Assembly (NCBI GenBank): GCA_947630295.1 | Contig: CANRGZ010000003.1 | Location: forward strand, 1-64,000 | Source: an uncultured Lachnospiraceae bacterium | GTDB taxonomy: Bacteria > Bacillota > Clostridia > Lachnospirales > Lachnospiraceae | Length of the DNA stretch: 64,000 bases | Direction of reading: 5' to 3' | Shown here: piece by piece, positions 1 to 64,000 of the stretch | Position numbering within the stretch: position 1 is the stretch's first letter | Layout of the letters: each line of letters opens with the position of its first letter | The notes under the pieces: generated by a model | Seen by the model: only the letters and a program-made list of their open reading frames with translations | Database searches by the model: none | What the model was told of the DNA's origin: nothing | Position numbers and translations under genes: made by a program

Positions 1-846
1 CAGCTGTCCGTAGGACATGAACAGCATCAGATACCAGTCGGAATAAGGCAGCTTTGTTTCATAGAGGTGCCGCCGTTCCCCTTCGATGGTAAATTCACTG
101 GTATAGTTTTCCCCTGCTTCCATGGCTTCCTGCAGGCGGACCAGATAGTCCTCGCCGCTTAAGCCTCCCGCGCTGTCATAGCGGTCCAGTACCCGCTGAA
201 AATAGGTCTCGTCCGTAATGTCCTCGTCCCGGAGAATGAAATTTCCCTTTGCGTCGATAATGAAATAGTAGATCATCGCATTCTCCGAATCCAGAGAAAG
301 GGTGTCGCTGATATAACTGATGGGCAGCGCGGCAACCAGCGCCAGGCTCCTGCCGCCGTCGGACAGGGGATACGCCGCCGGAACACCCATAAGCAGCATA
401 GTTTCCCCCGTGGCATCTCTGCCGGTGGCCATCTTTTCCTCCCCGTCCTGCAGGGAAGACAGAAACGCCTCCGGGTTTTCCGCTTCGATCTGGCTGCCGT
501 AGAGCATCTCAAAGGTTCCGTCTTCGGAATACAGCGCCAGATGGTCAAAGCCCCTGGCCCTGGCATTGTAGCTGAGGGAAATCTGCATGGCGTTGCGGTC
601 CAGCGAGCTTGTGGGCGGCACCGAATCCGTCAGAGCGCTGACCTGGGAAAGCCGAAGCTCAATGGCCGTACCGAAATGGGCGGCTGCCTGCTCGGTCATG
701 CCTGCCATATAAAAAGAACCGAGATCGCCGATGGCGTCGGCCCCTTTTTTGTTCATCCGCATCGTCTGGAAGGAAAATACCAGCACACACAAAGCCGAAA
801 TACAGATCAGACTGATGAATAAACCGCGGGTCGCCTTGTTTTTCAT
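1..846 (-). CDS. Membrane sensor protein with extracytoplasmic Cache-like domain, 3' end cut by window
   Basis: A continuous reading frame of 282 codons runs off the left window edge, so only the N-terminal part is seen. Residues about 8-26 form a hydrophobic membrane segment after a short basic start (MKNKATRG). The rest is a soluble region of about 250 residues with alternating alpha/beta character (VSALTDSVPPTS, HLALYSEDGTFEML, YYFIIDAKGNFILRDED, YETKLPYSDWYLMLF) resembling the double-Cache sensor domains found outside the membrane. In this clade such N-termini usually precede a histidine kinase or GGDEF output domain, but that part lies outside the window. The start is supported by AAAGGA about 6 nt upstream. 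It is transcribed away from the tRNA genes. Confidence 0.6.
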   Translation of the reverse strand, partial: MKNKATRGLFISLICISALCVLVFSFQTMRMNKKGADAIGDLGSFYMAGMTEQAAAHFGTAIELRLSQVSALTDSVPPTSSLDRNAMQISLSYNARARGFDHLALYSEDGTFEMLYGSQIEAENPEAFLSSLQDGEEKMATGRDATGETMLLMGVPAAYPLSDGGRSLALVAALPISYISDTLSLDSENAMIYYFIIDAKGNFILRDEDITDETYFQRVLDRYDSAGGLSGEDYLVRLQEAMEAGENYTSEFTIEGERRHLYETKLPYSDWYLMLFMSYGQL

Positions 847-897
847 GGAATCCTTTCTTTTGCAGACATACTTCTGCAAAATCGTTAATCTGTCGTC

Positions 898-926
898 AGT
901 TTAGCATAATTTAAGGGAAATGTAAA
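898..926 (-). promoter_or_regulatory. Possible sigma-A promoter of the sensor gene
   Basis: On the minus strand TTTACA (926-921) is followed after 17 nt by TAACTG, preceded by an extended-minus-10 TG. It lies about 50 nt upstream of the sensor start codon. The minus-10 match is weak. Confidence 0.35.
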
Positions 927-976
927 AGAATTTCTGGAAATATACGTGATTTGTGAAAGGGGGAAAAGAGAATGAA

Positions 977-1017
977 AAAAGAACCCGCAAAAACCGTAAG
1001 GTTCCGGGTCCTTTTTT
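977..1017 (-). terminator. Rho-independent terminator of the tRNA-Ser pair
   Basis: Read on the minus strand, AAAAAAGGACCCG pairs with CGGGTTCTTTTTT (one G-U wobble) around an inner hairpin, ending in a T run. It sits just past the 3' end of tRNA-Ser(GGA). Confidence 0.75.
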
Positions 1018-1020
1018 GAA

Positions 1021-1109
1021 CGGAGAAGGAGGGATTTGAACCCTCGCGCCGCTATTAACGACCTACTCCCTTTCCAGGGGAGCCCCTTCAGCCGCTTGGG
1101 TACTTCTCC
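1021..1109 (-). tRNA. tRNA-Ser(GGA)
   Basis: On the minus strand the acceptor arms GGAGAAG and CTTCTCC pair. The anticodon arm CTCCC-CTGGAAA-GGGAG gives anticodon GGA. There is a long class II variable arm and a T loop GGTTCAAATCC, with discriminator G and no encoded CCA. Length is 89 nt. It follows tRNA-Ser(TGA) by 33 nt and is probably co-transcribed with it. Confidence 0.93.
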
Positions 1110-1142
1110 AGCTGAATATAATAAAAGTATGGAAAAGGAAAA

Positions 1143-1228
1143 CGGAGAAGGTAGGATTCGAACCCACGGCCCCTTTCGGAGTCACTGGTTTTCAAGACCA
1201 GCTCCTTCAACCACTCGGACACTTCTCC
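1143..1228 (-). tRNA. tRNA-Ser(TGA)
   Basis: On the minus strand the arms GGAGAAG and CTTCTCC close the acceptor. The anticodon arm CTGGT-CTTGAAA-ACCAG gives anticodon TGA. There is a class II variable arm and a GGTTCGAATCC T loop. Length is 86 nt. It is the first gene of a two-tRNA serine operon. Confidence 0.93.
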
Positions 1229-1258
1229 ATTGTCCGTGCTGCCGCACAGGCAAAACTT

Positions 1259-1287
1259 ATCTTAGCATTATCATTTTCCGATGTCAA
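1259..1287 (-). promoter_or_regulatory. Sigma-A promoter of the tRNA-Ser operon
   Basis: On the minus strand TTGACA (1287-1282), a 17-nt spacer and TAAGAT (1264-1259) lie about 30 nt upstream of the first tRNA. It is near consensus. Confidence 0.75.
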
Positions 1288-1325
1288 GAAAAAAATCAGC
1301 CGGCCTTTTGCCCGGGGATTTCTTC

Positions 1326-1354
1326 TATACATTTTCCGCCGGAAATGCTATAAT
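1326..1354 (+). promoter_or_regulatory. Probable promoter of the DUF5662 gene
   Basis: A consensus TATAAT minus-10 at 1349-1354 is preceded 17 nt upstream by a poor minus-35 (TATACA). The start codon at 1385 has an AAAGGAGAGG ribosome binding site. Confidence 0.45.
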
Positions 1355-1384
1355 GCACTTGAAATAATATAAAGGAGAGGTTTT

Positions 1385-1951
1385 ATGCATCCGTTCAAGC
1401 ATCTGAAAGTGATCTTAAAACACCGGCACCAGGTGATCCGCCACTGCTTCCGCGCCGGCATCGGATGGCAGGGGCTGCGGCATGACCTGTCCAAATTTTC
1501 ACCGGAAGAATTTATTCCGGGGGCCAGATATTTTCAGGGCTCCCGAAGCCCCAATGAAGGGGAGCGGGAGGCCGTCGGCTATTCCAGAGCATGGATGCAC
1601 CACAAAGGCAGAAACAAGCACCACTTCGAATACTGGACCGATTACGATCCGGTGAAAAAACAGATGCGGGCCGTCCCCATGCCGGTCCGGTATGCGGCCG
1701 AAATGTTCTGCGACCGGGTAGCGGCCAGCAAAGTCTATCTGAAGGAAAATTATAACGACGGCAGCGCGCTGGCGTATTTTCAGCGGGGCAAGGCCAACCG
1801 GTCCATTCATCCGGAAACCTCCGCCCTTCTGGAATCCTGGCTGGTACTTTTGAGCGAACAGGGGGAAAAGGCGGCATTTGCCGCGGTGCGGCAAGCGGTA
1901 TCGGCACGCGCGCCAGGGGCGCACCTGCCAAATCGTCGGAAGGCATTTTGA
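1385..1951 (+). CDS. DUF5662 family protein with repeat-derived C-terminus
   Basis: A 188-residue protein with the His/Asp-rich pattern typical of DUF5662: RHDLSKFSPEEF near residue 32, then AWMHHKGRNKHHFEYW near residue 70, then VRYAAEMFCD. The clustered His and Asp residues suggest a metal site, but the function of the family is not known. The last 16 residues, starting SARAPGAHLP, are encoded entirely inside a copy of the dispersed repeat at 1900-1978, whose sequence also provides the stop codon. The natural C-terminus has therefore been replaced or extended by repeat insertion. RBS AAAGGAGAGG lies immediately upstream. Confidence 0.75.
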   Translation: MHPFKHLKVILKHRHQVIRHCFRAGIGWQGLRHDLSKFSPEEFIPGARYFQGSRSPNEGEREAVGYSRAWMHHKGRNKHHFEYWTDYDPVKKQMRAVPMPVRYAAEMFCDRVAASKVYLKENYNDGSALAYFQRGKANRSIHPETSALLESWLVLLSEQGEKAAFAAVRQAVSARAPGAHLPNRRKAF

Positions 1952-1978
1952 GTTATGCTTCGCATAAGCCTTCCTCCT
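1900..1978 (-). repeat. Dispersed structured repeat, copy 1 (minus orientation)
   Basis: Read on the minus strand it begins AGGAGGAAGGCTTATGCGAA. It contains the perfect inner stem TTATGC-GAA-GCATAA nested in GGAAGGC/GCCTTCC, then a second hairpin GGCA-ggt-GCGCC-cct-GGCGC-gcg-TGCC. Nearly the same sequence occurs at 19626-19707 and 42444-42521. This copy overlaps the 3' end of the DUF5662 gene. Confidence 0.9.
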
Positions 1979-2004
1979 AAGGTGCGGGCGGCGTCCGAAA
2001 CCCC

Positions 2005-2033
2005 TTGACAGCAGGCTGCTCCTGTGGTAGCAT
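2005..2033 (+). promoter_or_regulatory. Sigma-A promoter of a small transcription unit
   Basis: Consensus TTGACA at 2005-2010, a 17-nt spacer and TAGCAT at 2028-2033 (overlapping CATAAT). It lies about 35 nt upstream of the small ORF at 2068. Confidence 0.6.
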
Positions 2034-2067
2034 AATAGCACTTATATAGTCGGAGGAGCCATATATT

Positions 2068-2148
2068 ATGGACGACGGTCCTGCCCGAAGTTGCGGGTTC
2101 AGTTACATAATCTGTCAATACCACTTTTACCATAAATTGCTTTGTTGA
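2068..2148 (+). CDS. Candidate 26-residue Cys/His/Tyr-rich small protein
   Basis: A tiny but complete unit: promoter at 2005, GGAGGAG at 2052-2058 nine bases before ATG, 26 codons, TGA, and a terminator that begins on the next base. The peptide starts MDDGPARSCG and ends YHKLLC, with three Cys, two His and four Tyr or Phe in the last 18 residues and no clear signal peptide. I do not recognise the family. The spacing of the signals argues that it is translated. The same stretch could instead be a structured leader RNA or small RNA (CCATA-tat-TATGG and CCCG-aagttg-CGGG hairpins lie in it) controlling the transporter gene downstream. Confidence 0.4.
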   Translation: MDDGPARSCGFSYIICQYHFYHKLLC

Positions 2149-2179
2149 AAAAAGACGTGCTTTTTAAGCAGGTCTTTTT
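2149..2179 (+). terminator. Rho-independent terminator after the small ORF
   Basis: AAAAAGACgTGCTT pairs with AAGCAgGTCTTTTT around a TTT loop, with one mismatch, ending in TTTTTG. It lies between the small ORF stop and the start of the CNNM gene, so it ends the small unit or attenuates the gene after it. Confidence 0.65.
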
Positions 2180-2224
2180 GTCGTGTTTACAGGTTTTACC
2201 AATTTGAGAGGATGGACATTCATT

Positions 2225-3562
2225 ATGGGGAAAATAGGGCAGCAGCTTCTGCTGCAGCTGATACTGATACTTTTAAACTCGTTTTTCGCGGCGGCGGAAA
2301 TCGCGGTCATCTCGCTGAATGACGCAAAGGTGAAAAAACTGGCGGAAAGCGGCGACAAAAAAGCGGCGACGATGCTGAAAATGGTGGAGGAGCCCAACGG
2401 CTTTCTTTCTACCATCCAGGTCTGTATTACGCTGGCCGGCTTCCTGGGTTCCGCGTTTGCGGCGGATACCTTTTCCGATATGCTGGTAGGGTGGATGGTC
2501 CGGCATGAATTTCTGGCGCTGCCGGAAAACGTACTGAACAGCATTTCGGTTGTCATCATCACCATCATTCTTTCTTACTTTACGCTGGTACTGGGCGAAC
2601 TGGTGCCCAAGCGCATCGCCATGCGCAATCCGGACAAGCTGGCCCGGGCCGTCTGCGGCTTTATCGCCGCCATGTCCACGATCTTAAAACCCATCGTATG
2701 GCTGCTTTCCAAATCCACCAACCTGGTGCTGCGCATCTTCCGGATCAATCCCAATGAAATCGGAGAAGACGTGACGGAAGACGACATCCGCGTCATGATT
2801 GACGCGGCGGAGGAAAAAGGCGACATTGACGCGGATTCCAGAGAAATGCTGGAAAACGTATTTGAATTTGACGATATTTCCGCCGGAGACGTGATGGTAC
2901 ACCGGACGGATATGACCGTGATCTATGATACGGATACGACGGAGGAAATCTTAAGCACCATCGTGGAAAGCGGTTATTCCAGACTGCCGGTCTGCAGCGA
3001 AACCATTGACCAGGTCATCGGCCTGGTCCGGACGAGAGAACTGCTGCTGGCCCTGCGGGAAAAGGACAGCATCGATATCCGGGAAGTGATGCAGGACGTA
3101 TTTTTCGTACCGGAAACCATCAAGGCCAACCGGCTGCTGCAGGAAATGAAAAAGAACAAGTCCCACATGGCGGTGGTGGTGGATGAGTTCGGCGGCACCG
3201 CGGGGCTGGTGACCATGGAAGACCTGCTGGAGACCATCGTAGGGGATATCTATGATGAAACGGACAAAGAGGAACCCAATGAAATTGAGGTGCTTTCGGA
3301 GGACAGCTGGCGGATTTCCGGCAATACGGCCATGGAAGATGTGGAAGAGCTGATTCATATGGATCTGCCGCTGGAAGAAGAGGAATATAATACCTTCGGC
3401 GGCTTCATCATCGCAAATCTTTCCTATATTCCCCACACAGGAGATCATCCCCGGTTCGACTACGGCGACTTTTCCGTCTGTGTGGAGCAGGTGGGGGACC
3501 GGCGCATCGAATGGGCCAAGGTGGTCCGAAAGAAATCGGAAAACCTGCCGGACGCAGATTGA
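2225..3562 (+). CDS. CNNM/HlyC-CorC family transporter with CBS pair
   Basis: A 445-residue integral membrane protein of the hemolysin C / CNNM family, members of which are linked to Mg2+ or other divalent cation export. Residues 1-185 form the DUF21 transmembrane region ([31 protein letters not shown]). A CBS-domain pair follows at about 195-325, with the signature [21 protein letters not shown] CorC_HlyC domain closes the protein at about 340-425 (EYNTFGGFI). I chose the ATG at 2225 because GAGAGG lies ten bases upstream; an in-frame ATG at 2183 would sit directly behind the terminator with no ribosome binding site. Its TGA overlaps the promoter of the next gene. Confidence 0.88.
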
Positions 3563-3586
3563 CAAAAAAAGTGCGGAATGGTAATA
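3558..3586 (+). promoter_or_regulatory. Strong sigma-A promoter of the first dockerin gene
   Basis: TTGACA at 3558-3563, exactly 17 nt, then TAATAT at 3581-3586. The minus-35 overlaps the stop codon of the preceding transporter gene. RBS AAGGAGGG precedes the start at 3649. Confidence 0.8.
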
Positions 3587-3648
3587 TAGATGATATAAAA
3601 TGTTACCGTATGGCAGGATTGCCATATTATTAAACAAGGAGGGTATTT

Positions 3649-5736
3649 ATGAGAAAGAAAAAAATATTTCATGCAGTGATATCCGCGATGCTGACGCTGA
3701 GCCTGGCGGTTCCGGCTGTTTCGCTGGGAGCGGTTCCGGCAGCGGCGGACGAGGCTGCAAAACAACCGATTGCCGTGTATGACTTTGAAGACGGGCTTCG
3801 GGGATTTTACAACACGGACAAGGACAATTTTGAAATTATAAAGTCAGGTACCGTTGTTGTGAAAAAAGTGGGCGATGAGATCGAAAAAGACGCCAGCGGC
3901 GTTGTGAAAGATCTGACAGACGCCAACGGCTTTTTGTATCAGGGATCAGGTTCATCGGCTCACTATGCGCTGCAGCAGGTTTCCAACCAGCCGCTCTGCG
4001 CATTTGACGCGGAAAGAGGCACCGTTTTCAATCTCTGCAAGACGTATAAGCTGGAAGCCCTTGTGAAAGAAAAATCCGCAGGTACAGGCGACGCCGCAAC
4101 AGACGCGGCGCTGGACGCGGCGCTGAAGGAGGGCGACGAGGTAAGAAAAGCAGCAACTTACAAATCTGCCATTACCTGCAGCAATCCCTTTGCCAAGCTG
4201 GATCAGGCCGGCGCCGTGCTTGCGTTCTGGGGCAAGGCATCCGCAGATGTGGAGACGGGCAAAACCGCATTTATGGAATTTGACAAAGATACTACGGCTG
4301 TCAGCTTCTGTTTTGACGCTGCTTCCAACGTGAAAGTCGGCGAGTGGCACTATTACACTTATGTTATTTCCGCAGGAAAGATCGATACATATATCGACGG
4401 CAAAGCTGCGGAAGGTATGACGTCCATCGATGGAGAAGCGCCTGCGGATTTCACGGCATTCTTAAAGGAAGCAAAGATTTATCTGGGCGCTTCGAACTTA
4501 AGTACGCTGGAGACCCACGAAGCTACCAGACTGGACAATGTCAGCTTTTATAACGGCGCCATGACGGCAGAAGAAGTCGCCGCGCTGTACGAAGCGGAGA
4601 CGGCAGCCGTTTCTGTAGACGTGACCAAGCCGGACAATTTCATTGCAATGGATTCGGCAGATTCCTTTACGGATGTGGACAAAGAAGCCCCGGCCCAGGT
4701 CAAAGACTTCAATATCAACGGCCATACGGTGAAGGGCGTTGCAGTGGCTGAAAACGCGAAAGCGTCGACGAAAGCCGGTATCAAGCTGAATGAAAATCCT
4801 TTTGCAGGCAAGCGCCTGACAGGCGCCAGCATTTCCTTCTGGCTGCGGAGCAATGTCAAAGCGAAAAAAGCGGCTAAAGGAGATATGACCATGGAAGATA
4901 CCATTGCACTTTCCTTTATCGATCAGGAAAAAATGGTTTTCAATCCGAAGGAAGAATCAAAGAGCAAAGAAGATATCACCACGTTTAATTTCCATACCAA
5001 TATGGCCTTCAACTTCAAGGAAGGCGTGCTGAGCGACGTAAATACCGGCAACCTGTATTCGGGCCTGGTGGAGGACACGCAAGCAGCAGACAAGTATGTG
5101 GCCGATTCCAACGGCTGGCATTTCATTACGCTGAACATCAACAACAACGGCGTAACGCCTTACTATGACGGCGTGAAAGTGGAAGGATATATCCGCGGAC
5201 AGGGCAGCCGTTTTATGGACGGATATTATGTAAGATACGGAACCGAAGGCAGTACGGAAAAAGCAGATATTTCCAATCCGGTGAAGCTGTATGGTATGTT
5301 CGGCGGCGACAACAATCAGAGGGCAACGATGATGATGTCTGCATTCGCCTATGCGGATATGGATCTTTATTTCGGATATTTCCCCAGCTCAGATCTTTTG
5401 ACGGAGCTGACTTCTCCCATCGATGTTACCAGAATCAGCTGCTTTAACAATGAACTTTCGGATGCGCAGGTGAAAGCGCTTTACGATCAGGAAACCGCGT
5501 ATGTGAATGCGCAGCCGGAATACAGGGAAGCGCCGCAGGGCAAGAAGGGCGATATCAACAGCGACGGCGATGTGAATGCACAGGATGCGCTGCTTGCACT
5601 GCAGATTGCTGCAAAGATGACCGAGCAGACGGAAACACATCTCACATATGGCGATTTGAACGACGATGGAAACATTACGGCGGCAGATGCGCTGGTTATG
5701 CTGCAGATTGCTGCAAAAGTGGTACCGCAGCCGTAG
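3649..5736 (+). CDS. Secreted LamG/concanavalin-like protein with C-terminal type I dockerin
   Basis: A 695-residue exported protein. Residues 1-34 are a signal peptide (basic RKKK, hydrophobic core, cleavage after PAAA). Two beta-rich laminin-G-like (Laminin_G_3 type) modules follow at about 40-320 and 330-625, recognised by AVLAFWGKAS, WHYYTYVISAGKIDTYIDG, then SISFWLRSN and WHFITLNINNNGVTPYYDG. Residues about 637-693 are a type I dockerin with two intact Ca2+-binding F-hand loops (DINSDGDVNAQDAL and DLNDDGNITAADAL). Dockerins dock enzymes or binding modules onto cohesins, so this is probably a surface or cellulosome-like carbohydrate-binding component. No catalytic domain is evident. It is the first of three related genes. 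Confidence 0.8.
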   Translation: MRKKKIFHAVISAMLTLSLAVPAVSLGAVPAAADEAAKQPIAVYDFEDGLRGFYNTDKDNFEIIKSGTVVVKKVGDEIEKDASGVVKDLTDANGFLYQGSGSSAHYALQQVSNQPLCAFDAERGTVFNLCKTYKLEALVKEKSAGTGDAATDAALDAALKEGDEVRKAATYKSAITCSNPFAKLDQAGAVLAFWGKASADVETGKTAFMEFDKDTTAVSFCFDAASNVKVGEWHYYTYVISAGKIDTYIDGKAAEGMTSIDGEAPADFTAFLKEAKIYLGASNLSTLETHEATRLDNVSFYNGAMTAEEVAALYEAETAAVSVDVTKPDNFIAMDSADSFTDVDKEAPAQVKDFNINGHTVKGVAVAENAKASTKAGIKLNENPFAGKRLTGASISFWLRSNVKAKKAAKGDMTMEDTIALSFIDQEKMVFNPKEESKSKEDITTFNFHTNMAFNFKEGVLSDVNTGNLYSGLVEDTQAADKYVADSNGWHFITLNINNNGVTPYYDGVKVEGYIRGQGSRFMDGYYVRYGTEGSTEKADISNPVKLYGMFGGDNNQRATMMMSAFAYADMDLYFGYFPSSDLLTELTSPIDVTRISCFNNELSDAQVKALYDQETAYVNAQPEYREAPQGKKGDINSDGDVNAQDALLALQIAAKMTEQTETHLTYGDLNDDGNITAADALVMLQIAAKVVPQP

Positions 5737-5777
5737 GAAAACCTTAGTCATAATCACTGATTTTCAAATCAAAACAT

Positions 5778-5820
5778 GAAAAAGCCACAATTTTTTCAAA
5801 CAAAAATTGTGGTTTTTTTT
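5778..5820 (+). terminator. Rho-independent terminator after the first dockerin gene
   Basis: A perfect 11-bp stem CCACAATTTTT / AAAAATTGTGG with a tcaaac loop is followed by eight T. Confidence 0.85.
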
Positions 5821-5842
5821 CATGAAATCCAGACCATTTTAA

Positions 5843-5870
5843 TTGAAAAAAAAGGATTTGATGTTATAAT
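5843..5870 (+). promoter_or_regulatory. Sigma-A promoter of the second dockerin gene
   Basis: TTGAAA at 5843-5848, a 16-nt spacer and a perfect TATAAT at 5865-5870. The start codon is 43 nt further on, with an AAAGGGG ribosome binding site. Confidence 0.75.
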
Positions 5871-5912
5871 ACAGTATGTAGAATTACAAACAAAAAAAGA
5901 AAGGGGATAAAT

Positions 5913-8900
5913 ATGAACCAAAAAAGGCATATGATAACAAAGTGGTTCAGAGGTATCGCGTTTTGCCTGGCATTTTTGCTGGCGCTGCCTTCAGCGCTCG
6001 CAAACCTGGGCACCCTCAGCGCGGCTGCAGCAGATGCGGCTGAGCCGAGCAAGTACGGCGATATCAACGGCGACGGCGAAGTGGACGCACAGGATGCGCT
6101 GCAGGCGCTCCAGGGTGCGGCAAAGCTGATCACGCTGTCTGAAACACAGAAAAAATTCGGTAATGTGGACGGGAAAGATGAAGTCACCGCATCCGACGCA
6201 CTGTTGATTCTGCAGTTGGCGGCGCACATCATCCCGAAATTCCCGGTGGAAGACCAGCAACAGATGTACACACCGAGACCGATGCCCACCGCAACACCGG
6301 AAGGCACACCGCGTCCTACGGCGCCTGTACAGACCTATGCGCCTGAAAACGTAAGGAAAGGCACAGCTGTGAAGGTCGTAGAGGACAAGACAAACAACGC
6401 GGTATATGACGCAGCCAACGACATCTGGGTCATGGCGGAAAACATGGACGAGGGTATTCAGATTGAAAATCCCATCGGCGGCAAAGAGGAATTTGCAGAG
6501 GACTACAGTTACCTCAGAAAAGCAACGCCGGCTGCGCACAAGCTGAATCCCTGGGATCTGAACGGATCCGAACTGGGCTGGAATGCAGACGACGGAAAAG
6601 ATGTCGGACTGGATCATTCCGATCCGAAGGTGGATCACCGTATCTATAACGCCCCGGTGATGGAAGCCGATGATGAACTTCCGTATGATGAAGACAATCC
6701 GCAGGCCGTGGATTACGACATCATCCCGCAGAAGACGGCGCCCGAAGGCGGACATAAAGGCTTATCCATCAGCTTCTGGCTGCAGACCCCCAATGACAAG
6801 GATGGCGCGCCGCTGCTGACATTCTTTGACAGGAACTACTCCGTCATCGTCAGTGTCAACGGATCGGTGCGTTTCGGCACCAGCACACTGGAGCACAACA
6901 AACTGGTCAATTCGAGATACGAATATTTCACGAATAATGAGTGGCATTACTATACGGTCACTTTCGCCAACGACTGGATCACCATCTATGTGGACGGCTA
7001 TGAAGTACCGTTTGACAACGTGGATATCAAGCGCTCCAGCATCGACTTCTTCAACGACGGTTTCATGACCCGCTACAATGCGGCCGTCACCTGGACCGAG
7101 GAAGACTATAAGACAGACTGGAGAGGCTATCTGCAGGAGCAGTACAGAGAAAATGCCCATCAGGACTATGAGTCGATTACCATCGACGACTATACCGTAT
7201 TCGGCAACACCAGGTACAGAGGTACGCACAGCAGTAAGAGCACTGGTGCGAAACTGCTGCTGACTCATATGATGAGCAACAACACCAAGGTTTATATCGG
7301 CGGCGCGAATACCAATGTGCTCGGCAAGCAGGCAGAGCACAGCATGACCAAAGGCACGCTGGTTTCCGGCATCACCTACAATCTGGAAGAGCTGAACGCG
7401 GCGCAGGTATTTGCCAACTACACGGAAGCCGAGAAAGACAAACCAGGAACCACCAGTGTAACTCCGGTTCCGGATCAGGAAGGCACAGAAGCTACCCCGC
7501 TTCCTTCGGTTGACCGGCTGGAAGGCAGGGCCTTCCCGGTAGTGGAAGATTCGATAGATGCCATCGCAACCGTAGCCAAGGACGACAAGGATCTGGATCA
7601 CTACACCTTCAAGGCGGCCAGCAATCCCAATGAGGACGCCGGCGTTGAGTTTGAGAACCTGTTCGAAAACGAGGAAGAAAAAGCATTGATTTCCGAAACA
7701 CTGGATTCTGCGCTGGATACCTGGAAGTCAAAGAACAACCAGACCGAACTCTTCCCGCAGGGCACTTTCGGCGGCGCGGCTGCGAACTTAATCTCTTATT
7801 ATGAGAACTATGGCGATATTTACTATGGAGATCCTGCTCTGAATCCGGTGAATGAAGAAACCGGCGAGTTCACCAGACCGGATAAATCGGACCCTCATCC
7901 GTTCCACCGCCCGGTATGGAGCAAGGGCGCTTCCATCGGCTTCTGGCTGAAGCCTACGGCGGAACTGCTGGATTCCAATTCGCCGGTTATGACGATTTAC
8001 GGCGACAAGGCGGTTATGTTCACCCTGGAAGCAGACGGCAGCCTCTGCTATCTGGATATGCATGATTCTTCCTGGTCCAGCGGCGAGGCAGGAAAACTGA
8101 ACAAATGGTGCCAGAACGCTTTCATGACCAAGGGCGACAAGAAATTTGTCAATGCAGACGAGTGGAACTATTATGTAGTAACCTTTGCCAATGACTGGAT
8201 CCAGGTCTATGTCAACGGCGTGGAAGTGGTATATCAGGATGCGGGTATCCGCAGACAGAGCATGAAGGACTTCAACGGCGGCTTCCTGTCCAGATACAAC
8301 CAGGTCGGCCTGCAGGGTCCGGAGGATAAAGATTATAACGATTACATCAAGAAGAGCGGCGGTATAACCGAAAAACTCGCGACCTGGGACGGCGGTGAAA
8401 CGCCCGCTGATAATGATACCACCAGCATCCGGGCCAACAATGTTTACTTTGAAGGCCCCCACTATGAGAAGGAAGTTGCAGACGGCGACTATCAGAATAT
8501 GCTGCTGATCGACAACCTGACCTCAGCCAACGCCAGCGTCTACATGGGCGGCTGTCCGTCCATGTTGTCTAAGACATATGGATGGGGCGTAGAAGGTTCT
8601 CCTACAAAGAGAATCCGCTATACCGACCATGAACTGGCGGCAGGCATCGAATTTGCGGATCTGCGGTTCTTTGAGGATGAGCTGGATAAGGAAGACATGG
8701 CCACAGTATACCAGAAGGCGAAGGACCGCCTGGGTACGGTTTCCGGCGGCCAGACACCTTCACAGCCCACAGTGGAAGAAACAGCGCCTCCCACAGAGCC
8801 GGAAGGCCTGGTTTCCCCGGTACGGATGCATGCCAGCGCCTCTTGGGAAAGCAAAAACAACGTCAATGTATATACCTTCAGCAAACCGGTAGCTGAATCG

Positions 8901-10208
8901 ATTGAAACCTATAAGTTCAAGAAAACTGAAGGCCGTGTAACTAAGGTGGAAGACCACCCGGAACCCCTGTATTACGGGGTTGAAATGAACAATCCCATGG
9001 CAGGCAACACAGCTTTGCAGGAGACCATTATCGATGCGTTGGCCGGTCAGACGGTTGTAAAATCGTCGTCAACCGATCCGGACATACTCGCTGCTTCCGC
9101 CGCAGGGGCATACAATGAAGCAACCTTTGACGGCAAAGACTTTGGCGACAGCTACAACGGTGTGAAATATCAGAAACCGAAGTGGAACAAAGGCGCATCG
9201 TTCAGCTTCTGGTACAAACCCGCCGATCTGGAGGATACCTCGCCCATCCTCTACATGTGCGGCGATCTCAACAAGGGCGGCGCCTTTGCGCTGATGGCGG
9301 ACGGCTCCGTACTCTTCGCCAGCCTGATGGCGCGCGACTGGACCGCTGGCAAGATCGGAAGCAATGCGTGCTTCAACTGCTTTGACGCCATCGGGGATAA
9401 GTCCATGGTCACAGAGGGCGCATGGAACTACTATACGGTGACCCTGGCCAATGACTGGATCCAGGTCTACATCAACGGCAAGGAGATGAAATATACCTGG
9501 GCAAACCTGGCAGGCAAGAAACTGAGTTCATCCAAATTTAATCTGCAGTTTTTCAACGCGGGATTCCTGACCCGGTACAATCCCATCGGTCAGATTCCGT
9601 TTAATGAAACCTCCAGATACTATGTGGAGAAAGCCGGCGGACTTGCGGATCCGGCGAATAACGACTTCAATCTGCTTTGCTCCATCAGAAGCAGCGGCGT
9701 TTATGCTACAGCAGACGGATATTTCCCTGTAGAAGAAAAAGGCAGTCAATATTGTATTGGTCTTAATGAAAAGGGAGAGGATGATAATAAGGCTGCAGAA
9801 GACAGTAAAATGCGTATGCTGATGATGGACCTGCTGACGGATCCTGCCATGAAGCTTTACATGGGCGGCGCGGATTCCCTTCTTTCTACAAAGAATGGCG
9901 CCGTGCTGGTGGTACGTGATGATCCTGAGAAGGGTGTCTATAGCGGCGGCGAAAAAGGCTGGAACGCAAATACCTATGGTGATGACAAGGAAGACTTTGC
10001 GGATAAAAGCGATGAGGCTAACAAAATCAATCCATATATCCCTTCAGGCGTTAAGGCAAAGGAGTTCTATTTCAATTCCAAGCACAACCAGGAAGGATCT
10101 TCCTTTGCAATGCTCCACTTCGATGCCAAGGAACTGACTCCGGAGGAGGTACAGGCAGCGTATGCGGCACTGACTGCAGATCCGGATGGCAATCCGATTG
10201 CCAAATAA
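5913..10208 (+). CDS. Giant secreted protein: N-terminal dockerin plus three LamG-like modules
   Basis: 1431 residues. Signal peptide at 1-41 (core AFCLAFLLALPSALA). A dockerin sits directly behind it at about 47-108: the first loop DINGDGEVDAQDAL is canonical, but the second, NVDGKDEVTASDAL, has Lys at a Ca2+-ligand position and lacks the usual Gly. A Pro/Thr linker (TPRPMPTATPEGTPRPT) leads into three tandem modules of about 400 residues (roughly 150-505, 550-960, 1000-1425). Each repeats ISFWLQ/IGFWLK/FSFWYK, then WxYYTVTFANDWIxxYVDG, then FxDGFMTRYN, and ends with a helix before a Pro/Thr linker. The repeats look like Laminin_G_3/ConA-like lectin folds, probably binding glycans. No catalytic motif is seen. 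An N-terminal dockerin leaves the modules projecting from the C-terminal side. Confidence 0.8.
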   Translation: MNQKRHMITKWFRGIAFCLAFLLALPSALANLGTLSAAAADAAEPSKYGDINGDGEVDAQDALQALQGAAKLITLSETQKKFGNVDGKDEVTASDALLILQLAAHIIPKFPVEDQQQMYTPRPMPTATPEGTPRPTAPVQTYAPENVRKGTAVKVVEDKTNNAVYDAANDIWVMAENMDEGIQIENPIGGKEEFAEDYSYLRKATPAAHKLNPWDLNGSELGWNADDGKDVGLDHSDPKVDHRIYNAPVMEADDELPYDEDNPQAVDYDIIPQKTAPEGGHKGLSISFWLQTPNDKDGAPLLTFFDRNYSVIVSVNGSVRFGTSTLEHNKLVNSRYEYFTNNEWHYYTVTFANDWITIYVDGYEVPFDNVDIKRSSIDFFNDGFMTRYNAAVTWTEEDYKTDWRGYLQEQYRENAHQDYESITIDDYTVFGNTRYRGTHSSKSTGAKLLLTHMMSNNTKVYIGGANTNVLGKQAEHSMTKGTLVSGITYNLEELNAAQVFANYTEAEKDKPGTTSVTPVPDQEGTEATPLPSVDRLEGRAFPVVEDSIDAIATVAKDDKDLDHYTFKAASNPNEDAGVEFENLFENEEEKALISETLDSALDTWKSKNNQTELFPQGTFGGAAANLISYYENYGDIYYGDPALNPVNEETGEFTRPDKSDPHPFHRPVWSKGASIGFWLKPTAELLDSNSPVMTIYGDKAVMFTLEADGSLCYLDMHDSSWSSGEAGKLNKWCQNAFMTKGDKKFVNADEWNYYVVTFANDWIQVYVNGVEVVYQDAGIRRQSMKDFNGGFLSRYNQVGLQGPEDKDYNDYIKKSGGITEKLATWDGGETPADNDTTSIRANNVYFEGPHYEKEVADGDYQNMLLIDNLTSANASVYMGGCPSMLSKTYGWGVEGSPTKRIRYTDHELAAGIEFADLRFFEDELDKEDMATVYQKAKDRLGTVSGGQTPSQPTVEETAPPTEPEGLVSPVRMHASASWESKNNVNVYTFSKPVAESIETYKFKKTEGRVTKVEDHPEPLYYGVEMNNPMAGNTALQETIIDALAGQTVVKSSSTDPDILAASAAGAYNEATFDGKDFGDSYNGVKYQKPKWNKGASFSFWYKPADLEDTSPILYMCGDLNKGGAFALMADGSVLFASLMARDWTAGKIGSNACFNCFDAIGDKSMVTEGAWNYYTVTLANDWIQVYINGKEMKYTWANLAGKKLSSSKFNLQFFNAGFLTRYNPIGQIPFNETSRYYVEKAGGLADPANNDFNLLCSIRSSGVYATADGYFPVEEKGSQYCIGLNEKGEDDNKAAEDSKMRMLMMDLLTDPAMKLYMGGADSLLSTKNGAVLVVRDDPEKGVYSGGEKGWNANTYGDDKEDFADKSDEANKINPYIPSGVKAKEFYFNSKHNQEGSSFAMLHFDAKELTPEEVQAAYAALTADPDGNPIAK

Positions 10209-10243
10209 GTTTTCTGATCAAAACACAATGCAACTATGAAGGA

Positions 10244-10278
10244 GAAGCTCCTGTCCGGCACTGCCGGGCAGGAACTTC
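10244..10278 (+). other. Intercistronic stem-loop between two dockerin genes
   Basis: GAAGCTCCTGTCCGGC and GCCGGGCAGGAACTTC pair over 16 positions (one mismatch, one G-U) with an ACT loop. No T run follows, so it is not a typical terminator. It sits 35 nt after the stop of the giant gene and 27 nt before the next start. It may stabilise or process the shared mRNA. Confidence 0.6.
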
Positions 10279-10304
10279 CCATGAAACGAAAAGGAAGGAC
10301 AGAC

Positions 10305-12134
10305 ATGAAAAAGAAAATTTTTAGCAAATCGCTGGCCGGCGTACTTTCCTTCGCCATGGCCGCCGGCTGCCTGACCTTTGCGCCCATGAGCGTATCTGCG
10401 GATACGGCAGCTGTGCCCAGTCCCGTGCAGGTATATGATTTTTCCCATTCCTTCGAGGAACTGAAAAAACTGGATGCGGGGCTGGAAGTCGTAGAGAATG
10501 CGGCAAAACCGGAGATCGTTCCGGATGACGAGATGGGCAACGTCTTAAAGCTGGGCAAGGCGGTCAACACGGAAAGCCAGGTCTACCAGGAAGGCACCAT
10601 GTATCTGGAGAAGGATGACTCCGAGTATTCCACCATCAACATCACCAATCCCTACAAGGATTCCAAAGACAAACTGGTAGAGTATGGGGATCACGAAGAA
10701 GTAAAACAGAAAAACTGGGAAGGCGTGATGGGCCCTGAGTGGACGACCGGCGTTACCATCAGCTACTGGATCAAGACTTCCGGAAAGAATTCCAACGTTG
10801 TGGGATTCCGCAACAACAAATATCTGGTACAGTCCGATGACTATGCGAAATATCTCTGTACCGTAGACTTTGACAAAGATTACAACTCCCTGACCGATGA
10901 GCAGAGACAGAGCATGGGACAGGACGTTGTCAACTGCGGCGTTTCCTGGGATTCCGACTACTATTTCCAGTACGTCAATGACGATCCCACCGAGCAGGAA
11001 TATACCCCCGGCCTGAAGGGCCCTGTCTATGTAAGGCAGCCTTCCATGGACAAAACACCGGATAATGTAAACAAAGCATTCTGGATGAACAAGTTCTACA
11101 AAGTAGGCTATGTCCAGAGCAAAGACGGAAAAAGCTATGAGCCTTCTTCGGAAAACGGCACCGGCCGTTCCGGCAACTATGCGGATTACTCCAAGTACCC
11201 TACGTTCGGCGACACAGAGGGTTCGGCAGAAGCCAATGGTTCCAAACTCAGATATGGCTGGGCGAAGGGCGAAATGTGGCTGGATTCCACTTCTTCCTTC
11301 TATTTTGAAGGCGACAACAAGATGACGGTACAGGAAAACCCGGCTGGAAGTGAGTACAGGCAGGCACAGGGTATGCAGAACGGCAACGCCTTTTCTGTCA
11401 ACTCCTGGTACGGACAGCAGGCAACCATCGAGGATGCCATCGATTCCGGTTATTACGCAGACAGCCCGGTAACGGTAGAACCTGATAAATGGCATCTGGT
11501 CAGCTGCGTGATCCAGAACGACTGGGTAGAGTATTATCTGGACGGCGCGAAAATCGATATGAAGGGTACCTACAGTTCTTATGGTTCCATTGGAATCGGC
11601 GGCAAGGTTTCCGATCATGAGAAACCCTGGAAGCGTTTCAACAAGGGCGCAGGCAGCCGTTACGGTTATGGCAACAACAAGAACATTATCTACAGAGGCA
11701 CCAACGGCAACTACGTCTGTGAAGTCATCATGGACTGGCTGACTGACGCTTCCACCACAGCCACCATCGGCGGCGGCAACACCGCAGGCGACGGCTACAA
11801 CATGTTCGCGAATACCGATGAGATCGAACTGAAGAACATCGTATTCCACGACGAAATGCTGACAGAAGACCAGATCAAGGTCCTGGCTGAAAACCCGAAA
11901 TACTATGAGAACTGGGGATTTGCACAGGACGGCGATGCAGACGGTGACGGAGATGTAAACGCACAGGATGCGCTTGCAATCTTAAAACATGCGGCAGCGA
12001 TTGAGAAGCTGGATGCTGCAAAGGCTGCTGCGGCAGATGTCAACGGCGATGGTGAATTGTCAGCGGAAGATGCCCTTGGCATTCTCCAGTATGCTGCAAA
12101 AATCATCAGCAGTTTTGATGAACTGAAGAAATAA
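10305..12134 (+). CDS. Secreted LamG-like protein with C-terminal dockerin
   Basis: 609 residues. Start chosen at 10305 because AAGGAAGG lies six bases upstream and the product then begins with a normal signal peptide (MKKKIFSKS, hydrophobic core, VSADTA cleavage). A large ConA/LamG-like module spans about 40-535 with VTISYWIKTSG, WHLVSCVIQNDWVEYYLDG and ELKNIVFHDEMLTEDQIKVL, sharing its plan with each module of the giant protein upstream. Residues about 545-605 are a dockerin with two canonical loops (DADGDGDVNAQDAL, DVNGDGELSAEDAL). No promoter is evident in the 96-nt gap, so it is probably co-transcribed with the giant gene. Confidence 0.8.
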   Translation: MKKKIFSKSLAGVLSFAMAAGCLTFAPMSVSADTAAVPSPVQVYDFSHSFEELKKLDAGLEVVENAAKPEIVPDDEMGNVLKLGKAVNTESQVYQEGTMYLEKDDSEYSTINITNPYKDSKDKLVEYGDHEEVKQKNWEGVMGPEWTTGVTISYWIKTSGKNSNVVGFRNNKYLVQSDDYAKYLCTVDFDKDYNSLTDEQRQSMGQDVVNCGVSWDSDYYFQYVNDDPTEQEYTPGLKGPVYVRQPSMDKTPDNVNKAFWMNKFYKVGYVQSKDGKSYEPSSENGTGRSGNYADYSKYPTFGDTEGSAEANGSKLRYGWAKGEMWLDSTSSFYFEGDNKMTVQENPAGSEYRQAQGMQNGNAFSVNSWYGQQATIEDAIDSGYYADSPVTVEPDKWHLVSCVIQNDWVEYYLDGAKIDMKGTYSSYGSIGIGGKVSDHEKPWKRFNKGAGSRYGYGNNKNIIYRGTNGNYVCEVIMDWLTDASTTATIGGGNTAGDGYNMFANTDEIELKNIVFHDEMLTEDQIKVLAENPKYYENWGFAQDGDADGDGDVNAQDALAILKHAAAIEKLDAAKAAAADVNGDGELSAEDALGILQYAAKIISSFDELKK

Positions 12135-12156
12135 CATCTGAAAGATGAAAAAACGG

Positions 12157-12188
12157 CCCCGATCGTACAGATCGGGGTTTGTTTTTTT
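12157..12188 (+). terminator. Bidirectional rho-independent terminator
   Basis: CCCCGATC and GATCGGGG form a perfect stem with T runs on both strands. It terminates the dockerin genes from the left and the convergent deacetylase gene from the right; its T run overlaps the deacetylase stop codon. Confidence 0.85.
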
Positions 12189-12969
12189 ACAGGGCAGATA
12201 CTGCCGGAGACGCCTCCGGCGTATTGCTGTGCTGCCTGCCTTCATGATCCATATAGTAATTTTCTTTGATGATCAGTTCCGAGATGGGGACGATTTCGTA
12301 CCCTTTGTCCTGCAGTCCGGTGATGACCTGCTCCAGCGCATCCGCGGTATATTCTCCGCCGTTGTGCATCAGGACGATAGAACCCTTCCCCAGATGTTTG
12401 TGTTCGCAGACCGTGCGGATGATGGAATCCACGCCGTAGTTTTTCCAGTCCAGGCTGTCTACGTCCCACTGAATGGGATAGTAGCCGCAGGCATTGGCAG
12501 CGTCGATCAGCGTGTCATTGTAGTCGCCGTAAGGGGGACGAAACAGGATCATATCTTTTCCGGTGAGCTCTTTGACCATGTCATGGGGCTTTTTGATTTC
12601 TTCCACACATTCCTCATAACTGAGGGTGCTCATTTCCTTGTGGTTCATACTGTGATTTCCCAGATCATGCCCCTCCGCGGCGATGGCTTTGACGTCCTCC
12701 GGGTAGGATTCGATCCAGCCGCCGGTCATAAAAAAGGTGGCGTGAATGTTGTGCTTTTTTAAAATATCCAGCAGTTTTCTGGTATCTTCGTTGCCCCAGG
12801 CCGCGTCAAAGCTGATGGCTACCTTGTTTTCTGCCGTGTCTACGCAGTAAACCGGCAGCTTTTTGTCGGAGGCTTTGGCCGAAGTGGAGATCATTTCGGG
12901 AACGGTCAGAAGGCCGAATAGAACCACTGTAATCAGAGAGAAGAAAAGAAGAAAGGGTTTTTTGATCAT
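12187..12969 (-). CDS. pdaB: Polysaccharide deacetylase, PdaB-like
   Basis: 260 residues with an N-terminal membrane anchor or signal (residues 5-25) and a NodB-type deacetylase domain. Catalytic motifs are visible in order: SFDAAWG (motif 1; the single Asp followed by AAWG is typical of the PdaB sporulation branch rather than TFDDG), GHDLGNHSMNH (metal-binding His), RPPYGDYN and LMHNGGEYTADAL. The family removes acetyl groups from N-acetylated sugars of peptidoglycan; PdaB-type members act during sporulation. It is convergent with the dockerin genes. The ribosome binding site is weak (GGAACC). Confidence 0.8.
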   Translation of the reverse strand: MIKKPFLLFFSLITVVLFGLLTVPEMISTSAKASDKKLPVYCVDTAENKVAISFDAAWGNEDTRKLLDILKKHNIHATFFMTGGWIESYPEDVKAIAAEGHDLGNHSMNHKEMSTLSYEECVEEIKKPHDMVKELTGKDMILFRPPYGDYNDTLIDAANACGYYPIQWDVDSLDWKNYGVDSIIRTVCEHKHLGKGSIVLMHNGGEYTADALEQVITGLQDKGYEIVPISELIIKENYYMDHEGRQHSNTPEASPAVSAL

Positions 12970-13146
12970 GAAAAAGGTTCCAATCTCTGTATTTTATTAT
13001 CCGTAAATTATATTCGCGGATTTTTATGGATATGATTTTCTTATACTGGTATTTTGCCGGACGGTATGTTAAGATAAAGTATCTGCAGGAAAAATTCGGA
13101 AAGACCGGCGGAAAGAGAGAAGCGGCCGGCGAAGGGAAGGTTGAAG

Positions 13147-14262
13147 ATGCAGGAAACGTACTTTATGCCCGTGCGCGTATACAGCGGCGAAAACTGCCTG
13201 CTGCAGCATCCGGAGGTGTTTGCGGCGGCAGGGAAAAAGGCGCTGATCGTCTGCGGCAGAAATTCCGCGAAGCGCTGCGGGGTGCTGGCGGATATTGAAA
13301 AAATATTGAATGAAACGGGACGGGACTTTGCGGTGTTTGACCGGGTGGAGCCCAATCCCTCGATTGAGACGATTTATGAAGGCGCGGCGTTTGCCCGGAG
13401 CGAAGGCGCGGATTTTATCGTGGCGGCCGGCGGCGGTTCGCCGATGGATGCGGCCAAAGCCATTGCCGTGCTGGCCTGCGAATCCATTCCCCGGGATGGG
13501 CTGTTTCAGGGAAACTATGGAAAGGCGCTGCCGATGATCCACATTCCCACCACGGCGGGCACCGGTTCGGAGCTGACGCCCTACGCTATATTGACGGATG
13601 ACCGGATCGAAACCAAGATGACCATGTCCGGGGCGGTGATGTTTCCAAAGGCTGCCTTTCTGGACGGAAAATACATGGCGCAGCTGCCTTACCGGACCAC
13701 GGTGCATACGGCGGTGGACGCCCTTTCCCATGCGGCGGAAGGCATGCTTTCCAACAGATCCTCCCGCTTTTCGGATGCGCTGGCAAAGCAGAGCCTGCAA
13801 ATGATTGCCGCGCAGTTTCCGGCGCTGGAGGCAGGCCGCTTTGACCCGGCGGCCCGGCAGAGCCTGCTGGAGGCGTCGGCCCTTGCGGGTATGGTGATTT
13901 CCCAGACCGGCACCACGGTGGTACATACCATGGGATATTCCTTTACCTACTTTTTGGGCACCGATCACGGCAGGGCCAACGGCCTGACATTGGGACAGTT
14001 TCTGGCGCTGGGGGAAGCACAGTGCCCTGCGCGCATCCGTGAGATTTTGTCCTGCCTGGGCATGACGCAGGCTGCGGAACTGACCGCCTTTTTACGAAAG
14101 CTTTTGCAGCCGGATGAGAGGCTGAGCGAAGCGCAGGTGCGGAAGTTTACGGAGATTACGATGAAGCGCGGTGCGAAAAAACTTTCGGACTGCATGGTCC
14201 GGGTCAGTGAAACGGATATTCTGAATTTATATGCCGGATACCGGCAGGAGGGAGTCAAATGA
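13147..14262 (+). CDS. Iron-containing alcohol dehydrogenase
   Basis: 371 residues, group III (Fe-dependent) ADH. The NAD(P)-binding GGGSPMDAAKAI sits at residues 95-106. Metal ligands fit Asp191 and His195 (AVDALSHAAEG), His260 (VVHTMGYSF) and His274 (DHGRANG). ATG 13147 is preferred, with AGGGAAGG seven bases upstream; an in-frame TTG at 13141 is the alternative. The stop overlaps hprK by four bases, and rhamnulokinase follows, so an operon is likely. Reduction of lactaldehyde from rhamnose cleavage to 1,2-propanediol is a reasonable guess from context, but substrate specificity cannot be read from the sequence. Confidence 0.88.
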   Translation: MQETYFMPVRVYSGENCLLQHPEVFAAAGKKALIVCGRNSAKRCGVLADIEKILNETGRDFAVFDRVEPNPSIETIYEGAAFARSEGADFIVAAGGGSPMDAAKAIAVLACESIPRDGLFQGNYGKALPMIHIPTTAGTGSELTPYAILTDDRIETKMTMSGAVMFPKAAFLDGKYMAQLPYRTTVHTAVDALSHAAEGMLSNRSSRFSDALAKQSLQMIAAQFPALEAGRFDPAARQSLLEASALAGMVISQTGTTVVHTMGYSFTYFLGTDHGRANGLTLGQFLALGEAQCPARIREILSCLGMTQAAELTAFLRKLLQPDERLSEAQVRKFTEITMKRGAKKLSDCMVRVSETDILNLYAGYRQEGVK

Positions 14263-15191
14263 GCGGCGTTGCATTAAAAAAAATTATTGAAAAAATGAAT
14301 TTACAGATACGCAATCCGGAGGTGGAAATTTCCGGGATCGAGGTAACGACTTCGGAAATCAACCGGCCGGCGCTGCAGCTGACGGGATTTTTCGCCGATT
14401 TTGAAGTGGTTCGGCCACAGCTGATCGGCAACGTGGAATACAGCTATCTGAAAACCAAGACGGAGGAGGAGCGGACGGAGATTTACGACCGGTTTCTGTC
14501 CTATGGCGTGCCCTGCGTGATTTATTCCTCCAACCGGGCGCCGGACGGGCAGATGTTAAGCATCGCCACGAAATACCATACGCCGGTGCTGCAGACGAAG
14601 CGGACGGCCTCGGATTTCATGGCGGAGTTTATCCGTTCCATGAAGGTGCAGCTGGCCCCCATGATTTCCGTGCACGGCGTGCTGGTGGATATTTACGGTG
14701 AAGGCGTGCTGATTATGGGCGAGTCCGGCATCGGCAAAAGCGAAGCGGCGCTGGAACTGGTGAAGCGCGGCCACCGTCTGGTTTCGGACGATGTGGTGGA
14801 GATCCGCAAAGTGTCGGATGAAACGCTGATCGGCACTTCGCCGGATATTACCCGCCATTTCATCGAACTGCGGGGCATCGGCATCGTGGACATCCAGAAG
14901 CTGTTCGGTTACGCCAGCGTCAAGGAAACCCAGAATATCAATCTGGTCATCAAGCTGGAGGACTGGAGCAGTGAAAAGGAATACGACCGGCTGGGACTGG
15001 AAGACGAGTATACGGAGTTTCTGGGCAACAAGGTGGTCTGCCACAACATTCCCATCCGTTCCGGACGGAATCTCGCCATTATCTGCGAGACAGCGGCGGT
15101 CAACTACAGGCAAAAACAAATGGGGTACAACGCGGCGCAGGAGCTGTACAAGCGCGTGCGCGAAAATCTGCAAAAAGGGGAGGCAAACTGA
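14259..15191 (+). CDS. hprK: HPr kinase/phosphorylase
   Basis: 310 residues, full length for the family. Walker A GESGIGKSE at 154-162, the His139 region (ISVHGVLVDIYG), Asp178-Asp179 (HRLVSDDVVEI), and the family signature ELRGIGIVDIQKLFGYASV. It phosphorylates and dephosphorylates a conserved Ser of HPr/Crh, the signal for carbon catabolite repression with CcpA. A likely target, the Crh-like protein at 47965-48225, is in the same window. ATGA overlap with the dehydrogenase upstream. The neighbour is rhamnulokinase, not the lgt/murB genes often seen beside hprK. Confidence 0.95.
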   Translation: MSGVALKKIIEKMNLQIRNPEVEISGIEVTTSEINRPALQLTGFFADFEVVRPQLIGNVEYSYLKTKTEEERTEIYDRFLSYGVPCVIYSSNRAPDGQMLSIATKYHTPVLQTKRTASDFMAEFIRSMKVQLAPMISVHGVLVDIYGEGVLIMGESGIGKSEAALELVKRGHRLVSDDVVEIRKVSDETLIGTSPDITRHFIELRGIGIVDIQKLFGYASVKETQNINLVIKLEDWSSEKEYDRLGLEDEYTEFLGNKVVCHNIPIRSGRNLAIICETAAVNYRQKQMGYNAAQELYKRVRENLQKGEAN

Positions 15192-15195
15192 CATT

Positions 15196-16617
15196 ATGGG
15201 AAAAGCTGTTTACAATCTGGCGTTTGATTACGGCGCATCCAGCGGCCGTATGATTCTGGGCAAATATGAAGATGGAAAAATTTCCCTGCAGGAACTGCAT
15301 CGTTTTGATAATGAACCGGTGCGGATCGGGAAATACTTTTACTGGGATACCTTTCGCTTATACCATGAGCTGAAGCAGGGTTTGAAAAAGGCGGCGGCAC
15401 TGAAGCTGCCGATTGCGTCCCTGGCCATCGATACCTGGGGCGTGGATTACGGACTGATCGACAAGGAGGGCAATCTCATCGGGATGCCCATCCATTACAG
15501 AGACGACCGTACCATCGGCGTAATCGAAGAAGTGGGAAAGCAGATTCCTTTGGAGGAACTTTACGCCGCCACAGGCATTCAGTTTATGAATTTCAATACG
15601 ATCTTCCAGTTCTATGCGGATCGGAAAATGAGACCGGATATCTACGAAAAGGCAGACAAGGCGTTATTCATGCCGGATTTGCTGAATTATTTCCTGACCG
15701 GAAAAGCGTACAACGAGTACACCATCGCGTCCACGGGACAGCTGCTGGACGCAAAAAAACGTACCTGGGATTTTGATATCATGAAACGGGCAGGCTTACG
15801 CACCGATCTGTGCTGTGATCTGATTGCACCAGGCACAGTGGTGGGAGACCTGACGGAGGAAGTCGTAAAAGAAACCGGATTGGAAGGCGTCAAAGTCATT
15901 GCGGCAGGGAGCCATGATACCGCGTCTGCGGTTGCGGGAACGCCGTTTGAAGATGAAAATGCAGCCTTTTTAAGCTGCGGCACATGGTCGCTTCTGGGTA
16001 TGGAAATCGATGAACCGATTCTGACACAGCAGTCGTATGCGTATAATTATACCAACGAAGGCGGTGTGGAAGGAAAAATCCGTTTTTTGAAAAATATCAA
16101 CGGACTTTGGATCATGCAGAACCTGAAGCGCAACTGGAGCCAGTTTGAGCAGGAGGTATCCTATCCTGATATTATCCGGGCGTCCCGGGCGGCGAAGAAG
16201 CAGGATTATACCATCAATCCCAACGATCCCCGCTTTACCGCGCCTTACAATATGATGCGGGAAGTCGTCGCCTATTGTGAGGAAACGGGACAGGGCAGGC
16301 CGGAGGGCCTGGGCGAGATTGCCATGGCCATTTACAACGGCCTGGCGGAGGAATACAAGACCACCATCCGGAATCTGGAAACCATCACCGGCAGGGCCAT
16401 TTCCTGCATCAATATGATCGGCGGCGGCATTCAGGACGAACTGCTCTGCGAGCTGACGGCAAAGAGCACCGGGAAAAAGGTCATTACGGGACCGGTGGAA
16501 GGCTCGGCGCTGGGCAATATCATTATGCAGCTGAAAAGCCTGGGGGCGGTCTCTTCCCTGCAGGAAGGCCGACAGATCATCAAGCGCAGCTGCACGCAGA
16601 AGGTTTATACGGTTTAA
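15196..16617 (+). CDS. rhaB: Rhamnulokinase (FGGY family)
   Basis: 473 residues. N-terminal ATPase fold LAFDYGASSGRMILG, substrate side IDTWGVDYGLID and MPIHYRDDRT, then the C-terminal half with AGSHDTASAVAGTP, LSCGTWSLLGME and NMIGGGIQDELLCELTA, a set diagnostic of L-rhamnulose kinase. It phosphorylates L-rhamnulose before aldol cleavage to DHAP and lactaldehyde. Start 15196 follows the hprK stop by four bases with GGGGAGG upstream; a longer frame starting inside hprK has no supporting signal. No rhamnose isomerase, aldolase or transporter is in the window. Confidence 0.93.
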   Translation: MGKAVYNLAFDYGASSGRMILGKYEDGKISLQELHRFDNEPVRIGKYFYWDTFRLYHELKQGLKKAAALKLPIASLAIDTWGVDYGLIDKEGNLIGMPIHYRDDRTIGVIEEVGKQIPLEELYAATGIQFMNFNTIFQFYADRKMRPDIYEKADKALFMPDLLNYFLTGKAYNEYTIASTGQLLDAKKRTWDFDIMKRAGLRTDLCCDLIAPGTVVGDLTEEVVKETGLEGVKVIAAGSHDTASAVAGTPFEDENAAFLSCGTWSLLGMEIDEPILTQQSYAYNYTNEGGVEGKIRFLKNINGLWIMQNLKRNWSQFEQEVSYPDIIRASRAAKKQDYTINPNDPRFTAPYNMMREVVAYCEETGQGRPEGLGEIAMAIYNGLAEEYKTTIRNLETITGRAISCINMIGGGIQDELLCELTAKSTGKKVITGPVEGSALGNIIMQLKSLGAVSSLQEGRQIIKRSCTQKVYTV

Positions 16618-16622
16618 ATTGA

Positions 16623-16652
16623 CAGGGTATCAGGCGTTTGTCTGATACCCTG
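16623..16652 (+). other. Perfect 11-bp hairpin between rhaB and the M16C protease gene
   Basis: CAGGGTATCAG pairs fully with CTGATACCCTG around gcgtttgt. No T run follows. It may be a leader structure or a weak terminator for rhaB. Confidence 0.5.
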
Positions 16653-16705
16653 ATCGGAGTTCGGGCGGAACAGACCCGAAAATCAAATAAAGAAGGACGG
16701 ATACT

Positions 16706-19624
16706 ATGGATTTGGAAAAACTGTCAATGTATACGCTGGCGGAGACGTATCCTCTGGAGGATATCCAGTCGGTGGGCTACTATTTTGTGCACAAGAAAAG
16801 CCAGGCAAAGCTGTGCGTCATTGCCAACGACGATGAAAATAAGGTTTTTATGGCGGGATTCCGCACGCCGCCGGAAAACAATACAGGGCTGCCCCATGTG
16901 CTGGAACATTCCGTGCTCTGCGGATCCAGGCATTTTCCGGCGAAAGACCCTTTCGTGGAGCTGGCCAAGGGTTCCTTAAATACCTTTCTGAACGCCATGA
17001 CCTATCCGGACCGGACGGTGTATCCGGTGGCAAGCTGCAACGATCAGGATTTTAAAAACCTGATGCACGTGTATATGGACGCGGTGTTCTATCCGAATAT
17101 TTATACGAATCCGAAGATTTTAAAGCAGGAAGGATGGCACTATGAACTGGAGGATCCGGAAAGCCCTCTTTCCATTAACGGCGTGGTTTATAATGAAATG
17201 AAGGGGGCCTATTCCCTGCCGGAGGCTTTTCTGGAGCGGGAATCTTTGCGGATGCTGTTTCCGGATACGCCCTTTGCTTATGATTCCGGCGGGTCGCCGG
17301 AGGAAATCCCCCGGCTGACCCAGGAAGACTTTACGGCTTTCCATAAGAAATATTATCATCCTTCCAACAGCTATATTTATCTTTACGGAAATATGGACGT
17401 GGAGGAACGCCTGCTGTGGCTGGACGAGGCCTATCTCTCCGCATTTTCGGCGGCGGAGGCAGATTCGGAGATCGCCTCTCAGCCCCCCTTTGAAAAACCG
17501 GTGGAAAAGGAAATGACTTATCCCATCGGCTCGGAGGAGAGCGAAGCGGAAAATACCTATCTCTGCTCTTATCAGGTGGTGGCGACGCCGGAGGATTACG
17601 AACTGCAGGCGGCCTTTCAGGTGCTGGAATATGTGCTGATTACCGCGCCGGGGGCCCCCATACGGCAGGCGCTGCTGGCGGCGAAGATCGGCAAGGATAT
17701 TCTGGGCGGACTGGAAAAGGATGTGAAGCAGCCCTTCTTTTCCATCATTGCGAAAAATGCGGAAGCCTCCCAGAAAGAGGAGTTTCTGCAGATCATTGAC
17801 AGGGTGCTGAAGGAACAGGCGGAGAAAGGCATTGATAAAAAAGCGCTGGCCGCGGCGCTGCATTCCATGGATTTTTCCTATCGGGAAGCGGATTACGGCA
17901 GATATCCCAGGGGATTGATGTACGGCCTGAACCTGCTGGGGGCCTGGGTCTACGCCAGCCGGCCGCCCTTTGAATCGCTGGAAATGCTCTCGATCTACGC
18001 CTCGTTGAAAAAGAAGGCGGAAGGGGACTATTTTGAAGATCTGATCCGGACCCGCCTGCTGGACAATCCCCACAAACTGGTACTGGTGATGCGGCCGGAA
18101 AAGGGACTGCTGGCCAGGACAGACGCGAAGCTGCGCAGCCAGCTGGACGCGTACAAAAACAGTCTGGACGAAGCCGGCCTCGGCACGCTGATGGAGGATA
18201 CGGCGACGCTGAAACGTTATCAGCAGGAGCCCTCGCCCAAAGAGGCGCTGGACACCATTCCCATGCTGAAGCGCAGCGATATGCGCCGGGAGATCATGCC
18301 CCTCCGCAATGAACAGATACAGATCGGAGGTACGTCTGTACTGCTGCACAGCTATGAAACCAACGGCATCGGCTATATGGATCTGTTATTTGACGTGGGA
18401 GGCATCGCGCCGGAGTACCTCCCGTATCTGTCGCTGCTGAAAAACGTGCTGATGTTTGTGGATACGGATCATTATACCTACCGGGATCTTTATAATGAGG
18501 TACAATGCGTATCCGGCGGCATGTCCTTCCAGACCCTGACCTATGACATTGCCGGGGAAAAGGACGCCTATGGCGTGCAGTTTATGTTCAGCGTGAAAGC
18601 GGTGTACGAGGATTACAGGAAAGTGTTTGCGCTGCTTTCGGAAATCTTATGTACCAGCCATATGGAAAATACAGGCCGGCTGTATGAAATCGTTTCCGAA
18701 CAGAAATCCCAGCTGCAGATGGGAATTTTAAGCTCCGGGCATCTGTTTTCCATGATGCGTTCTTCGGCCAATTACGCGGAGAGCGCCTATGTGGAAGACA
18801 GGTTCTCCGGCATCGGTTATTATGATTTTATCAAAGACATTGAAGAACATTTTGACGACCGCAAGGCGGAAGTCATCCGGAAACTGCAGCGTCTCTCGGC
18901 AATGATTTTTGATCCGGCACGGATGCAAATCAGCTTTACGGGAAGCCAAAAAGGCGCGGAAAACCTGGGCGGGCTTCTGCCGGGGTTCATAAAGGATCTG
19001 CAGGAACGTCATCAGGCGCCCATGGAATACGGCAGCATTTCGCTGCCCCGCAAAAACGAGGGCATCAAATGCGCTTCCAAAGTGCAGTATGTGGCCCAGA
19101 CCGGGGATTTCGGAAAGATTTCCACGGAATATCACGGCGTTTTGAACGTGGTGGCCACCATGATGCGCTACGATTATCTCTGGAATGAAATCCGTGTGCT
19201 GGGCGGTGCTTACGGCTGTATGAACGGCTACGGAAGAACCGGAAGGGGGTATTTCATTTCTTACCGGGACCCGCATCTGCAGCGGACGCTGGAGGTCTAC
19301 CGCAAAGCCGCCGACTATCTCAGGACCTTTGACGGGGGCGAGGATGCAATCACCCGGTATATCATCGGGACTTTAAGCGATCTGGACGCGCCGCTGTCCG
19401 AGAGCAAAAAGGGCAGCCGTTCGCTGATGGCCTGGCTGTCCCGTGTGGACGAGGGGACCATCGCAAAGGAACGAAAGGAAATTCTGGAGATCACGAAAGA
19501 AGATATCCGCCGCATGGGCGATCTGATCGAACAGATTGTGGAGGATCATCAGTTCTGTGTCATCGGAAATGAGGAAAAAATCGAGGAAAACGCCGGGCTG
19601 TTTGACGTAGTCCGGGCGTTATAG
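16706..19624 (+). CDS. M16C insulinase-family metalloprotease (presequence-protease type)
   Basis: 972 residues, normal for the single-chain M16C subfamily. The inverted zinc motif HxxEH is HVLEH at 64-68, with the distal Glu in NEMKGAYS. Two peptidase M16 halves enclose a linker region; the C-terminal half has lost the zinc motif, as expected. Related proteins (PreP, Cym1) degrade short unfolded peptides in an enclosed chamber. It has no signal peptide, so it is probably cytoplasmic. The TAG stop sits two bases before copy 2 of the dispersed repeat. Confidence 0.9.
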   Translation: MDLEKLSMYTLAETYPLEDIQSVGYYFVHKKSQAKLCVIANDDENKVFMAGFRTPPENNTGLPHVLEHSVLCGSRHFPAKDPFVELAKGSLNTFLNAMTYPDRTVYPVASCNDQDFKNLMHVYMDAVFYPNIYTNPKILKQEGWHYELEDPESPLSINGVVYNEMKGAYSLPEAFLERESLRMLFPDTPFAYDSGGSPEEIPRLTQEDFTAFHKKYYHPSNSYIYLYGNMDVEERLLWLDEAYLSAFSAAEADSEIASQPPFEKPVEKEMTYPIGSEESEAENTYLCSYQVVATPEDYELQAAFQVLEYVLITAPGAPIRQALLAAKIGKDILGGLEKDVKQPFFSIIAKNAEASQKEEFLQIIDRVLKEQAEKGIDKKALAAALHSMDFSYREADYGRYPRGLMYGLNLLGAWVYASRPPFESLEMLSIYASLKKKAEGDYFEDLIRTRLLDNPHKLVLVMRPEKGLLARTDAKLRSQLDAYKNSLDEAGLGTLMEDTATLKRYQQEPSPKEALDTIPMLKRSDMRREIMPLRNEQIQIGGTSVLLHSYETNGIGYMDLLFDVGGIAPEYLPYLSLLKNVLMFVDTDHYTYRDLYNEVQCVSGGMSFQTLTYDIAGEKDAYGVQFMFSVKAVYEDYRKVFALLSEILCTSHMENTGRLYEIVSEQKSQLQMGILSSGHLFSMMRSSANYAESAYVEDRFSGIGYYDFIKDIEEHFDDRKAEVIRKLQRLSAMIFDPARMQISFTGSQKGAENLGGLLPGFIKDLQERHQAPMEYGSISLPRKNEGIKCASKVQYVAQTGDFGKISTEYHGVLNVVATMMRYDYLWNEIRVLGGAYGCMNGYGRTGRGYFISYRDPHLQRTLEVYRKAADYLRTFDGGEDAITRYIIGTLSDLDAPLSESKKGSRSLMAWLSRVDEGTIAKERKEILEITKEDIRRMGDLIEQIVEDHQFCVIGNEEKIEENAGLFDVVRAL

Positions 19625-19625
19625 G

Positions 19626-19707
19626 AGGAGGAAGGCTTATGCGAAGCATAACTCAAAATGCCTTCCGACGATTTGGCAGGGGCGCCCTGAAAGGGCGCGC
19701 GTGCCGT
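19626..19707 (+). repeat. Dispersed structured repeat, copy 2
   Basis: Begins AGGAGGAAGGCTTATGCGAA two bases after the protease stop codon and ends GTGCCGT seven bases before the era ribosome binding site. The second hairpin here is GGCA-ggg-GCGCCCT-gaa-AGGGCGC-gcg-TGCC, longer than in copies 1 and 3 but fully paired. Confidence 0.92.
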
Positions 19708-19724
19708 TACCCCAGGAGGTTTTT

Positions 19725-20633
19725 ATGCCAGCAGATAAAAAATCCGGCTTTGTGACCTTGGTGGGCCGGCCGAACGTAGGAAAATCCACGCTGATGAACT
19801 GTCTCATCGGACAGAAAATCGCCATTACTTCTGCAAAACCCCAGACCACAAGGAACCGGATCCGCACCGTGTTTACGGATGAGCGGGGCCAGATCGTCTT
19901 TGTGGACACACCGGGGATGCACAAGGCAAAAAACAAGCTGGGCGATTATATGATGGAAACGGTGATCAAAAGCATCCGGGACGTGGATCTGATCTGCTGG
20001 CTGGTGGAAATCGAGCGAAAGCCCGGCAAAGCCGAAGAAAAAATCGTGGAAACCATGAAAAATATGGGGATTCCCGTGATTCTGGTCATCAATAAAATCG
20101 ACGGGCACCGGCCGGCAGCAGTGATGGAAAGCATTGCCGCGTATCAGCATCTGATGCCTTTTGACAGCGTAGTTCCGGTTTCCGCCATGGAGGGAAGCAA
20201 CACCGAAGAACTGCTGTCGGAGATTTTCCGGCTGCTGCCTGCAGGCCCCATGTATTACGATGCGGAGACCCTGACGGATCAGCCGGAGCGGCAGATCGCG
20301 GCGGAAATCATCCGGGAAAAGGCGCTGCACGCCCTGGAAGAGGAAATTCCCCACGGCATTGCGGTGACGATTGAAAAAATGTCGGTGCGTCCCGGCAGAA
20401 AGCTGATGGAGATCGAAGCCAGTATCATTTGCGAAAAAGATTCCCATAAGGGCATTATCATCGGCAAAGGCGGGCAGATGTTAAAAACCATTGGCAGCCG
20501 CGCCCGCTTTGAACTGGAAAAAATGCTGCAGATGCAGGTCATACTGCATCTCTGGGTCAAAGTCCGCAAAGACTGGCGGGACAGCGATTTGATGCTGAAA
20601 AATTTCGGCTACGATAAAAAGCGGATCGACTGA
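19725..20633 (+). CDS. era: GTPase Era
   Basis: 302 residues. GTPase motifs GRPNVGKST (G1), DTPGMH (G3) and NKID (G4), followed by a C-terminal KH RNA-binding domain with GIIIGKGGQMLKTIG. Era binds 16S rRNA and helps 30S maturation. ATG 19725 has AGGAGG five bases upstream; an earlier in-frame GTG at 19701 lies inside the repeat and is unlikely. The neighbours yqzL and recO keep the order known from Bacillus. Confidence 0.96.
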   Translation: MPADKKSGFVTLVGRPNVGKSTLMNCLIGQKIAITSAKPQTTRNRIRTVFTDERGQIVFVDTPGMHKAKNKLGDYMMETVIKSIRDVDLICWLVEIERKPGKAEEKIVETMKNMGIPVILVINKIDGHRPAAVMESIAAYQHLMPFDSVVPVSAMEGSNTEELLSEIFRLLPAGPMYYDAETLTDQPERQIAAEIIREKALHALEEEIPHGIAVTIEKMSVRPGRKLMEIEASIICEKDSHKGIIIGKGGQMLKTIGSRARFELEKMLQMQVILHLWVKVRKDWRDSDLMLKNFGYDKKRID

Positions 20634-20718
20634 GTCAGGGAATTACTGACAGTATAGAAAAGCGGTCATTTGAAAAAGCTAAGAGAAGGATAAAATTTTT
20701 AAAAAAGGGACAAAAATT

Positions 20719-20874
20719 ATGAATGACCGTTTATGGAAGAATTTTGAAAATACAGGCAGTGTGGCGGCTTATCTTGCATACAGAGGCATAAGCGTGCAGA
20801 AAGAAAGTAAAGGCAATGGAGAAGACAGCAGCAACGGGAATCGTTCTGGCAGCCTCACCGGTGGGGGAATATGA
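20719..20874 (+). CDS. yqzL: YqzL family small protein
   Basis: 51 residues beginning MNDRLWKNFENTGSVAAYLA. The W-x-x-F-x-x-T-G-x-x-x-x-Y-L pattern and the position between era and recO match the YqzL family, small proteins of unknown function. AAAAAAGGGA lies eight bases upstream of ATG. The last third overlaps the recO start by 59 nt in another frame and is low-complexity (Gly/Ser-rich), so the conserved part ends near the overlap. Confidence 0.7.
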   Translation: MNDRLWKNFENTGSVAAYLAYRGISVQKESKGNGEDSSNGNRSGSLTGGGI

Positions 20875-21487
20875 CAAACGGCTCCTGATCCTGACAAAAG
20901 AATACGGAAAAATATCCGCTTTTGCCCGGGGCGCCAGAAAACCCACCAGTATGCTGGTGGCGGCGGCCAATCCTTTTGCTTTCGGGCAGTTTGATCTGTA
21001 CGAAGGCAAGAGCAGTTTTCAGGTGACTGCGTTTTATGCGCAGCATTATTTCCGGGAGCTGACCGCAGATCCGGAAAGCGCGTACTACGGTTTTTATTTT
21101 CTGGAGCTCTGTGATTATTATGCACGGGAGTTTACGGATGAACGGGAAACCCTGGCGCTTTTGTACCAGTCGCTGAAAGCGCTGGTACATAAAAAGATTT
21201 CCAACCGGCTGGTGCGGCGGGTTTTTGAACTGCGCATGATGCGGATCAACGGAGAGCTGCCGTCTGCGGAACAGATGCAGCTGCAGGATCAGACTCTGCA
21301 GTATACCGTGGAATTTATTCTGAAAACCCCGGTGGAAAAGCTCTATACCTTTGTACTGTCCGAACCGCTGCTGCGGGCGCTGGAGCAGCTGGCGGATTTT
21401 TACCGGAACAGGACCATTGACCGAAAGCTGCATGCGCTGGAAATTCTGGAAGGCATGCTGCCGGACGAAGGAGAAAACAAATGTTAA
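20816..21487 (+). CDS. recO: DNA repair protein RecO
   Basis: 223 residues. N-terminal OB fold (TGIVLAASPVGEYDKRLLILTKEYGKISAFARGARKP) and a helical C-terminal domain. RecO loads RecA with RecR during recombinational repair. The four-Cys zinc motif seen in many RecO proteins is absent: the only cysteines are one near residue 100 and the last residue. It overlaps yqzL upstream and exonuclease III downstream (seven bases), so it is translationally coupled. Confidence 0.88.
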   Translation: MEKTAATGIVLAASPVGEYDKRLLILTKEYGKISAFARGARKPTSMLVAAANPFAFGQFDLYEGKSSFQVTAFYAQHYFRELTADPESAYYGFYFLELCDYYAREFTDERETLALLYQSLKALVHKKISNRLVRRVFELRMMRINGELPSAEQMQLQDQTLQYTVEFILKTPVEKLYTFVLSEPLLRALEQLADFYRNRTIDRKLHALEILEGMLPDEGENKC

Positions 21488-22236
21488 AAATGATATCATG
21501 GAATGTCAACGGCTTCAGAGCCTGCCTGCAAAAAGGCTTTGAGGATTTTTTCAAGGCGGCGGACGCGGATATTTTCTGCCTGCAGGAGACGAAGATGCAG
21601 CCGGGACAGGCGGATTTTCGGGCGGAAGGCTATTATGAATATTATTTCAGCGCCGAGAAAAAAGGATATTCCGGCACCGCGGTATTTGCAAAGCAGGAGC
21701 CGCTTTCCGTCACCTGCGGCATCGACGGCGGTTTTATGGACGAAGGCAGAGTTATAACCCTGGAATATGCGGATTTTTATCTCATTACATCCTATACGCC
21801 CAACGCCCAGCCGGAGCTGAAGCGCATCGGCTACCGGATGGCCTATGAGGATGCCCTGCGTACATATATGAAAAAACTGGATGCGTCCAAACCCGTGATT
21901 CTCTGCGGGGATCTGAATGTGGCCCATCAGGAAATCGATTTGAAAAATCCCAAATCCAACGTGGGAAATCCCGGCTTTTCCGACCAGGAACGGGGCAAGT
22001 TTTCGGAGCTTCTGGCCGCCGGATTTACGGATTCTTTCCGTTATCTTTATCCGGACAAGAAAGACGCCTACAGCTGGTGGTCCTACCGGATGCGGGCAAG
22101 AGAAAAAAATGTGGGTTGGCGAATCGATTATTTTGTGGTATCATCTTCTCTGCAAGAGAAAATCTCGGATGCGCTGATTTACAGCGAAGTAACCGGCAGC
22201 GACCACTGTCCGGTGGGAATCGTGGTGAATTTATAA
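21481..22236 (+). CDS. exoA: Exodeoxyribonuclease III / AP endonuclease
   Basis: 251 residues, complete. Catalytic motifs of the EEP superfamily: SWNVNGFRAC, LQETKMQ (metal Glu), SYTPNAQ, GDLNVAHQEIDLKNPK, WWSYRMRAREKNVGWRIDYF and SDHCPVGI. It repairs abasic sites and 3'-blocked ends in DNA. It overlaps the recO 3' end. Confidence 0.95.
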   Translation: MLKMISWNVNGFRACLQKGFEDFFKAADADIFCLQETKMQPGQADFRAEGYYEYYFSAEKKGYSGTAVFAKQEPLSVTCGIDGGFMDEGRVITLEYADFYLITSYTPNAQPELKRIGYRMAYEDALRTYMKKLDASKPVILCGDLNVAHQEIDLKNPKSNVGNPGFSDQERGKFSELLAAGFTDSFRYLYPDKKDAYSWWSYRMRAREKNVGWRIDYFVVSSSLQEKISDALIYSEVTGSDHCPVGIVVNL

Positions 22237-22294
22237 AAAAATAGGGTAATTTATGCCGCAAAACTCCTGAAAAATAAGTCCAAAGTGGGAGACC

Positions 22295-22323
22295 TTTACA
22301 AAACGAAAGCTTTGTGTTATAAT
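22295..22323 (+). promoter_or_regulatory. Sigma-A promoter of tRNA-Arg
   Basis: TTTACA at 22295-22300, a 17-nt spacer and TATAAT at 22318-22323, 33 nt before the tRNA. Confidence 0.8.
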
Positions 22324-22355
22324 GACAGTGTCGCATGTAAATATGTGCGTTTTAA

Positions 22356-22428
22356 GCACCCGTAGCTCAGGGGATAGAGCAATGGTTTCCGGTGCCATGT
22401 GGCGGGGGTTCGAATCCCTCCGGGTGTG
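22356..22428 (+). tRNA. tRNA-Arg(CCG)
   Basis: 73 nt. Acceptor GCACCCG pairs with CGGGTGT (the first pair is G-U). D arm GCTC/GAGC, anticodon arm ATGGT-TTCCGGT-GCCAT with anticodon CCG, and T loop TTCGAAT. CCA is not encoded. Confidence 0.88.
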
Positions 22429-22459
22429 CTTTTTTACCATCAGAGAAAGGAGTTTGCGC

Positions 22460-23572
22460 ATGTTTAAGAAATGTTGCCGCATGGTGAAGCAGTATGCACG
22501 GCTTTACGGCAGGCAGATACGGTTTTCCGCTTTGGGCATTTTATGTGTTATACTGATCGTGCTGATTGTCATCGATCAGAAAACCGCGAATCAACCTGAT
22601 CCCGGCGCGATTCTGACCGATGCGTACGACGAAGTCAACGAGCTGGTGAATTCGTATTATACGGCGGTGGCCGCCGGGGATACGGACAGCCTGAAAAAGA
22701 TCGTTGTCCCGTTTACCGCTGCGGATGAACAGGCAGTGACGCACAAAAGTACGCTGGTGGAAAGCTACGACAACATCAAATGTTATACTCATAAAAAAGG
22801 CGTTACCAAGAATTACTACATCGTATTTGCATATTACGAAATCCGTTTTCCGGATGTGCAGACCCCGGTACCGGGTATGGAGACCCACTTTATATGCCGG
22901 GATTCGGAGGGCAAGCTGTATATCAATAATGACCCGGAGCGCCTGACGGAATCCCAGAAAAGCAGGCTGCAGACCGTGCTTGGCAAGATCGAGACGGAAG
23001 CGCTGTTTGATGAGGTGGAGACATCCTTTGCAATGGCACTCAGTTCCGATGAAGGCGTTTACAATTTCGTGGAGGCGCTGGACGAGGATCTGGCCAAATC
23101 AGCCGACGCGCTGAAAGACAAGAACAAGGATGCCGCCGGGAAAAACGGGGAATTAAAGGTCGGCGAGACGGATCCGCCGAAGACGGCCGGAGATGTGAAG
23201 AAAACCCAGGTGGCAGTCATCAATCTGGATCTGTATGAGTCGGATGATACGTCGTCCACCGTGGTCAGTGTGATTCCGGTAGGTTCCGGCGTATATGTGG
23301 ACAGCAACAAGGAAAACGGCTTTTCCGCTGTGACCTACAACAACATTACCGGCTACGTGGAAAGCAAGTATATTTACAACAGCCTTGACGTGAACGACAC
23401 TGTTACCGGCAGCTGCGCTTACTATGCTTCCTGCAGCAGTGTAATCGATCCCATGGGCAATCTGGAAGCGGGACAGAGTTATGAAAGGACCCGTTATTTC
23501 GGAAACGGCTACAGCGAGATCAAACTGAACGATACATACGTATATGTGAAAACAGAAGAACTGGATCATTAA
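22460..23572 (+). CDS. Membrane-anchored protein with SH3-like domain
   Basis: 370 residues. One transmembrane helix at about 22-44 (FSALGILCVILIVLIVID) after a basic cytoplasmic start. An outer domain of about 150 residues begins ILTDAYDEVNELVNSYYTAVAAGD and has an NTF2-like feel. A charged linker (ADALKDKNKDAAGKNG) leads into a bacterial SH3-type domain at about 255-320 (VAVINLDLYESDDTSSTVVSV, GYVESKYIYN), then a C-terminal beta-rich tail. Such anchored SH3 proteins often bind cell wall, but the role here is unknown. ATG 22460 has AAAGGAG upstream; it may be read through from tRNA-Arg. Confidence 0.75.
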   Translation: MFKKCCRMVKQYARLYGRQIRFSALGILCVILIVLIVIDQKTANQPDPGAILTDAYDEVNELVNSYYTAVAAGDTDSLKKIVVPFTAADEQAVTHKSTLVESYDNIKCYTHKKGVTKNYYIVFAYYEIRFPDVQTPVPGMETHFICRDSEGKLYINNDPERLTESQKSRLQTVLGKIETEALFDEVETSFAMALSSDEGVYNFVEALDEDLAKSADALKDKNKDAAGKNGELKVGETDPPKTAGDVKKTQVAVINLDLYESDDTSSTVVSVIPVGSGVYVDSNKENGFSAVTYNNITGYVESKYIYNSLDVNDTVTGSCAYYASCSSVIDPMGNLEAGQSYERTRYFGNGYSEIKLNDTYVYVKTEELDH

Positions 23573-23579
23573 TAAACAA

Positions 23580-23609
23580 AAGGCTTCCTGCAGACAGCGG
23601 GAAGCCTTA
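23580..23609. terminator. Hairpin terminator between convergent genes
   Basis: AAGGCTTCCtGC and GCgGGAAGCCTT form a long stem. On the minus strand it is followed by TTTTGTTT, so it works best for the minus-strand gene ending at 23607; on the plus strand the T run is poor. Confidence 0.65.
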
Positions 23610-24128
23610 TTCTATGACGTCAATGATTCTTTTGGGTGTGATGCTGCGCGTGCAGGCGCCTGTAAATGACGGCTGGTATTCGTAATGGTCCAGGGCCTCG
23701 TAAGCGATGCATTTGACCAGTTCCAGAACGAAGGAAATCCGGTGGTTTTCCGAAATGTCGCTGAAACGGATGATACAGCGGACGGCACTGCCTGTGATTA
23801 TCGCGTCTGCGGCGTCGGCCGGCATATAAAACGGAATGCCGTCCTTCACTTTGAGGCCATGGGCGCGGAGTTCTTCCGGCGTATGGCCGCAGGCCGGGCA
23901 GAGGGCTTCAAAGGCCCTGTTTTTCAGGATTTCCATCATCTCACACAGAAGTTCGGAAAGGGCAGGATCCTTGCGGACGGCGTCCGGTGTCAGACTGCAG
24001 TGCATATAGGCGCCGAAATACCGTATGTTTTTATGAAAATACGGACGCAGCAGTTTCAGGTTCCGCAGCGCAAGCTGTTTCAGCGCGGCAGGATAAGTGA
24101 AGGGCTGGTTTAATCTGATTCTGATCAT
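23607..24128 (-). CDS. Hypothetical protein with a CxxC motif
   Basis: 173 residues, no signal peptide or membrane segment. A CPACGHTPEEL motif near residue 77 could be half a zinc site. The C-terminal third (ISFVLELVKCIAYEALDHYEY) looks alpha/beta. I do not recognise the family. It has its own good promoter on the minus strand (24198-24226) and a terminator, which supports expression as a single gene. Confidence 0.6.
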   Translation of the reverse strand: MIRIRLNQPFTYPAALKQLALRNLKLLRPYFHKNIRYFGAYMHCSLTPDAVRKDPALSELLCEMMEILKNRAFEALCPACGHTPEELRAHGLKVKDGIPFYMPADAADAIITGSAVRCIIRFSDISENHRISFVLELVKCIAYEALDHYEYQPSFTGACTRSITPKRIIDVIE

Positions 24129-24197
24129 CTTTGGTCTCTTTCAAAAAAGTTTCTGCTTTGAAACACGAGCGGAAGCTTATTTTTTGATGTAATCATG

Positions 24198-24226
24198 AGT
24201 ATAAATGATTTTTGCAGCGCTTTCAA
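24198..24226 (-). promoter_or_regulatory. Sigma-A promoter of the hypothetical minus-strand gene
   Basis: On the minus strand TTGAAA (24226-24221), 17 nt and TATACT (24203-24198), about 70 nt before the start codon. The minus-35 overlaps a partly palindromic TTGAAAGCGCTGCAA. Confidence 0.65.
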
Positions 24227-24315
24227 GCAGGCTTTTGCCGCGGTTCTTCGAATAATCTGTCCGAAATCCGCAAAGACTATAGCAGACAGCAAGAAAGACG
24301 AAAGGAGACAAACAG

Positions 24316-24747
24316 GTGATCAGCAATTCTGATAAAAGGCTTTTGCATGAAACGTATAAAAATGCTTCGGCAGCGGTGGATACGATTTACGCGATGATGG
24401 ACAAGGTGGAGGATGAGGAGCTGGCGCTGGATCTGACCAGGCAGCTGGGAAAATACACTTCGATTCAGGATCGGGCGGAGGAAGAACTGATCGTATCCGG
24501 AGACCGGCCCGCGCCTTCTGCGATGAAACGCGCATGGTGCAGAGCGTCCTCCTTTGTCAGGACCATGGGAAAACGCAAGGCGTCTGCAGCCGCCAATATG
24601 CTGATCCGGGAAAACACCGGGAGAATCATATCCACAACCAAATCCCTGCACGATAATCTTTCCGCAAAAAAAGAGTATTGTGAGCTGGCGGACGAACTGA
24701 TGGACTTTGAGCAGCGCAATATCAGCAGAATGAAAAACTATCTTTAA
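24316..24747 (+). CDS. Hypothetical helical protein
   Basis: 143 residues, almost entirely predicted helix, with regular acidic and basic heptads (LLHETYKNASAAVDTIYAMMD, ELADELMDFEQRNISRMKNYL). The length and four-helix pattern resemble small ferritin-like or DUF2383-type bundles, but clear metal-ligand motifs are not evident. It starts at GTG with AAAGGAG about nine bases upstream. Role unknown. Confidence 0.6.
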   Translation: MISNSDKRLLHETYKNASAAVDTIYAMMDKVEDEELALDLTRQLGKYTSIQDRAEEELIVSGDRPAPSAMKRAWCRASSFVRTMGKRKASAAANMLIRENTGRIISTTKSLHDNLSAKKEYCELADELMDFEQRNISRMKNYL

Positions 24748-24850
24748 AATCATGGCATAAGCGGCCTGCCCGCTTCATAAAATGAATCGAAAAAAGGCCA
24801 TGCCGTTACATGTGTTTGTACCGGCATGGTTCCTGTATGCGGAGGGTTTT

Positions 24851-25201
24851 ATGAAGCTCAAATCGTTGCTGAAGGTTATGTTTGTTACATATCTGTTTTC
24901 TGCGGTCCTGCTGATTGTACTGGCGGCGGTCCTGTATAAATTCGGTCTGAGCGCTCAGAAGCTGCGCTTAGGGGTCATGGCCATTTACTGCCTTTCCGGT
25001 TTTTTAAGCGGCTTTCTGATGGGAAAAATTGTCCAGACCAAAAAATATCTCTGGGGCGTCGTGACAGGGCTGTGCTATTTTGCCGCCCTGGCGGCCGTTT
25101 CTCTGATTCTGCACGGGGGCTTTCAGGGAAATTATAAAAATATCCTGATGCAGCTGGCGCTCTGCCTGGCTTCCGGCATGATCGGCGGCGCGCTGGCCTG
25201 A
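24851..25201 (+). CDS. TIGR04086 family membrane protein
   Basis: 116 residues with four hydrophobic segments (FVTYLFSAVLLIVLAAVLY; LGVMAIYCLSGFLSGFLMG; LWGVVTGLCYFAALAAVSLIL; ILMQLALCLASGMIGGALA). The length, four-helix plan and position directly before secDF match the TIGR04086 family of Clostridia. ATG 24851 has GGAGGG four bases upstream and is preferred over an in-frame ATG at 24782. Function unknown. Confidence 0.7.
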   Translation: MKLKSLLKVMFVTYLFSAVLLIVLAAVLYKFGLSAQKLRLGVMAIYCLSGFLSGFLMGKIVQTKKYLWGVVTGLCYFAALAAVSLILHGGFQGNYKNILMQLALCLASGMIGGALA

Positions 25202-25254
25202 AGAAAGAGGGGCGTTTTTGCATGGAAATCTCCGGGGCTGCCCATGAAAACTGC

Positions 25255-25283
25255 TTGCTATGCCGCGGGGATTGTGCTATAGT
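25255..25283 (+). promoter_or_regulatory. Sigma-A promoter of secDF
   Basis: TTGCTA at 25255-25260, 17 nt and TATAGT at 25278-25283, giving a leader of about 80 nt before secDF. Confidence 0.65.
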
Positions 25284-25372
25284 ATATTAGTCGTTTTGCG
25301 ACATTTTTTATAATTCATGTGAAAAGCGCCAAAGACTTTTTACATTAGATAAAAAAGAGGAGTTTCAGTCAG

Positions 25373-27532
25373 ATGAAGAAAAACGGAAAAGCAAAAAGCA
25401 TCGTCGTGCTGGCCATTCTTCTGGTTGCGCTGATTGCCTTCGGCTATGTGGGCCTTTTTGGTATCGGCGACACGGCGACAGGCGCTGCGGAAAACATCAG
25501 TCTCGGACTTGATCTTGCAGGCGGCGTCAGCATTACTTACGAAGCCAAAGACAGTAAAGTCAGCCAGGAAGATATGGATGATACCGTCTATAAGCTGCAG
25601 AAACGTGCGGAGACCTACAGCACGGAGGCTGAGGTTTATCAGGAAGGCGACCGCCGGATCAACATTGAAATCCCCGGCGTCAGCGACGCCAACGCGGTGC
25701 TGGAAGAACTGGGCACTCCCGGATCCCTGTATTTCCTGCGTTCGAAAGACGGCGAATCGGAAGTCGTCATGCAGGGTTCGGATATCGTCAGTGCGGAAGC
25801 CATGGTTTCCAGAGATGAAAAAACCAGCGCCACTTCCTATGTGGTACAGCTGAAGCTGACAGACGAGGCTGCCAAGCGCTTCGGCGAAGTCACTGCGGAG
25901 TGTGTGGGTGAGCAGATCGCCATTATCTATGACGATGAGCTGATTTCCTCCCCTACCGTACAGCAGGCGATTACGGACGGATCCCCTTCCATTACCAATA
26001 TTGGTTCCTATGAGGAAGCGGAAGAACTGGCATCCTACATCCGTATCGGCGGACTGAGCCTGGAGCTGGAAGAAGTCAGATCCCAGGTGGTCAGCGCGAA
26101 GCTGGGCGTGGAGGCTATCGAAAAGAGTATTCAGGCCGGTATCGTGGGTATCCTGCTTGTCATCATCATGATGTGTATCGTATACCTGATTCCCGGACTG
26201 GTTTCGGGCATCGGACTTTTGCTTTATACGCTGATGATGCTTCTGATTCTGAATGCATTTGATATTACCCTGACCATTGCGGGTATCGCAGGTATTATCC
26301 TGTCCATCGGTATGGGCGTCGACGCTAATGTTATTATCTTCGCCCGTATCAAAGAGGAAATCGCGGCGGGCAATTCCGTTAAGGCTTCCATCCGGGAAGG
26401 CTATCGGAAAGCGTTCTCGGCGATCCTGGACGGCAACGTGACGACGCTGATTGCGGCCATTATCCTGATGTGGCGGGGATATGGTTCCATCCGCGGTTTC
26501 GCGCAGACGCTGGCCATTGGTATCCTGCTTTCCATGTTTGTTTCCCTTGTGGTTTCCCGCTTTGTCATTAACGCGCTGTATGCGCTGGGCGTTACCGACG
26601 CGAAATTTTACGGCAAAGCCAAGACCCGGAAACCCTTTGATTTTGTGGGCAAACGCTTTATCGCCATGGCGATTTCGATTGCAGTGATTCTTGTGGGCGC
26701 CGGCTTCTTTATCGGAAACGGCGTTGCCGGAAACCGGGTTTTGAATTTCAGTCTGGAATTCTTAGGCGGTACTTCCACCACCGTCACCTTTGACGAGGAA
26801 ATGACTGTGGACCGGGTGGAAAAGGAAGTGGTTCCGGTGGTAGAAGACATTACCGGCGACGGCAATATCCAGACGCAGATTGTACAGAGCAGCGGCAATA
26901 AAGAGGTCATCATCAAGACCAGAGAGCTGGATCTGGAAGAACGTACCGCTTTAGATGAAGCGCTGGAAGAAAAATTTGATGTGGATGAAAGCATGATCCA
27001 GGCTGAAAATATCAGCTCCACGGTCAGCAACGAAATGCGTGCCCAGGCCGTCATCGCGGTTGTGGCTGCGGTTATCTGTATGCTGATTTACATCGCCCTG
27101 CGGTTCAAGGATATCCGCTTCGGCGCCAGCGCGGTCATCGGCCTTTGCCATGACGTACTGATCGTTATCTGCGCCTATGCGATTTTCCGGATTCCGGTGG
27201 GCAATACTTTCGTAGCCTGCCTGCTGACGATTGTGGGTTACTGTATCAACTCCACCATCGTTATCTTTGACCGTATCAGAGAAAACATGGGTACATTTAA
27301 GGACAGACGGGAACTGGTCAACACCAGTATCACCCAGTGTATCAGCCGGAGTATCTTTACCTTTGCATCCACCTTTATCATGGTGGCGGCCATCTATATC
27401 AACGGCGTCACCGCGATCCGCGAGTTTGCGGCGCCTCTGATGGTGGGCCTGGTTGCGGGACTTTTCTCCTCCAACTGCCTGACCTCCCCCATCTGGTATA
27501 TGCTGAAAAGGGATAAATCCAAAAAGCAATAA
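25373..27532 (+). CDS. secDF: Protein translocase SecD-SecF fusion
   Basis: 719 residues in one chain. N-terminal membrane helix at 8-30, SecD signature LGLDLAGGVSITYEA, a periplasm-side P1 region, and six helices with GIAGIILSIGMGVDANVIIFARIKEE. The SecF half begins near residue 420, with LGGTSTTVTFDEE and TIVGYCINSTIVIFDRIREN. It uses the proton motive force to pull exported proteins out of SecYEG. It follows the TIGR04086 protein. A fused SecDF is common in Firmicutes. Confidence 0.95.
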   Translation: MKKNGKAKSIVVLAILLVALIAFGYVGLFGIGDTATGAAENISLGLDLAGGVSITYEAKDSKVSQEDMDDTVYKLQKRAETYSTEAEVYQEGDRRINIEIPGVSDANAVLEELGTPGSLYFLRSKDGESEVVMQGSDIVSAEAMVSRDEKTSATSYVVQLKLTDEAAKRFGEVTAECVGEQIAIIYDDELISSPTVQQAITDGSPSITNIGSYEEAEELASYIRIGGLSLELEEVRSQVVSAKLGVEAIEKSIQAGIVGILLVIIMMCIVYLIPGLVSGIGLLLYTLMMLLILNAFDITLTIAGIAGIILSIGMGVDANVIIFARIKEEIAAGNSVKASIREGYRKAFSAILDGNVTTLIAAIILMWRGYGSIRGFAQTLAIGILLSMFVSLVVSRFVINALYALGVTDAKFYGKAKTRKPFDFVGKRFIAMAISIAVILVGAGFFIGNGVAGNRVLNFSLEFLGGTSTTVTFDEEMTVDRVEKEVVPVVEDITGDGNIQTQIVQSSGNKEVIIKTRELDLEERTALDEALEEKFDVDESMIQAENISSTVSNEMRAQAVIAVVAAVICMLIYIALRFKDIRFGASAVIGLCHDVLIVICAYAIFRIPVGNTFVACLLTIVGYCINSTIVIFDRIRENMGTFKDRRELVNTSITQCISRSIFTFASTFIMVAAIYINGVTAIREFAAPLMVGLVAGLFSSNCLTSPIWYMLKRDKSKKQ

Positions 27533-27561
27533 ATACTGTTGGTGCAAATGACAGAAACAAT

Positions 27562-27600
27562 AAAGCATCCTCTTTGGTTAAGAGGGTGCTTTACTGATTT
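27562..27600 (+). terminator. Imperfect terminator after secDF
   Basis: AAAGCATCCTCTT pairs with AAGAGGGTGCTTT (one G-T wobble) around a short loop, followed by ACTGATTTTC, a weak T run. It may only partly stop transcription into recJ. Confidence 0.55.
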
Positions 27601-27649
27601 TCAACTGGATGCAAAAAAGCAGTTTCCGCAAATGATAAGGAACAACGGA

Positions 27650-29392
27650 ATGAAACAACAATGGTATACACAGAATAAAAAAGCAGATTTTCAGAGGCTG
27701 GCACAGCGCTTCGGCCTGAGCCCGGTAACCATCCGGCTGATTCGAAACCGGGGGCCCGAAACCGATGGGGCCTTTGAGAAATATCTCCATGGCAGTATCC
27801 GGGATCTTTACAATCCCTGGGATATGAAGGATATGGAAAAAGCGGTGTCCCTGATTCGGGAAACCATTGCAGGCGGCAAAAAAATCCGGGTGATCGGGGA
27901 TTATGATATCGACGGGGTCTGCGCGTCCTTTATTTTAAAGGAAATGCTGCAGGCTGCCGGGGCCTGCGCGGACGTGGATATTCCCCACCGGATCAAAGAC
28001 GGCTACGGCGTCAGCCGCCGTCTGATGGAAAAGGCACAGGCGGAAGGCATAAGTCTTGTGATCACCTGTGACAACGGCATTTCTGCCCGGGAGGCGATCC
28101 ACTATGCGAAGGAAGCAGGCCTTGCCGTTATCGTGACCGATCATCACGAGGTGCCTTTCGAAGAAAAGGCAGACGGAAGCCGCGATATACTGCCGGACGC
28201 AGACGCGGTGATTGATCCCAAGCGCGCGGACTGTCCCTATCCCTTTCAGGGGCTCTGCGGCGCTGGCGTAGCTTTCAAGCTGGGACAGGCCCTTTTGGAG
28301 ACGCTGGCTGTGGAACAGCGGCAGGCGCTGTATGAAGAACTGCTGTGTTTCTGTGCCTTTGCCACCATCGGCGACATCATGGAATTAAGGGATGAAAACC
28401 GGATTCTGGTGAAAGAGGGACTGCGGCATTTCGCAGATCTGAAAAATGTGGGCCTCCGGGCGCTGATTGCGGTGAATGGGCTGGATCCGGCGCATCTGAC
28501 GCCGGAGCAGATCGGATTTATCTTAGGCCCCTGCATCAATGCGGCAGGCCGGCTGGAGAGCGCCATGCTGGCTTACGGGCTGTTCAATGAGACGGACGAA
28601 AACGCGGCGCTGGCACAGGCGCTGCATTTAAAAGAACTGAACGATCAGCGGAAGGCGCTGACCCAGGAAGGACTGGAACGGGCGGCGGCGCTGGCGGAGC
28701 AGGAGAGGCAAGCGCCGGTGCTGTTCCTGTATGTGAAAGAGATCCATGAAAGCGTGGCCGGCATCATTGCGGGACGTCTGCGGGAACTTTATAATAAACC
28801 GGCCTTTGTCCTGACGGACAGCGGCGGGCTCCTCAAAGGGGCAGGGCGGTCCATCGAGGCCTATCCCATGTTTGACCGGCTGCAGGCCTGCGGCGAACTG
28901 TTTTCCAAATTCGGGGGACACAAAATGGCGGCGGGATTTTCGCTGCCGCCGGAAAATTTTGAAAAGGCCAAAGCCTTTCTGATTGCCCACAGCGCCCTTA
29001 CGACAGAGGATTTTGTGCAGAAAGTCAGTGTGGACTTTCAAATGCCGCCTTCATATATTACAATGAATCTGCTGCAGGAAATCCGGCAGCTGGCGCCCTT
29101 CGGCAACGGCAATCCGGAACCCTGCTTTGTGGAACGGGACTTAAAAGTGGCGGGATACCGGCTGGTGGGGGAGATGAAAAACGTGGTCTCACTGGATTTT
29201 GAACAAAACGGAAGACATATGAAAGGCGTCTGCTTCCGGGATACGGAGGCGCTGGCGGAAGAACTTAAAATAAGCGATACGCTGACCCTTGTTTACCGGC
29301 CCCAGCTGAATGAATACCGGGGAACGGTTTCCATGCAGCTGGTAGTGGAATATTTCGCAAACCGGCAGGAAGCCGCCTCGAATAATAATTGA
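27650..29392 (+). CDS. recJ: Single-stranded-DNA exonuclease RecJ
   Basis: 580 residues. DHH phosphoesterase motifs IRVIGDYDIDGVCASF, VITCDNGISA and VIVTDHHEV, then a DHHA1 domain (AGIIAGRLRELYNKPAFVLT, GRSIEAYPMFDRLQACGELFSKFGGHKMAAGFSL in pieces) and a C-terminal OB fold. It degrades ssDNA 5' to 3' in recombination and repair. ATG 27650 with AAGGAA upstream is preferred; an upstream in-frame start at 27539 would place the terminator hairpin inside the coding region. Confidence 0.93.
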   Translation: MKQQWYTQNKKADFQRLAQRFGLSPVTIRLIRNRGPETDGAFEKYLHGSIRDLYNPWDMKDMEKAVSLIRETIAGGKKIRVIGDYDIDGVCASFILKEMLQAAGACADVDIPHRIKDGYGVSRRLMEKAQAEGISLVITCDNGISAREAIHYAKEAGLAVIVTDHHEVPFEEKADGSRDILPDADAVIDPKRADCPYPFQGLCGAGVAFKLGQALLETLAVEQRQALYEELLCFCAFATIGDIMELRDENRILVKEGLRHFADLKNVGLRALIAVNGLDPAHLTPEQIGFILGPCINAAGRLESAMLAYGLFNETDENAALAQALHLKELNDQRKALTQEGLERAAALAEQERQAPVLFLYVKEIHESVAGIIAGRLRELYNKPAFVLTDSGGLLKGAGRSIEAYPMFDRLQACGELFSKFGGHKMAAGFSLPPENFEKAKAFLIAHSALTTEDFVQKVSVDFQMPPSYITMNLLQEIRQLAPFGNGNPEPCFVERDLKVAGYRLVGEMKNVVSLDFEQNGRHMKGVCFRDTEALAEELKISDTLTLVYRPQLNEYRGTVSMQLVVEYFANRQEAASNNN

Positions 29393-29459
29393 TTTTTTGT
29401 TGAAAATAGTCTAATATATAACAATAGTTTTGCACAGAATCAAAGGAGTTTGACCGGGA

Positions 29460-31754
29460 ATGCAAAATGATGATGTTCGGATAGAAGAAGAATATAAGCT
29501 GCCGGAGAGTCATCAGGAGGAGAAAAAACCTGCTGTAACGGATCCGGATGTCCTGTTTGCGCAGCTGATCGGCAATATCAAAGGCTATCACCCTTCCGCG
29601 GATTTGAAGGTCATTGAGGACGCCTATGCCCTGGCGAAGGAGGCCCACAGGGACCAGGTCAGAAAATCCGGGGAGCCTTACATCATGCATCCTTTGAATG
29701 TGGCGCTGATCCTTTCCCAGCTGGAACTGGATAAGGAATCCATTGCCGCGGGTCTGCTGCATGACGTGGTGGAGGATACCGGCTATACGCTGGAGGATAT
29801 TGAGAAGCGGTTCGGCGGGGAAATCGCGGCGCTGGTGGACGGGCTGACCAAGCTGAAAAAAATCGATTATCATTCAGACCGGCTGGATTATCAGGCGGAT
29901 AATCTCCGGAAAATGTTCCTTGCCATGGCAAAGGATATCCGGGTGGTACTGATCAAGCTGGCGGACCGCCTGCACAATATGCGGACCCTGCAGTATAAGG
30001 AACCGGACAGGCAGAAGGACATTGCCAGAGAAACGCTGGATATTTATTCGCCCATTGCGCAGCGGCTGGGTATTTCCCGCATCAAGGTGGAACTGGACGA
30101 CCTTTCGCTGAAGTATCTCAAACCAGACGTCTACTATGATCTGGTGGATAAGATCGTCATGCGGAAGAGCGCCAGAGAGGCCTATGTCAGAAATATCGTT
30201 GCCCAGGTGCAGCAGCACATCAAAGACGCGGGCATCGAAGGCACCGTGGAAGGCAGGGTAAAGCATTTTTTCAGTATTTACAAAAAAATGGTGAACCAGC
30301 ATAAGACCATCGATCAGATTTATGATCTGTTCGCGGTGCGCATTATCGTGGATTCCATCAAGGACAGCTATGCGGCGCTGGGGGTCATTCACGAATTTTA
30401 TACGCCGATTCCCGGAAGGGTGAAGGATTATATCGCCATGCCCAAGCCCAATATGTACCGTTCGCTGCATACCACGCTGATCGGCAAAGACGGGCAGCCC
30501 TTTGAAATACAGATTCGTACCAAAGAAATGCACAAAACCGCGGAGTATGGCATTGCCGCGCACTGGAAATATAAAGAGGCTTCGGACGGAAAGAAACCGG
30601 AGCTGCATGAGGAAGAAAAACTGACCTGGCTGCGGCAGATTCTGGAATGGCAGCGGGAGATGAGCGACAACGAGGAGTTCATGGGACTGCTGAAAAACGA
30701 TCTGGATCTGTTCAGCGAGTCGGTGTACTGCTTTACGCCGACGGGAGAGGTGAAGACCCTGACCGCCGGTTCTACGCCCATTGATTTTGCCTATCAGATC
30801 CATACCGCGGTGGGCAACCGGATGATCGGGGCCAGAGTCAATGACAAACTGGTGCCCATTGATTATGAGATACAGAATGGGGACCGGATCGAGATCCTGA
30901 CTTCCCAAAACTCCAAGGGCCCTTCCAGAGACTGGCTGGCCATCGTCAAGACCACCCAGGCCAAAAATAAAATCAATCAGTGGTTCAAAAATCAGTTAAA
31001 AGATGAAAACATCGTCAAGGGACGGGAACTGCTGCATTTGTACTGTAAAATGAAGCTGATCCGGCTGTCCGAGATCAACAGGCCGGAGTATCAGGAAAAG
31101 GTCATGTCCCGCTATGGCTTTAAGGACTGGGATTCCATTCTGGCGGCCATCGGACACGGCGGACTGAAGGAAGGCCAGGTGGCCAATAAGTTGCTCTATG
31201 AATACCGGAAGGCCAATCCGGAGCTGCTGACGGATCGGGATGTGATCGAACATGCGGAGCCTGTCGTGCATACGCGGAAAAACAGCGCTGCCAGCGGCGG
31301 GATTATCGTCAAGGGTACAGAGGATGTGTCGGTGCGCTTTTCCAGATGCTGTTCTCCGGTGCCGGGCGATGAGATCGTGGGATTTGTCACCCGGGGACGG
31401 GGGGTTTCCATTCACAGAACGGACTGCGTGAATATTATGCATCTGTCGGAAGCAGACCGGGCCCGTCTCATCGAAGCAGAGTGGGGCAGCACGGACACTA
31501 ATTTAAGCGATACCAGCTACACCACCGTGATTTCAGTCTACGGCAATGACAGAAGCGGCCTGCTGGTGGATATTTCGAAGATTTTTACCGAGGAACAGAT
31601 CAATATCAGCCGGGTCAATGTCAGAACCAGCAAAAACGGAACCGCCAGCATTGAACTGGGCTTTGATATCCATTCCAAAGAGGAACTGAACCGGATCTGC
31701 AATAAGATATCGCGGGTGCCGGATGTGCTGAATGTAGAAAGAAGTGTGGGCTGA
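29460..31754 (+). CDS. relA: Bifunctional (p)ppGpp synthetase/hydrolase (RelA/SpoT)
   Basis: 764 residues with all Rel domains: hydrolase HD motif HDVVEDTG near residue 97, synthetase region with GRVKDYIAMPKPNMYRSLHT, TGS domain CFTPTGEVKTLTAGSTPIDFAY, the helical/zinc-finger part RCCSPVPGDEIVGFVTRGRG, and a C-terminal ACT domain (NDRSGLLVDISKIF). It makes and removes the stringent-response alarmone. AAAGGAG lies 12 bases before ATG. Its TGA overlaps the ATG of the next gene by one base. Confidence 0.96.
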   Translation: MQNDDVRIEEEYKLPESHQEEKKPAVTDPDVLFAQLIGNIKGYHPSADLKVIEDAYALAKEAHRDQVRKSGEPYIMHPLNVALILSQLELDKESIAAGLLHDVVEDTGYTLEDIEKRFGGEIAALVDGLTKLKKIDYHSDRLDYQADNLRKMFLAMAKDIRVVLIKLADRLHNMRTLQYKEPDRQKDIARETLDIYSPIAQRLGISRIKVELDDLSLKYLKPDVYYDLVDKIVMRKSAREAYVRNIVAQVQQHIKDAGIEGTVEGRVKHFFSIYKKMVNQHKTIDQIYDLFAVRIIVDSIKDSYAALGVIHEFYTPIPGRVKDYIAMPKPNMYRSLHTTLIGKDGQPFEIQIRTKEMHKTAEYGIAAHWKYKEASDGKKPELHEEEKLTWLRQILEWQREMSDNEEFMGLLKNDLDLFSESVYCFTPTGEVKTLTAGSTPIDFAYQIHTAVGNRMIGARVNDKLVPIDYEIQNGDRIEILTSQNSKGPSRDWLAIVKTTQAKNKINQWFKNQLKDENIVKGRELLHLYCKMKLIRLSEINRPEYQEKVMSRYGFKDWDSILAAIGHGGLKEGQVANKLLYEYRKANPELLTDRDVIEHAEPVVHTRKNSAASGGIIVKGTEDVSVRFSRCCSPVPGDEIVGFVTRGRGVSIHRTDCVNIMHLSEADRARLIEAEWGSTDTNLSDTSYTTVISVYGNDRSGLLVDISKIFTEEQINISRVNVRTSKNGTASIELGFDIHSKEELNRICNKISRVPDVLNVERSVG

Positions 31755-32383
31755 TGCAGACAAACAGGATCATTACAGGCAGTATACAGACCAACTGCTA
31801 TATTGTGACGCCGGAGGAAAGCAGCCGCTGTTTCATCATCGATCCGGGAGACAGCGCGGACAAAATCGACGCATTCTTACGGGACCGTAAACTGACGCCG
31901 GCGGCGGTGCTTTTGACCCACGGGCATTTTGATCATATTCTGGGATTACAGGAATTAAAGACAAAGTATCATGTGCCGGTCTGCGCCATGGCGGCGGAAC
32001 AGGCGCTGTTAGAGGATGCGGCGCTGAACTGCTCCGCGGAGCTGGGCAGGGCCTTTGCCTTTTCCCCCGACCGCTGCCTGCAGGACGGGGAGGAGATTAC
32101 CTTGGACGATATCTGTCTGAAGGTCATCGCCACGCCCGGTCATACCGCCGGTTCCTGCTGCTTTTATGAGGAAAGGCAGCAGCTGCTGTTTACCGGGGAC
32201 ACGCTGTTTTTTCGCTCCATCGGGAGAACGGATTTTCCCACGGGCAATTTCGATACCTTAATGGCGTCGCTGGAAAAACTGAAATGTCTGCCGGAGGATA
32301 CCCGCTGCCTGTGCGGCCACGGCCCGGAGACCACCATTCGAAGCGAAAAAGCAAACAATCCGTATTTACGAGGACGGTTATGA
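31754..32383 (+). CDS. MBL-fold hydrolase, glyoxalase II-like
   Basis: 209 residues. Zinc motif THGHFDH, further ligands TPGHTAGS, FTGDTLF and CGHGPETT, as in hydroxyacylglutathione-hydrolase-like proteins. The position between relA and hemZ in an overlapping gene run suggests co-transcription. The true substrate is unknown: clostridia usually lack glutathione, so another thioester is likely. Confidence 0.88.
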   Translation: MQTNRIITGSIQTNCYIVTPEESSRCFIIDPGDSADKIDAFLRDRKLTPAAVLLTHGHFDHILGLQELKTKYHVPVCAMAAEQALLEDAALNCSAELGRAFAFSPDRCLQDGEEITLDDICLKVIATPGHTAGSCCFYEERQQLLFTGDTLFFRSIGRTDFPTGNFDTLMASLEKLKCLPEDTRCLCGHGPETTIRSEKANNPYLRGRL

Positions 32384-33882
32384 TCATTATAAAACTGAAC
32401 AACAGGGAGTTTGAGCAGGATATCCGCCCGCTGGTCCTAAGCTTTTATCCGGGCGCCGTTCTCCTGGTGCTGGACGACGAGGCAAAAGAAGCGGATGCCG
32501 GGCAGAAGGAACCCCGGACGGATGCGGATTTGCTGCTGCGGATTTTTCAGACGGAGACAAATGTCAGTATTTCCCTGTATGAGGCGCCGGACGCAGCGGA
32601 ACCGGTGCTGAAGCGGGAGGAAACTTTTCCGGTGCCCGGACCCCTGCCCGGGGAGGAATACCGGATCACCCGGAAAAACCAGTTAAAAAGAGACCTTTAC
32701 CGTTTCCTGTCCGCCTGTACCGGCAGGGCCCTGCCCTGGGGCACGCTGACCGGCATCCGGCCCGTGAAGCTGGTGACGGCCATGCTGCAGGAAGGTCTGT
32801 CGGAGGACGCCATCTGCGCCCGGCTGGAAACGGACTATTATATGAGCGGGAAAAAGCAGGAACTGGCCCTGCGCACCGCGAAAAATGAGGACAGGCTGAT
32901 CCGGTCGCTGGAGGGGTTAAAGAGCTTCAGCCTCTACGTCAGTATCCCGTTTTGCCCCAGTACCTGCGCATACTGTTCTTTTACGTCTTATCCCCTGGCA
33001 AAATGGGCCGGAGAGATGGACAGGTATCTGCAGTGTGTGGAAAAGGAGCTGGATCTGATTGCAGACCAGACGGCGGGGAAAAAGCCGGAGACCATTTACA
33101 TCGGCGGCGGGACGCCCACCACCCTTTTGCCGGCACAGATGGAGCGGCTGCTTTCGGGAATTGCAGCGCGTTTTGATCTGTCCGGACTGAAAGAATGGAC
33201 GGTGGAGGCCGGAAGGCCGGACAGCATTACGGAAGAAAAGCTGGCCGCCATCCGCGGGTTTCCGGTGAGCCGGATTTCCGTCAATCCCCAGACCATGAAG
33301 GACGAAACGCTGCGGCTCATCGGCAGAAAGCATACCACGGCCCAGACGCTGGAGGCTTTTGCCTGCGCCAGACGGCTGGGATTTGACAATATCAATATGG
33401 ACATCATCGCGGGTCTGCCCGGGGAAACCCCGGCGGATTTTCAAAATACCGTGGAGCAGATCCGGCGTCTGGATCCGGAGAGCCTGACGGTACATACCCT
33501 GGCCCGCAAGCGGGCCGCGCGGCTGAATACCAACGCGGAGGAATTTGCCGCCTTTGCCCGAGGGGATACCGACGCCATGCTGGAAGCGGCTTACGCGGGC
33601 GCCCGGAACATGGGCATGGAACCCTATTATCTGTACCGTCAGAAAAATATGGCGGGCAATCTGGAAAACACCGGCTATGCGAAGGAAGGGAAATTCGGCA
33701 TTTACAATATTCTGATTATGGAAGAAATCCAGAGCATTTACGCCGCCGGGGCCGGCGGCAGCTCGAAGCTGGTCTTTGCGGACGGCAGGCACGAGCGGAT
33801 TGAAAATGTGAAGGATGTGGGACATTATATTGCGCGCATTGATGAAATGATGGAAAGGAAAATTTTAGGAGGAAGGCTATGA
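32380..33882 (+). CDS. hemZ: Coproporphyrinogen dehydrogenase HemZ, radical SAM
   Basis: 500 residues from ATG 32380, which overlaps the previous stop (ATGA). A non-conserved N-terminal domain of about 180 residues precedes a radical SAM core with [12 protein letters not shown] (three-Cys 4Fe-4S motif), [28 protein letters not shown] and [12 protein letters not shown]. The C-terminus has [19 protein letters not shown], typical of the HemZ branch. Annotated as oxygen-independent coproporphyrinogen III oxidation. No other heme genes are present, so the real role in this anaerobe is uncertain. Confidence 0.88.
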
Positions 33883-35138
33883 TTACACAGGCACCCAGAG
33901 GGGTACAGGACTGGTTCGGCGAGGCCATGCACAAACGCCGCATCGTGGAAGAAACGGCAAGGTCGCTGGCAAACGCCTATCATATGCAGGAGATTATCAC
34001 GCCCATGTTTGAACACACGGTGCTGTTTCAGCGGGGCGTAGGCGAGACCACGGACGTGGTGCAGAAGGAGATGTATACCTTTACGGACAAGGGCAACCGG
34101 AGCATTACGCTGAAGCCGGAAGGAACGGCGGGCACCATCCGGGCCTATCTGGAGCACAACATGTATGCGGAGCCCGCGCCGAAGAAGCTGTTTTACGTGA
34201 CCCAGGCTTTCCGTTATGAAAAGCCCCAGAGCGGCAGGCTTCGCCAGCATCATCAGTTCGGCGTGGAAATCGTGGGTTCCGAATCGCCGCTGGTGGAAGC
34301 AGAGCTCATGTCCTTTATCACCGAGCTTTTAAAGCGGCTGGGACTGAAAGGGGCGAAGCTGCATATCAACAGCATCGGCTGCGCCGCCTGCCGGAAGCAG
34401 TACAATGAAGCGCTGCTGGCCTTTTTGAACGATAAGAAAGACAGCCTCTGTCCTTTGTGCCGGGAGCGGATGGGGAAAAACCCGCTGCGGGTTTTAGACT
34501 GCAAAAATCCGGAATGTAAGGAGATCGTCAAGGCGTCTCCCAGAACCGTGGATTATCTGGATGAGGCATGCCGGAATCATTTTGAATCCCTGCAAAAGAT
34601 CCTGACCAGTCTGGGCATCGCGTATGAAGTGGATACGGATATTGTCCGGGGATTGGACTATTATACCAGAACCGTGTTTGAATTTGTCAATCAGGACGGG
34701 TTCGCCCTCTGCGGCGGCGGCCGGTATGACAATCTGGTGAAGGAAATTGATGAAAAGCAGGATATCCCGGCGGCCGGGTTCGGCATGGGCATTGAGCGGA
34801 TCCTGTCCTTTATGGAGGCGGAGCAGATCGCCTTTCCGCCGGAAGATCCGGTGGCCCTGTATGTGGGCGTGCTGGGGGAAGACGCGGTTGCCACGGCTTA
34901 CGGCATCGTGCGGCGGCTCCGGGCCAGGGGCATCGTCTGCGAGACCGATTATATGGGCCGCAGTGTGAAAGCACAGATGAAATACGCAAATAAGATCGGC
35001 GCGAAAAAGACCGTGATTATCGGTTCCGAGGAACTGGAGAAAAACGAAGCCGATTTAAAGGATATGGAAAGCGGAGAAAGCATCCGCGTCCGTCTGGATG
35101 AGATAGAAAATGCGATAGGGGGAGCAGGCAATGTTTGA
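33879..35138 (+). CDS. hisS: Histidyl-tRNA synthetase
   Basis: 419 residues. Class II motifs: RGVQDWFG at the start, motif 2 region [29 protein letters not shown], His-specific [14 protein letters not shown], motif 3 [14 protein letters not shown], and a C-terminal anticodon-binding domain. ATGA overlap with hemZ. Confidence 0.97.
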
Positions 35139-36921
35139 ATCAATGAAGGGCATGAAACGGACACACCGCTGTACGGAAGTTTTAAACTGCAAAATCGGTG
35201 AAAAGATCACCGTCATGGGCTGGGTACAGAAACGAAGAAATCTGGGCGCCATGATTTTTGTGGATCTGCGGGATATCAGCGGACTGCTGCAGATTTTGTT
35301 CGACGAAACCTATATCGGCAAGGAAGGCTTTGACAAGGCCTATACCCTGCGGAATGAATATGTGATCGCGGTGGAAGGCACCATTGAAAAAAGAAAGGGC
35401 GCGGTGAACGAATCCCTGGCCACCGGCGAACTGGAGCTTTGCGCCACCTCCTTACGCATCCTGGCGGAGGCCCAGACGCCCCCGTTTCCCATTGAAGAAA
35501 ACAGCCAGACCAACAATGATCTGCGCCTGAAATACCGGTATCTGGATCTGCGCCGGCCGGATCTGCAGCGCAACTTTATCAAGCGCAGCGAAGTGGCTTC
35601 CATCATCCGGAATTTCCTGATCGGAGAAAAATTCCTGGAAATCGAAACTCCGGTACTGTGTAAATCCACGCCGGAAGGGGCCAGAGATTATCTGGTGCCC
35701 AGCCGTGTGCATAAGGGCAGCTTCTATGCGCTGCCCCAGTCGCCGCAGCTGTTCAAGCAGCTGCTGATGTGCGCCGGCTACGACCGGTATTTCCAGATCG
35801 CCAAATGCTTCCGGGACGAGGATCTGCGGGCGGACCGGCAGCCGGAATTTACCCAGTTGGATTTGGAAATGTCTTTCGTGGATGAGGACGACGTCATGGA
35901 CGTGACCGAGCGGATGATCGCGGAGATTTTTAAAAAGATCCGGGGTGTGGACGTGCAGCTGCCGCTGCAGCGGATGACCTGGATCGAGGCCATGAACCGC
36001 TTTGGCTCGGACAAGCCGGATCTGCGCTTCGGCATGGAGCTGAAGGACATTTCCGATATAGTAAAGAACTGCGGATTTTCCGTATTTGCCAATGCGGTGG
36101 CTTCCGGCGGCAGCGTGCGGCTGATCAACGCCAAGGGACAGGCCGGTATGCCCAGAAAGAAAATTGACGCGCTGGGAGACTTCGCAAAGGATTACGGCGC
36201 AAAGGGACTGGCGTATCTGGCCATCACGGAAGACGGCGGGTATAAATCCTCCTTTGCCAAGTTTATGACGGAAGAGGAGCTTTCCCGGATCGTAAGCGCT
36301 GCAGAAGGCGAGCCGGGAGATCTGCTGCTGTTTGCGGCGGACAAAAACAAAATCGTCTGGGATGTACTGGGGGCGCTCCGGGTACATCTGGGAGACCTGA
36401 TGGGGTTAAGGGATCCCGAGACCTTTCGTTTCCTGTGGATCACCGAGTTTCCGCTGTTGGAGTGGAGCGATGAGCAGGGCCGCTATACCGCTATGCACCA
36501 TCCTTTCACCATGCCCATGGAAGAAGATATTGAAAAGCTGGATACAGACCCCGGCGCGGTACGGGCCAGAGCCTATGACATCGTGCTCAATGGCACGGAA
36601 CTGGGCGGCGGCAGCGTGCGTATCCATCAGAACGACATTCAGGAAAAGATGTTTGAAGTGCTGGGCTTTACGCCGGAAAAAGCCCAGGAGCAGTTCGGCT
36701 TCCTGCTGACCGCCTTCAAATACGGGGTACCGCCCCACGCAGGACTGGCTTACGGCTTTGACCGTCTGATGATGCTGCTCTTAGGGCAGGAGAGCCTGCG
36801 GGACGTGATTGCCTTCCCCAAGGTGAAGGATGCCTCCTGCCTGATGACGGACGCCCCCGGCGAGGTGGACGAAAAACAGCTGGAAGAACTGGGACTTTCT
36901 CTGTCAGGACAGGAAAACTAA
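35131..36921 (+). CDS. aspS: Aspartyl-tRNA synthetase
   Basis: 596 residues of the bacterial type, with N-terminal OB anticodon domain ([22 protein letters not shown]), class II motif 2 ([21 protein letters not shown]), the bacterial GAD insertion and motif 3 ([27 protein letters not shown]). It overlaps the hisS 3' end by eight bases. A hisS-aspS pair is common in Firmicutes. Confidence 0.96.
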
Positions 36922-36950
36922 AATGCGGTTTGTCAGTGAAAAAGAAGATT

Positions 36951-36983
36951 TTGACACCAATTTGACACCAATCTGACACCAAA
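36951..36983 (+). repeat. Three tandem 11-bp direct repeats
   Basis: TTGACACCAAT, TTGACACCAAT and CTGACACCAAA follow one another without gaps, 30 bp after the aspS stop. No gene covers them. Confidence 0.85.
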
Positions 36984-37013
36984 CGATGCAGGAATGAAAA
37001 CAGAACACAGGAT

Positions 37014-37047
37014 CGGCCGCTCCGGTTACGGAACGGCTGATTTTTTT
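37014..37047 (+). terminator. Rho-independent terminator after aspS
   Basis: CGGCCGcTCCG pairs with CGGAaCGGCTG around GTTA (one mismatch, one wobble), followed by seven T. Confidence 0.8.
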
Positions 37048-37081
37048 ACGGGAAAAGCGTCTGAAATCCTGTGTGAATTGG

Positions 37082-37110
37082 TTGAATTTGCCTTTCGGAT
37101 GAATTATAAT
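37082..37110 (+). promoter_or_regulatory. Sigma-A promoter of the transaldolase-BKACE-GH127 operon
   Basis: TTGAAT at 37082-37087, 17 nt and TATAAT at 37105-37110. The leader of about 90 nt holds a GGTCCG (37123-37128) / CGGACC (37160-37165) pairing before AGGAGG at 37193-37198. Confidence 0.75.
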
Positions 37111-37207
37111 GAAAAATAACAGGGTCCGGATTGTACATGCTGGAAGCAGGCACAGTCCGCGGACCGTTTCAGAACTAAAAAAAATACTTTTCAGGAGGAA
37201 TCAATGC

Positions 37208-38257
37208 ATGGATAAATCAAGTTATTTTCATCGTGTCAGCGCGCAGACGGCCACCAGATTCTGGATCAATAACGTGACCAGGGAAGAGGCGGATATGGCC
37301 ATAGAAGCCGGCGCCGTAGGCTGTACCCAGAACCCTTCTTATGTATGGAAGATGCTTTCCCATGAAACCGAAAGCGCATATGCCACGGATATTTTAAAGG
37401 ATATATTAAAAGAAACCAAAGACGCCAACGAGGCCCAGGCGGCGCTGCAGCGTACCCTGGTGGGCAATGTGGCCAAACATTTCCTGCCCATGTATGAGGA
37501 AACCCACGGCGCCTGGGGGTACGTCAGCATCCAGGGCAATCCTTTCATGGAAACCACGGAAGATATTATCCGTTTTGCGGAATACAATCGGGAGGCCGGC
37601 CCGAATATCATGGCGAAGATCCCCGTAACGGAAGACGGATTGAAAGCCATCGAATACTGCGCTTCCAAACGGATCCCCATCAACGCCACAGAGGTTATGG
37701 CCGTAAGACAGGCACTGGACGTCTGCGAGGTCTATGAGAAAGCCACCAAAGGCATGAAGGATCCCGCGCCCATCTATTTTTCCCATATCACGGGCATCTA
37801 CGATGAGTATCTGCAGAATTACGTAAAGGAAAATCATGTGGATATCAGCCCGGATGCACTGTGGCAGGCGGGCATTGCCGCGGCAAAGAAGGTATATCAG
37901 ATCGTCAATGACAAACGCTATCCGGTAGGCTTTATCGGCGGCGGCGCCAGAGGCCTGCATCATTTTACCGAGATGGTAGGGGCCAAGGCCTGCATCACCA
38001 TTAACTGGAAGGGCGCTGCGGAGGACCTGCTGAAGCAGAATCCGCCGGTGGTACAGCGTTTCTTCATGCCGGTTCCCACAGCGGTACTGGATGAGCTGTA
38101 TGAAAAACTGCCGGATTTCCGACGCGGCTACGACGTACACGGCATTACGCCGCCGGAATACGAGCAGTTCGGTCCGGTGGTACTGTTCAGATCCAGCTTC
38201 GAGGATGCATGGACGAAGGCAAACGCGTATATCAAGGAACAAATCGAGCAGCTGTAA
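37208..38257 (+). CDS. Divergent transaldolase-family protein
   Basis: 349 residues with the transaldolase TIM-barrel plan: strand 1 TRFWINNVT, the TQNPSYVWKML segment (family: TTNPS), Schiff-base Lys137 in NIMAKIPVTEDGL, INATEVMAVRQAL, and GGGARGLHHFTEMVGAKACITI (family: ASFR..). By eye, two usual active-site residues are changed: the strand-1 Asp is Asn (N21/N22), and the phosphate-contacting Arg after the SxxxG segment is Ile197. The enzyme is therefore likely an aldolase-type Schiff-base catalyst with an unusual substrate, not central-metabolism transaldolase. ATG 37208 has AGGAGG nine bases upstream. First gene of a tight operon. Confidence 0.75.
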   Translation: MDKSSYFHRVSAQTATRFWINNVTREEADMAIEAGAVGCTQNPSYVWKMLSHETESAYATDILKDILKETKDANEAQAALQRTLVGNVAKHFLPMYEETHGAWGYVSIQGNPFMETTEDIIRFAEYNREAGPNIMAKIPVTEDGLKAIEYCASKRIPINATEVMAVRQALDVCEVYEKATKGMKDPAPIYFSHITGIYDEYLQNYVKENHVDISPDALWQAGIAAAKKVYQIVNDKRYPVGFIGGGARGLHHFTEMVGAKACITINWKGAAEDLLKQNPPVVQRFFMPVPTAVLDELYEKLPDFRRGYDVHGITPPEYEQFGPVVLFRSSFEDAWTKANAYIKEQIEQL

Positions 38258-38275
38258 GCAAGGAAGGTGGAATAC

Positions 38276-38947
38276 ATGAAGCTTTGTACGTTACATACAA
38301 CCGATAAATTTATGGAAATGATGAGCGATCCCTTTACCAAGCCTTTTCTGGCGGATAACCCGGACATTGAGGGCATGGATATTGCGGACAGCTCCCTGAT
38401 CGCGGAGACCCAGGAGGCAGGTTACGCCACCCCTTCCGTGGCCCGGAGAATGTATAATTATATGATGTGTGCGGTGGACGCAGGGGCAGACGGCATCCTG
38501 GTGACCTGTACCTCTGTCAATACCGTGACCAAAGCCATCCGGCCCCTGATTCCCATTCCGGTGGTGGGCATCGAAGAACCGGTGGCAGAACGGGCCGTGG
38601 AAATCGGCGGAAAGATCGGTATCTTATCTTCTCTGGCTACCAGCGCGAAACCGGTGGAAAATTCCATTCTGGAAGCCGCAGCGGCAGCCGGCAAAAAAGT
38701 AGAAACCTCTATCTGCGTGGCAGACGGCGCTTTTGAAGCATTAATGCGCGGCGACCGTCCCCTGCATGACGAGAAGGTGCGTATTGCGCTGGATAAATTG
38801 GTGAAGGAAGTGGACGTGGTGGTATTTGCCCAGATGTCCATGGCGCTGGTGGAGCATCCGGACTATCCGATCGAAGTGCTGAAATTCGGCAGACTCAGCT
38901 ATGACGCAATCAAGAAGAAAATGATTGCACATAAAAATCAGAAGTAA
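38276..38947 (+). CDS. Aspartate/glutamate racemase superfamily protein with one catalytic Cys
   Basis: 223 residues, complete for the superfamily. The first half has DGILVTCTSVNT with Cys78 where racemases carry the first catalytic cysteine. In the second half the place of the usual GCTH motif reads VVVFAQMSMALVEHP, with no cysteine. Two-Cys racemases need both residues, so this is probably an isomerase, lyase or decarboxylase variant. ATG 38276 has AAGGAAGG nine bases upstream, preferred over a GTG at 38267. It lies 18 nt after the transaldolase-like gene. Confidence 0.75.
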   Translation: MKLCTLHTTDKFMEMMSDPFTKPFLADNPDIEGMDIADSSLIAETQEAGYATPSVARRMYNYMMCAVDAGADGILVTCTSVNTVTKAIRPLIPIPVVGIEEPVAERAVEIGGKIGILSSLATSAKPVENSILEAAAAAGKKVETSICVADGAFEALMRGDRPLHDEKVRIALDKLVKEVDVVVFAQMSMALVEHPDYPIEVLKFGRLSYDAIKKKMIAHKNQK

Positions 38948-38959
38948 TGGGAGGAAATT

Positions 38960-39829
38960 ATGAGAAAGGTCATTATTTCAGTGGCGCCGGTTGGGCCGAA
39001 GACGCCGATCGTTCCGGAAGAAGTGGCCCAGGACGTGATCAAATGCGTGGAAGAGGGCGCGGCCATCTGCCATCTGCACAGCAGAGATGAAAACGGAAAG
39101 CTGATTCCCGATACTTCCATGATGGTGGATACCTTTGAACGGATCCGGGAAAAGACGGACGTGGTGGTACAGGCTTCCACCGGCGGCGTATCGGATATGA
39201 GTATTGAGGAGCGCTGCAATCCGCTGAAATACTGGAGAGTGGAAAGCGCGTCTTTAAACGGCGGCACCATGAATTTCGGCGAATCGATTTATGTCAACTC
39301 TTTTGAGGACATCCGTTACTGCGCGAAGGAGTGCTACGACAGAGATATACTGCCGGAAATCGAAGTATTCGATATCGGCATGATCAACAATATCAAGCTG
39401 GTTTCGGAGGAGCAGATGTTCCATCATCCCATCTGGTACAATCTGGTCTTCGGACATAAGGGAGGCATGCCCGCTACCATTGATGCGCTGATCGCTTTCA
39501 GTTCCTTCGTTCCGAAGGGACAGATCTGGGGCGTGACCCATTTCGACCGCATGGACTGGCGGTTCATCGGCGTGGCCATCGCTTTAGGCGCCTCTGTGGT
39601 CCGTGTGGGCTTTGAGGACAGCGACAAGCTGGATGCCCATACCAGCGCGCAGTACAACTGGGAGCTGATCCGGCAGCTGGCTTCCATTATCCGGCAGTTC
39701 GGTCTGGAGACGGCAACCCCTGAGGAAGCAAGGAAAATCTTAAATCTTTCCCCGGTACAGCCTTTTGAGAAGGGCAGCAGCCGGAAACACAAATTCGACA
39801 ATGTAGAAGAGGTAGATTTGTATGAATAA
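38960..39829 (+). CDS. BKACE family beta-keto acid cleavage enzyme (DUF849)
   Basis: 289 residues. N-terminal VIISVAPVGPKTPIVPEEVAQD, zinc ligands in AAICHLHSRDENGKL (His38, His40), then STGGVSDMSIEERCNPL, EVFDIGMINNIKLV and VRVGFEDSDKLDAHTSAQYN. BKACE enzymes are Zn-dependent and condense a beta-keto acid with acetyl-CoA to give acetoacetate and a new CoA ester; 3-keto-5-aminohexanoate cleavage in lysine fermentation is the best-known case, but no lysine genes are near. Substrate is unknown. GGGAGG lies upstream; the 3' end overlaps the next gene by eight bases. Confidence 0.88.
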   Translation: MRKVIISVAPVGPKTPIVPEEVAQDVIKCVEEGAAICHLHSRDENGKLIPDTSMMVDTFERIREKTDVVVQASTGGVSDMSIEERCNPLKYWRVESASLNGGTMNFGESIYVNSFEDIRYCAKECYDRDILPEIEVFDIGMINNIKLVSEEQMFHHPIWYNLVFGHKGGMPATIDALIAFSSFVPKGQIWGVTHFDRMDWRFIGVAIALGASVVRVGFEDSDKLDAHTSAQYNWELIRQLASIIRQFGLETATPEEARKILNLSPVQPFEKGSSRKHKFDNVEEVDLYE

Positions 39830-41591
39830 GCAGGTACAGATTCCTGATACCCTCAATCTGGCGGACCGCGCCCATATCGCTTTGAACGCCATGATCGGCG
39901 TGGCGGATGAAGATTACGAATATATTCCGTTCTTCATGGGATTTTTCCCGGCGAAACCGTCATGGATGCAGCACGGCAACTGGGATTACGGTTCCAGCCA
40001 CGGCCGGCTCATCGACGCCATGACGCTGGTGCGGGAAATGACCGGCACGGAGGAAGGCAGAGATATTGAGCAGCATTACAAAGAGAATTTCCTGACCTTT
40101 TTCCATAAGGACGATTTGAGCTACCGCAGAAATACCTTTACCCAGGATCTGATCGATTTTTACGGCACCCGCTTTGAAGAAGGGGCTTCCATGATCGATC
40201 AGCGGGCGGTCATTCTGGGACTGGGCACCTGGTTTATCGATACCGGGGATGAGAAGATCAAAGCATATGCGGACCGGCATGTGGCGGCGCTGAAGCGCAT
40301 CGCCCGTAAGGAGCGGGATTCCTGGTATTATCCTGCCAGTGAATATACGGATCACGGCTGGCCTTCCTTTGACGCGGTACATACCAGACTTTGTCCGGAT
40401 CCCTGCGCCATGTGGGGCCGTCAGGTCAATCCTTTGATGCGCTGGCATGAGGCCACCGGCAACCGGGACGCTTTCGAGCTTTCGGAAAATTTTGTGGCAA
40501 ATATTATTTACCGCAGCGGCGCGTTTTTGCCGGACGGCAGCTTCAATGCGGGCCTGGGATTCCGCAACGGCCATTTCCATACGAGGATGGGGACCTTAGC
40601 TTCCATCGCCCGCTTTGCTTCCTTTACCCATGACGCGGATATCTTAAACTGGGTGAAGAAGTGCTATGACTGGGGACTGACCCAGTGTACCAGCTTCGGA
40701 TGGACCCCGGGGGATTTGCATGATCAGGGCTATGAGCATGAAACCTGTACGCTGGTGGATGCCATCGGCACGGCCATCACCCTGGCTAAGAACGGTTATA
40801 CCGAATACTGGGGCGTGGCGGAACGGTTCTTACGGAACCATCTGACGGAAGCGCAGCTGCTGGATACTTCCTGGATCCAGCAGGGAGATTCCAAGGAAAA
40901 TGACGTTCCCCACGAGCTCACTTATTATAAAGTGGCAGACCGGCTGCGGGGCGCGTTTGCCGGATATTCTGCCCCCAATGATTTCGTTTACAGCGGCAAT
41001 AAGGGCAGAGGGCACATCATGGATGTGCAGACCTGCTGTGTGGCCAGCGGCGCAAGAGGCCTCTACAACGGCTGGAACAATATCGTCACCAAAGAGCGGA
41101 ACCGGGTCAGCGTCAACATGCATTTCAACAAGGCGTCCAAATGGTGCGACGTTTACAGCTATCTGCCTCACGAAGGCAAGGTGGCGGTCATCGCGAAAGA
41201 AGAGATCGAAGAACTGCTGATTCGTGTGCCGGAGTATGTACCCCATACGACGGTGGAGGTGAAGCGCAGTTTTGCCGCGGAGGAACAGACTCTCCGGGGC
41301 AAGGATCAGCTGTTTTCCGCCATTGTACTTCCCTGGGTGAGAAAGTGCTTTGTGAAGATTGAAAACGTCAGACCCGGCGAGCGGGTGGAGCTTTCCTTCC
41401 CCATCATCTTCCGGAAAACTACGGAAACCGCCGTGGACGATACTTTTGAAGTAGAGTGGGCCGGGGATACTGTCATCAATATCACACCCGGCGGCACCTA
41501 TTATCCGCTGTACAAGCATAAAAAGCTGCTGGAGCATGCACCGATGACGGAGCAGCCGCTGTACATGGGAAGCGGGAAGAATTATGACTGA
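39822..41591 (+). CDS. GH127-like zinc glycosidase, cytoplasmic
   Basis: 589 residues, mostly an (alpha/alpha)6-type helical domain with a beta-rich C-terminus (about 430-580). Zinc-site residues of beta-L-arabinofuranosidase HypBA1 appear kept: Glu307 and Cys309 in YEHETCTLVDAIGT, and Cys405-Cys406 in VQTCCVASGARGLYNGW. These match the E-x-C and C-C ligands that hold the nucleophilic cysteine in family GH127. There is no signal peptide, so it acts on imported sugars. Overall similarity to classical GH127 seems low, and a neighbouring family or a non-glycosidase is possible. It overlaps both neighbours by eight bases, so expression is strongly coupled. Confidence 0.65.
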   Translation: MNKQVQIPDTLNLADRAHIALNAMIGVADEDYEYIPFFMGFFPAKPSWMQHGNWDYGSSHGRLIDAMTLVREMTGTEEGRDIEQHYKENFLTFFHKDDLSYRRNTFTQDLIDFYGTRFEEGASMIDQRAVILGLGTWFIDTGDEKIKAYADRHVAALKRIARKERDSWYYPASEYTDHGWPSFDAVHTRLCPDPCAMWGRQVNPLMRWHEATGNRDAFELSENFVANIIYRSGAFLPDGSFNAGLGFRNGHFHTRMGTLASIARFASFTHDADILNWVKKCYDWGLTQCTSFGWTPGDLHDQGYEHETCTLVDAIGTAITLAKNGYTEYWGVAERFLRNHLTEAQLLDTSWIQQGDSKENDVPHELTYYKVADRLRGAFAGYSAPNDFVYSGNKGRGHIMDVQTCCVASGARGLYNGWNNIVTKERNRVSVNMHFNKASKWCDVYSYLPHEGKVAVIAKEEIEELLIRVPEYVPHTTVEVKRSFAAEEQTLRGKDQLFSAIVLPWVRKCFVKIENVRPGERVELSFPIIFRKTTETAVDDTFEVEWAGDTVINITPGGTYYPLYKHKKLLEHAPMTEQPLYMGSGKNYD

Positions 41592-42360
41592 TGCGGTGAT
41601 CTTTGATTCCCACGCGCATTATGACGACGCTTCCTTTGGGGCGGACAGAGACCAGACGTTAAGGGACTGCCTGCAGCAGAACGTGGGGTACATCGTCAAC
41701 GTGGGATCGAATCTGCGCAGCCTGACCTGGGTACCGTATCTGTGTGAAACTTACGGGCATGTGTACGGCGCGGTGGGGATCCATCCGGATGATACCAGGT
41801 TTTTGAACGAAGTCATTTTTGCGCGGATGCGCAGCCTTTGCGAAGGAGAAAAAATCGTGGCCGTCGGGGAGATCGGTCTGGACTATTACTGGAACGCCTC
41901 TCCGAAGGAAGTACAGAAGCACTGGTTTGCGCGGCAAATGGAACTGGCCGCAGAGCGGCATCTGCCGGTGATCATTCACAGCAGAGAAGCGGCGCAGGAT
42001 ACCTTTGATATGATTATGGCAGCCCATCTGCCCTGCCGGGGCGTGATCCACTGTTATTCCGGCAGCGTGGAAATGGCACTGGATTATGTAAACAAAGGCT
42101 TCCTGATCGGTATCGGCGGCGTACTGACCTTCAAAAACGGCAGGAAACTGAAGGAGGTGGCGGCGGCGGTTCCGTTGGAATCCATTCTGCTGGAAACGGA
42201 CTGTCCGTATCTGGCGCCGGCGCCGTTTCGTGGGAAACGCAATGCATCCGGGCTGATCCGCTATGTGGCGGAAGAACTGGCGCGGATCAAACAGTGCAGT
42301 TATGAAACTGTGCTGGAATGTACCTGCCGGAATGCGAAGCGGTTGTTTCACATCGAATAA
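41584..42360 (+). CDS. tatD: TatD family metal-dependent hydrolase
   Basis: 258 residues. TIM-barrel amidohydrolase fold with FDSHAHYDD (metal His), AVGIHPDD, VGEIGLDYYWN, LPVIIHSREA, GVIHCYSG and LLETDCPYLAPAPFRGKRN. TatD proteins are 3'-5' DNA exonucleases or related hydrolases. It starts inside the 3' end of the GH127-like gene and is followed by the operon terminator. Being a housekeeping family, it may only share transcription with the four genes before it. Confidence 0.93.
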   Translation: MTDAVIFDSHAHYDDASFGADRDQTLRDCLQQNVGYIVNVGSNLRSLTWVPYLCETYGHVYGAVGIHPDDTRFLNEVIFARMRSLCEGEKIVAVGEIGLDYYWNASPKEVQKHWFARQMELAAERHLPVIIHSREAAQDTFDMIMAAHLPCRGVIHCYSGSVEMALDYVNKGFLIGIGGVLTFKNGRKLKEVAAAVPLESILLETDCPYLAPAPFRGKRNASGLIRYVAEELARIKQCSYETVLECTCRNAKRLFHIE

Positions 42361-42380
42361 AACAGAATAAAAGCAGTTTA

Positions 42381-42410
42381 AAGGAGCATGAGATTTCATG
42401 CTCCTTTTTT
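42381..42410 (+). terminator. Rho-independent terminator of the transaldolase-tatD operon
   Basis: AAGGAGCATGA pairs perfectly with TCATGCTCCTT around gatt and runs into six T. Confidence 0.88.
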
Positions 42411-42439
42411 GCATATCAAAGACAGGCTGTTCATAGGAT
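42411..42439 (+). promoter_or_regulatory. Possible sigma-E promoter of the spoIIIA operon
   Basis: GCATATC (sigma-E minus-35 pattern GCATATT, 6 of 7), a 14-nt spacer and CATAGGAT (minus-10 CATACAAT, 6 of 8). It lies directly after the tatD terminator and about 100 nt before spoIIIAA. In Bacillus spoIIIA is transcribed by sigma-E in the mother cell. Confidence 0.5.
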
Positions 42440-42443
42440 GAAG

Positions 42444-42521
42444 AGGAGGAAGGCTTATGCGAAGCATAACTTGGAATGCCTTCCGACGACTTGGCAGGTG
42501 CGCCTAAGGCGCGCGTGCCGT
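42444..42521 (+). repeat. Dispersed structured repeat, copy 3
   Basis: Begins AGGAGGAAGGCTTATGCGAA and ends GTGCCGT. The second hairpin is GGCA-ggt-GCGCC-taa-GGCGC-gcg-TGCC. It differs from copy 2 mainly in unpaired bases (CTTGGAAT for CTCAAAAT) and in stem length. It lies between the putative sigma-E promoter and the spoIIIAA ribosome binding site. Confidence 0.92.
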
Positions 42522-42546
42522 TGCATATTATACAAGGTGGCAGGCA

Positions 42547-43509
42547 ATGAAAAAGACAATGGACACACTTTCGGAGCTGTTTATTTATCCGCTGAAGCTG
42601 ATATTGACCAACCGGAATCTCAACTGGCGTATGCTGCAGGAAATCCGGGTCCGGACAGACAAGCCGGTGACGGTTCTGTATGGCGGAAAGGAATTTTTCG
42701 CAGAACCGGACGGCAGCCTTGTGACGGACAGCGCCCAGGCGGTTTATGCGACGCAGGAGATGATCCGGGACATGATGCAGGTGTTCAGTTCCTATTCCCT
42801 GTATGCGTTTGAAGAAGAAATCCGGCAGGGTTTTCTGACCATTCCCGGGGGACACCGGATCGGCATCTGCGGGAAAATGGTGCTGGACAATGAAAAGATC
42901 AAAACCATCCGTTATATTTCATCGGTGAATATCCGCCTGTCTCACGAGGTCAAAGGCTGCGCGGATACGGTGATGCCCTACCTGTATGAGGGACAGCGTA
43001 TCTGCAATACCCTGATTGTGGGGGCGCCCTGCAGCGGCAAAACCACGCTGCTGCGGGATCTGATTCGCCAGCTTTCCGACGGCAGCGCCGGGCACAGCGG
43101 GGTCAACGTCAGCGTCATTGACGAGCGGTCGGAAATCGGCGCCTGTTACTTAGGCATTCCACAGAATGATATCGGGATCCGGACGGATATTCTGGATTGC
43201 TGTCCCAAGCGGGAAGGCCTGCTGATGCTGCTGCGCAGTATGGCGCCTGCGGTGATTGCGGTGGATGAAATCGGCAATGAGGCGGATCATATTGCGCTGC
43301 GGCACGCGCTGTACTGCGGCTGTAAACTGATCTCTACGGTACACGGGTATGCTTATGATGATCTGTACAGCAAGCCACTGTTAAAAATGATGCTGGAAGA
43401 AGGTGTGTTTGAACGGTTTATCATTCTGGATGCGGTACATAAGGCGGTGCATCAGATCATGGACAAGTCCGGAAAAATATTGTATGAGAGGGGATCAAAG
43501 GCATGTTGA
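42547..43509 (+). CDS. spoIIIAA: Stage III sporulation protein AA, ATPase
   Basis: 320 residues, a secretion-type ATPase. Walker A GAPCSGKTTLLRDL and Walker B AVIAVDEIGNEAD, preceded by EEEIRQGFLTIPGGHRIGICG. It is thought to power the SpoIIIA-SpoIIQ channel between mother cell and forespore. AGGTGG lies upstream of ATG 42547. Overlaps spoIIIAB by seven bases. Confidence 0.95.
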   Translation: MKKTMDTLSELFIYPLKLILTNRNLNWRMLQEIRVRTDKPVTVLYGGKEFFAEPDGSLVTDSAQAVYATQEMIRDMMQVFSSYSLYAFEEEIRQGFLTIPGGHRIGICGKMVLDNEKIKTIRYISSVNIRLSHEVKGCADTVMPYLYEGQRICNTLIVGAPCSGKTTLLRDLIRQLSDGSAGHSGVNVSVIDERSEIGACYLGIPQNDIGIRTDILDCCPKREGLLMLLRSMAPAVIAVDEIGNEADHIALRHALYCGCKLISTVHGYAYDDLYSKPLLKMMLEEGVFERFIILDAVHKAVHQIMDKSGKILYERGSKAC

Positions 43510-44021
43510 AGGCCGTGGGCGCTTTGCTTATCTGCGGCGCCAGTCTTTTATTGGGATGGAAAAAAAGCGCGGCACTGGATCAGCGGATCCGGCTGCTGGA
43601 TGAGATGGAAAAAAGTCTCGGGTTGTTGAGCGGGGAAATTCGTTACGGCGCTGCAACGCTGCCGGAGGCCATGCGCAGCACCGCCGCGCGCACGAAAGGC
43701 GTGGCAGGGCAGTTTTACAGGTCAGTGGCCCACAGAATCAGTACGGATCCCGGAACGCCCTTTTGCAATGTTTGGGAGGAAGCGGTATCGGAAATTCTCT
43801 GTTCAGAGAACGGGATCCCCCAAGACGCGGAAATCTTACAGGAGCTGGGGACACAGCTGGGACACCTGGATGTATCCATGCAGCTGGAGGCCATCGAACT
43901 TAGTATCAGCCGGATCAGGCACAGGCAGGAAGAAGCAGGCGAATCAAAGCGATCAAAGAGCAGGATATACAAAACATGCGCCGCGGCATGCGGCGTTTTA
44001 CTCACACTGATCCTGCTGTAG
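43503..44021 (+). CDS. spoIIIAB: Stage III sporulation protein AB
   Basis: 172 residues. N-terminal membrane helix (LKAVGALLICGASLLLGW), helical GspF-like soluble middle (LDEMEKSLGLLSGEIRYGAATLPEAM), and a C-terminal membrane helix. Part of the SpoIIIA channel, overlapping spoIIIAA. Confidence 0.92.
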   Translation: MLKAVGALLICGASLLLGWKKSAALDQRIRLLDEMEKSLGLLSGEIRYGAATLPEAMRSTAARTKGVAGQFYRSVAHRISTDPGTPFCNVWEEAVSEILCSENGIPQDAEILQELGTQLGHLDVSMQLEAIELSISRIRHRQEEAGESKRSKSRIYKTCAAACGVLLTLILL

Positions 44022-44037
44022 GAAACAGGAGGCAAAT

Positions 44038-44232
44038 GTGGGCGTAAACATCATCTTTAAAATTGCGGCGGTAGGGATACTGGTTTCCGTACTTGGACAG
44101 GTCTTAAAGCACAGCGGCAGGGAGGATCAGGCATTTCTGGCAAGCCTGGCGGGGCTGATCCTGGTGCTGTTCTGGCTGCTGCCTTATATCTCGGAGCTGT
44201 TTCGCACCATCGAAACCATGTTTTCTCTGTAA
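44038..44232 (+). CDS. spoIIIAC: Stage III sporulation protein AC
   Basis: 64 residues, two membrane helices (IIFKIAAVGILVSVLGQVL; AFLASLAGLILVLFWLLPYI). The length is exactly that expected. GTG start with AGGAGG upstream; an ATG three bases earlier is out of frame. Confidence 0.93.
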   Translation: MGVNIIFKIAAVGILVSVLGQVLKHSGREDQAFLASLAGLILVLFWLLPYISELFRTIETMFSL

Positions 44233-44276
44233 GGGCCGGTGCCGGACGGCAAAAAGGAAGAGGAGGGAAAAGACAA

Positions 44277-44657
44277 ATGCTGTGGAAGGTTCTGCTGATT
44301 GCGCTGCTTGGCACCTGTCTGGCCGTTTATTTTAAAGAACAGAAAAATGTCATGGGCACAGCCATTGTCATTGCGGCTTCCCTGCTGATCGTCTTTTATA
44401 CCATGGTCTTTCTTTCCGGTCTGGGAGAAAAGGTGAAGCAGCTGCTTTCCGCCATGGGCAGCGGCGGAAAATATCTAATGACGCTGTTTAAAATGCTGGG
44501 AATCACCTATGTCTGCGATCTGACCGCCGGGATTTGTAAGGATGCAGGGAATGCTTCCATTGCGCACCAGCTGCAGATTTTCGGCAAGCTGCTGGTGATT
44601 TCCTTAAGTGTACCGATTCTTTCAACCCTGATGGAAACGGTGTCGGCACTGTTATGA
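44277..44657 (+). CDS. spoIIIAD: Stage III sporulation protein AD
   Basis: 126 residues with membrane segments at about 3-19, 27-49 and 100-120. Conserved LMTLFKMLGITYVCDLTAGICKDAG in its middle. GAGGAGGG precedes the start; ATGA overlap with spoIIIAE. Confidence 0.93.
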   Translation: MLWKVLLIALLGTCLAVYFKEQKNVMGTAIVIAASLLIVFYTMVFLSGLGEKVKQLLSAMGSGGKYLMTLFKMLGITYVCDLTAGICKDAGNASIAHQLQIFGKLLVISLSVPILSTLMETVSALL

Positions 44658-45796
44658 AAAAGAAAAGACTTGTGTTTGCGGCCATATTACTGGGACTGCT
44701 TGCGATTCCGGTTTTAGTTTTTGGGAGTGAAAGCGCGGAAGACGCCTGTGAAACACTTTACCGGGAGATTCCGATGGAGGATATGCAGGAAGCCGTGGAC
44801 GAAGTGTTCGGCGATACCGGCATTCGTCTCCAGGACGCCATTTCCGGTCTGATCCGCAACGACAAAACCGTTGTTGATCTGATGAAGGAAATGCTGGGGG
44901 GAAATCCGGTCAATCCTTTGGTTTATAAGAAGCTGCTGATCCGGCTGATTGCACTGGCCCTGCTTTGTACGCTGTTTGGCATCCTGCCCCAGATCCTCGA
45001 GGACAGCGCCGCCGCGAAAGCCGGGTATTTTATCTCTTTTATTACGCTGATTACGTTTCTGCTGTCCGTTTTTGCGGAAGCGGCCGTACTGGTCAAAGAT
45101 ACCGTTCTGACGGCCATTTTCCTGATGAACGCGATCCTGCCTGCCTATCTGATAGCGCTGGCGCTGGCAGGGGGCGTCAGTACGGCGGCTCTTTCCACAG
45201 AAGCCTTTTCCGCACTCAGTTATCTGGCGGAGCATCTGATTCTGCAGTTCCTTTGTCCTGCCAGCCTGCTTTACCTGATGCTGGGGCTCATCAATCAGGC
45301 GGCGGAAACAGACCGGTTTTCAAGACTGGCCGATCTGATACAAAAGGGGGTCCGGCTGATATTAAAAAGTCTGCTGGCGCTGTTCATCGGTTTTCACGTG
45401 TTTCAGGGGCTGATTACTCCGTATGTGGACCGGTTTCAGACCTCCATTGTCCGCAAATCCATCGAGGCCATTCCGGGTATCGGTGATATTGCGGGCGCGG
45501 GAACGGAAGTTGTATTCGGCGCAGCCATGGTAATGAAAAACAGCATCGGCGTGGTGGGACTGATTCTGATTACGGCGGCAGCTTTGATTCCCATTTTGAA
45601 AATTGCCGGATATGCGGGCGTGTTTCTGCTGGTCAACGCGCTGCTGCAGCCGGTGATGCAGACCAGGGTGCAGCGCCTGTTTGAAATTGCGGCAAATGCC
45701 ATCCGGCTGCTGCTTCGCATTTTATGTACGGCGATTGTGTTGTTTCTGATCAGCATTGTAATGCTGAGTGCCGGCGCGGGAGGCGGATTGCAATGA
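44654..45796 (+). CDS. spoIIIAE: Stage III sporulation protein AE
   Basis: 380 residues. Signal-like N-terminus (RLVFAAILLGLLAIPVLVFG), an outer segment of about 70 residues, then at least six membrane helices. Conserved IVRKSIEAIPGIGDIAGAGTEVVFG region. Large membrane subunit of the SpoIIIA channel. Overlaps AD and AF by four bases each. Confidence 0.94.
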   Translation: MKKKRLVFAAILLGLLAIPVLVFGSESAEDACETLYREIPMEDMQEAVDEVFGDTGIRLQDAISGLIRNDKTVVDLMKEMLGGNPVNPLVYKKLLIRLIALALLCTLFGILPQILEDSAAAKAGYFISFITLITFLLSVFAEAAVLVKDTVLTAIFLMNAILPAYLIALALAGGVSTAALSTEAFSALSYLAEHLILQFLCPASLLYLMLGLINQAAETDRFSRLADLIQKGVRLILKSLLALFIGFHVFQGLITPYVDRFQTSIVRKSIEAIPGIGDIAGAGTEVVFGAAMVMKNSIGVVGLILITAAALIPILKIAGYAGVFLLVNALLQPVMQTRVQRLFEIAANAIRLLLRILCTAIVLFLISIVMLSAGAGGGLQ

Positions 45797-46086
45797 AAGA
45801 ATGGATTGAAAGTATTCTGATGTTTATGATCGTTTCCTCTGTGGTGGCGGAACTGGTGCCGGAGGAGTCTTACAAGACCGGCATCCGCTTGTTTGGCGGA
45901 CTGATTCTGGTGGTTTTAACCGTATTTCCGGTAACGGAAAAGCTGTTTTCCATGGATCTTCCGTCCATGGACAGTCTGTTTTCCATCGAACTGCCCGCCG
46001 TCAAAGAGGATACGTCCTATTATGAAGAACTGTTTCAGAACAGATATGAGGAATGGGTACAGGATGAAAAAGCACAGCAAAATTGA
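45793..46086 (+). CDS. spoIIIAF: Stage III sporulation protein AF, short form
   Basis: 97 residues from the ATG overlapping the spoIIIAE stop. The two N-terminal membrane helices are present (IESILMFMIVSSVVAELV; TGIRLFGGLILVVLTVFPV). The soluble ring-building domain of Bacillus SpoIIIAF (about 206 residues in total) is nearly gone; only about 45 mostly acidic residues follow. No frameshift is visible, because spoIIIAG starts inside the 3' end. Position in the operon fixes the identity. Confidence 0.85.
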   Translation: MKEWIESILMFMIVSSVVAELVPEESYKTGIRLFGGLILVVLTVFPVTEKLFSMDLPSMDSLFSIELPAVKEDTSYYEELFQNRYEEWVQDEKAQQN

Positions 46087-46525
46087 GTGGTCCGGCATCA
46101 AAAAAGAATACATGATCATCGCCATTGCGGCGGGCATTGTACTGATGCTGTTTGCCAGAACCGGTTCCGGCACGACGGGAAAAGAAAGCGCTGCGGAGCA
46201 TACGCAGGACTTGTTTTCTTTCGGATCAGGACAAAGCGGAGAGGAAGCGCTTTCCGCGTATCTGTCCTATATGCAGGAGAGCATGACCGCCTGTCTGGGC
46301 CGGATGCAGGGCGTCGGAAAGGCGGAAGTGTTTCTGACCGCAGCGCCGGAGGAGGAGAGCCTTTACGGCACGGCAAGAACGCCGGCCATTCAGGGGGTTT
46401 TGATCGTAGCGGAAGGGGCGGACGATCCGCTGGTGGTGCAGGACATTACCGAGGCCTGCGAAGCATTATTTTCCATCAGTGTGCATAAAATCAAAGTAGT
46501 GAAAATGAAAGAGGAGAGGCAATGA
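46064..46525 (+). CDS. spoIIIAG: Stage III sporulation protein AG
   Basis: 153 residues. Membrane helix at about 17-33 (YMIIAIAAGIVLMLFA), then a soluble ring-building region (RMQGVGKAEVFLTAAPEEE, GVLIVAEGADDPLVVQDITEACEALF). Shorter than Bacillus SpoIIIAG because the linker is short. It starts at ATG 46064, 23 bases inside spoIIIAF. Confidence 0.9.
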   Translation: MKKHSKIEWSGIKKEYMIIAIAAGIVLMLFARTGSGTTGKESAAEHTQDLFSFGSGQSGEEALSAYLSYMQESMTACLGRMQGVGKAEVFLTAAPEEESLYGTARTPAIQGVLIVAEGADDPLVVQDITEACEALFSISVHKIKVVKMKEERQ

Positions 46526-47166
46526 AAAAGATTATGAAGAAAAATCAGCTGATTGTTACAACCCTTGCAATTATGATCGCGGTGGCAGGCTATCTGACAT
46601 TTTCGGGAGATTTGAAAAGTAAACGGGAAAGCGCAGACAGTACAAATGCAGACGTGCAGGCGGCGGCATCGGAAACCGATGAAACGCTGGTCTGGAGCGA
46701 GGATGATATTGACGTACTGGGAGAGGACGAAAGCTCGGATATCGGGGAGAACGGTACCCCCGGCGAGGCGGTGCTGACCGAAAGCACTTCTGTACTGGCC
46801 TCCGCGAAGATTTCCAGGGAGCAGGTGCGGTCCCAGACAGAGGAGTCCTTAAATGCCATTATCAACAACGCAAATGTCAGCGAGACGGAAAAGCAGACTG
46901 CCGTGAATAAGCTGGTGGAAATCGCAGGCAATTCCGAAATGGAGATTGCGGCGGAAACCCTGCTGCAGGCCAAAGGCTTTTCCAATGTCATGGTATCCAT
47001 TACCGAGGGCAGCGTGGACGTTATGGTCTACGCGGAGGATCTGAATGATACGCAGCTGGCGCAGATTGCGGACATTGTCAAAAGAAAAACAGGCGTAACG
47101 AACGATAAAATCGTCATTACACCTGTAGGAAACAATACTGCTGCAGACGCTAGCAGGGAAGATTAA
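46522..47166 (+). CDS. spoIIIAH: Stage III sporulation protein AH
   Basis: 214 residues. N-terminal membrane helix (LIVTTLAIMIAVAGYLTF), acidic linker, then the YscJ/FliF-like domain (INNANVSETEKQTAVNKLVE, LLQAKGFSNVMVSITEGSVD) that in Bacillus binds SpoIIQ across the septum. Last gene of the operon; the 3' end overlaps the convergent amidohydrolase gene by 17 bases, with no terminator visible. Confidence 0.94.
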   Translation: MKKIMKKNQLIVTTLAIMIAVAGYLTFSGDLKSKRESADSTNADVQAAASETDETLVWSEDDIDVLGEDESSDIGENGTPGEAVLTESTSVLASAKISREQVRSQTEESLNAIINNANVSETEKQTAVNKLVEIAGNSEMEIAAETLLQAKGFSNVMVSITEGSVDVMVYAEDLNDTQLAQIADIVKRKTGVTNDKIVITPVGNNTAADASRED

Positions 47167-47962
47167 GCAGCCGGAAGGCATTCCGGTAAAGGATGCATTC
47201 CAGTTCTTCTTCCTCCAGATCCAGCGCCCGGATACGGGCCAGAGATTCTGCCTGGCTGTCCCAGGGGGAATCGGTGCCGAACATGATGCGGTCACAGCCG
47301 TGATCGGCCAGGATCCGCTGCATCTGCGAAACGGAAATCAGCGGAAGGGAAAGACTTGTGTCGAAATAGACATTTCTGCCCACCAGATATTTCTCCACGT
47401 CGTCCCAGTTATTCCATCCGCCCGTATGCGCCAGTACGATTTTGCTTTCCGGCCTTCCGTCCACGTCCAGAATATTCAGCAGATTTGCAACGTGATCTGC
47501 TGAAGCATGGTGCACGTCGGGATATGCGATATCCCAGCCGGAATGAAACAGTACAATCAGTCCGCGTTTGATGGCTTCATCTGTGATTTTGACATATATG
47601 GGATCGTCGATCCATATATTGTGATAATCCGGATGGAGCTTGATGCCCTTTAAGCCCAGGCCGCAGATCATGTCGAGCTTGCCGCAGATATCGTCGCAGT
47701 CCGGATGCAGCGATCCGAAAGCGATAATCCCTTCTTTGCCGTTCATGGCGGCTGCAGCACGGTTGACATTTTCAAACTGGGAGGCCTTGGTCATCACGGT
47801 GAGTACAACACTGTAATCAATGCCTGCCTCTTTCATGGACTGTTTCAGCTCATCCAGCCTGCCTCTCGTAAAGGCGCTGGTGTGACATTTTTCTTCCAGC
47901 GATGCGATGGCGCGTTCTGCGATTGCATCCGGGAAAATATGCGTGTGGAAATCTACTACCAT
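47150..47962 (-). CDS. Amidohydrolase-2 family metal-dependent hydrolase
   Basis: 270 residues. TIM-barrel motifs DFHTHIFPD (HxH), GIKLHPDYHN, IVLFHSGWD, IVLAHTGGWNNW and MFGTDSPWDSQ, as in the ACMS decarboxylase / gamma-resorcylate decarboxylase-like superfamily. Substrate unknown. Its start follows the Crh-like stop by two bases, so it is probably the last gene of a murB-whiA-crh operon. Confidence 0.85.
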   Translation of the reverse strand: MVVDFHTHIFPDAIAERAIASLEEKCHTSAFTRGRLDELKQSMKEAGIDYSVVLTVMTKASQFENVNRAAAAMNGKEGIIAFGSLHPDCDDICGKLDMICGLGLKGIKLHPDYHNIWIDDPIYVKITDEAIKRGLIVLFHSGWDIAYPDVHHASADHVANLLNILDVDGRPESKIVLAHTGGWNNWDDVEKYLVGRNVYFDTSLSLPLISVSQMQRILADHGCDRIMFGTDSPWDSQAESLARIRALDLEEEELECILYRNAFRLLNLPC

Positions 47963-47964
47963 AA

Positions 47965-48225
47965 TTACATCTCTTTTGAAAGATACTGGTCTATTTTCTC
48001 AATTGCTTCTTTTTCATCGGGACCGTCTGCGGAAATGGTGAGTTTCTGGTCTTTTAAAAGACCCAGCGACATCATTCCCATAATGCTTTTGGCATTGATC
48101 CGCTGTGTTTCGGATTCAATGTAGATGGAACTTTGAAACTGGCTGGCCACCTGCACCAGAAGTGCAATGGGCCGTCCTTCTTTCAGATCTTTGTACCGTT
48201 CCAATGAGATTGGTTTGTAAGTCAT
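47965..48225 (-). CDS. crh: Crh-like HPr-family protein lacking the PTS histidine
   Basis: 86 residues. The regulatory Ser is kept (NAKSIMGMMSLG, Ser47), the site phosphorylated by HPr kinase. The PEP-dependent site is lost: the family motif G-x-H-A-R-P-A reads K-E-G-R-P-I, placing Glu16 where HPr has His15 (Bacillus Crh has Gln). It cannot be a normal sugar-transport phosphocarrier and is best seen as a Crh-type regulator. It lies directly after whiA, as crh does in Bacillus. Confidence 0.85.
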   Translation of the reverse strand: MTYKPISLERYKDLKEGRPIALLVQVASQFQSSIYIESETQRINAKSIMGMMSLGLLKDQKLTISADGPDEKEAIEKIDQYLSKEM

Positions 48226-48230
48226 ACTAG

Positions 48231-49226
48231 TTACTCCTCTTTGTTGGATTTTTTCTGATTCTCATTACGGAGCGTATCCGCTAATTCCGCAATCTTTCTC
48301 ATTCTATGATTAACTCCCGACTTACTTAAGGGAGGATTGAGCATTTCGCCCAGTTCCTTCAGCGGAATATCATCGTATTCCAGCCTTAGCCTTGCCAGCT
48401 CCGCCAGTCCCTCCGGAAGGAGATGGAACTTGTGGCAGGACTGTATATAGCGAATATCGTCCGCCTGCCTGGAAGAGGCGGAGACGGTTTTTTTGATGTT
48501 GGCAAATTCACAGTTGCTTCTGCGGTTCACCGCGCCGGCAATGTCATGGAGAATCCGGATGTTTTCAAATTCCATCAGCGCCGCCGAAGCGCCCATGAGG
48601 CCCAGCATATCGCTGATCCGGTCGGCTTCCTTGATGTAAAGCACAAAGCTGTTTTTTCGCTGCAGGACCTTGCCCGGAATATCCAGATCCGCCAGCAGCG
48701 CGGCATAAAGCGAGGACAGACGGCTGTCGTCTGCATAAAGCTCAAAGTGATAGGAACGTCTGGGGTTGGATATATTTCCCGCCGAAATAAATACGGCCCG
48801 CAGAAACGCTCTTTTGCATGTCGGTTGAGAAATCAGTGCAGGTGAAACATAGGGATCAACCGGCCGTCCGCTTTCATCCGCTGCTGGACTGCCCAGCGCA
48901 GTATATACGGCGTCTGCTTCCTTCGGGTCACGAATCAGGACCCCGTAGAGGACGTTTGCGCGTCCGGTCCCTTCTTTGCCGCGGAACTGCATAAAACCGG
49001 TTTCCGGCGTAATGCGGAATACTTTTTTTAATAAAGATGCGCAGCGTTTTGCCGCGAAGGCATTTTCCGTTTCAAAATAGATCAGTCTGTGTCCGTATCG
49101 GTAAAACAGCCTTCCAAAGTAAATCAGATAGGCCGCAATCTCCGCAAGATCCGCTTTGCGGTTCCTGGAAGAAAGTTTGGAAAGCTCCGCCTTTACGGAA
49201 GAAGAAAAAGTTTTATGTTCATTCAT
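48231..49226 (-). CDS. whiA: DNA-binding protein WhiA
   Basis: 331 residues, with an N-terminal LAGLIDADG-homing-endonuclease-like domain (TFSSSVKAELSKL, AYLIYFGRLF, KRAFLRAVFISAGNISNP) and a C-terminal helix-turn-helix region (LAELARLRLEYDDIPLKELGEMLNPPLSKSGVNHRMRKI in pieces). WhiA affects cell division and development. It sits between murB and the Crh-like gene with gaps of ten and five bases. Confidence 0.95.
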   Translation of the reverse strand: MNEHKTFSSSVKAELSKLSSRNRKADLAEIAAYLIYFGRLFYRYGHRLIYFETENAFAAKRCASLLKKVFRITPETGFMQFRGKEGTGRANVLYGVLIRDPKEADAVYTALGSPAADESGRPVDPYVSPALISQPTCKRAFLRAVFISAGNISNPRRSYHFELYADDSRLSSLYAALLADLDIPGKVLQRKNSFVLYIKEADRISDMLGLMGASAALMEFENIRILHDIAGAVNRRSNCEFANIKKTVSASSRQADDIRYIQSCHKFHLLPEGLAELARLRLEYDDIPLKELGEMLNPPLSKSGVNHRMRKIAELADTLRNENQKKSNKEE

Positions 49227-49236
49227 CGTGGCGACC

Positions 49237-50163
49237 TTATGAAATCAGGCCGGCAGTCTCCGGCGCATCGAATCCCAGAAATCTGACTTCAGGCATCAGT
49301 TCCACAGAAAAACGATTATATACACACTGCCGCACTTCGCGGATCAGCGTCAGCACGTCTGCAGCCGTTGCACCGCCTGTGTTGATGACAAAGCCGTTGT
49401 GTTTCGGACTGACACAGGCGCCGCCGACGCGTCTGCCGCTTAAGCCGGCGTCTGCAATCAGCTTTCCGGCAAAGTATCCTTCCGGCCGCTTGAAAGTGGA
49501 ACCGGCGCTGGGAAATTCCAGCGGCTGTTTTTCGCGTCTTCTGCGATTGAATTCCTGCATGCGTGCCGCAATTGTCTCAGGATCCTCCTGTCTCAGACGA
49601 AAATCGGCTTCCAGTACGATCCAGCCTTTTTCGGCAGGCAGGGAACTGCGGTAGCCAAGTTCCAGATCCGCTGTTTCAAGGGAGAAGACCGTGCCGGTTT
49701 CATCCATCAGCAGAGCGCTTTGCAGTACCTGGCAGATTTCTCCGCCATAGGCGCCTGCGTTCATAATGATGCCGCCCCCAACAGTGCCGGGGATCCCGGC
49801 AGCAAATTCAAGCCCGGAGAGGCCGTGCTGGCAGGCCAGTCGGGAAAGGGCGGTAAGCCTTGTACCTGCTTTGCAGTGCATATTTTGTCCGGAAACGGCA
49901 ACTTCGGCAAACTGGTCACCGATATGGATCACCAATCCGCGAAAGCCCGCATCGCTGACCAGCAGGTTGGAGCCGTTTCCCAATATAAAAAAAGGAATAT
50001 TTGATTTTTGACAGAAGCGGATGAGCTGCTGTATCTCTTCCACGGTATGGGGAAGTACAAAATAATCGCAGGGACCGCCGATCTGAAAGCTGGTGTGGCG
50101 TGACAGAGGTTCATTCTTTCGTACATGGCCGGATCCGACAATGTCTGAGAGCAAATCAAACAT
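49237..50163 (-). CDS. murB: UDP-N-acetylenolpyruvoylglucosamine reductase
   Basis: 308 residues, type II MurB. FAD-binding motifs TSFQIGGPCDYFV, ILGNGSNLLVSDAGFRGLVI and GIPGTVGGGIIMNAGAYGGEI; catalytic Ser in PSAGSTFKRPEG; Glu near ELMPEVRFLG. Second committed step of peptidoglycan precursor synthesis. First gene of the minus-strand operon, with a promoter at 50214-50242. Confidence 0.96.
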   Translation of the reverse strand: MFDLLSDIVGSGHVRKNEPLSRHTSFQIGGPCDYFVLPHTVEEIQQLIRFCQKSNIPFFILGNGSNLLVSDAGFRGLVIHIGDQFAEVAVSGQNMHCKAGTRLTALSRLACQHGLSGLEFAAGIPGTVGGGIIMNAGAYGGEICQVLQSALLMDETGTVFSLETADLELGYRSSLPAEKGWIVLEADFRLRQEDPETIAARMQEFNRRRREKQPLEFPSAGSTFKRPEGYFAGKLIADAGLSGRRVGGACVSPKHNGFVINTGGATAADVLTLIREVRQCVYNRFSVELMPEVRFLGFDAPETAGLIS

Positions 50164-50213
50164 AAATCACTATACCCTTTCAGATAAAAATCAGATAAAA
50201 AGTCCTACGCTCT

Positions 50214-50242
50214 GTTATACATCAAAACGCTCAACGAATCAA
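50214..50242 (-). promoter_or_regulatory. Promoter of the murB operon
   Basis: On the minus strand TTGATT, 17 nt and TATAAC, about 50 nt upstream of the murB start. Confidence 0.55.
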
Positions 50243-50287
50243 CGGTAAATATCAACGAAAAAAAGTCATTTTCGAGCACTTTTATAC

Positions 50288-50316
50288 TTGAATCTTACTT
50301 TGGATTTTATTAATAT
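50288..50316 (+). promoter_or_regulatory. Promoter of the DapA-family gene
   Basis: TTGAAT at 50288-50293, 17 nt and TAATAT at 50311-50316, 42 nt before the start codon at 50359. Confidence 0.55.
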
Positions 50317-50358
50317 GAACGAAGGTTATAAAGACTACAGAAAAAGAGGTTGGATTGT

Positions 50359-51276
50359 ATGAAAAATATCGCAAACGGCGTATGGCCTACCATGATTACG
50401 CCGTATACAAAGGACAACAAAATTGATTATGACGCGGTGCTGCGTATGATCGAATGGTATGACAAACAGGGCGTCGCCGGCATCTTTGCGGTGTGCCAGT
50501 CTTCGGAAATGTTTTTCCTGGACAAAAAGGAGCGGCTGGCGCTGGCGGATTTCGTGGTTAAAAATACGCCGAAGCACATCCAGGTCATTGCCTCGGGACA
50601 TGTAGCGAAAAGCAGGAAGGATCAGATTGAGGAAGCCAAGGCCATTCTGGATACCGGTATTTCTTCCTATGTATTTATTTCGAATCAGTTTGCCGCGGAA
50701 GACGAGGGGCCGGATGCGGTGGAGCGCAACATCGAAGCGCTGATCGATGCGATTCCCGGAGATTCCTTCGGCATTTACGAATGCCCGTATCCGTATAAAA
50801 GGGTGCTGACACCGGAAAACTTAAAGATGTGCGCACAGACGGGGCGGTTTTCCTTCCTGAAGGATACCTGCTGCGATCCTGCGCTGATCAAGGCAAAGCT
50901 GGAGGCGGTCAAGGGCAGCAATCTGAAGATATTCAATGCAAACGCCGCGACGCTGCTGGAAACCCTGCAGATGGGCTGCGCGGGATTTTCCGGGGTCATG
51001 GCCAATTTCCATGCGGATCTGTATGTATGGCTTTGTGAAAATTATGAAAAAGCGCCTGAAAAGGCAAAGCTGGTACAGGATTTTCTGGGGCTGGCCTCCG
51101 TTATCGAATGTCAGTGCTATCCGGTGAACGCCAAATACCATATGAATCTGGAAGGCGTGCCCATGGAACTGCTGTCCAGAACCAGAGACGCCAGTGCGCT
51201 GACCGTCAGCCGAAAGGCGGAGGTAGAGGAGCTGCACCGGCTGTATCATTATTTTAAGAAGGAAGTTTTGGGATAG
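50359..51276 (+). CDS. DapA/NAL-family Schiff-base aldolase
   Basis: 305 residues, dihydrodipicolinate synthase/N-acetylneuraminate lyase family. N-terminal GVWPTMITPYTKDNKIDYDA, Tyr in GIYECPYPYKR, Schiff-base Lys in FSFLKDTCCDP. The usual GTTGE substrate loop reads FAVCQSSEMFFL, so it is unlikely to be the lysine-pathway enzyme; a 2-keto-3-deoxy sugar acid aldolase or related lyase is more likely. ATG 50359 has AAAGAGG upstream, better than the in-frame TTG at 50350. The stop overlaps the prfC start by one base. Confidence 0.85.
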   Translation: MKNIANGVWPTMITPYTKDNKIDYDAVLRMIEWYDKQGVAGIFAVCQSSEMFFLDKKERLALADFVVKNTPKHIQVIASGHVAKSRKDQIEEAKAILDTGISSYVFISNQFAAEDEGPDAVERNIEALIDAIPGDSFGIYECPYPYKRVLTPENLKMCAQTGRFSFLKDTCCDPALIKAKLEAVKGSNLKIFNANAATLLETLQMGCAGFSGVMANFHADLYVWLCENYEKAPEKAKLVQDFLGLASVIECQCYPVNAKYHMNLEGVPMELLSRTRDASALTVSRKAEVEELHRLYHYFKKEVLG

Positions 51277-52883
51277 TGGCATCAACAACGTTACAGGAAG
51301 AAATCAAACGAAGACGGACCTTTGCAATTATATCGCACCCGGACGCCGGAAAGACGACATTGACGGAAAAGTTTCTGCTTTACGGCGGCGCCATCAATCT
51401 GGCGGGCTCGGTGAAGGGCAAGGCGACCGCAAGACATGCGGTGTCTGACTGGATGGACATCGAAAAGGAACGAGGCATTTCCGTGACCTCCTCGGTACTG
51501 CAGTTCCCCTATGACGGGTACTGCATCAATATTCTGGACACGCCGGGGCATCAGGATTTCTCGGAGGATACCTACCGTACCCTGATGGCGGCGGATTCCG
51601 CGGTCATGGTCATCGATGCGTCCAAAGGCGTGGAGGCCCAGACCCGGAAGCTGTTTAAAGTCTGCGTCATGCGGCATATTCCCATCTTTACCTTTATCAA
51701 CAAGATGGACCGGGACGCGCTGGATTCCTTTGAACTGCTGGATGATATTGAAAATGAACTGGGGATCGCTACCTGTCCGGTGAACTGGCCTATCGGCTCC
51801 GGCAAGGCATTTCAGGGGGTGTATGACCGGGAAAGCCGGCAGATCCTGAAATTCTCCGATACCATGCGTGGCACGAAGGAAGGGGAAACCCTGCGCATCG
51901 ATCTGGAGGATGCGGCGCTGGACGATGCTTTAGGCGCCGGCCCTGCGGACAACCTTCGTTCGGAAATCGAACTGCTGGAAGGCGCCGGCACGGCCTTTGA
52001 CCAGACTGCGGTGGATCAGGGACGGCTGTCTCCGGTATTTTTCGGTTCGGCGCTGACCAATTTCGGCGTACAGACCTTTCTGGAGCATTTTCTGAAAATG
52101 ACCAGCGCGCCGCTGTCCAGAATGTCGGACGAAGGAAGTATCGACGCTCTTTCTGATACCTTCAGCGCTTTTGTCTTTAAGATTCAGGCCAATATGAACA
52201 AATCCCACCGGGACCGGGTGGCCTTTATGCGGGTCTGTTCGGGCTGCTTTGAAGCGGACAAGGAAGTCTTCCACGTGCAGGGCGGCAAGAAAATGCGCCT
52301 GCTGCAGCCGCAGCAGATGATGGCGTCGGAGCGGCATGTCATTGACAGGGCTTATGCGGGGGATATCATCGGCATATTTGACCCGGGCATCTTCTCCATT
52401 GGCGACACGGTCTGCGCGCCGGGGAGCCATTTTGCCTTTGAAGGGATCCCTACCTTTGCGCCGGAGCATTTCGCCAGGGTCCGGCAGGTGGACACCATGA
52501 AGCGGAAGGCTTTTATGAAAGGAATCCTGCAGATCGCCCAGGAGGGCGCCGTGCAGATCTTCCATGAAATCAATTCGGGCATGGAGGAAGTCATCGTCGG
52601 CGTGGTGGGCGTCCTGCAGTTTGACGTGCTGGAATTTCGTCTGAAAAATGAATATAACGTGGACATTATTATGGAACGGCTGCCCTACGAGCATATTCGC
52701 TGGGTGGAAAATACGGACATGGATATCGAATCCATTACCGGCACTTCCGATATGAAGAAAGTGCAGGATTTCAAAGGAAGATATCTGCTGCTGTTTATCA
52801 ATGCATGGAGCGTGGGCATGACGCTGGAGCGAAATGAAGGCCTCATGTTAAGCGAAGTCGGGACGGTGCAGCAGACTGCTTAG
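51276..52883 (+). CDS. prfC: Peptide chain release factor 3
   Basis: 535 residues, full length. Translational GTPase motifs SHPDAGKTTLTEK, DTPGHQDF and NKMDRDA, with the RF3-specific C-terminal region (DVLEFRLKNEYNVDIIMERL). It recycles RF1 and RF2 after termination. GTG start overlapping the previous TAG. The stop overlaps the beginning of repeat copy 4. Confidence 0.95.
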   Translation: MASTTLQEEIKRRRTFAIISHPDAGKTTLTEKFLLYGGAINLAGSVKGKATARHAVSDWMDIEKERGISVTSSVLQFPYDGYCINILDTPGHQDFSEDTYRTLMAADSAVMVIDASKGVEAQTRKLFKVCVMRHIPIFTFINKMDRDALDSFELLDDIENELGIATCPVNWPIGSGKAFQGVYDRESRQILKFSDTMRGTKEGETLRIDLEDAALDDALGAGPADNLRSEIELLEGAGTAFDQTAVDQGRLSPVFFGSALTNFGVQTFLEHFLKMTSAPLSRMSDEGSIDALSDTFSAFVFKIQANMNKSHRDRVAFMRVCSGCFEADKEVFHVQGGKKMRLLQPQQMMASERHVIDRAYAGDIIGIFDPGIFSIGDTVCAPGSHFAFEGIPTFAPEHFARVRQVDTMKRKAFMKGILQIAQEGAVQIFHEINSGMEEVIVGVVGVLQFDVLEFRLKNEYNVDIIMERLPYEHIRWVENTDMDIESITGTSDMKKVQDFKGRYLLLFINAWSVGMTLERNEGLMLSEVGTVQQTA

Positions 52884-52926
52884 GAGGAGAAAGGCGGCAG
52901 CTGCGCTCCCCGTGCGCGCGTGCCGC
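52882..52926 (+). repeat. Dispersed structured repeat, copy 4 (deletion derivative)
   Basis: AGGAGGAGAAAGGC is followed at once by GGCAGCTGCGCTCCCC and GTGCGCGCGTGCC. The whole first hairpin of the full repeat is missing; the second remains (GGCA...GCGC...GCGC...TGCC). It lies between prfC and the GH28 gene, like copy 2 directly after a stop codon. Confidence 0.7.
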
Positions 52927-52952
52927 TACATATGATAGGAGGCTTTTTCAGG

Positions 52953-54194
52953 ATGGATGTAAAGATTACGGATTATCAGAATTACGTTTTTAAGGACGAT
53001 TGGACGGAATGTTTCGAAAAGGCAGTGGAGGAGCTGAAAGAGGCCGGGGGAGGCACTTTGCGGGTAACGCCCGGAGTTTACAAATGCGCAAGCATCTGCC
53101 TGACCTCCAATATGACGCTGTATCTGGAAAAGGGCAGTGAGATTTCATTTATGGATGATTTTTCCCGCTATCCGGTGATCCGCGGCAGCTTTGAAGGCGT
53201 TTTCTGCGATATGTACCAGCCGTTTATTTACGCAAAGGACGAGGCGTCCGTATCCGTGGAAGGAAAGGGCGTCATTCGGGGCAACGGACAGAAGTGGTGG
53301 AAGGCGCTGCGGGACGGGGAACTTTCCGTTATGCGGCCCCGGCTGCTGTATTTTGAGTCCTGTTCCGAGGTTCTGATCAAGGATGTGACGTTGATCGATT
53401 CCCCCTGCTGGACCGTACATCCCTACTGGTGCGATTCGGTGCGGGTCATCGGCATCAAGATCAAAAATCCGGCGGACAGCCCCAATACCGACGGCATCAA
53501 TCCGGACAGCTGCAGAAATGTACTGATCAAGGGCTGCCAGATCGATGTGGGAGACGACTGTATCGCCATCAAATCCGGGGTGGAGCAAAACGACACTTTA
53601 AGATCCTGCGAGGATATTCTGATCGAGGACTGCCATATGGTACACGGCCACGGCGGCGTGGTTTTAGGCAGCGAGTCTTCCGGCGGCATTGCCCATGTGA
53701 CGGTGCGAAACTGCGTCTTTGAGGACACGGACCGGGGCATCCGCTACAAAACCCGCAGAAGGCGGGGCGGCGTGGTCAGCGATATCCGCTTTGAACACAT
53801 CCGGATGAAAAACGTCATGTGTCCGTTTGTATTTAATATGTTTTATTTCTGCGGCAAGCTGGGGAGAGAACCATGGGTTTCCGATCCCGCGCCGGCGCCG
53901 GTGGATGAAGGGACGCCTTCTTTAAGCGATATTGTGATTTCCCACGTGCAGGTGGAGGACGCCAGGTCCTGCGCCGGTATCTTTGCGGGACTGCCGGAGC
54001 AGAAGATCAGCGGCATTACCATGGAAGACTGCAGCGTTTCTATGCGGCAGGACGCTGTGCCGGAGATTCCTGCGATGATGGCCGGCATCGACCCCATGTC
54101 CGCTGCCGGATTTGTATTTAAAAACACGGAGCAGGTGACGATGAAACAGGTGGACCTGGAGAATGTCATCGGAGAAAAAGTCGTAAGACTTTAA
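52953..54194 (+). CDS. GH28 polygalacturonase-like enzyme, cytoplasmic
   Basis: 413 residues, right-handed beta-helix. GH28 catalytic signatures are all present: NTDGINPD (178-185), GDDCIAIKSG (Asp201-Asp202), HGHGGVVLGSE (231-241) and RYKT (264-267). It cleaves galacturonate-containing pectin chains or oligomers. No signal peptide, so it probably trims imported oligogalacturonides. ATG 52953 has AGGAGG nine bases upstream, just behind repeat copy 4. It lacks its usual pectin-utilisation neighbours here. Confidence 0.9.
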   Translation: MDVKITDYQNYVFKDDWTECFEKAVEELKEAGGGTLRVTPGVYKCASICLTSNMTLYLEKGSEISFMDDFSRYPVIRGSFEGVFCDMYQPFIYAKDEASVSVEGKGVIRGNGQKWWKALRDGELSVMRPRLLYFESCSEVLIKDVTLIDSPCWTVHPYWCDSVRVIGIKIKNPADSPNTDGINPDSCRNVLIKGCQIDVGDDCIAIKSGVEQNDTLRSCEDILIEDCHMVHGHGGVVLGSESSGGIAHVTVRNCVFEDTDRGIRYKTRRRRGGVVSDIRFEHIRMKNVMCPFVFNMFYFCGKLGREPWVSDPAPAPVDEGTPSLSDIVISHVQVEDARSCAGIFAGLPEQKISGITMEDCSVSMRQDAVPEIPAMMAGIDPMSAAGFVFKNTEQVTMKQVDLENVIGEKVVRL

Positions 54195-54274
54195 ATAAAA
54201 TTGTCGTTGGGACTTGTTTATTTTTCCGGTATGTGCGAAAATAAGAAGCAGTATTAGTCGAAAGGAGTATCAAT

Positions 54275-54967
54275 ATGATTTATACACAGGAAGTTGAAAA
54301 AATGTGCACCGTAGCAAAAGGTGCAAAGCATGAACCTGCGCCCATTCCTCAGGAAGGTGCATGGACCAAGGTGAAAGAAATCAAAGAGATCAACGGCTTT
54401 ACACATGGAATCGGCTGGTGCGCGCCGCAGCAGGGCGCCTGCAAGCTGTCCCTGAATGTAAAAGACGGCATTATTCAGGAAGCATTGGTAGAAACCATCG
54501 GCTGTTCCGGTATGACCCATTCCGCTGCTATGGCGAGTGAGATCCTTCCGGGCAAGACCGTGCTGGAAGCCATGAATACCGACCTGGTCTGCGACGCCAT
54601 CAATACGGCGATGCGTGAACTTGCGCTGCAGATCATTTACGGCAGAACCCAGAGCGCATTTTCCGAAAACGGACTGGCGGTAGGCGCAGGTCTGGAGGAT
54701 CTTGGCAAGGGTCTTCGTTCCCAGGTGGGTACGATGTACGGTACATTAAAGAAAGGCCCCCGTTATCTGGAGATGGCGGAAGGCTACGTCACAGGCATCG
54801 CGCTGGATGAAAACGATGAGATCATCGGTTACCAGTATGTCAGCCTCGGAAAGATGACGGATTTCATCAAGAAGGGCGACGATCCGAATACTGCATGGGA
54901 AAAGGCAAAAGGACAGTACGGCCGCGTTGCGGACGCTGTAAAGATTATTGATCCGAGAGAGGAATAA
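54275..54967 (+). CDS. NifU/IscU-like scaffold-type protein
   Basis: 230 residues. The central part GIGWCAPQQGACKLSLNVKDG and VETIGCSGMTHSAAMASEILPGKTVLEAM resembles the IscU/NifU N-terminal fold, with cysteines near residues 49, 56 and 77. A C-terminal extension of about 90 residues is not in classical IscU. Members of this group are regularly paired with the GGGtGRT protein, as here. An Fe-S role is inferred, not shown. AAAGGAG precedes ATG. Confidence 0.75.
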   Translation: MIYTQEVEKMCTVAKGAKHEPAPIPQEGAWTKVKEIKEINGFTHGIGWCAPQQGACKLSLNVKDGIIQEALVETIGCSGMTHSAAMASEILPGKTVLEAMNTDLVCDAINTAMRELALQIIYGRTQSAFSENGLAVGAGLEDLGKGLRSQVGTMYGTLKKGPRYLEMAEGYVTGIALDENDEIIGYQYVSLGKMTDFIKKGDDPNTAWEKAKGQYGRVADAVKIIDPREE

Positions 54968-55042
54968 TGACGGATCGCCTGAAAACCAGTTCACATGTAT
55001 ATTTAGAAAACGCCTGTCAACGGCGGAATGGAGGATTAATCA

Positions 55043-56053
55043 ATGGCTTTATTTGAATCATATGAAAGAAGAATCGATCAGATCAATGCGGTGCTTGCCA
55101 ATTACGGAATCGCATCGATCGAAGAGGCGGAGAAAATCACGAAGGACGCAGGTCTGGAAATCTACGACACCGTGAAGAAAATCCAGCCCATTTGTTTTGA
55201 AAATGCCTGCTGGGCGTACATCGTCGGCTGTGCAATCGCAATTAAGAAGAACTGCCGCAAGGCCGCGGATGCTTCGGCTGCCATCGGCGAAGGACTGCAG
55301 GCTTTCTGTATTCCGGGATCCGTTGCCGATCAGAGAAAGGTTGGCCTGGGCCATGGCAATCTGGGCAAGATGCTGCTGGAAGAAGACACCGAGTGCTTCG
55401 CATTCCTGGCAGGCCATGAGTCTTTTGCAGCGGCAGAAGGCGCCATCGGTATCGCGGAAAAGGCAAACAAGGTTCGTAAGAAACCCCTGCGTGTTATCTT
55501 AAACGGCCTCGGCAAAGACGCCGCACAGATCATTTCCCGGATCAACGGCTTTACTTATGTAGAGACGGAAATGGATTACTTCAGCGGCGAAGTAAAAGAA
55601 GTATACAGAAAATCCTACTCCAACGGACTGCGTGCCAAAGTCAACTGCTATGGCGCGGACGACGTCAGAGAAGGCGTTGCTATCATGCACAAGGAAGGCG
55701 TGGACGTTTCTATCACCGGCAACTCCACCAATCCCACCAGATTCCAGCACCCGGTTGCAGGAACTTACAAGAAAGAGTGTATCGAGCAGGGCAAGAAGTA
55801 TTTCAGCGTTGCATCGGGCGGCGGCACAGGCCGTACCCTGCATCCCGATAACATGGCGGCAGGCCCGGCTTCCTATGGTATGACGGATACCATGGGCCGT
55901 ATGCATTCGGATGCACAGTTCGCAGGATCTTCTTCGGTTCCGGCGCATGTAGAGATGATGGGCCTGATCGGTATGGGCAACAACCCGATGGTCGGCGCTA
56001 CCGTTGCATGCGCAGTCGCTGTAGAGGAAGCTGCTGCAGCAGGAAAGTTCTGA
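55043..56053 (+). CDS. GGGtGRT protein
   Basis: 336 residues. The name-giving motif is FSVASGGGTGRTLHPDNMAAGPASYGMTDTMGR around residues 254-286; the Gly-rich stretch suggests nucleotide or cofactor binding. The N-terminal part (LEIYDTVKKIQPICFENACWAY) contains a conserved Cys. Function unknown. GGAGG eight bases before ATG. Tight synteny with the NifU-like gene upstream and the flavodiiron gene downstream suggests one operon. Confidence 0.85.
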   Translation: MALFESYERRIDQINAVLANYGIASIEEAEKITKDAGLEIYDTVKKIQPICFENACWAYIVGCAIAIKKNCRKAADASAAIGEGLQAFCIPGSVADQRKVGLGHGNLGKMLLEEDTECFAFLAGHESFAAAEGAIGIAEKANKVRKKPLRVILNGLGKDAAQIISRINGFTYVETEMDYFSGEVKEVYRKSYSNGLRAKVNCYGADDVREGVAIMHKEGVDVSITGNSTNPTRFQHPVAGTYKKECIEQGKKYFSVASGGGTGRTLHPDNMAAGPASYGMTDTMGRMHSDAQFAGSSSVPAHVEMMGLIGMGNNPMVGATVACAVAVEEAAAAGKF

Positions 56054-56084
56054 AAAATTTCTTTCAGACAAAGGAGTATGAGCA

Positions 56085-57875
56085 ATGGATATTACAAACA
56101 CTATCAAATATGTTGGCGTCAATGATCACGAGATCGACCTGTTTGAAGGCCAGTATGTGGTGCCCAACGGCATGGCATACAATTCCTATGTGATCCTGGA
56201 TGACAAGATCGCGGTTATGGACACGGTTGACGCCAGATTTAAACATGCGTGGCTGGACAATCTGCAGAATGCGCTGGATGGCAGGACGCCGGATTATCTG
56301 ATCGTGCAGCATATGGAGCCGGATCATTCCGCAAATATCGATGAGTTTATGCAGACTTACCCGGAAGCGAAGATCGTTTCCTCCGCCAAGGCATTTACCA
56401 TGATGCAGCATTTCTTCGGGACGGATTACGAGGGAAGAAATATTGTGGCAGGCGAGGGCGATACTTTAAATCTGGGCGCGCATACACTGACTTTCGTGAC
56501 GGCACCGATGGTACACTGGCCGGAGGTTATCGTTACCTATGATTCGCTGGATAAAGTCCTGTTCTCCGCGGACGGCTTCGGAAAGTTCGGTGCGCTGGAC
56601 GCAGATGAGGACTGGGCCTGCGAAGCCCGCCGCTATTATATCGGCATTGTCGGAAAATACGGCGCGCAGGTACAGGCACTGTTAAAGAAGGCCGCTTCAC
56701 TGGAGATCGAAAAGATCTGCCCGCTGCACGGACCGATTCTGACGGAAAATCTGGGATATTATCTGAATCTTTACAATATCTGGTCTTCCTACGGCGTGGA
56801 AAGCGACGGCATTGTGATTGCCTATACTTCTGTATACGGACATACCAAAAAGGCCGTGGAACTGCTGGCCGACAAGCTGAAAGCCAAGGGCTGCCCGAAG
56901 GTCGTGGTCAACGATCTGGCCCGCTGCGACATGGCGGAAGCGGTGGAAGATGCCTTCCGTTACGGCAAACTGGTACTGGCTTCCACCACCTATAACGCTG
57001 AGGTCTTCCCTTTTATGAAGACCTTTATCGAGCATCTGGTCGAGCACAATTTCCAGAACCGCTATGTAGCCTTCATGGAAAACGGAAGCTGGGCGCCCCA
57101 GGCAGCAAAAGTCATGAAGCAGATGTTTGCCAACAGCAAGAAAATTACTTTTGCGGATCAGACGGTTCGGATTTTGTCGGCATTAAATGAAGAAAGCATT
57201 GCACAGATCGATGCGCTGTCGGATGAATTGTGCAGGGATTACCTTTCCAGAAAAGAAGATACGGCCAATAAGAATGATCTGACCGCTTTGTTCAGAATCG
57301 GATACGGTCTGTATGTGGTAACATCCAGCGACGGCAAGAAGGACAATGGCCTGATCGTCAATTCCGTGGCACAGGTGACGGACTCCCCGAATCGTGTGGC
57401 AGTGACCATTAATAAGAAGAATTATTCACACCACACCATCAAACAGACGGGCATTATGAACGTCAACTGTATTTCCGTGGACGCACCTTTTAAGGTATTT
57501 GAAGATTTCGGTTTCCGCAGCGGTATCAACACGGATAAATTTGTGGATTATGAAGAGCTGCGCTCCGACAACGGGCTGCGTTTCCTGCCCCGTTATATCA
57601 ATGCTTTTATGTCATTGAAGGTGGAGCAGTATATTGATCTCGGCAGCCATGGCATGTTCATCTGCAGCATTACCGAAGCCAGAGTGCTTTCGAAGTTCGA
57701 TACCATGACCTATACCTATTATCAGAACAATGTCAAGCCGAAACCGGATACGGAAGGCAAGAAAGGCTTTGTCTGCAAGGTCTGCGGTTATGTCTACGAA
57801 GGCGATACGCTGCCGGAGGACTTCATCTGTCCGCTGTGCAAGCATGGCGCGCAGGATTTTGAGCCTATCGGATAA
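56085..57875 (+). CDS. Flavodiiron protein with flavin-reductase and rubredoxin domains
   Basis: 596 residues. Residues 1-250: beta-lactamase-like diiron domain with HMEPDHS (His76, Glu78, Asp80, His81) and FSADGFGKFG. Residues about 255-395: flavodoxin domain (IAYTSVYGHTKKAVELLADK). Residues about 410-545: flavin-reductase-like split barrel (NGLIVNSVAQVTDSPNRVAV). Residues about 555-596: rubredoxin with CKVCGYVYEG and CPLCK. It reduces O2 to water or NO to N2O, with an internal electron chain from the reductase. AAAGGAG precedes ATG; 31 nt after the GGGtGRT gene. Confidence 0.93.
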   Translation: MDITNTIKYVGVNDHEIDLFEGQYVVPNGMAYNSYVILDDKIAVMDTVDARFKHAWLDNLQNALDGRTPDYLIVQHMEPDHSANIDEFMQTYPEAKIVSSAKAFTMMQHFFGTDYEGRNIVAGEGDTLNLGAHTLTFVTAPMVHWPEVIVTYDSLDKVLFSADGFGKFGALDADEDWACEARRYYIGIVGKYGAQVQALLKKAASLEIEKICPLHGPILTENLGYYLNLYNIWSSYGVESDGIVIAYTSVYGHTKKAVELLADKLKAKGCPKVVVNDLARCDMAEAVEDAFRYGKLVLASTTYNAEVFPFMKTFIEHLVEHNFQNRYVAFMENGSWAPQAAKVMKQMFANSKKITFADQTVRILSALNEESIAQIDALSDELCRDYLSRKEDTANKNDLTALFRIGYGLYVVTSSDGKKDNGLIVNSVAQVTDSPNRVAVTINKKNYSHHTIKQTGIMNVNCISVDAPFKVFEDFGFRSGINTDKFVDYEELRSDNGLRFLPRYINAFMSLKVEQYIDLGSHGMFICSITEARVLSKFDTMTYTYYQNNVKPKPDTEGKKGFVCKVCGYVYEGDTLPEDFICPLCKHGAQDFEPIG

Positions 57876-57968
57876 ATTTTCAAACAGAACATGACATATG
57901 AATCGTTTCCCCGATACTGCCGGATGCTCATAAGTCGTGCAATACAAACCGTGAAAATGGCAAAATGA

Positions 57969-58007
57969 AAAACAGGTATCGGCTGAGCGGGTCGATACCT
58001 GTTTTCG
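57969..58007. terminator. Bidirectional terminator
   Basis: AAAACAGGTATCG and CGATACCTGTTTT form a perfect 13-bp stem with T runs on both strands. It separates the flavodiiron operon from the convergent restriction-modification locus. Confidence 0.88.
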
Positions 58008-58056
58008 TTATCGGCATATAAAGCGAGCTTTGAAGGCATGGTATTTGTGACATCAA

Positions 58057-59901
58057 TCAGGTTACTTTCCATATCGTTTCATCGCCGCAGATATTGCGAA
58101 TTTTCAGACGAAGTGGTTTCTTTTCACAGCGAATTTGTCCGTTCCAAAATTCTTTTGTCTTAACGCCATTCACTATAACATAGCCATTCTTGTCAATTTT
58201 GATTTCATTGTCGGAGTGCCACTTGCCGTTATCGTATGTACAGTCAACGCTTAATAATTCAATAAGTTCCAAACCGTCTTCACTGATTTGAATGGGTTTG
58301 TATGGTTTACTTGCTGAAGAATTAAGGAAAGCCTTTTGATTAAACTCGGATATCTTTGAAAGTACACGATCGCTCATAAATTTATCAATAAAAACAGTGT
58401 ATCCCTCAAACAAGTCTCCATGGTTTTTCTTTGTATGAAATTCTGCATAATCCTCAATGATAATATCGTCAAGAATCTCTTTCAGGTCGCGCAGCTCTAT
58501 TTCGATTGTTGTGCTGTCGTCTTTTCTGATAAATTGCATGAGTTCATCTTGGTCTATAATGTCTATGTAATAAATGATTACCTTTTTTATATTGTTGCTA
58601 AGGTCGGGTATTGCCTGATGAATAATGCGGGTCATCATCACTTTGTCGAGCAGCTTAGAAGCACTATCCATCAGATTCGGCACATAAACAGGAACTGTCC
58701 CAAGCTTGCTGTCGGAGACAGCGCCTTCCCAAAAGGAATCGAGAGAATCCTCGTTTTTCAGACCGGGAATCAATGATTTAATTTTATCCATTGTTTGAAC
58801 GGGGTTACGATAAAGCTGTACGCCGTCTTTAATCTCCAGAATGTCAAATTCTGCGCTATTTGAGACTAGTCTGTCGCGGGTGGTTTGAATGGAGTTGAGT
58901 CCGATGTCGCAATGGATAAAGCGGCGTCCGAGCTTTGCGGCAACGGCAGCAGTGACACCACTGCCTCCGAAAAAGTCGGCTATGAGCATATCTTTGTTTG
59001 AAGATGCTTTAATGATTCTTTCCAGTAGTTTTTCTGATTTTTGTGTGGTATAATCTACATTTTCTCCCGGGTATCGTGCAGCTCGTTGTATATCTATCCA
59101 CCAATCTTCAGGTACTTTTCCGCTTTCATTAAGTACAATTGTCTCAAAATCCATTCCTCCCTTCCCGATTACATTACGGTTTGCTCTGTCAAGACTCCCT
59201 TCTGCATACGGTATTCTTATCTCATCTTTGTTAAAAATATAATTTTCACTTTTTGAAAAACGGCAAATAGTATCATGTTTTTTAGGAAAATCAAATCCGA
59301 CGTTTGATACAGCTGTATAACACCAAATAATTTCATTTCTAAAATTTTCCTCTCCGAAAATTTCGTCAAGCAAAATTTTTACATAATGTACAATGTGCCA
59401 ATCCAAATGAACATAAATGGATGCCGTTTCATTCATAACGGACTTGATGGCCATAAGGTTTTCGTACATCCAGTTCAGGTACTTTTCTTTGTCCCAAACG
59501 TCACCGTACATTTTTTCTTCAAAGGCCTTCAGATCATCAATATCAAGCTCCTGTTCAGCCTGAGCAATGGCTTCCGCCACTTTCGGGTTGCGGCGGATAT
59601 AAACCTTCTTTGCGTAATCCGCACCACTGGCAAATGGTGGGTCGATATACACAAGGTCGACCTGAATGCCTTTTTCTTTTAAATACGCGCAGGCAGAAAC
59701 GCATTCGCCACGGATAACCATATTACCGTCTGCATTTTCTCCTACGGTTTCCTGCTTTTCCATTTCATAAAGTGGCATACCGCGTTGGAACGTCTTTGAA
59801 ACGTCATCAGCACCTTTGTATTTCAATATTCTGTTAAAGTTTCCGAGTACAGCCTGCCCTTCAATCGGTTCGGGTGTAAACGGTACATATTTTATTGGCA
59901 T
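58057..59901 (-). CDS. mod: Type III modification methyltransferase (Mod)
   Basis: 614 residues. Catalytic motif IV DPPF at 87-90 precedes the S-adenosylmethionine motif ADFFGGSG at 308-315, the beta-class order of N6-adenine Mod subunits, with the target-recognition part between them. A C-terminal region of about 250 residues likely contacts Res. AAAGGAG upstream; three-base gap from the DUF4393 gene. Base composition is clearly more AT-rich than the rest of the window. Confidence 0.9.
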   Translation of the reverse strand: MPIKYVPFTPEPIEGQAVLGNFNRILKYKGADDVSKTFQRGMPLYEMEKQETVGENADGNMVIRGECVSACAYLKEKGIQVDLVYIDPPFASGADYAKKVYIRRNPKVAEAIAQAEQELDIDDLKAFEEKMYGDVWDKEKYLNWMYENLMAIKSVMNETASIYVHLDWHIVHYVKILLDEIFGEENFRNEIIWCYTAVSNVGFDFPKKHDTICRFSKSENYIFNKDEIRIPYAEGSLDRANRNVIGKGGMDFETIVLNESGKVPEDWWIDIQRAARYPGENVDYTTQKSEKLLERIIKASSNKDMLIADFFGGSGVTAAVAAKLGRRFIHCDIGLNSIQTTRDRLVSNSAEFDILEIKDGVQLYRNPVQTMDKIKSLIPGLKNEDSLDSFWEGAVSDSKLGTVPVYVPNLMDSASKLLDKVMMTRIIHQAIPDLSNNIKKVIIYYIDIIDQDELMQFIRKDDSTTIEIELRDLKEILDDIIIEDYAEFHTKKNHGDLFEGYTVFIDKFMSDRVLSKISEFNQKAFLNSSASKPYKPIQISEDGLELIELLSVDCTYDNGKWHSDNEIKIDKNGYVIVNGVKTKEFWNGQIRCEKKPLRLKIRNICGDETIWKVT

Positions 59902-59904
59902 AGA

Positions 59905-60699
59905 TTATATCTCCTTTCCCAAACATACTTTAATAAAGCATTTGCCGTAATCATTAACAAGTAGTACTTTTTCATTAATTTTAATCTTAAATGGTCTACC
60001 ATAAGATTTGTATAAAGTACTCCGGGACTGTACATACGGATGATCTTTAAATGAGTTATAATCGTATCCATCTATCTGCCCGTCAAATATATTTAAAACA
60101 CCTAATCTTAATAAATTGGTTATAGATGTAGAAATATTAAATGGATCTGATAAAGATGCTAATTCCTTTATAAAATATGTAGGCATAGAATTTGAATATA
60201 CTTTACTTATATTTTTAATTGAAAACTTAATTTCAGCACAAGCAAGTTGACTTGATTCAACAAATTTCTGTAAGACTTTAGCGTCTAAAGGACTCATCTG
60301 TTTTATAGCATCAACGAAAGATGGCAACGCTTGGATTACAGTTCTTGTATCCATAGCGGAAACTAACAAATTTTCGTACATTTCGCGTAGTTCTTTTTCG
60401 TCATATGTATATTTTAAAGCCTCTAAAGTAGGACCGGCAATCATTGTTGGAGGAATTTGTAAATTCTCAGGAGGGATACATTTAGTCTTTTCTTTTAAAT
60501 CATTTTCAAATGCCTCTAAATTGTATTTAAATGTTAAATTGGCTTTTTTAATAGGATATAATACAACATTGTTAAAAAAGCCGACCACGGTGGACAATAC
60601 TCCGTCAGTTTGCTTGGCGGTTTCGGGAAAAGATTGTTGAATCGCATCGGAAATCGGTTCAATTACATCAGGCAATAAAGAATTTCTGCTTTCGTTCAT
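59905..60699 (-). CDS. DUF4393 (Abi-alpha) family protein inside the type III R-M locus
   Basis: 264 residues. N-terminal helix LPDVIEPISDAIQQSFPET, a possible membrane-proximal stretch TVVGFFNNVVLYPIKKANL, then YNLEAFENDLKEKTKCIPPENLQIPP and AGPTLEALKYTYDEKELREMYENLL, the typical face of DUF4393, a family linked by name to abortive infection. The rest is helical with a beta C-terminus. Its ATG overlaps the res stop by one base (TAATG) and mod follows within three bases, so it is translated as part of the R-M operon. The most AT-rich gene in the window. Confidence 0.8.
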   Translation of the reverse strand: MNESRNSLLPDVIEPISDAIQQSFPETAKQTDGVLSTVVGFFNNVVLYPIKKANLTFKYNLEAFENDLKEKTKCIPPENLQIPPTMIAGPTLEALKYTYDEKELREMYENLLVSAMDTRTVIQALPSFVDAIKQMSPLDAKVLQKFVESSQLACAEIKFSIKNISKVYSNSMPTYFIKELASLSDPFNISTSITNLLRLGVLNIFDGQIDGYDYNSFKDHPYVQSRSTLYKSYGRPFKIKINEKVLLVNDYGKCFIKVCLGKEI

Positions 60700-63569
60700 T
60701 ATAATTCCTCCTCAAATATTTTTTTGAGTTTCTTATGTATCATCATAATTCGTTCACTCACTGACAATGTGTCCTCCAAATATAAATAGTCAAAACGTTC
60801 ATAGCCAAAGATTTTGTTGTTCTGCGTTAAGAATTCCGTTTCCATAAAGGTTTTCTTATCTTTGAAAGACGTGTCATTTGCGTAGATGCTGCCTTTCGTT
60901 TCCACAATAATCACATTGTGGATCACTCCATCTTTTCGTCGGAGAATTAGAAAGTCTGGAGTATAGATACCAATATAGTTCCATTTTCCGTTGTCTCGCC
61001 GATAACACTTGATTTTGAATTCAGTCATGTCTCGATCTCCGTTATAATAAACTTCCAATCCAAGCTTTTCGATTTCGTCAAAAGACAGGATTTCTTTTAA
61101 AAATGTTTTTTCAAAACTACTGTCTGTGCGATAAGGCAGATAATGGAACGATCGGTCTTTATTTTTGTGAGAAGATGTTTGCGTTCGCAAGTCTGCAGCT
61201 ATTGCAGTGTTACCCGTTTCCTCAAGTAGATGAATAGTCATTTCAATTTTAGGATCAATCTTCAGTTTTCCATTATCATCTTTGATGATGTTTTCTACCA
61301 CGTTTTGCGAAGGATAATAATCCTGGGGCTTGTCGGTATAAACTTCAGAGGTAAAGTTTGCAATTTTCAAAAGATTGGCTGATTCAGGTATCAGATCTTC
61401 AACTGTGGTAAAGTCTTGCTTATCACAGAAAGCCTTGCGAATATTGGCGTCAACTAACTTTCGATTGTATTTTGAACTGTAGTAATACGTATCACCTTTT
61501 TTGTAAGTGATTATTTTATAGACGGATTTAAGAGAATCTTCGAATTTCATCAGATCATCGACAGAGGGTGAGCCGAAGCCGCCTTTCATAATACCATAAA
61601 TCCACGAGAGGAAAGTCGTCGGTTCGTTACCATATTCCATGTCGTCAATACGGATAGTTGTTTTACTTTCGTTCATTGAAAGGTCAGTGGTTTTGATAAT
61701 ACTGTCTGCAAGACGGGCATTATTGGTCGAAGCCGCAATATATCTTGCAGGGTCGGCTTTGTCAATCGTGAGTGTATCATAATTAATTTTAAGCTGAAAG
61801 AAATCGACTTTTGGCAGCTTCAAATATGTTGTGCGATCGTAACGTTTCAGGGGAGTTTTGCTGTTGTCGGCAGATGAAAACTCTTTGAGCGTTATGTGAT
61901 GCTGCCTTTTAAGCTGCATATTTAATTTATCTGCGTTGCTTTCGTTTAGATAAATGAGCGCTGTTTCTGGGCTGTATTTCACAACCTGACGCAGACAGCG
62001 GCAAGAAGTTTGTAAGACCATATTCGTTGGACAGTCTCCTTCCTGGGAAAGGATAATACCTGTAAGGCTGCGGCAATCCCAGCCCTCTTTACCGATCTGC
62101 ACCAGAAGGACAATGCGAATTTGGGAAACAGAGGTATCTAAAATATCAAATTGCATTTGGCTGTCAGCAGGCATTTTATATTGCTTATTGCCCTTATGAA
62201 ATTTAAGAATCGTGTTTTTGCCGAGACCATACTCTGCAACAATATGGGCTACCAAAGGATAAACAACTTCTTCTAATTTTTCGATTGTACCGCAGTAAAT
62301 ACCGAGTTTAGCAGTCAATCCGCCTGCATAGACAGTATCTTTATATGTATCAAGAAATTCCCGGACGCCTTGTTCAATAATTAAACTGCTGTTGGCAATA
62401 TCAGCAATTTTAACAACGGGACACTTCAAGAAGTTCCCCACACCGTTAATCAGGGGATAGTAATATACAATATTCGTAATCTCAGCTGTTCCTACAGAAA
62501 GGGAGTCTGCCACCTTAATTTTTTCCAACTTTTCAAGATAAGGTGTACCTGAAAAACCAATAACGGAGTTAATGGTATTATTCTGCACCCATTTTGTAAC
62601 AACGGCACGGAGTTTTATTTCGTCACTGACAGCATGATGTACTTCGTCAATGAAAATTGAGAGCGATGGTAATTTGCCGATAAGGTTACGCAGTTCATTG
62701 GCCTGTCTGTCTTTTTCATCATCACTCTCTTCAAACATATGAATTTGACCTTGTTTCTCCTGAATACGGTCAAGAATTACTTTTTCAGCGTTTGTAACAG
62801 CTACTAAACCAAACAACTCAGAAAGTGGCTGGTGATTTGCAATCTTCTGGACATTTGGATTTTTAGTTTTGTTTGATTTTTTTGCGGTCTTTCCCTGATC
62901 AAGCACTTCAAAGGAAATCATACGCTTTATGTCCGTTGCTGCAGGCTCCGGGATAACCCAGGCAGGATTAAAATTCTGTATTGTTTTAAGACTTGGAACA
63001 ACGGAAGATTTTAGTCCGGATGGAGCAAAGATAATAAAATTATGTGCAAATGCAGGGTTTGTTGGTTCATTATAGGCAAAATATAAATCAAGATAGATGA
63101 ATGCCGCCATCAAATACGTCTTTCCTGCACCCATTGGTAAGCTAAACAGATAATCCGTATAGGAAATGCCATAAAATGCATTCCGAAAGAAGCTGTCATA
63201 GTCAATATTTGACAGATCTTTCTTAATATGCTTTTCAAGTTTTTCAGAAACCTGTTCGCCGGTATTATTAGTTAATCGAGAATATTCGAACAATGCGGCT
63301 GCCGCTGTATTGTTCTTTAAGTATTTGCGCGTTGCCGTAGATAATTCTATGCCATCTAAATCAATAGAGTTGAAGCAACCGTTTTCGAACAATACCTCCA
63401 GTGGCTTGCATTCACAGCCAATTTTAAGAAACAGATAAACCTTGATAGCCTCAATCTGGGCATCTCGCATTTGTCCCGTTTTCTCTATATATTCAATTAT
63501 ATTTCGGACTGTACATTGCGAAGAAGTATACCACTCTTTGCACTTGTTTTCTATCATTTTATAGAACAT
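60699..63569 (-). CDS. res: Type III restriction subunit (Res), helicase-nuclease
   Basis: 956 residues, full size. Superfamily 2 helicase motifs: Walker A LPMGAGKTYL (Lys150), DEVHH near residue 310, GFSGTPYLEKL (motif III region) and VLQTSCRCLRQ (motif VI). A PD-(D/E)xK nuclease closes it: YTPDFLILRRKDG then IIVETKGS near residues 890-915. GGAGG nine bases before ATG. It is the first of the three R-M genes, 34 nt after the DUF4143 ATPase gene. Confidence 0.92.
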   Translation of the reverse strand: MFYKMIENKCKEWYTSSQCTVRNIIEYIEKTGQMRDAQIEAIKVYLFLKIGCECKPLEVLFENGCFNSIDLDGIELSTATRKYLKNNTAAAALFEYSRLTNNTGEQVSEKLEKHIKKDLSNIDYDSFFRNAFYGISYTDYLFSLPMGAGKTYLMAAFIYLDLYFAYNEPTNPAFAHNFIIFAPSGLKSSVVPSLKTIQNFNPAWVIPEPAATDIKRMISFEVLDQGKTAKKSNKTKNPNVQKIANHQPLSELFGLVAVTNAEKVILDRIQEKQGQIHMFEESDDEKDRQANELRNLIGKLPSLSIFIDEVHHAVSDEIKLRAVVTKWVQNNTINSVIGFSGTPYLEKLEKIKVADSLSVGTAEITNIVYYYPLINGVGNFLKCPVVKIADIANSSLIIEQGVREFLDTYKDTVYAGGLTAKLGIYCGTIEKLEEVVYPLVAHIVAEYGLGKNTILKFHKGNKQYKMPADSQMQFDILDTSVSQIRIVLLVQIGKEGWDCRSLTGIILSQEGDCPTNMVLQTSCRCLRQVVKYSPETALIYLNESNADKLNMQLKRQHHITLKEFSSADNSKTPLKRYDRTTYLKLPKVDFFQLKINYDTLTIDKADPARYIAASTNNARLADSIIKTTDLSMNESKTTIRIDDMEYGNEPTTFLSWIYGIMKGGFGSPSVDDLMKFEDSLKSVYKIITYKKGDTYYYSSKYNRKLVDANIRKAFCDKQDFTTVEDLIPESANLLKIANFTSEVYTDKPQDYYPSQNVVENIIKDDNGKLKIDPKIEMTIHLLEETGNTAIAADLRTQTSSHKNKDRSFHYLPYRTDSSFEKTFLKEILSFDEIEKLGLEVYYNGDRDMTEFKIKCYRRDNGKWNYIGIYTPDFLILRRKDGVIHNVIIVETKGSIYANDTSFKDKKTFMETEFLTQNNKIFGYERFDYLYLEDTLSVSERIMMIHKKLKKIFEEEL

Positions 63570-63603
63570 ACGGTGCCTCCATAAATTGCAATTCTTATAA
63601 AAT

Positions 63604-64000
63604 TTAATTTTTCATTGTACCATTCGCAAGATCGGCTGCTGCAAAAGAAATAAAATAAAAAGGCAGAGTAAGCAGCTTTTGCTCCGGATGATAGCCGTAA
63701 TTGTTTTTGGAAACCTTAATGGCACATGCAAATTTGTTATGATTTGCGAATTTCTCAAGGGAGTTGAGTGTCCCTTTGCCTTTTTTTACATCGATCGGAT
63801 AGAGTTTGTTATCCGATTCAATGATAAATTCCAGTTCGGCAGATGCTTTTCCTCGCCAGTAGAATAGTTTATGACCTTTTGCAATCAGCTCATTTGCTAC
63901 AAAGTTTTCAAAGAAAATGCCAGACAGAGTGTTTTCCCTCTCACTCGATATGAACGAAGCTGCATTGATTCCGCTTTGGTAGGAGAACATTCCGATATCC
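63604..64000 (-). CDS. DUF4143-type AAA ATPase, C-terminal part only (cut by window edge)
   Basis: 131 codons remain in frame up to the right edge (the first full residues read DIGMFSYQ), so the first visible Met at 63990 is internal. The sequence is the C-terminal DUF4143 domain of the ATPases often annotated as AAA with DUF4143: LSGIFFENFVANELIAKGHKLFYWRGK, AELEFIIES and LYPIDVKKGKGTLNSLEKF, the last two resembling a PD-(D/E)xK-like nuclease core. The N-terminal ATPase half lies outside. AT-rich like the R-M genes. Confidence 0.75.
   Translation of the reverse strand, partial: DIGMFSYQSGINAASFISSERENTLSGIFFENFVANELIAKGHKLFYWRGKASAELEFIIESDNKLYPIDVKKGKGTLNSLEKFANHNKFACAIKVSKNNYGYHPEQKLLTLPFYFISFAAADLANGTMKN

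Follow-up and report, generated by a model that had tools for sequence, protein, structure and literature searches.

In the Sulfo-TAL pathway of gut Firmicutes, a member of the transaldolase family (6-deoxy-6-sulfofructose transaldolase) acts on an acidic, unphosphorylated analogue of a hexose, a precedent for the activity proposed here; neither an Asp/Glu-racemase-fold protein nor a beta-keto acid cleavage enzyme (BKACE) is, to our knowledge, part of that pathway. In TalB, the exchange R181E (with F178Y) leads to a preference for unphosphorylated glyceraldehyde (PMC3962226). A BKACE has been assigned in the oxidative catabolism of 2-deoxyribonate, where a beta-keto sugar acid is converted to an acyl-CoA and acetoacetate, a genetic precedent for BKACE on a sugar acid; this pathway differs in having an SDR dehydrogenase and a lactonase, with no transaldolase-like or racemase-fold enzyme (PMC6365646). 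The chemistry of arylmalonate decarboxylase (AMDase), which belongs to the Asp-Glu racemase superfamily, is determined by two positions, Gly74 and Cys188 (PMC4996985). GH127 and GH146 glycosidases carry a Cys3-Glu zinc-site motif, E-x-C ... CC, and one GH127 enzyme, BT1003, is an aceric acid hydrolase (PMC10850190). A literature search found no paper joining BKACE with a transaldolase, and combinations of racemase, RuBisCO-like protein and TRAP transporter yielded no such pathway, in agreement with the original prediction, for which no described pathway with the set of genes reported here was known.

The window analysed comprised 64,000 nucleotides (positions 1-64,000, forward strand) of contig CANRGZ010000003.1 in assembly GCA_947630295.1, from an uncultured Lachnospiraceae bacterium. 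Genes for a transaldolase-like enzyme (TAL), an Asp/Glu-racemase-fold protein (RAC), BKACE and a probable remote GH127/GH146-clan protein (GH) lie in this order at 37208-41591, followed by a gene for a tatD-family hydrolase (PF01026, 41584-42360) and a rho-independent terminator, all on the forward strand. The terminator (about 42380-42407) consists of a 12-bp hairpin and a U tract and folds at -18.3 kcal/mol (z -5.2), while a second forward-strand hairpin at about 37010-37050, behind the upstream hisS-aspS genes, folds at -22.4 kcal/mol (z -4.6); no shuffled sequence folded equally well in either case. The operon is thus set apart from hisS-aspS by the upstream terminator. A promoter-like site, TTGAAT-17-TATAAT, is located at 37082-37110 on the forward strand and matches the consensus at 10/12 positions; such sites were at chance level in the region (five seen, 5.4 expected), and a promoter here is plausible, not proven. 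The start of TAL was placed at 37208, with AGGAGGA at 37192 and the relatives beginning at the same position; the alternative start of the open reading frame at 37109 was rejected, as it overlaps the promoter and both the relatives and AGGAGGA point to 37208. RAC (38276-38947) starts at 38276, with AAGGAAGG, and is followed by BKACE (38960-39829) and GH (39822-41591), the overlaps being confined to the BKACE/GH (39822-39829) and GH/tatD (41584-41591) junctions. The transcription unit is therefore real, with genes, order and strong terminator as originally predicted, and with two qualifications: the predicted good promoter is a good match without being in excess over chance, and the predicted gene overlaps hold at the two junctions named, in a unit that additionally includes tatD. 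The latter is a housekeeping gene co-transcribed with the operon and already lies directly after BKACE in a sister lineage (loci L056 and L057). The operon has no transporter, dehydrogenase, kinase or transketolase of its own.

To assess which of these genes belong together, 85,000 genomes were searched for TAL; 141 loci were found in about eleven phyla, and 80 of these, from Bacillota, Spirochaetes, Bacteroidetes, Planctomycetes, Chloroflexi and others, were fetched. Cultured carriers include Dielma fastidiosa and Holdemania. RAC lay within about 10 kb of TAL in 26/80 loci (about 0.06 expected from the phylum background) and BKACE in 18/80 (about 0.2 expected); more than half of the 80 loci had no RAC inside 10 kb, many of these loci being truncated. 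On the TAL tree the presence of RAC nearby changed 13 times and that of BKACE 10 times, and in 26 genomes with TAL, 12 of the 13 BKACE copies were at most about 7 kb from it. TAL, RAC and BKACE belong together, across phyla and far above chance. The same does not hold for GH, which adjoins TAL only in the genus of the window and gave a single weak match in 50 TAL genomes, and was rejected as a core member. The co-occurrence of all four families, on which the original prediction was to stand or fall, was consequently found for three of them.

TAL (37208-38257, 349 aa) matches PF00923 (E 3e-24; 86 bits, cut-off 27), and its predicted structure (AF2 pLDDT 97.3) retrieved transaldolases with Foldseek (E 2e-16). 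The Schiff-base lysine, Lys137, is present in 68/68 members, and Gln109, Thr161 and Asn42 are likewise kept; further marker residues of the window protein are Asn21, Glu162, Ile197, Arg248 and Trp267. The catalytic Asp17 of transaldolases is replaced by Asn21 in 68/68 members (Asp in 7/9 outgroups) and the phosphate-binding Arg181 by Ile197 in 68/68 (Arg in 9/9 outgroups), while Glu162 and Trp267 are new invariant residues. The window protein scores far under all NCBIfam transaldolase cut-offs (at best 75 bits, for a cut-off of 367), the best NCBIfam transaldolase E-value for any of the 68 members being 8e-27. By sequence, TAL is a new transaldolase subfamily. It could still be argued that TAL works as an ordinary transaldolase in a variant non-oxidative pentose-phosphate route, paired with a split transketolase, with RAC and BKACE as accessories. 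TAL has the fold, TktN/TktC clusters are found in 12-15 TAL loci, and cousins of 400 aa adjoin RpiB-like, FBA-like and split transketolase genes; those cousins, however, retain the Arg and mostly also the Asp that are invariably exchanged in TAL, and both the NCBIfam scores and the operon of the window, lacking a transketolase, speak against this explanation, which appears distinctly improbable.

The genes surrounding TAL are mostly those for acid transporters, GntR regulators, dehydrogenases and transketolases. TRAP DctM genes were present near TAL in 18 loci, TTT transporters in seven and GntR in 24, and tartrate-dehydrogenase-like, Ldh2-like, SMP-30 lactonase and HpaI-type aldolase genes were also found; TRAP solute-binding proteins are encoded at L063, L083 and L104, and most loci have no glycosidase nearby. 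The substrate is, from these neighbours, probably a sugar acid. The neighbourhood varies by lineage (PTS with class II aldolase, TRAP, TTT, MFS or microcompartment genes), and TAL and RAC may therefore serve several substrates; to judge from the loci with a PTS, some hosts may form phosphorylated intermediates. Locus L159 contains RAC, TRAP, GntR and BKACE, with TAL at 20656 of the same contig, and there, as in L160, which also has TAL, genes for an acylating aldehyde dehydrogenase and a BMC shell protein come after BKACE. L159 additionally carries a class II aldolase, PduL, EutN and a lactaldehyde-reductase-like ADH. From these two loci it might be proposed that the module yields a small aldehyde whose oxidation gives acyl-CoA and acyl-phosphate, in the manner of PVM-like/MIC microcompartments, with TAL as the aldehyde-releasing aldolase and BKACE feeding the same acyl-CoA pool. 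Such an arrangement was seen in only two rumen or gut lineages, none of its genes occurs in the window operon and L159 already has a class II aldolase, so that this proposal is considered improbable.

RAC matches PF01177 (E 1e-18) and has a single catalytic Cys, in a TCTS motif, with AQxSM at the second site of the family alignment. The TAL-linked RACs have TC(S/T)S at the first site and an AQxSM-type motif, with Gln, at the second; in the alignment they lack the second catalytic Cys of the two-Cys racemases (Asp/Glu, hydantoin), and by motif neither Gly74 nor Cys188 of AMDase is matched, Cys standing first and Gln second. BKACE matches PF05853 (E 3e-71; 240 bits, cut-off 24.8) and retains the zinc ligands H, H and E together with the catalytic R and D. 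All TAL-linked BKACEs have Phe in place of the Tyr of canonical BKACEs, as does the divergent BsfD (PMC12871164). Loss of this catalytic Tyr was rejected as a mark of new chemistry; Phe is undiagnostic because it is also found in 12/20 Bacillota BKACEs from random genomes.

The 589-aa GH, assigned through alignments and Foldseek, has no Pfam match of its own and none to GH127, the best value (0.004) being that of a relative. With the GH model (pLDDT 73) the best 21 Foldseek matches were all GH127/GH146, and the zinc motif E307-x-C309 and C405-C406 is conserved even among members with as little as 34% identity. VIA-align of the same model ranked other (alpha/alpha)6 barrels first; the absence of a GH127/GH146 chain among its 50 matches listed says nothing against the clan. 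Judged by modelled fold and zinc motif, GH is probably a remote protein of the GH127/GH146 clan (GH-P). The original prediction assigned the four proteins as Schiff-base transaldolase-like, one-Cys racemase-fold, BKACE and zinc-type GH127-like, and all four assignments are supported.

Elsewhere, homologues of GH lie among pectin glycosidases (GH28, GH78, GH42-like, GH29-like and GH43-like), and in Streptomyces they adjoin a RuBisCO-like protein and a DUF1537 kinase; the window itself contains a GH28 and an FGGY-family sugar kinase. These observations, with the probable clan fold, the motif and the activity of BT1003, would fit a dedicated route for a rare pectin (rhamnogalacturonan-II) sugar such as aceric acid or apiose, freed by GH and degraded by RAC, TAL and BKACE. 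That route seems highly doubtful, given that outside the genus of the window GH is unlinked to the other three and that a glycosidase is absent near most TAL loci. The originally predicted feeding of the pathway by the glycosidase is likewise limited to this genus at most, because only there is GH near TAL. In G122, G195 and G225, all of one genus, GH and TAL are both present on different contigs. GH could also be a passenger of unrelated function inserted into a TAL-RAC-BKACE-tatD operon, the core module functioning alone, an idea that concerns GH only and is compatible with the best explanation. The sister lineage carries TAL-RAC-BKACE-tatD without GH, and the scarcity of GH in TAL genomes points the same way; against this, three genomes of the genus carry GH intact and with translational overlaps at either end, and a passenger is rather unlikely.

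The favoured reading, that the operon supplies the cytoplasmic share of a catabolic route for a sugar acid, based on the widespread TAL-RAC(-BKACE) module, is given about an even chance; the order of steps and each reaction are inferred. RAC, with one catalytic Cys, would enolise the acid (tautomerise, isomerise or decarboxylate it) and not racemise it. TAL would bind the keto compound so produced through a Schiff base at Lys137 and cleave or transfer a short ketol unit; since TAL lacks the second phosphate-binding Arg and has another residue in place of the catalytic Asp, its substrates would be unphosphorylated. BKACE, with acetyl-CoA, would convert a beta-keto acid arising in the pathway to an acyl-CoA and acetoacetate, and GH, inserted between BKACE and tatD in the genus of the window, may release the sugar from a pectin-type glycoside. 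A further reading is put forward tentatively, as possible rather than probable: TAL-RAC would be the core of an undescribed cross-phylum sugar-acid pathway, in which TAL, without the catalytic Asp and perhaps via Glu162, performs non-transaldolation chemistry on an unphosphorylated acid, and RAC serves it as a tautomerase or decarboxylase. Once one member is solved, annotation would follow for the whole TAL subfamily, which spans about eleven phyla and in many cases is linked to RAC, BKACE and transporters of organic acids, and it would become clear how a transaldolase fold operates when the catalytic Asp is missing; in bacteria of the gut and rumen TAL may reveal the use of an overlooked plant-derived acid.

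Compared with the known systems, GH has its best Foldseek matches in clan GH-P (HypBA1, BT1003, BT0349) and shares the zinc motif, but identity is about 12% and the score lies under the Pfam cut-off. RAC shares with AMDase and the Asp-Glu racemase superfamily the fold family, one catalytic Cys and TRAP/TTT neighbours, and its TC(S/T)S is similar to the G74-T75-S76 stretch of AMDase, whereas its Cys is at the first site and not the second, which holds Gln. The closest solved structure to BKACE by sequence is Kce, the 3-keto-5-aminohexanoate cleavage enzyme of lysine fermentation (2y7d, E 2e-35), with zinc and catalytic residues kept; BKACE differs in its gene neighbours and reaches 224.5 bits against the NF052387 cut-off of 382. 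The Sulfo-TAL transaldolases of known structure (8bc2, 8bc3) are shorter than TAL and only weakly similar to it. From TalB and FSA, TAL is distinguished by the exchanges at Asp17 and Arg181, its own invariant Glu and Trp and its NCBIfam scores, while it shares with them the fold, the Schiff-base Lys, the Asn of the TNP motif, the Thr of the water relay and the phosphate-site Arg equivalent to R228, and with FSA also the Gln.

The operon is real. Five genes, all on the + strand, lie between two strong terminators, and encode a transaldolase-like protein (TAL, 37208-38257), an Asp/Glu-racemase-fold protein (RAC, 38276-38947), a beta-keto acid cleavage enzyme (BKACE, 38960-39829), a probable, remote GH127/GH146-clan protein (GH, 39822-41591) and the housekeeping hydrolase TatD (tatD, 41584-42360). 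The strong terminator of the original prediction was borne out, the hairpins of the upstream aspS terminator (37010-37050) and of the downstream terminator (42380-42407) both falling far below shuffles. The good promoter stood only in part; the site at 37082 scores 10/12, but such sites occur in the region at a frequency not above chance. The window belongs to an uncultured Lachnospiraceae genome, and loci near-identical to its own were found in two rabbit-gut ('Lapin') assemblies (L054 and L055).

The TAL alignment was scanned against 84,980 genomes, and 80 of the resulting 141 relatives were fetched. The relatives are spread over Bacillota, Spirochaetes, Bacteroidetes, Planctomycetes, Verrucomicrobia, Chloroflexi, Acidobacteria, KSB1, Sumerlaeia, Calditrichaeota and Atribacterota. 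Of the 80 fetched loci, 26 have RAC within ~10 kb of TAL, 18 have BKACE and 11 have both, against a chance expectation of ~0.06 loci with RAC and ~0.2 with BKACE, derived from background rates of 21 RAC-like and 75 BKACE copies per 199 randomly drawn genomes of the phylum. The loci are mutually related, therefore P values for the linkage are overstated. Even so, the RAC-nearby state changes 13 times across the TAL tree and the BKACE-nearby state 10 times; in 26 TAL genomes, picked partly for a nearby RAC or BKACE, 12 of 13 BKACE copies are within ~7 kb of a TAL. Co-occurrence of the four predicted enzyme families therefore holds for the first three genes, which are a conserved module, but not for GH, a local addition that adjoins TAL only in the window's genus.

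In the sister lineage of this genus (L056 and L057) TAL-RAC-BKACE is followed directly by tatD. Either the window's genus acquired GH, between BKACE and tatD, or the sister lineage lost it, and the absence of GH beside TAL everywhere else favours gain. GH has relatives at 60-64% identity in other Bacillota and at 47% on Streptomyces plasmids. They neighbour GH28, GH78, GH42-like, GH29-like, GH43-like and GH106-like genes, the '-like' names being given by eye from sequence; those of Streptomyces also adjoin a RuBisCO-like protein and a DUF1537 kinase. On the Streptomyces plasmids (L007:9449-13713) the GH homologue is divergent from genes for an alcohol dehydrogenase, the RuBisCO-like protein and the kinase, with two GH28 genes adjacent, a candidate branched-sugar cluster.

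In Foldseek, each of the best 21 PDB matches of the GH model (AF2, ten sequences, pLDDT 73) belongs to GH127 or GH146, with E from 4e-14 to 3e-9 against 4e-5 for the match that follows them, and the Cys3-Glu zinc motif is retained in relatives as far as 34% identity. VIA-align on the same model put other (alpha/alpha)6 barrels at the top, which leaves Foldseek and the zinc motif as the basis of the clan assignment. The GH127 member BT1003 is an aceric acid hydrolase (PMC10850190), leaving room for a rhamnogalacturonan-II reading for the window's genus. A GH28 (polygalacturonase family) gene at 52920-54194 and an FGGY-family sugar kinase at 15193-16617 are consistent with a pectin-using host. 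Elsewhere in the window, 3649-12134 encodes a row of three large, probably secreted proteins; type I dockerins are present in two of them, and LamG and 3-keto-disaccharide hydrolase-like domains in one. Across 58000-64000 G+C falls from ~0.51 to 0.36-0.39, and the - strand ORFs at 58057-63569 have, by eye, the look of a restriction-modification or mobile island.

Pfam and Foldseek place TAL with the transaldolases (AF2 model pLDDT 97.3). Schiff-base Lys137, Gln109 (likewise Gln in FSA), Thr161 and Asn42 are kept in 68 subfamily members and nine more distant relatives. All subfamily members share three changes: catalytic Asp (TalB Asp17) to Asn21, phosphate-binding Arg181 to Ile197, and Glu162 directly after the catalytic Thr. 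The alignment was computed, and the TalB numbers are partly those we take to correspond. Adding R181E to TalB F178Y gives the enzyme a higher affinity for unphosphorylated glyceraldehyde (PMC3962226), so the TAL substrate probably lacks the usual phosphate. TAL neighbours elsewhere, labelled partly by eye, point towards sugar acids: GntR (24 loci), TRAP DctM (18) and DctP (15), split transketolase (12-15), MFS (12), tartrate-dehydrogenase-like proteins and HpaI-type aldolase (9 each), class II ketose aldolase (8), TTT and 2-hydroxyacid dehydrogenase (7 each), Ldh2-like proteins (6) and DUF1537 kinase (5). An unusual plant-wall sugar, a sugar acid or a C-branched compound had been proposed; catabolism of an unphosphorylated sugar acid is the most likely role of the operon.

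Among the listed rows of 28 aligned RACs from TAL loci there is one catalytic Cys, which belongs to a TC(S/T)S-type motif; at the site of the second racemase Cys they carry an AQxSM-type motif instead (GQISL in L101). In arylmalonate decarboxylase, a related enzyme, the two positions set decarboxylation versus racemisation (PMC4996985). With a single Cys, RAC would more probably enolise its substrate, as a tautomerase, isomerase or decarboxylase, than racemise it. The closest match to the window RAC beyond its genus and sister lineage (47%, L152:3748-4461) adjoins genes for an MttB-family methyltransferase, a lactonase-like and an alcohol-dehydrogenase-like protein.

The window BKACE retains the Zn ligands and the Arg-Glu-Asp motif. 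It scores below the NCBIfam cut-off for Kce, the lysine-fermentation BKACE, and by that measure is not Kce. Genetic precedent for a BKACE acting on a sugar acid exists in 2-deoxyribonate catabolism (PMC6365646). At a position described as Tyr in all BKACEs (PMC12871164), 12 of 20 from random Bacillota genomes (L162-L181) have Phe.

In two Clostridia lineages (L159:7518-19411 and L160:390-10731), with TAL on the same contig, TRAP-RAC-BKACE clusters run on into a microcompartment locus, where genes for an acylating aldehyde dehydrogenase and a BMC-T shell protein come after BKACE. L159 alone also has a class II aldolase, PduL, EutN and a lactaldehyde-reductase-like alcohol dehydrogenase, and its cluster includes a CoA-disulfide-reductase-like protein. 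A BKACE from another locus (L063:8638-9939) has ~165 additional C-terminal residues that gave no Pfam match and by eye resemble a piece of this protein. The L159 and L160 gene sets are similar to those of PVM-like or MIC microcompartments (PMC8156839).
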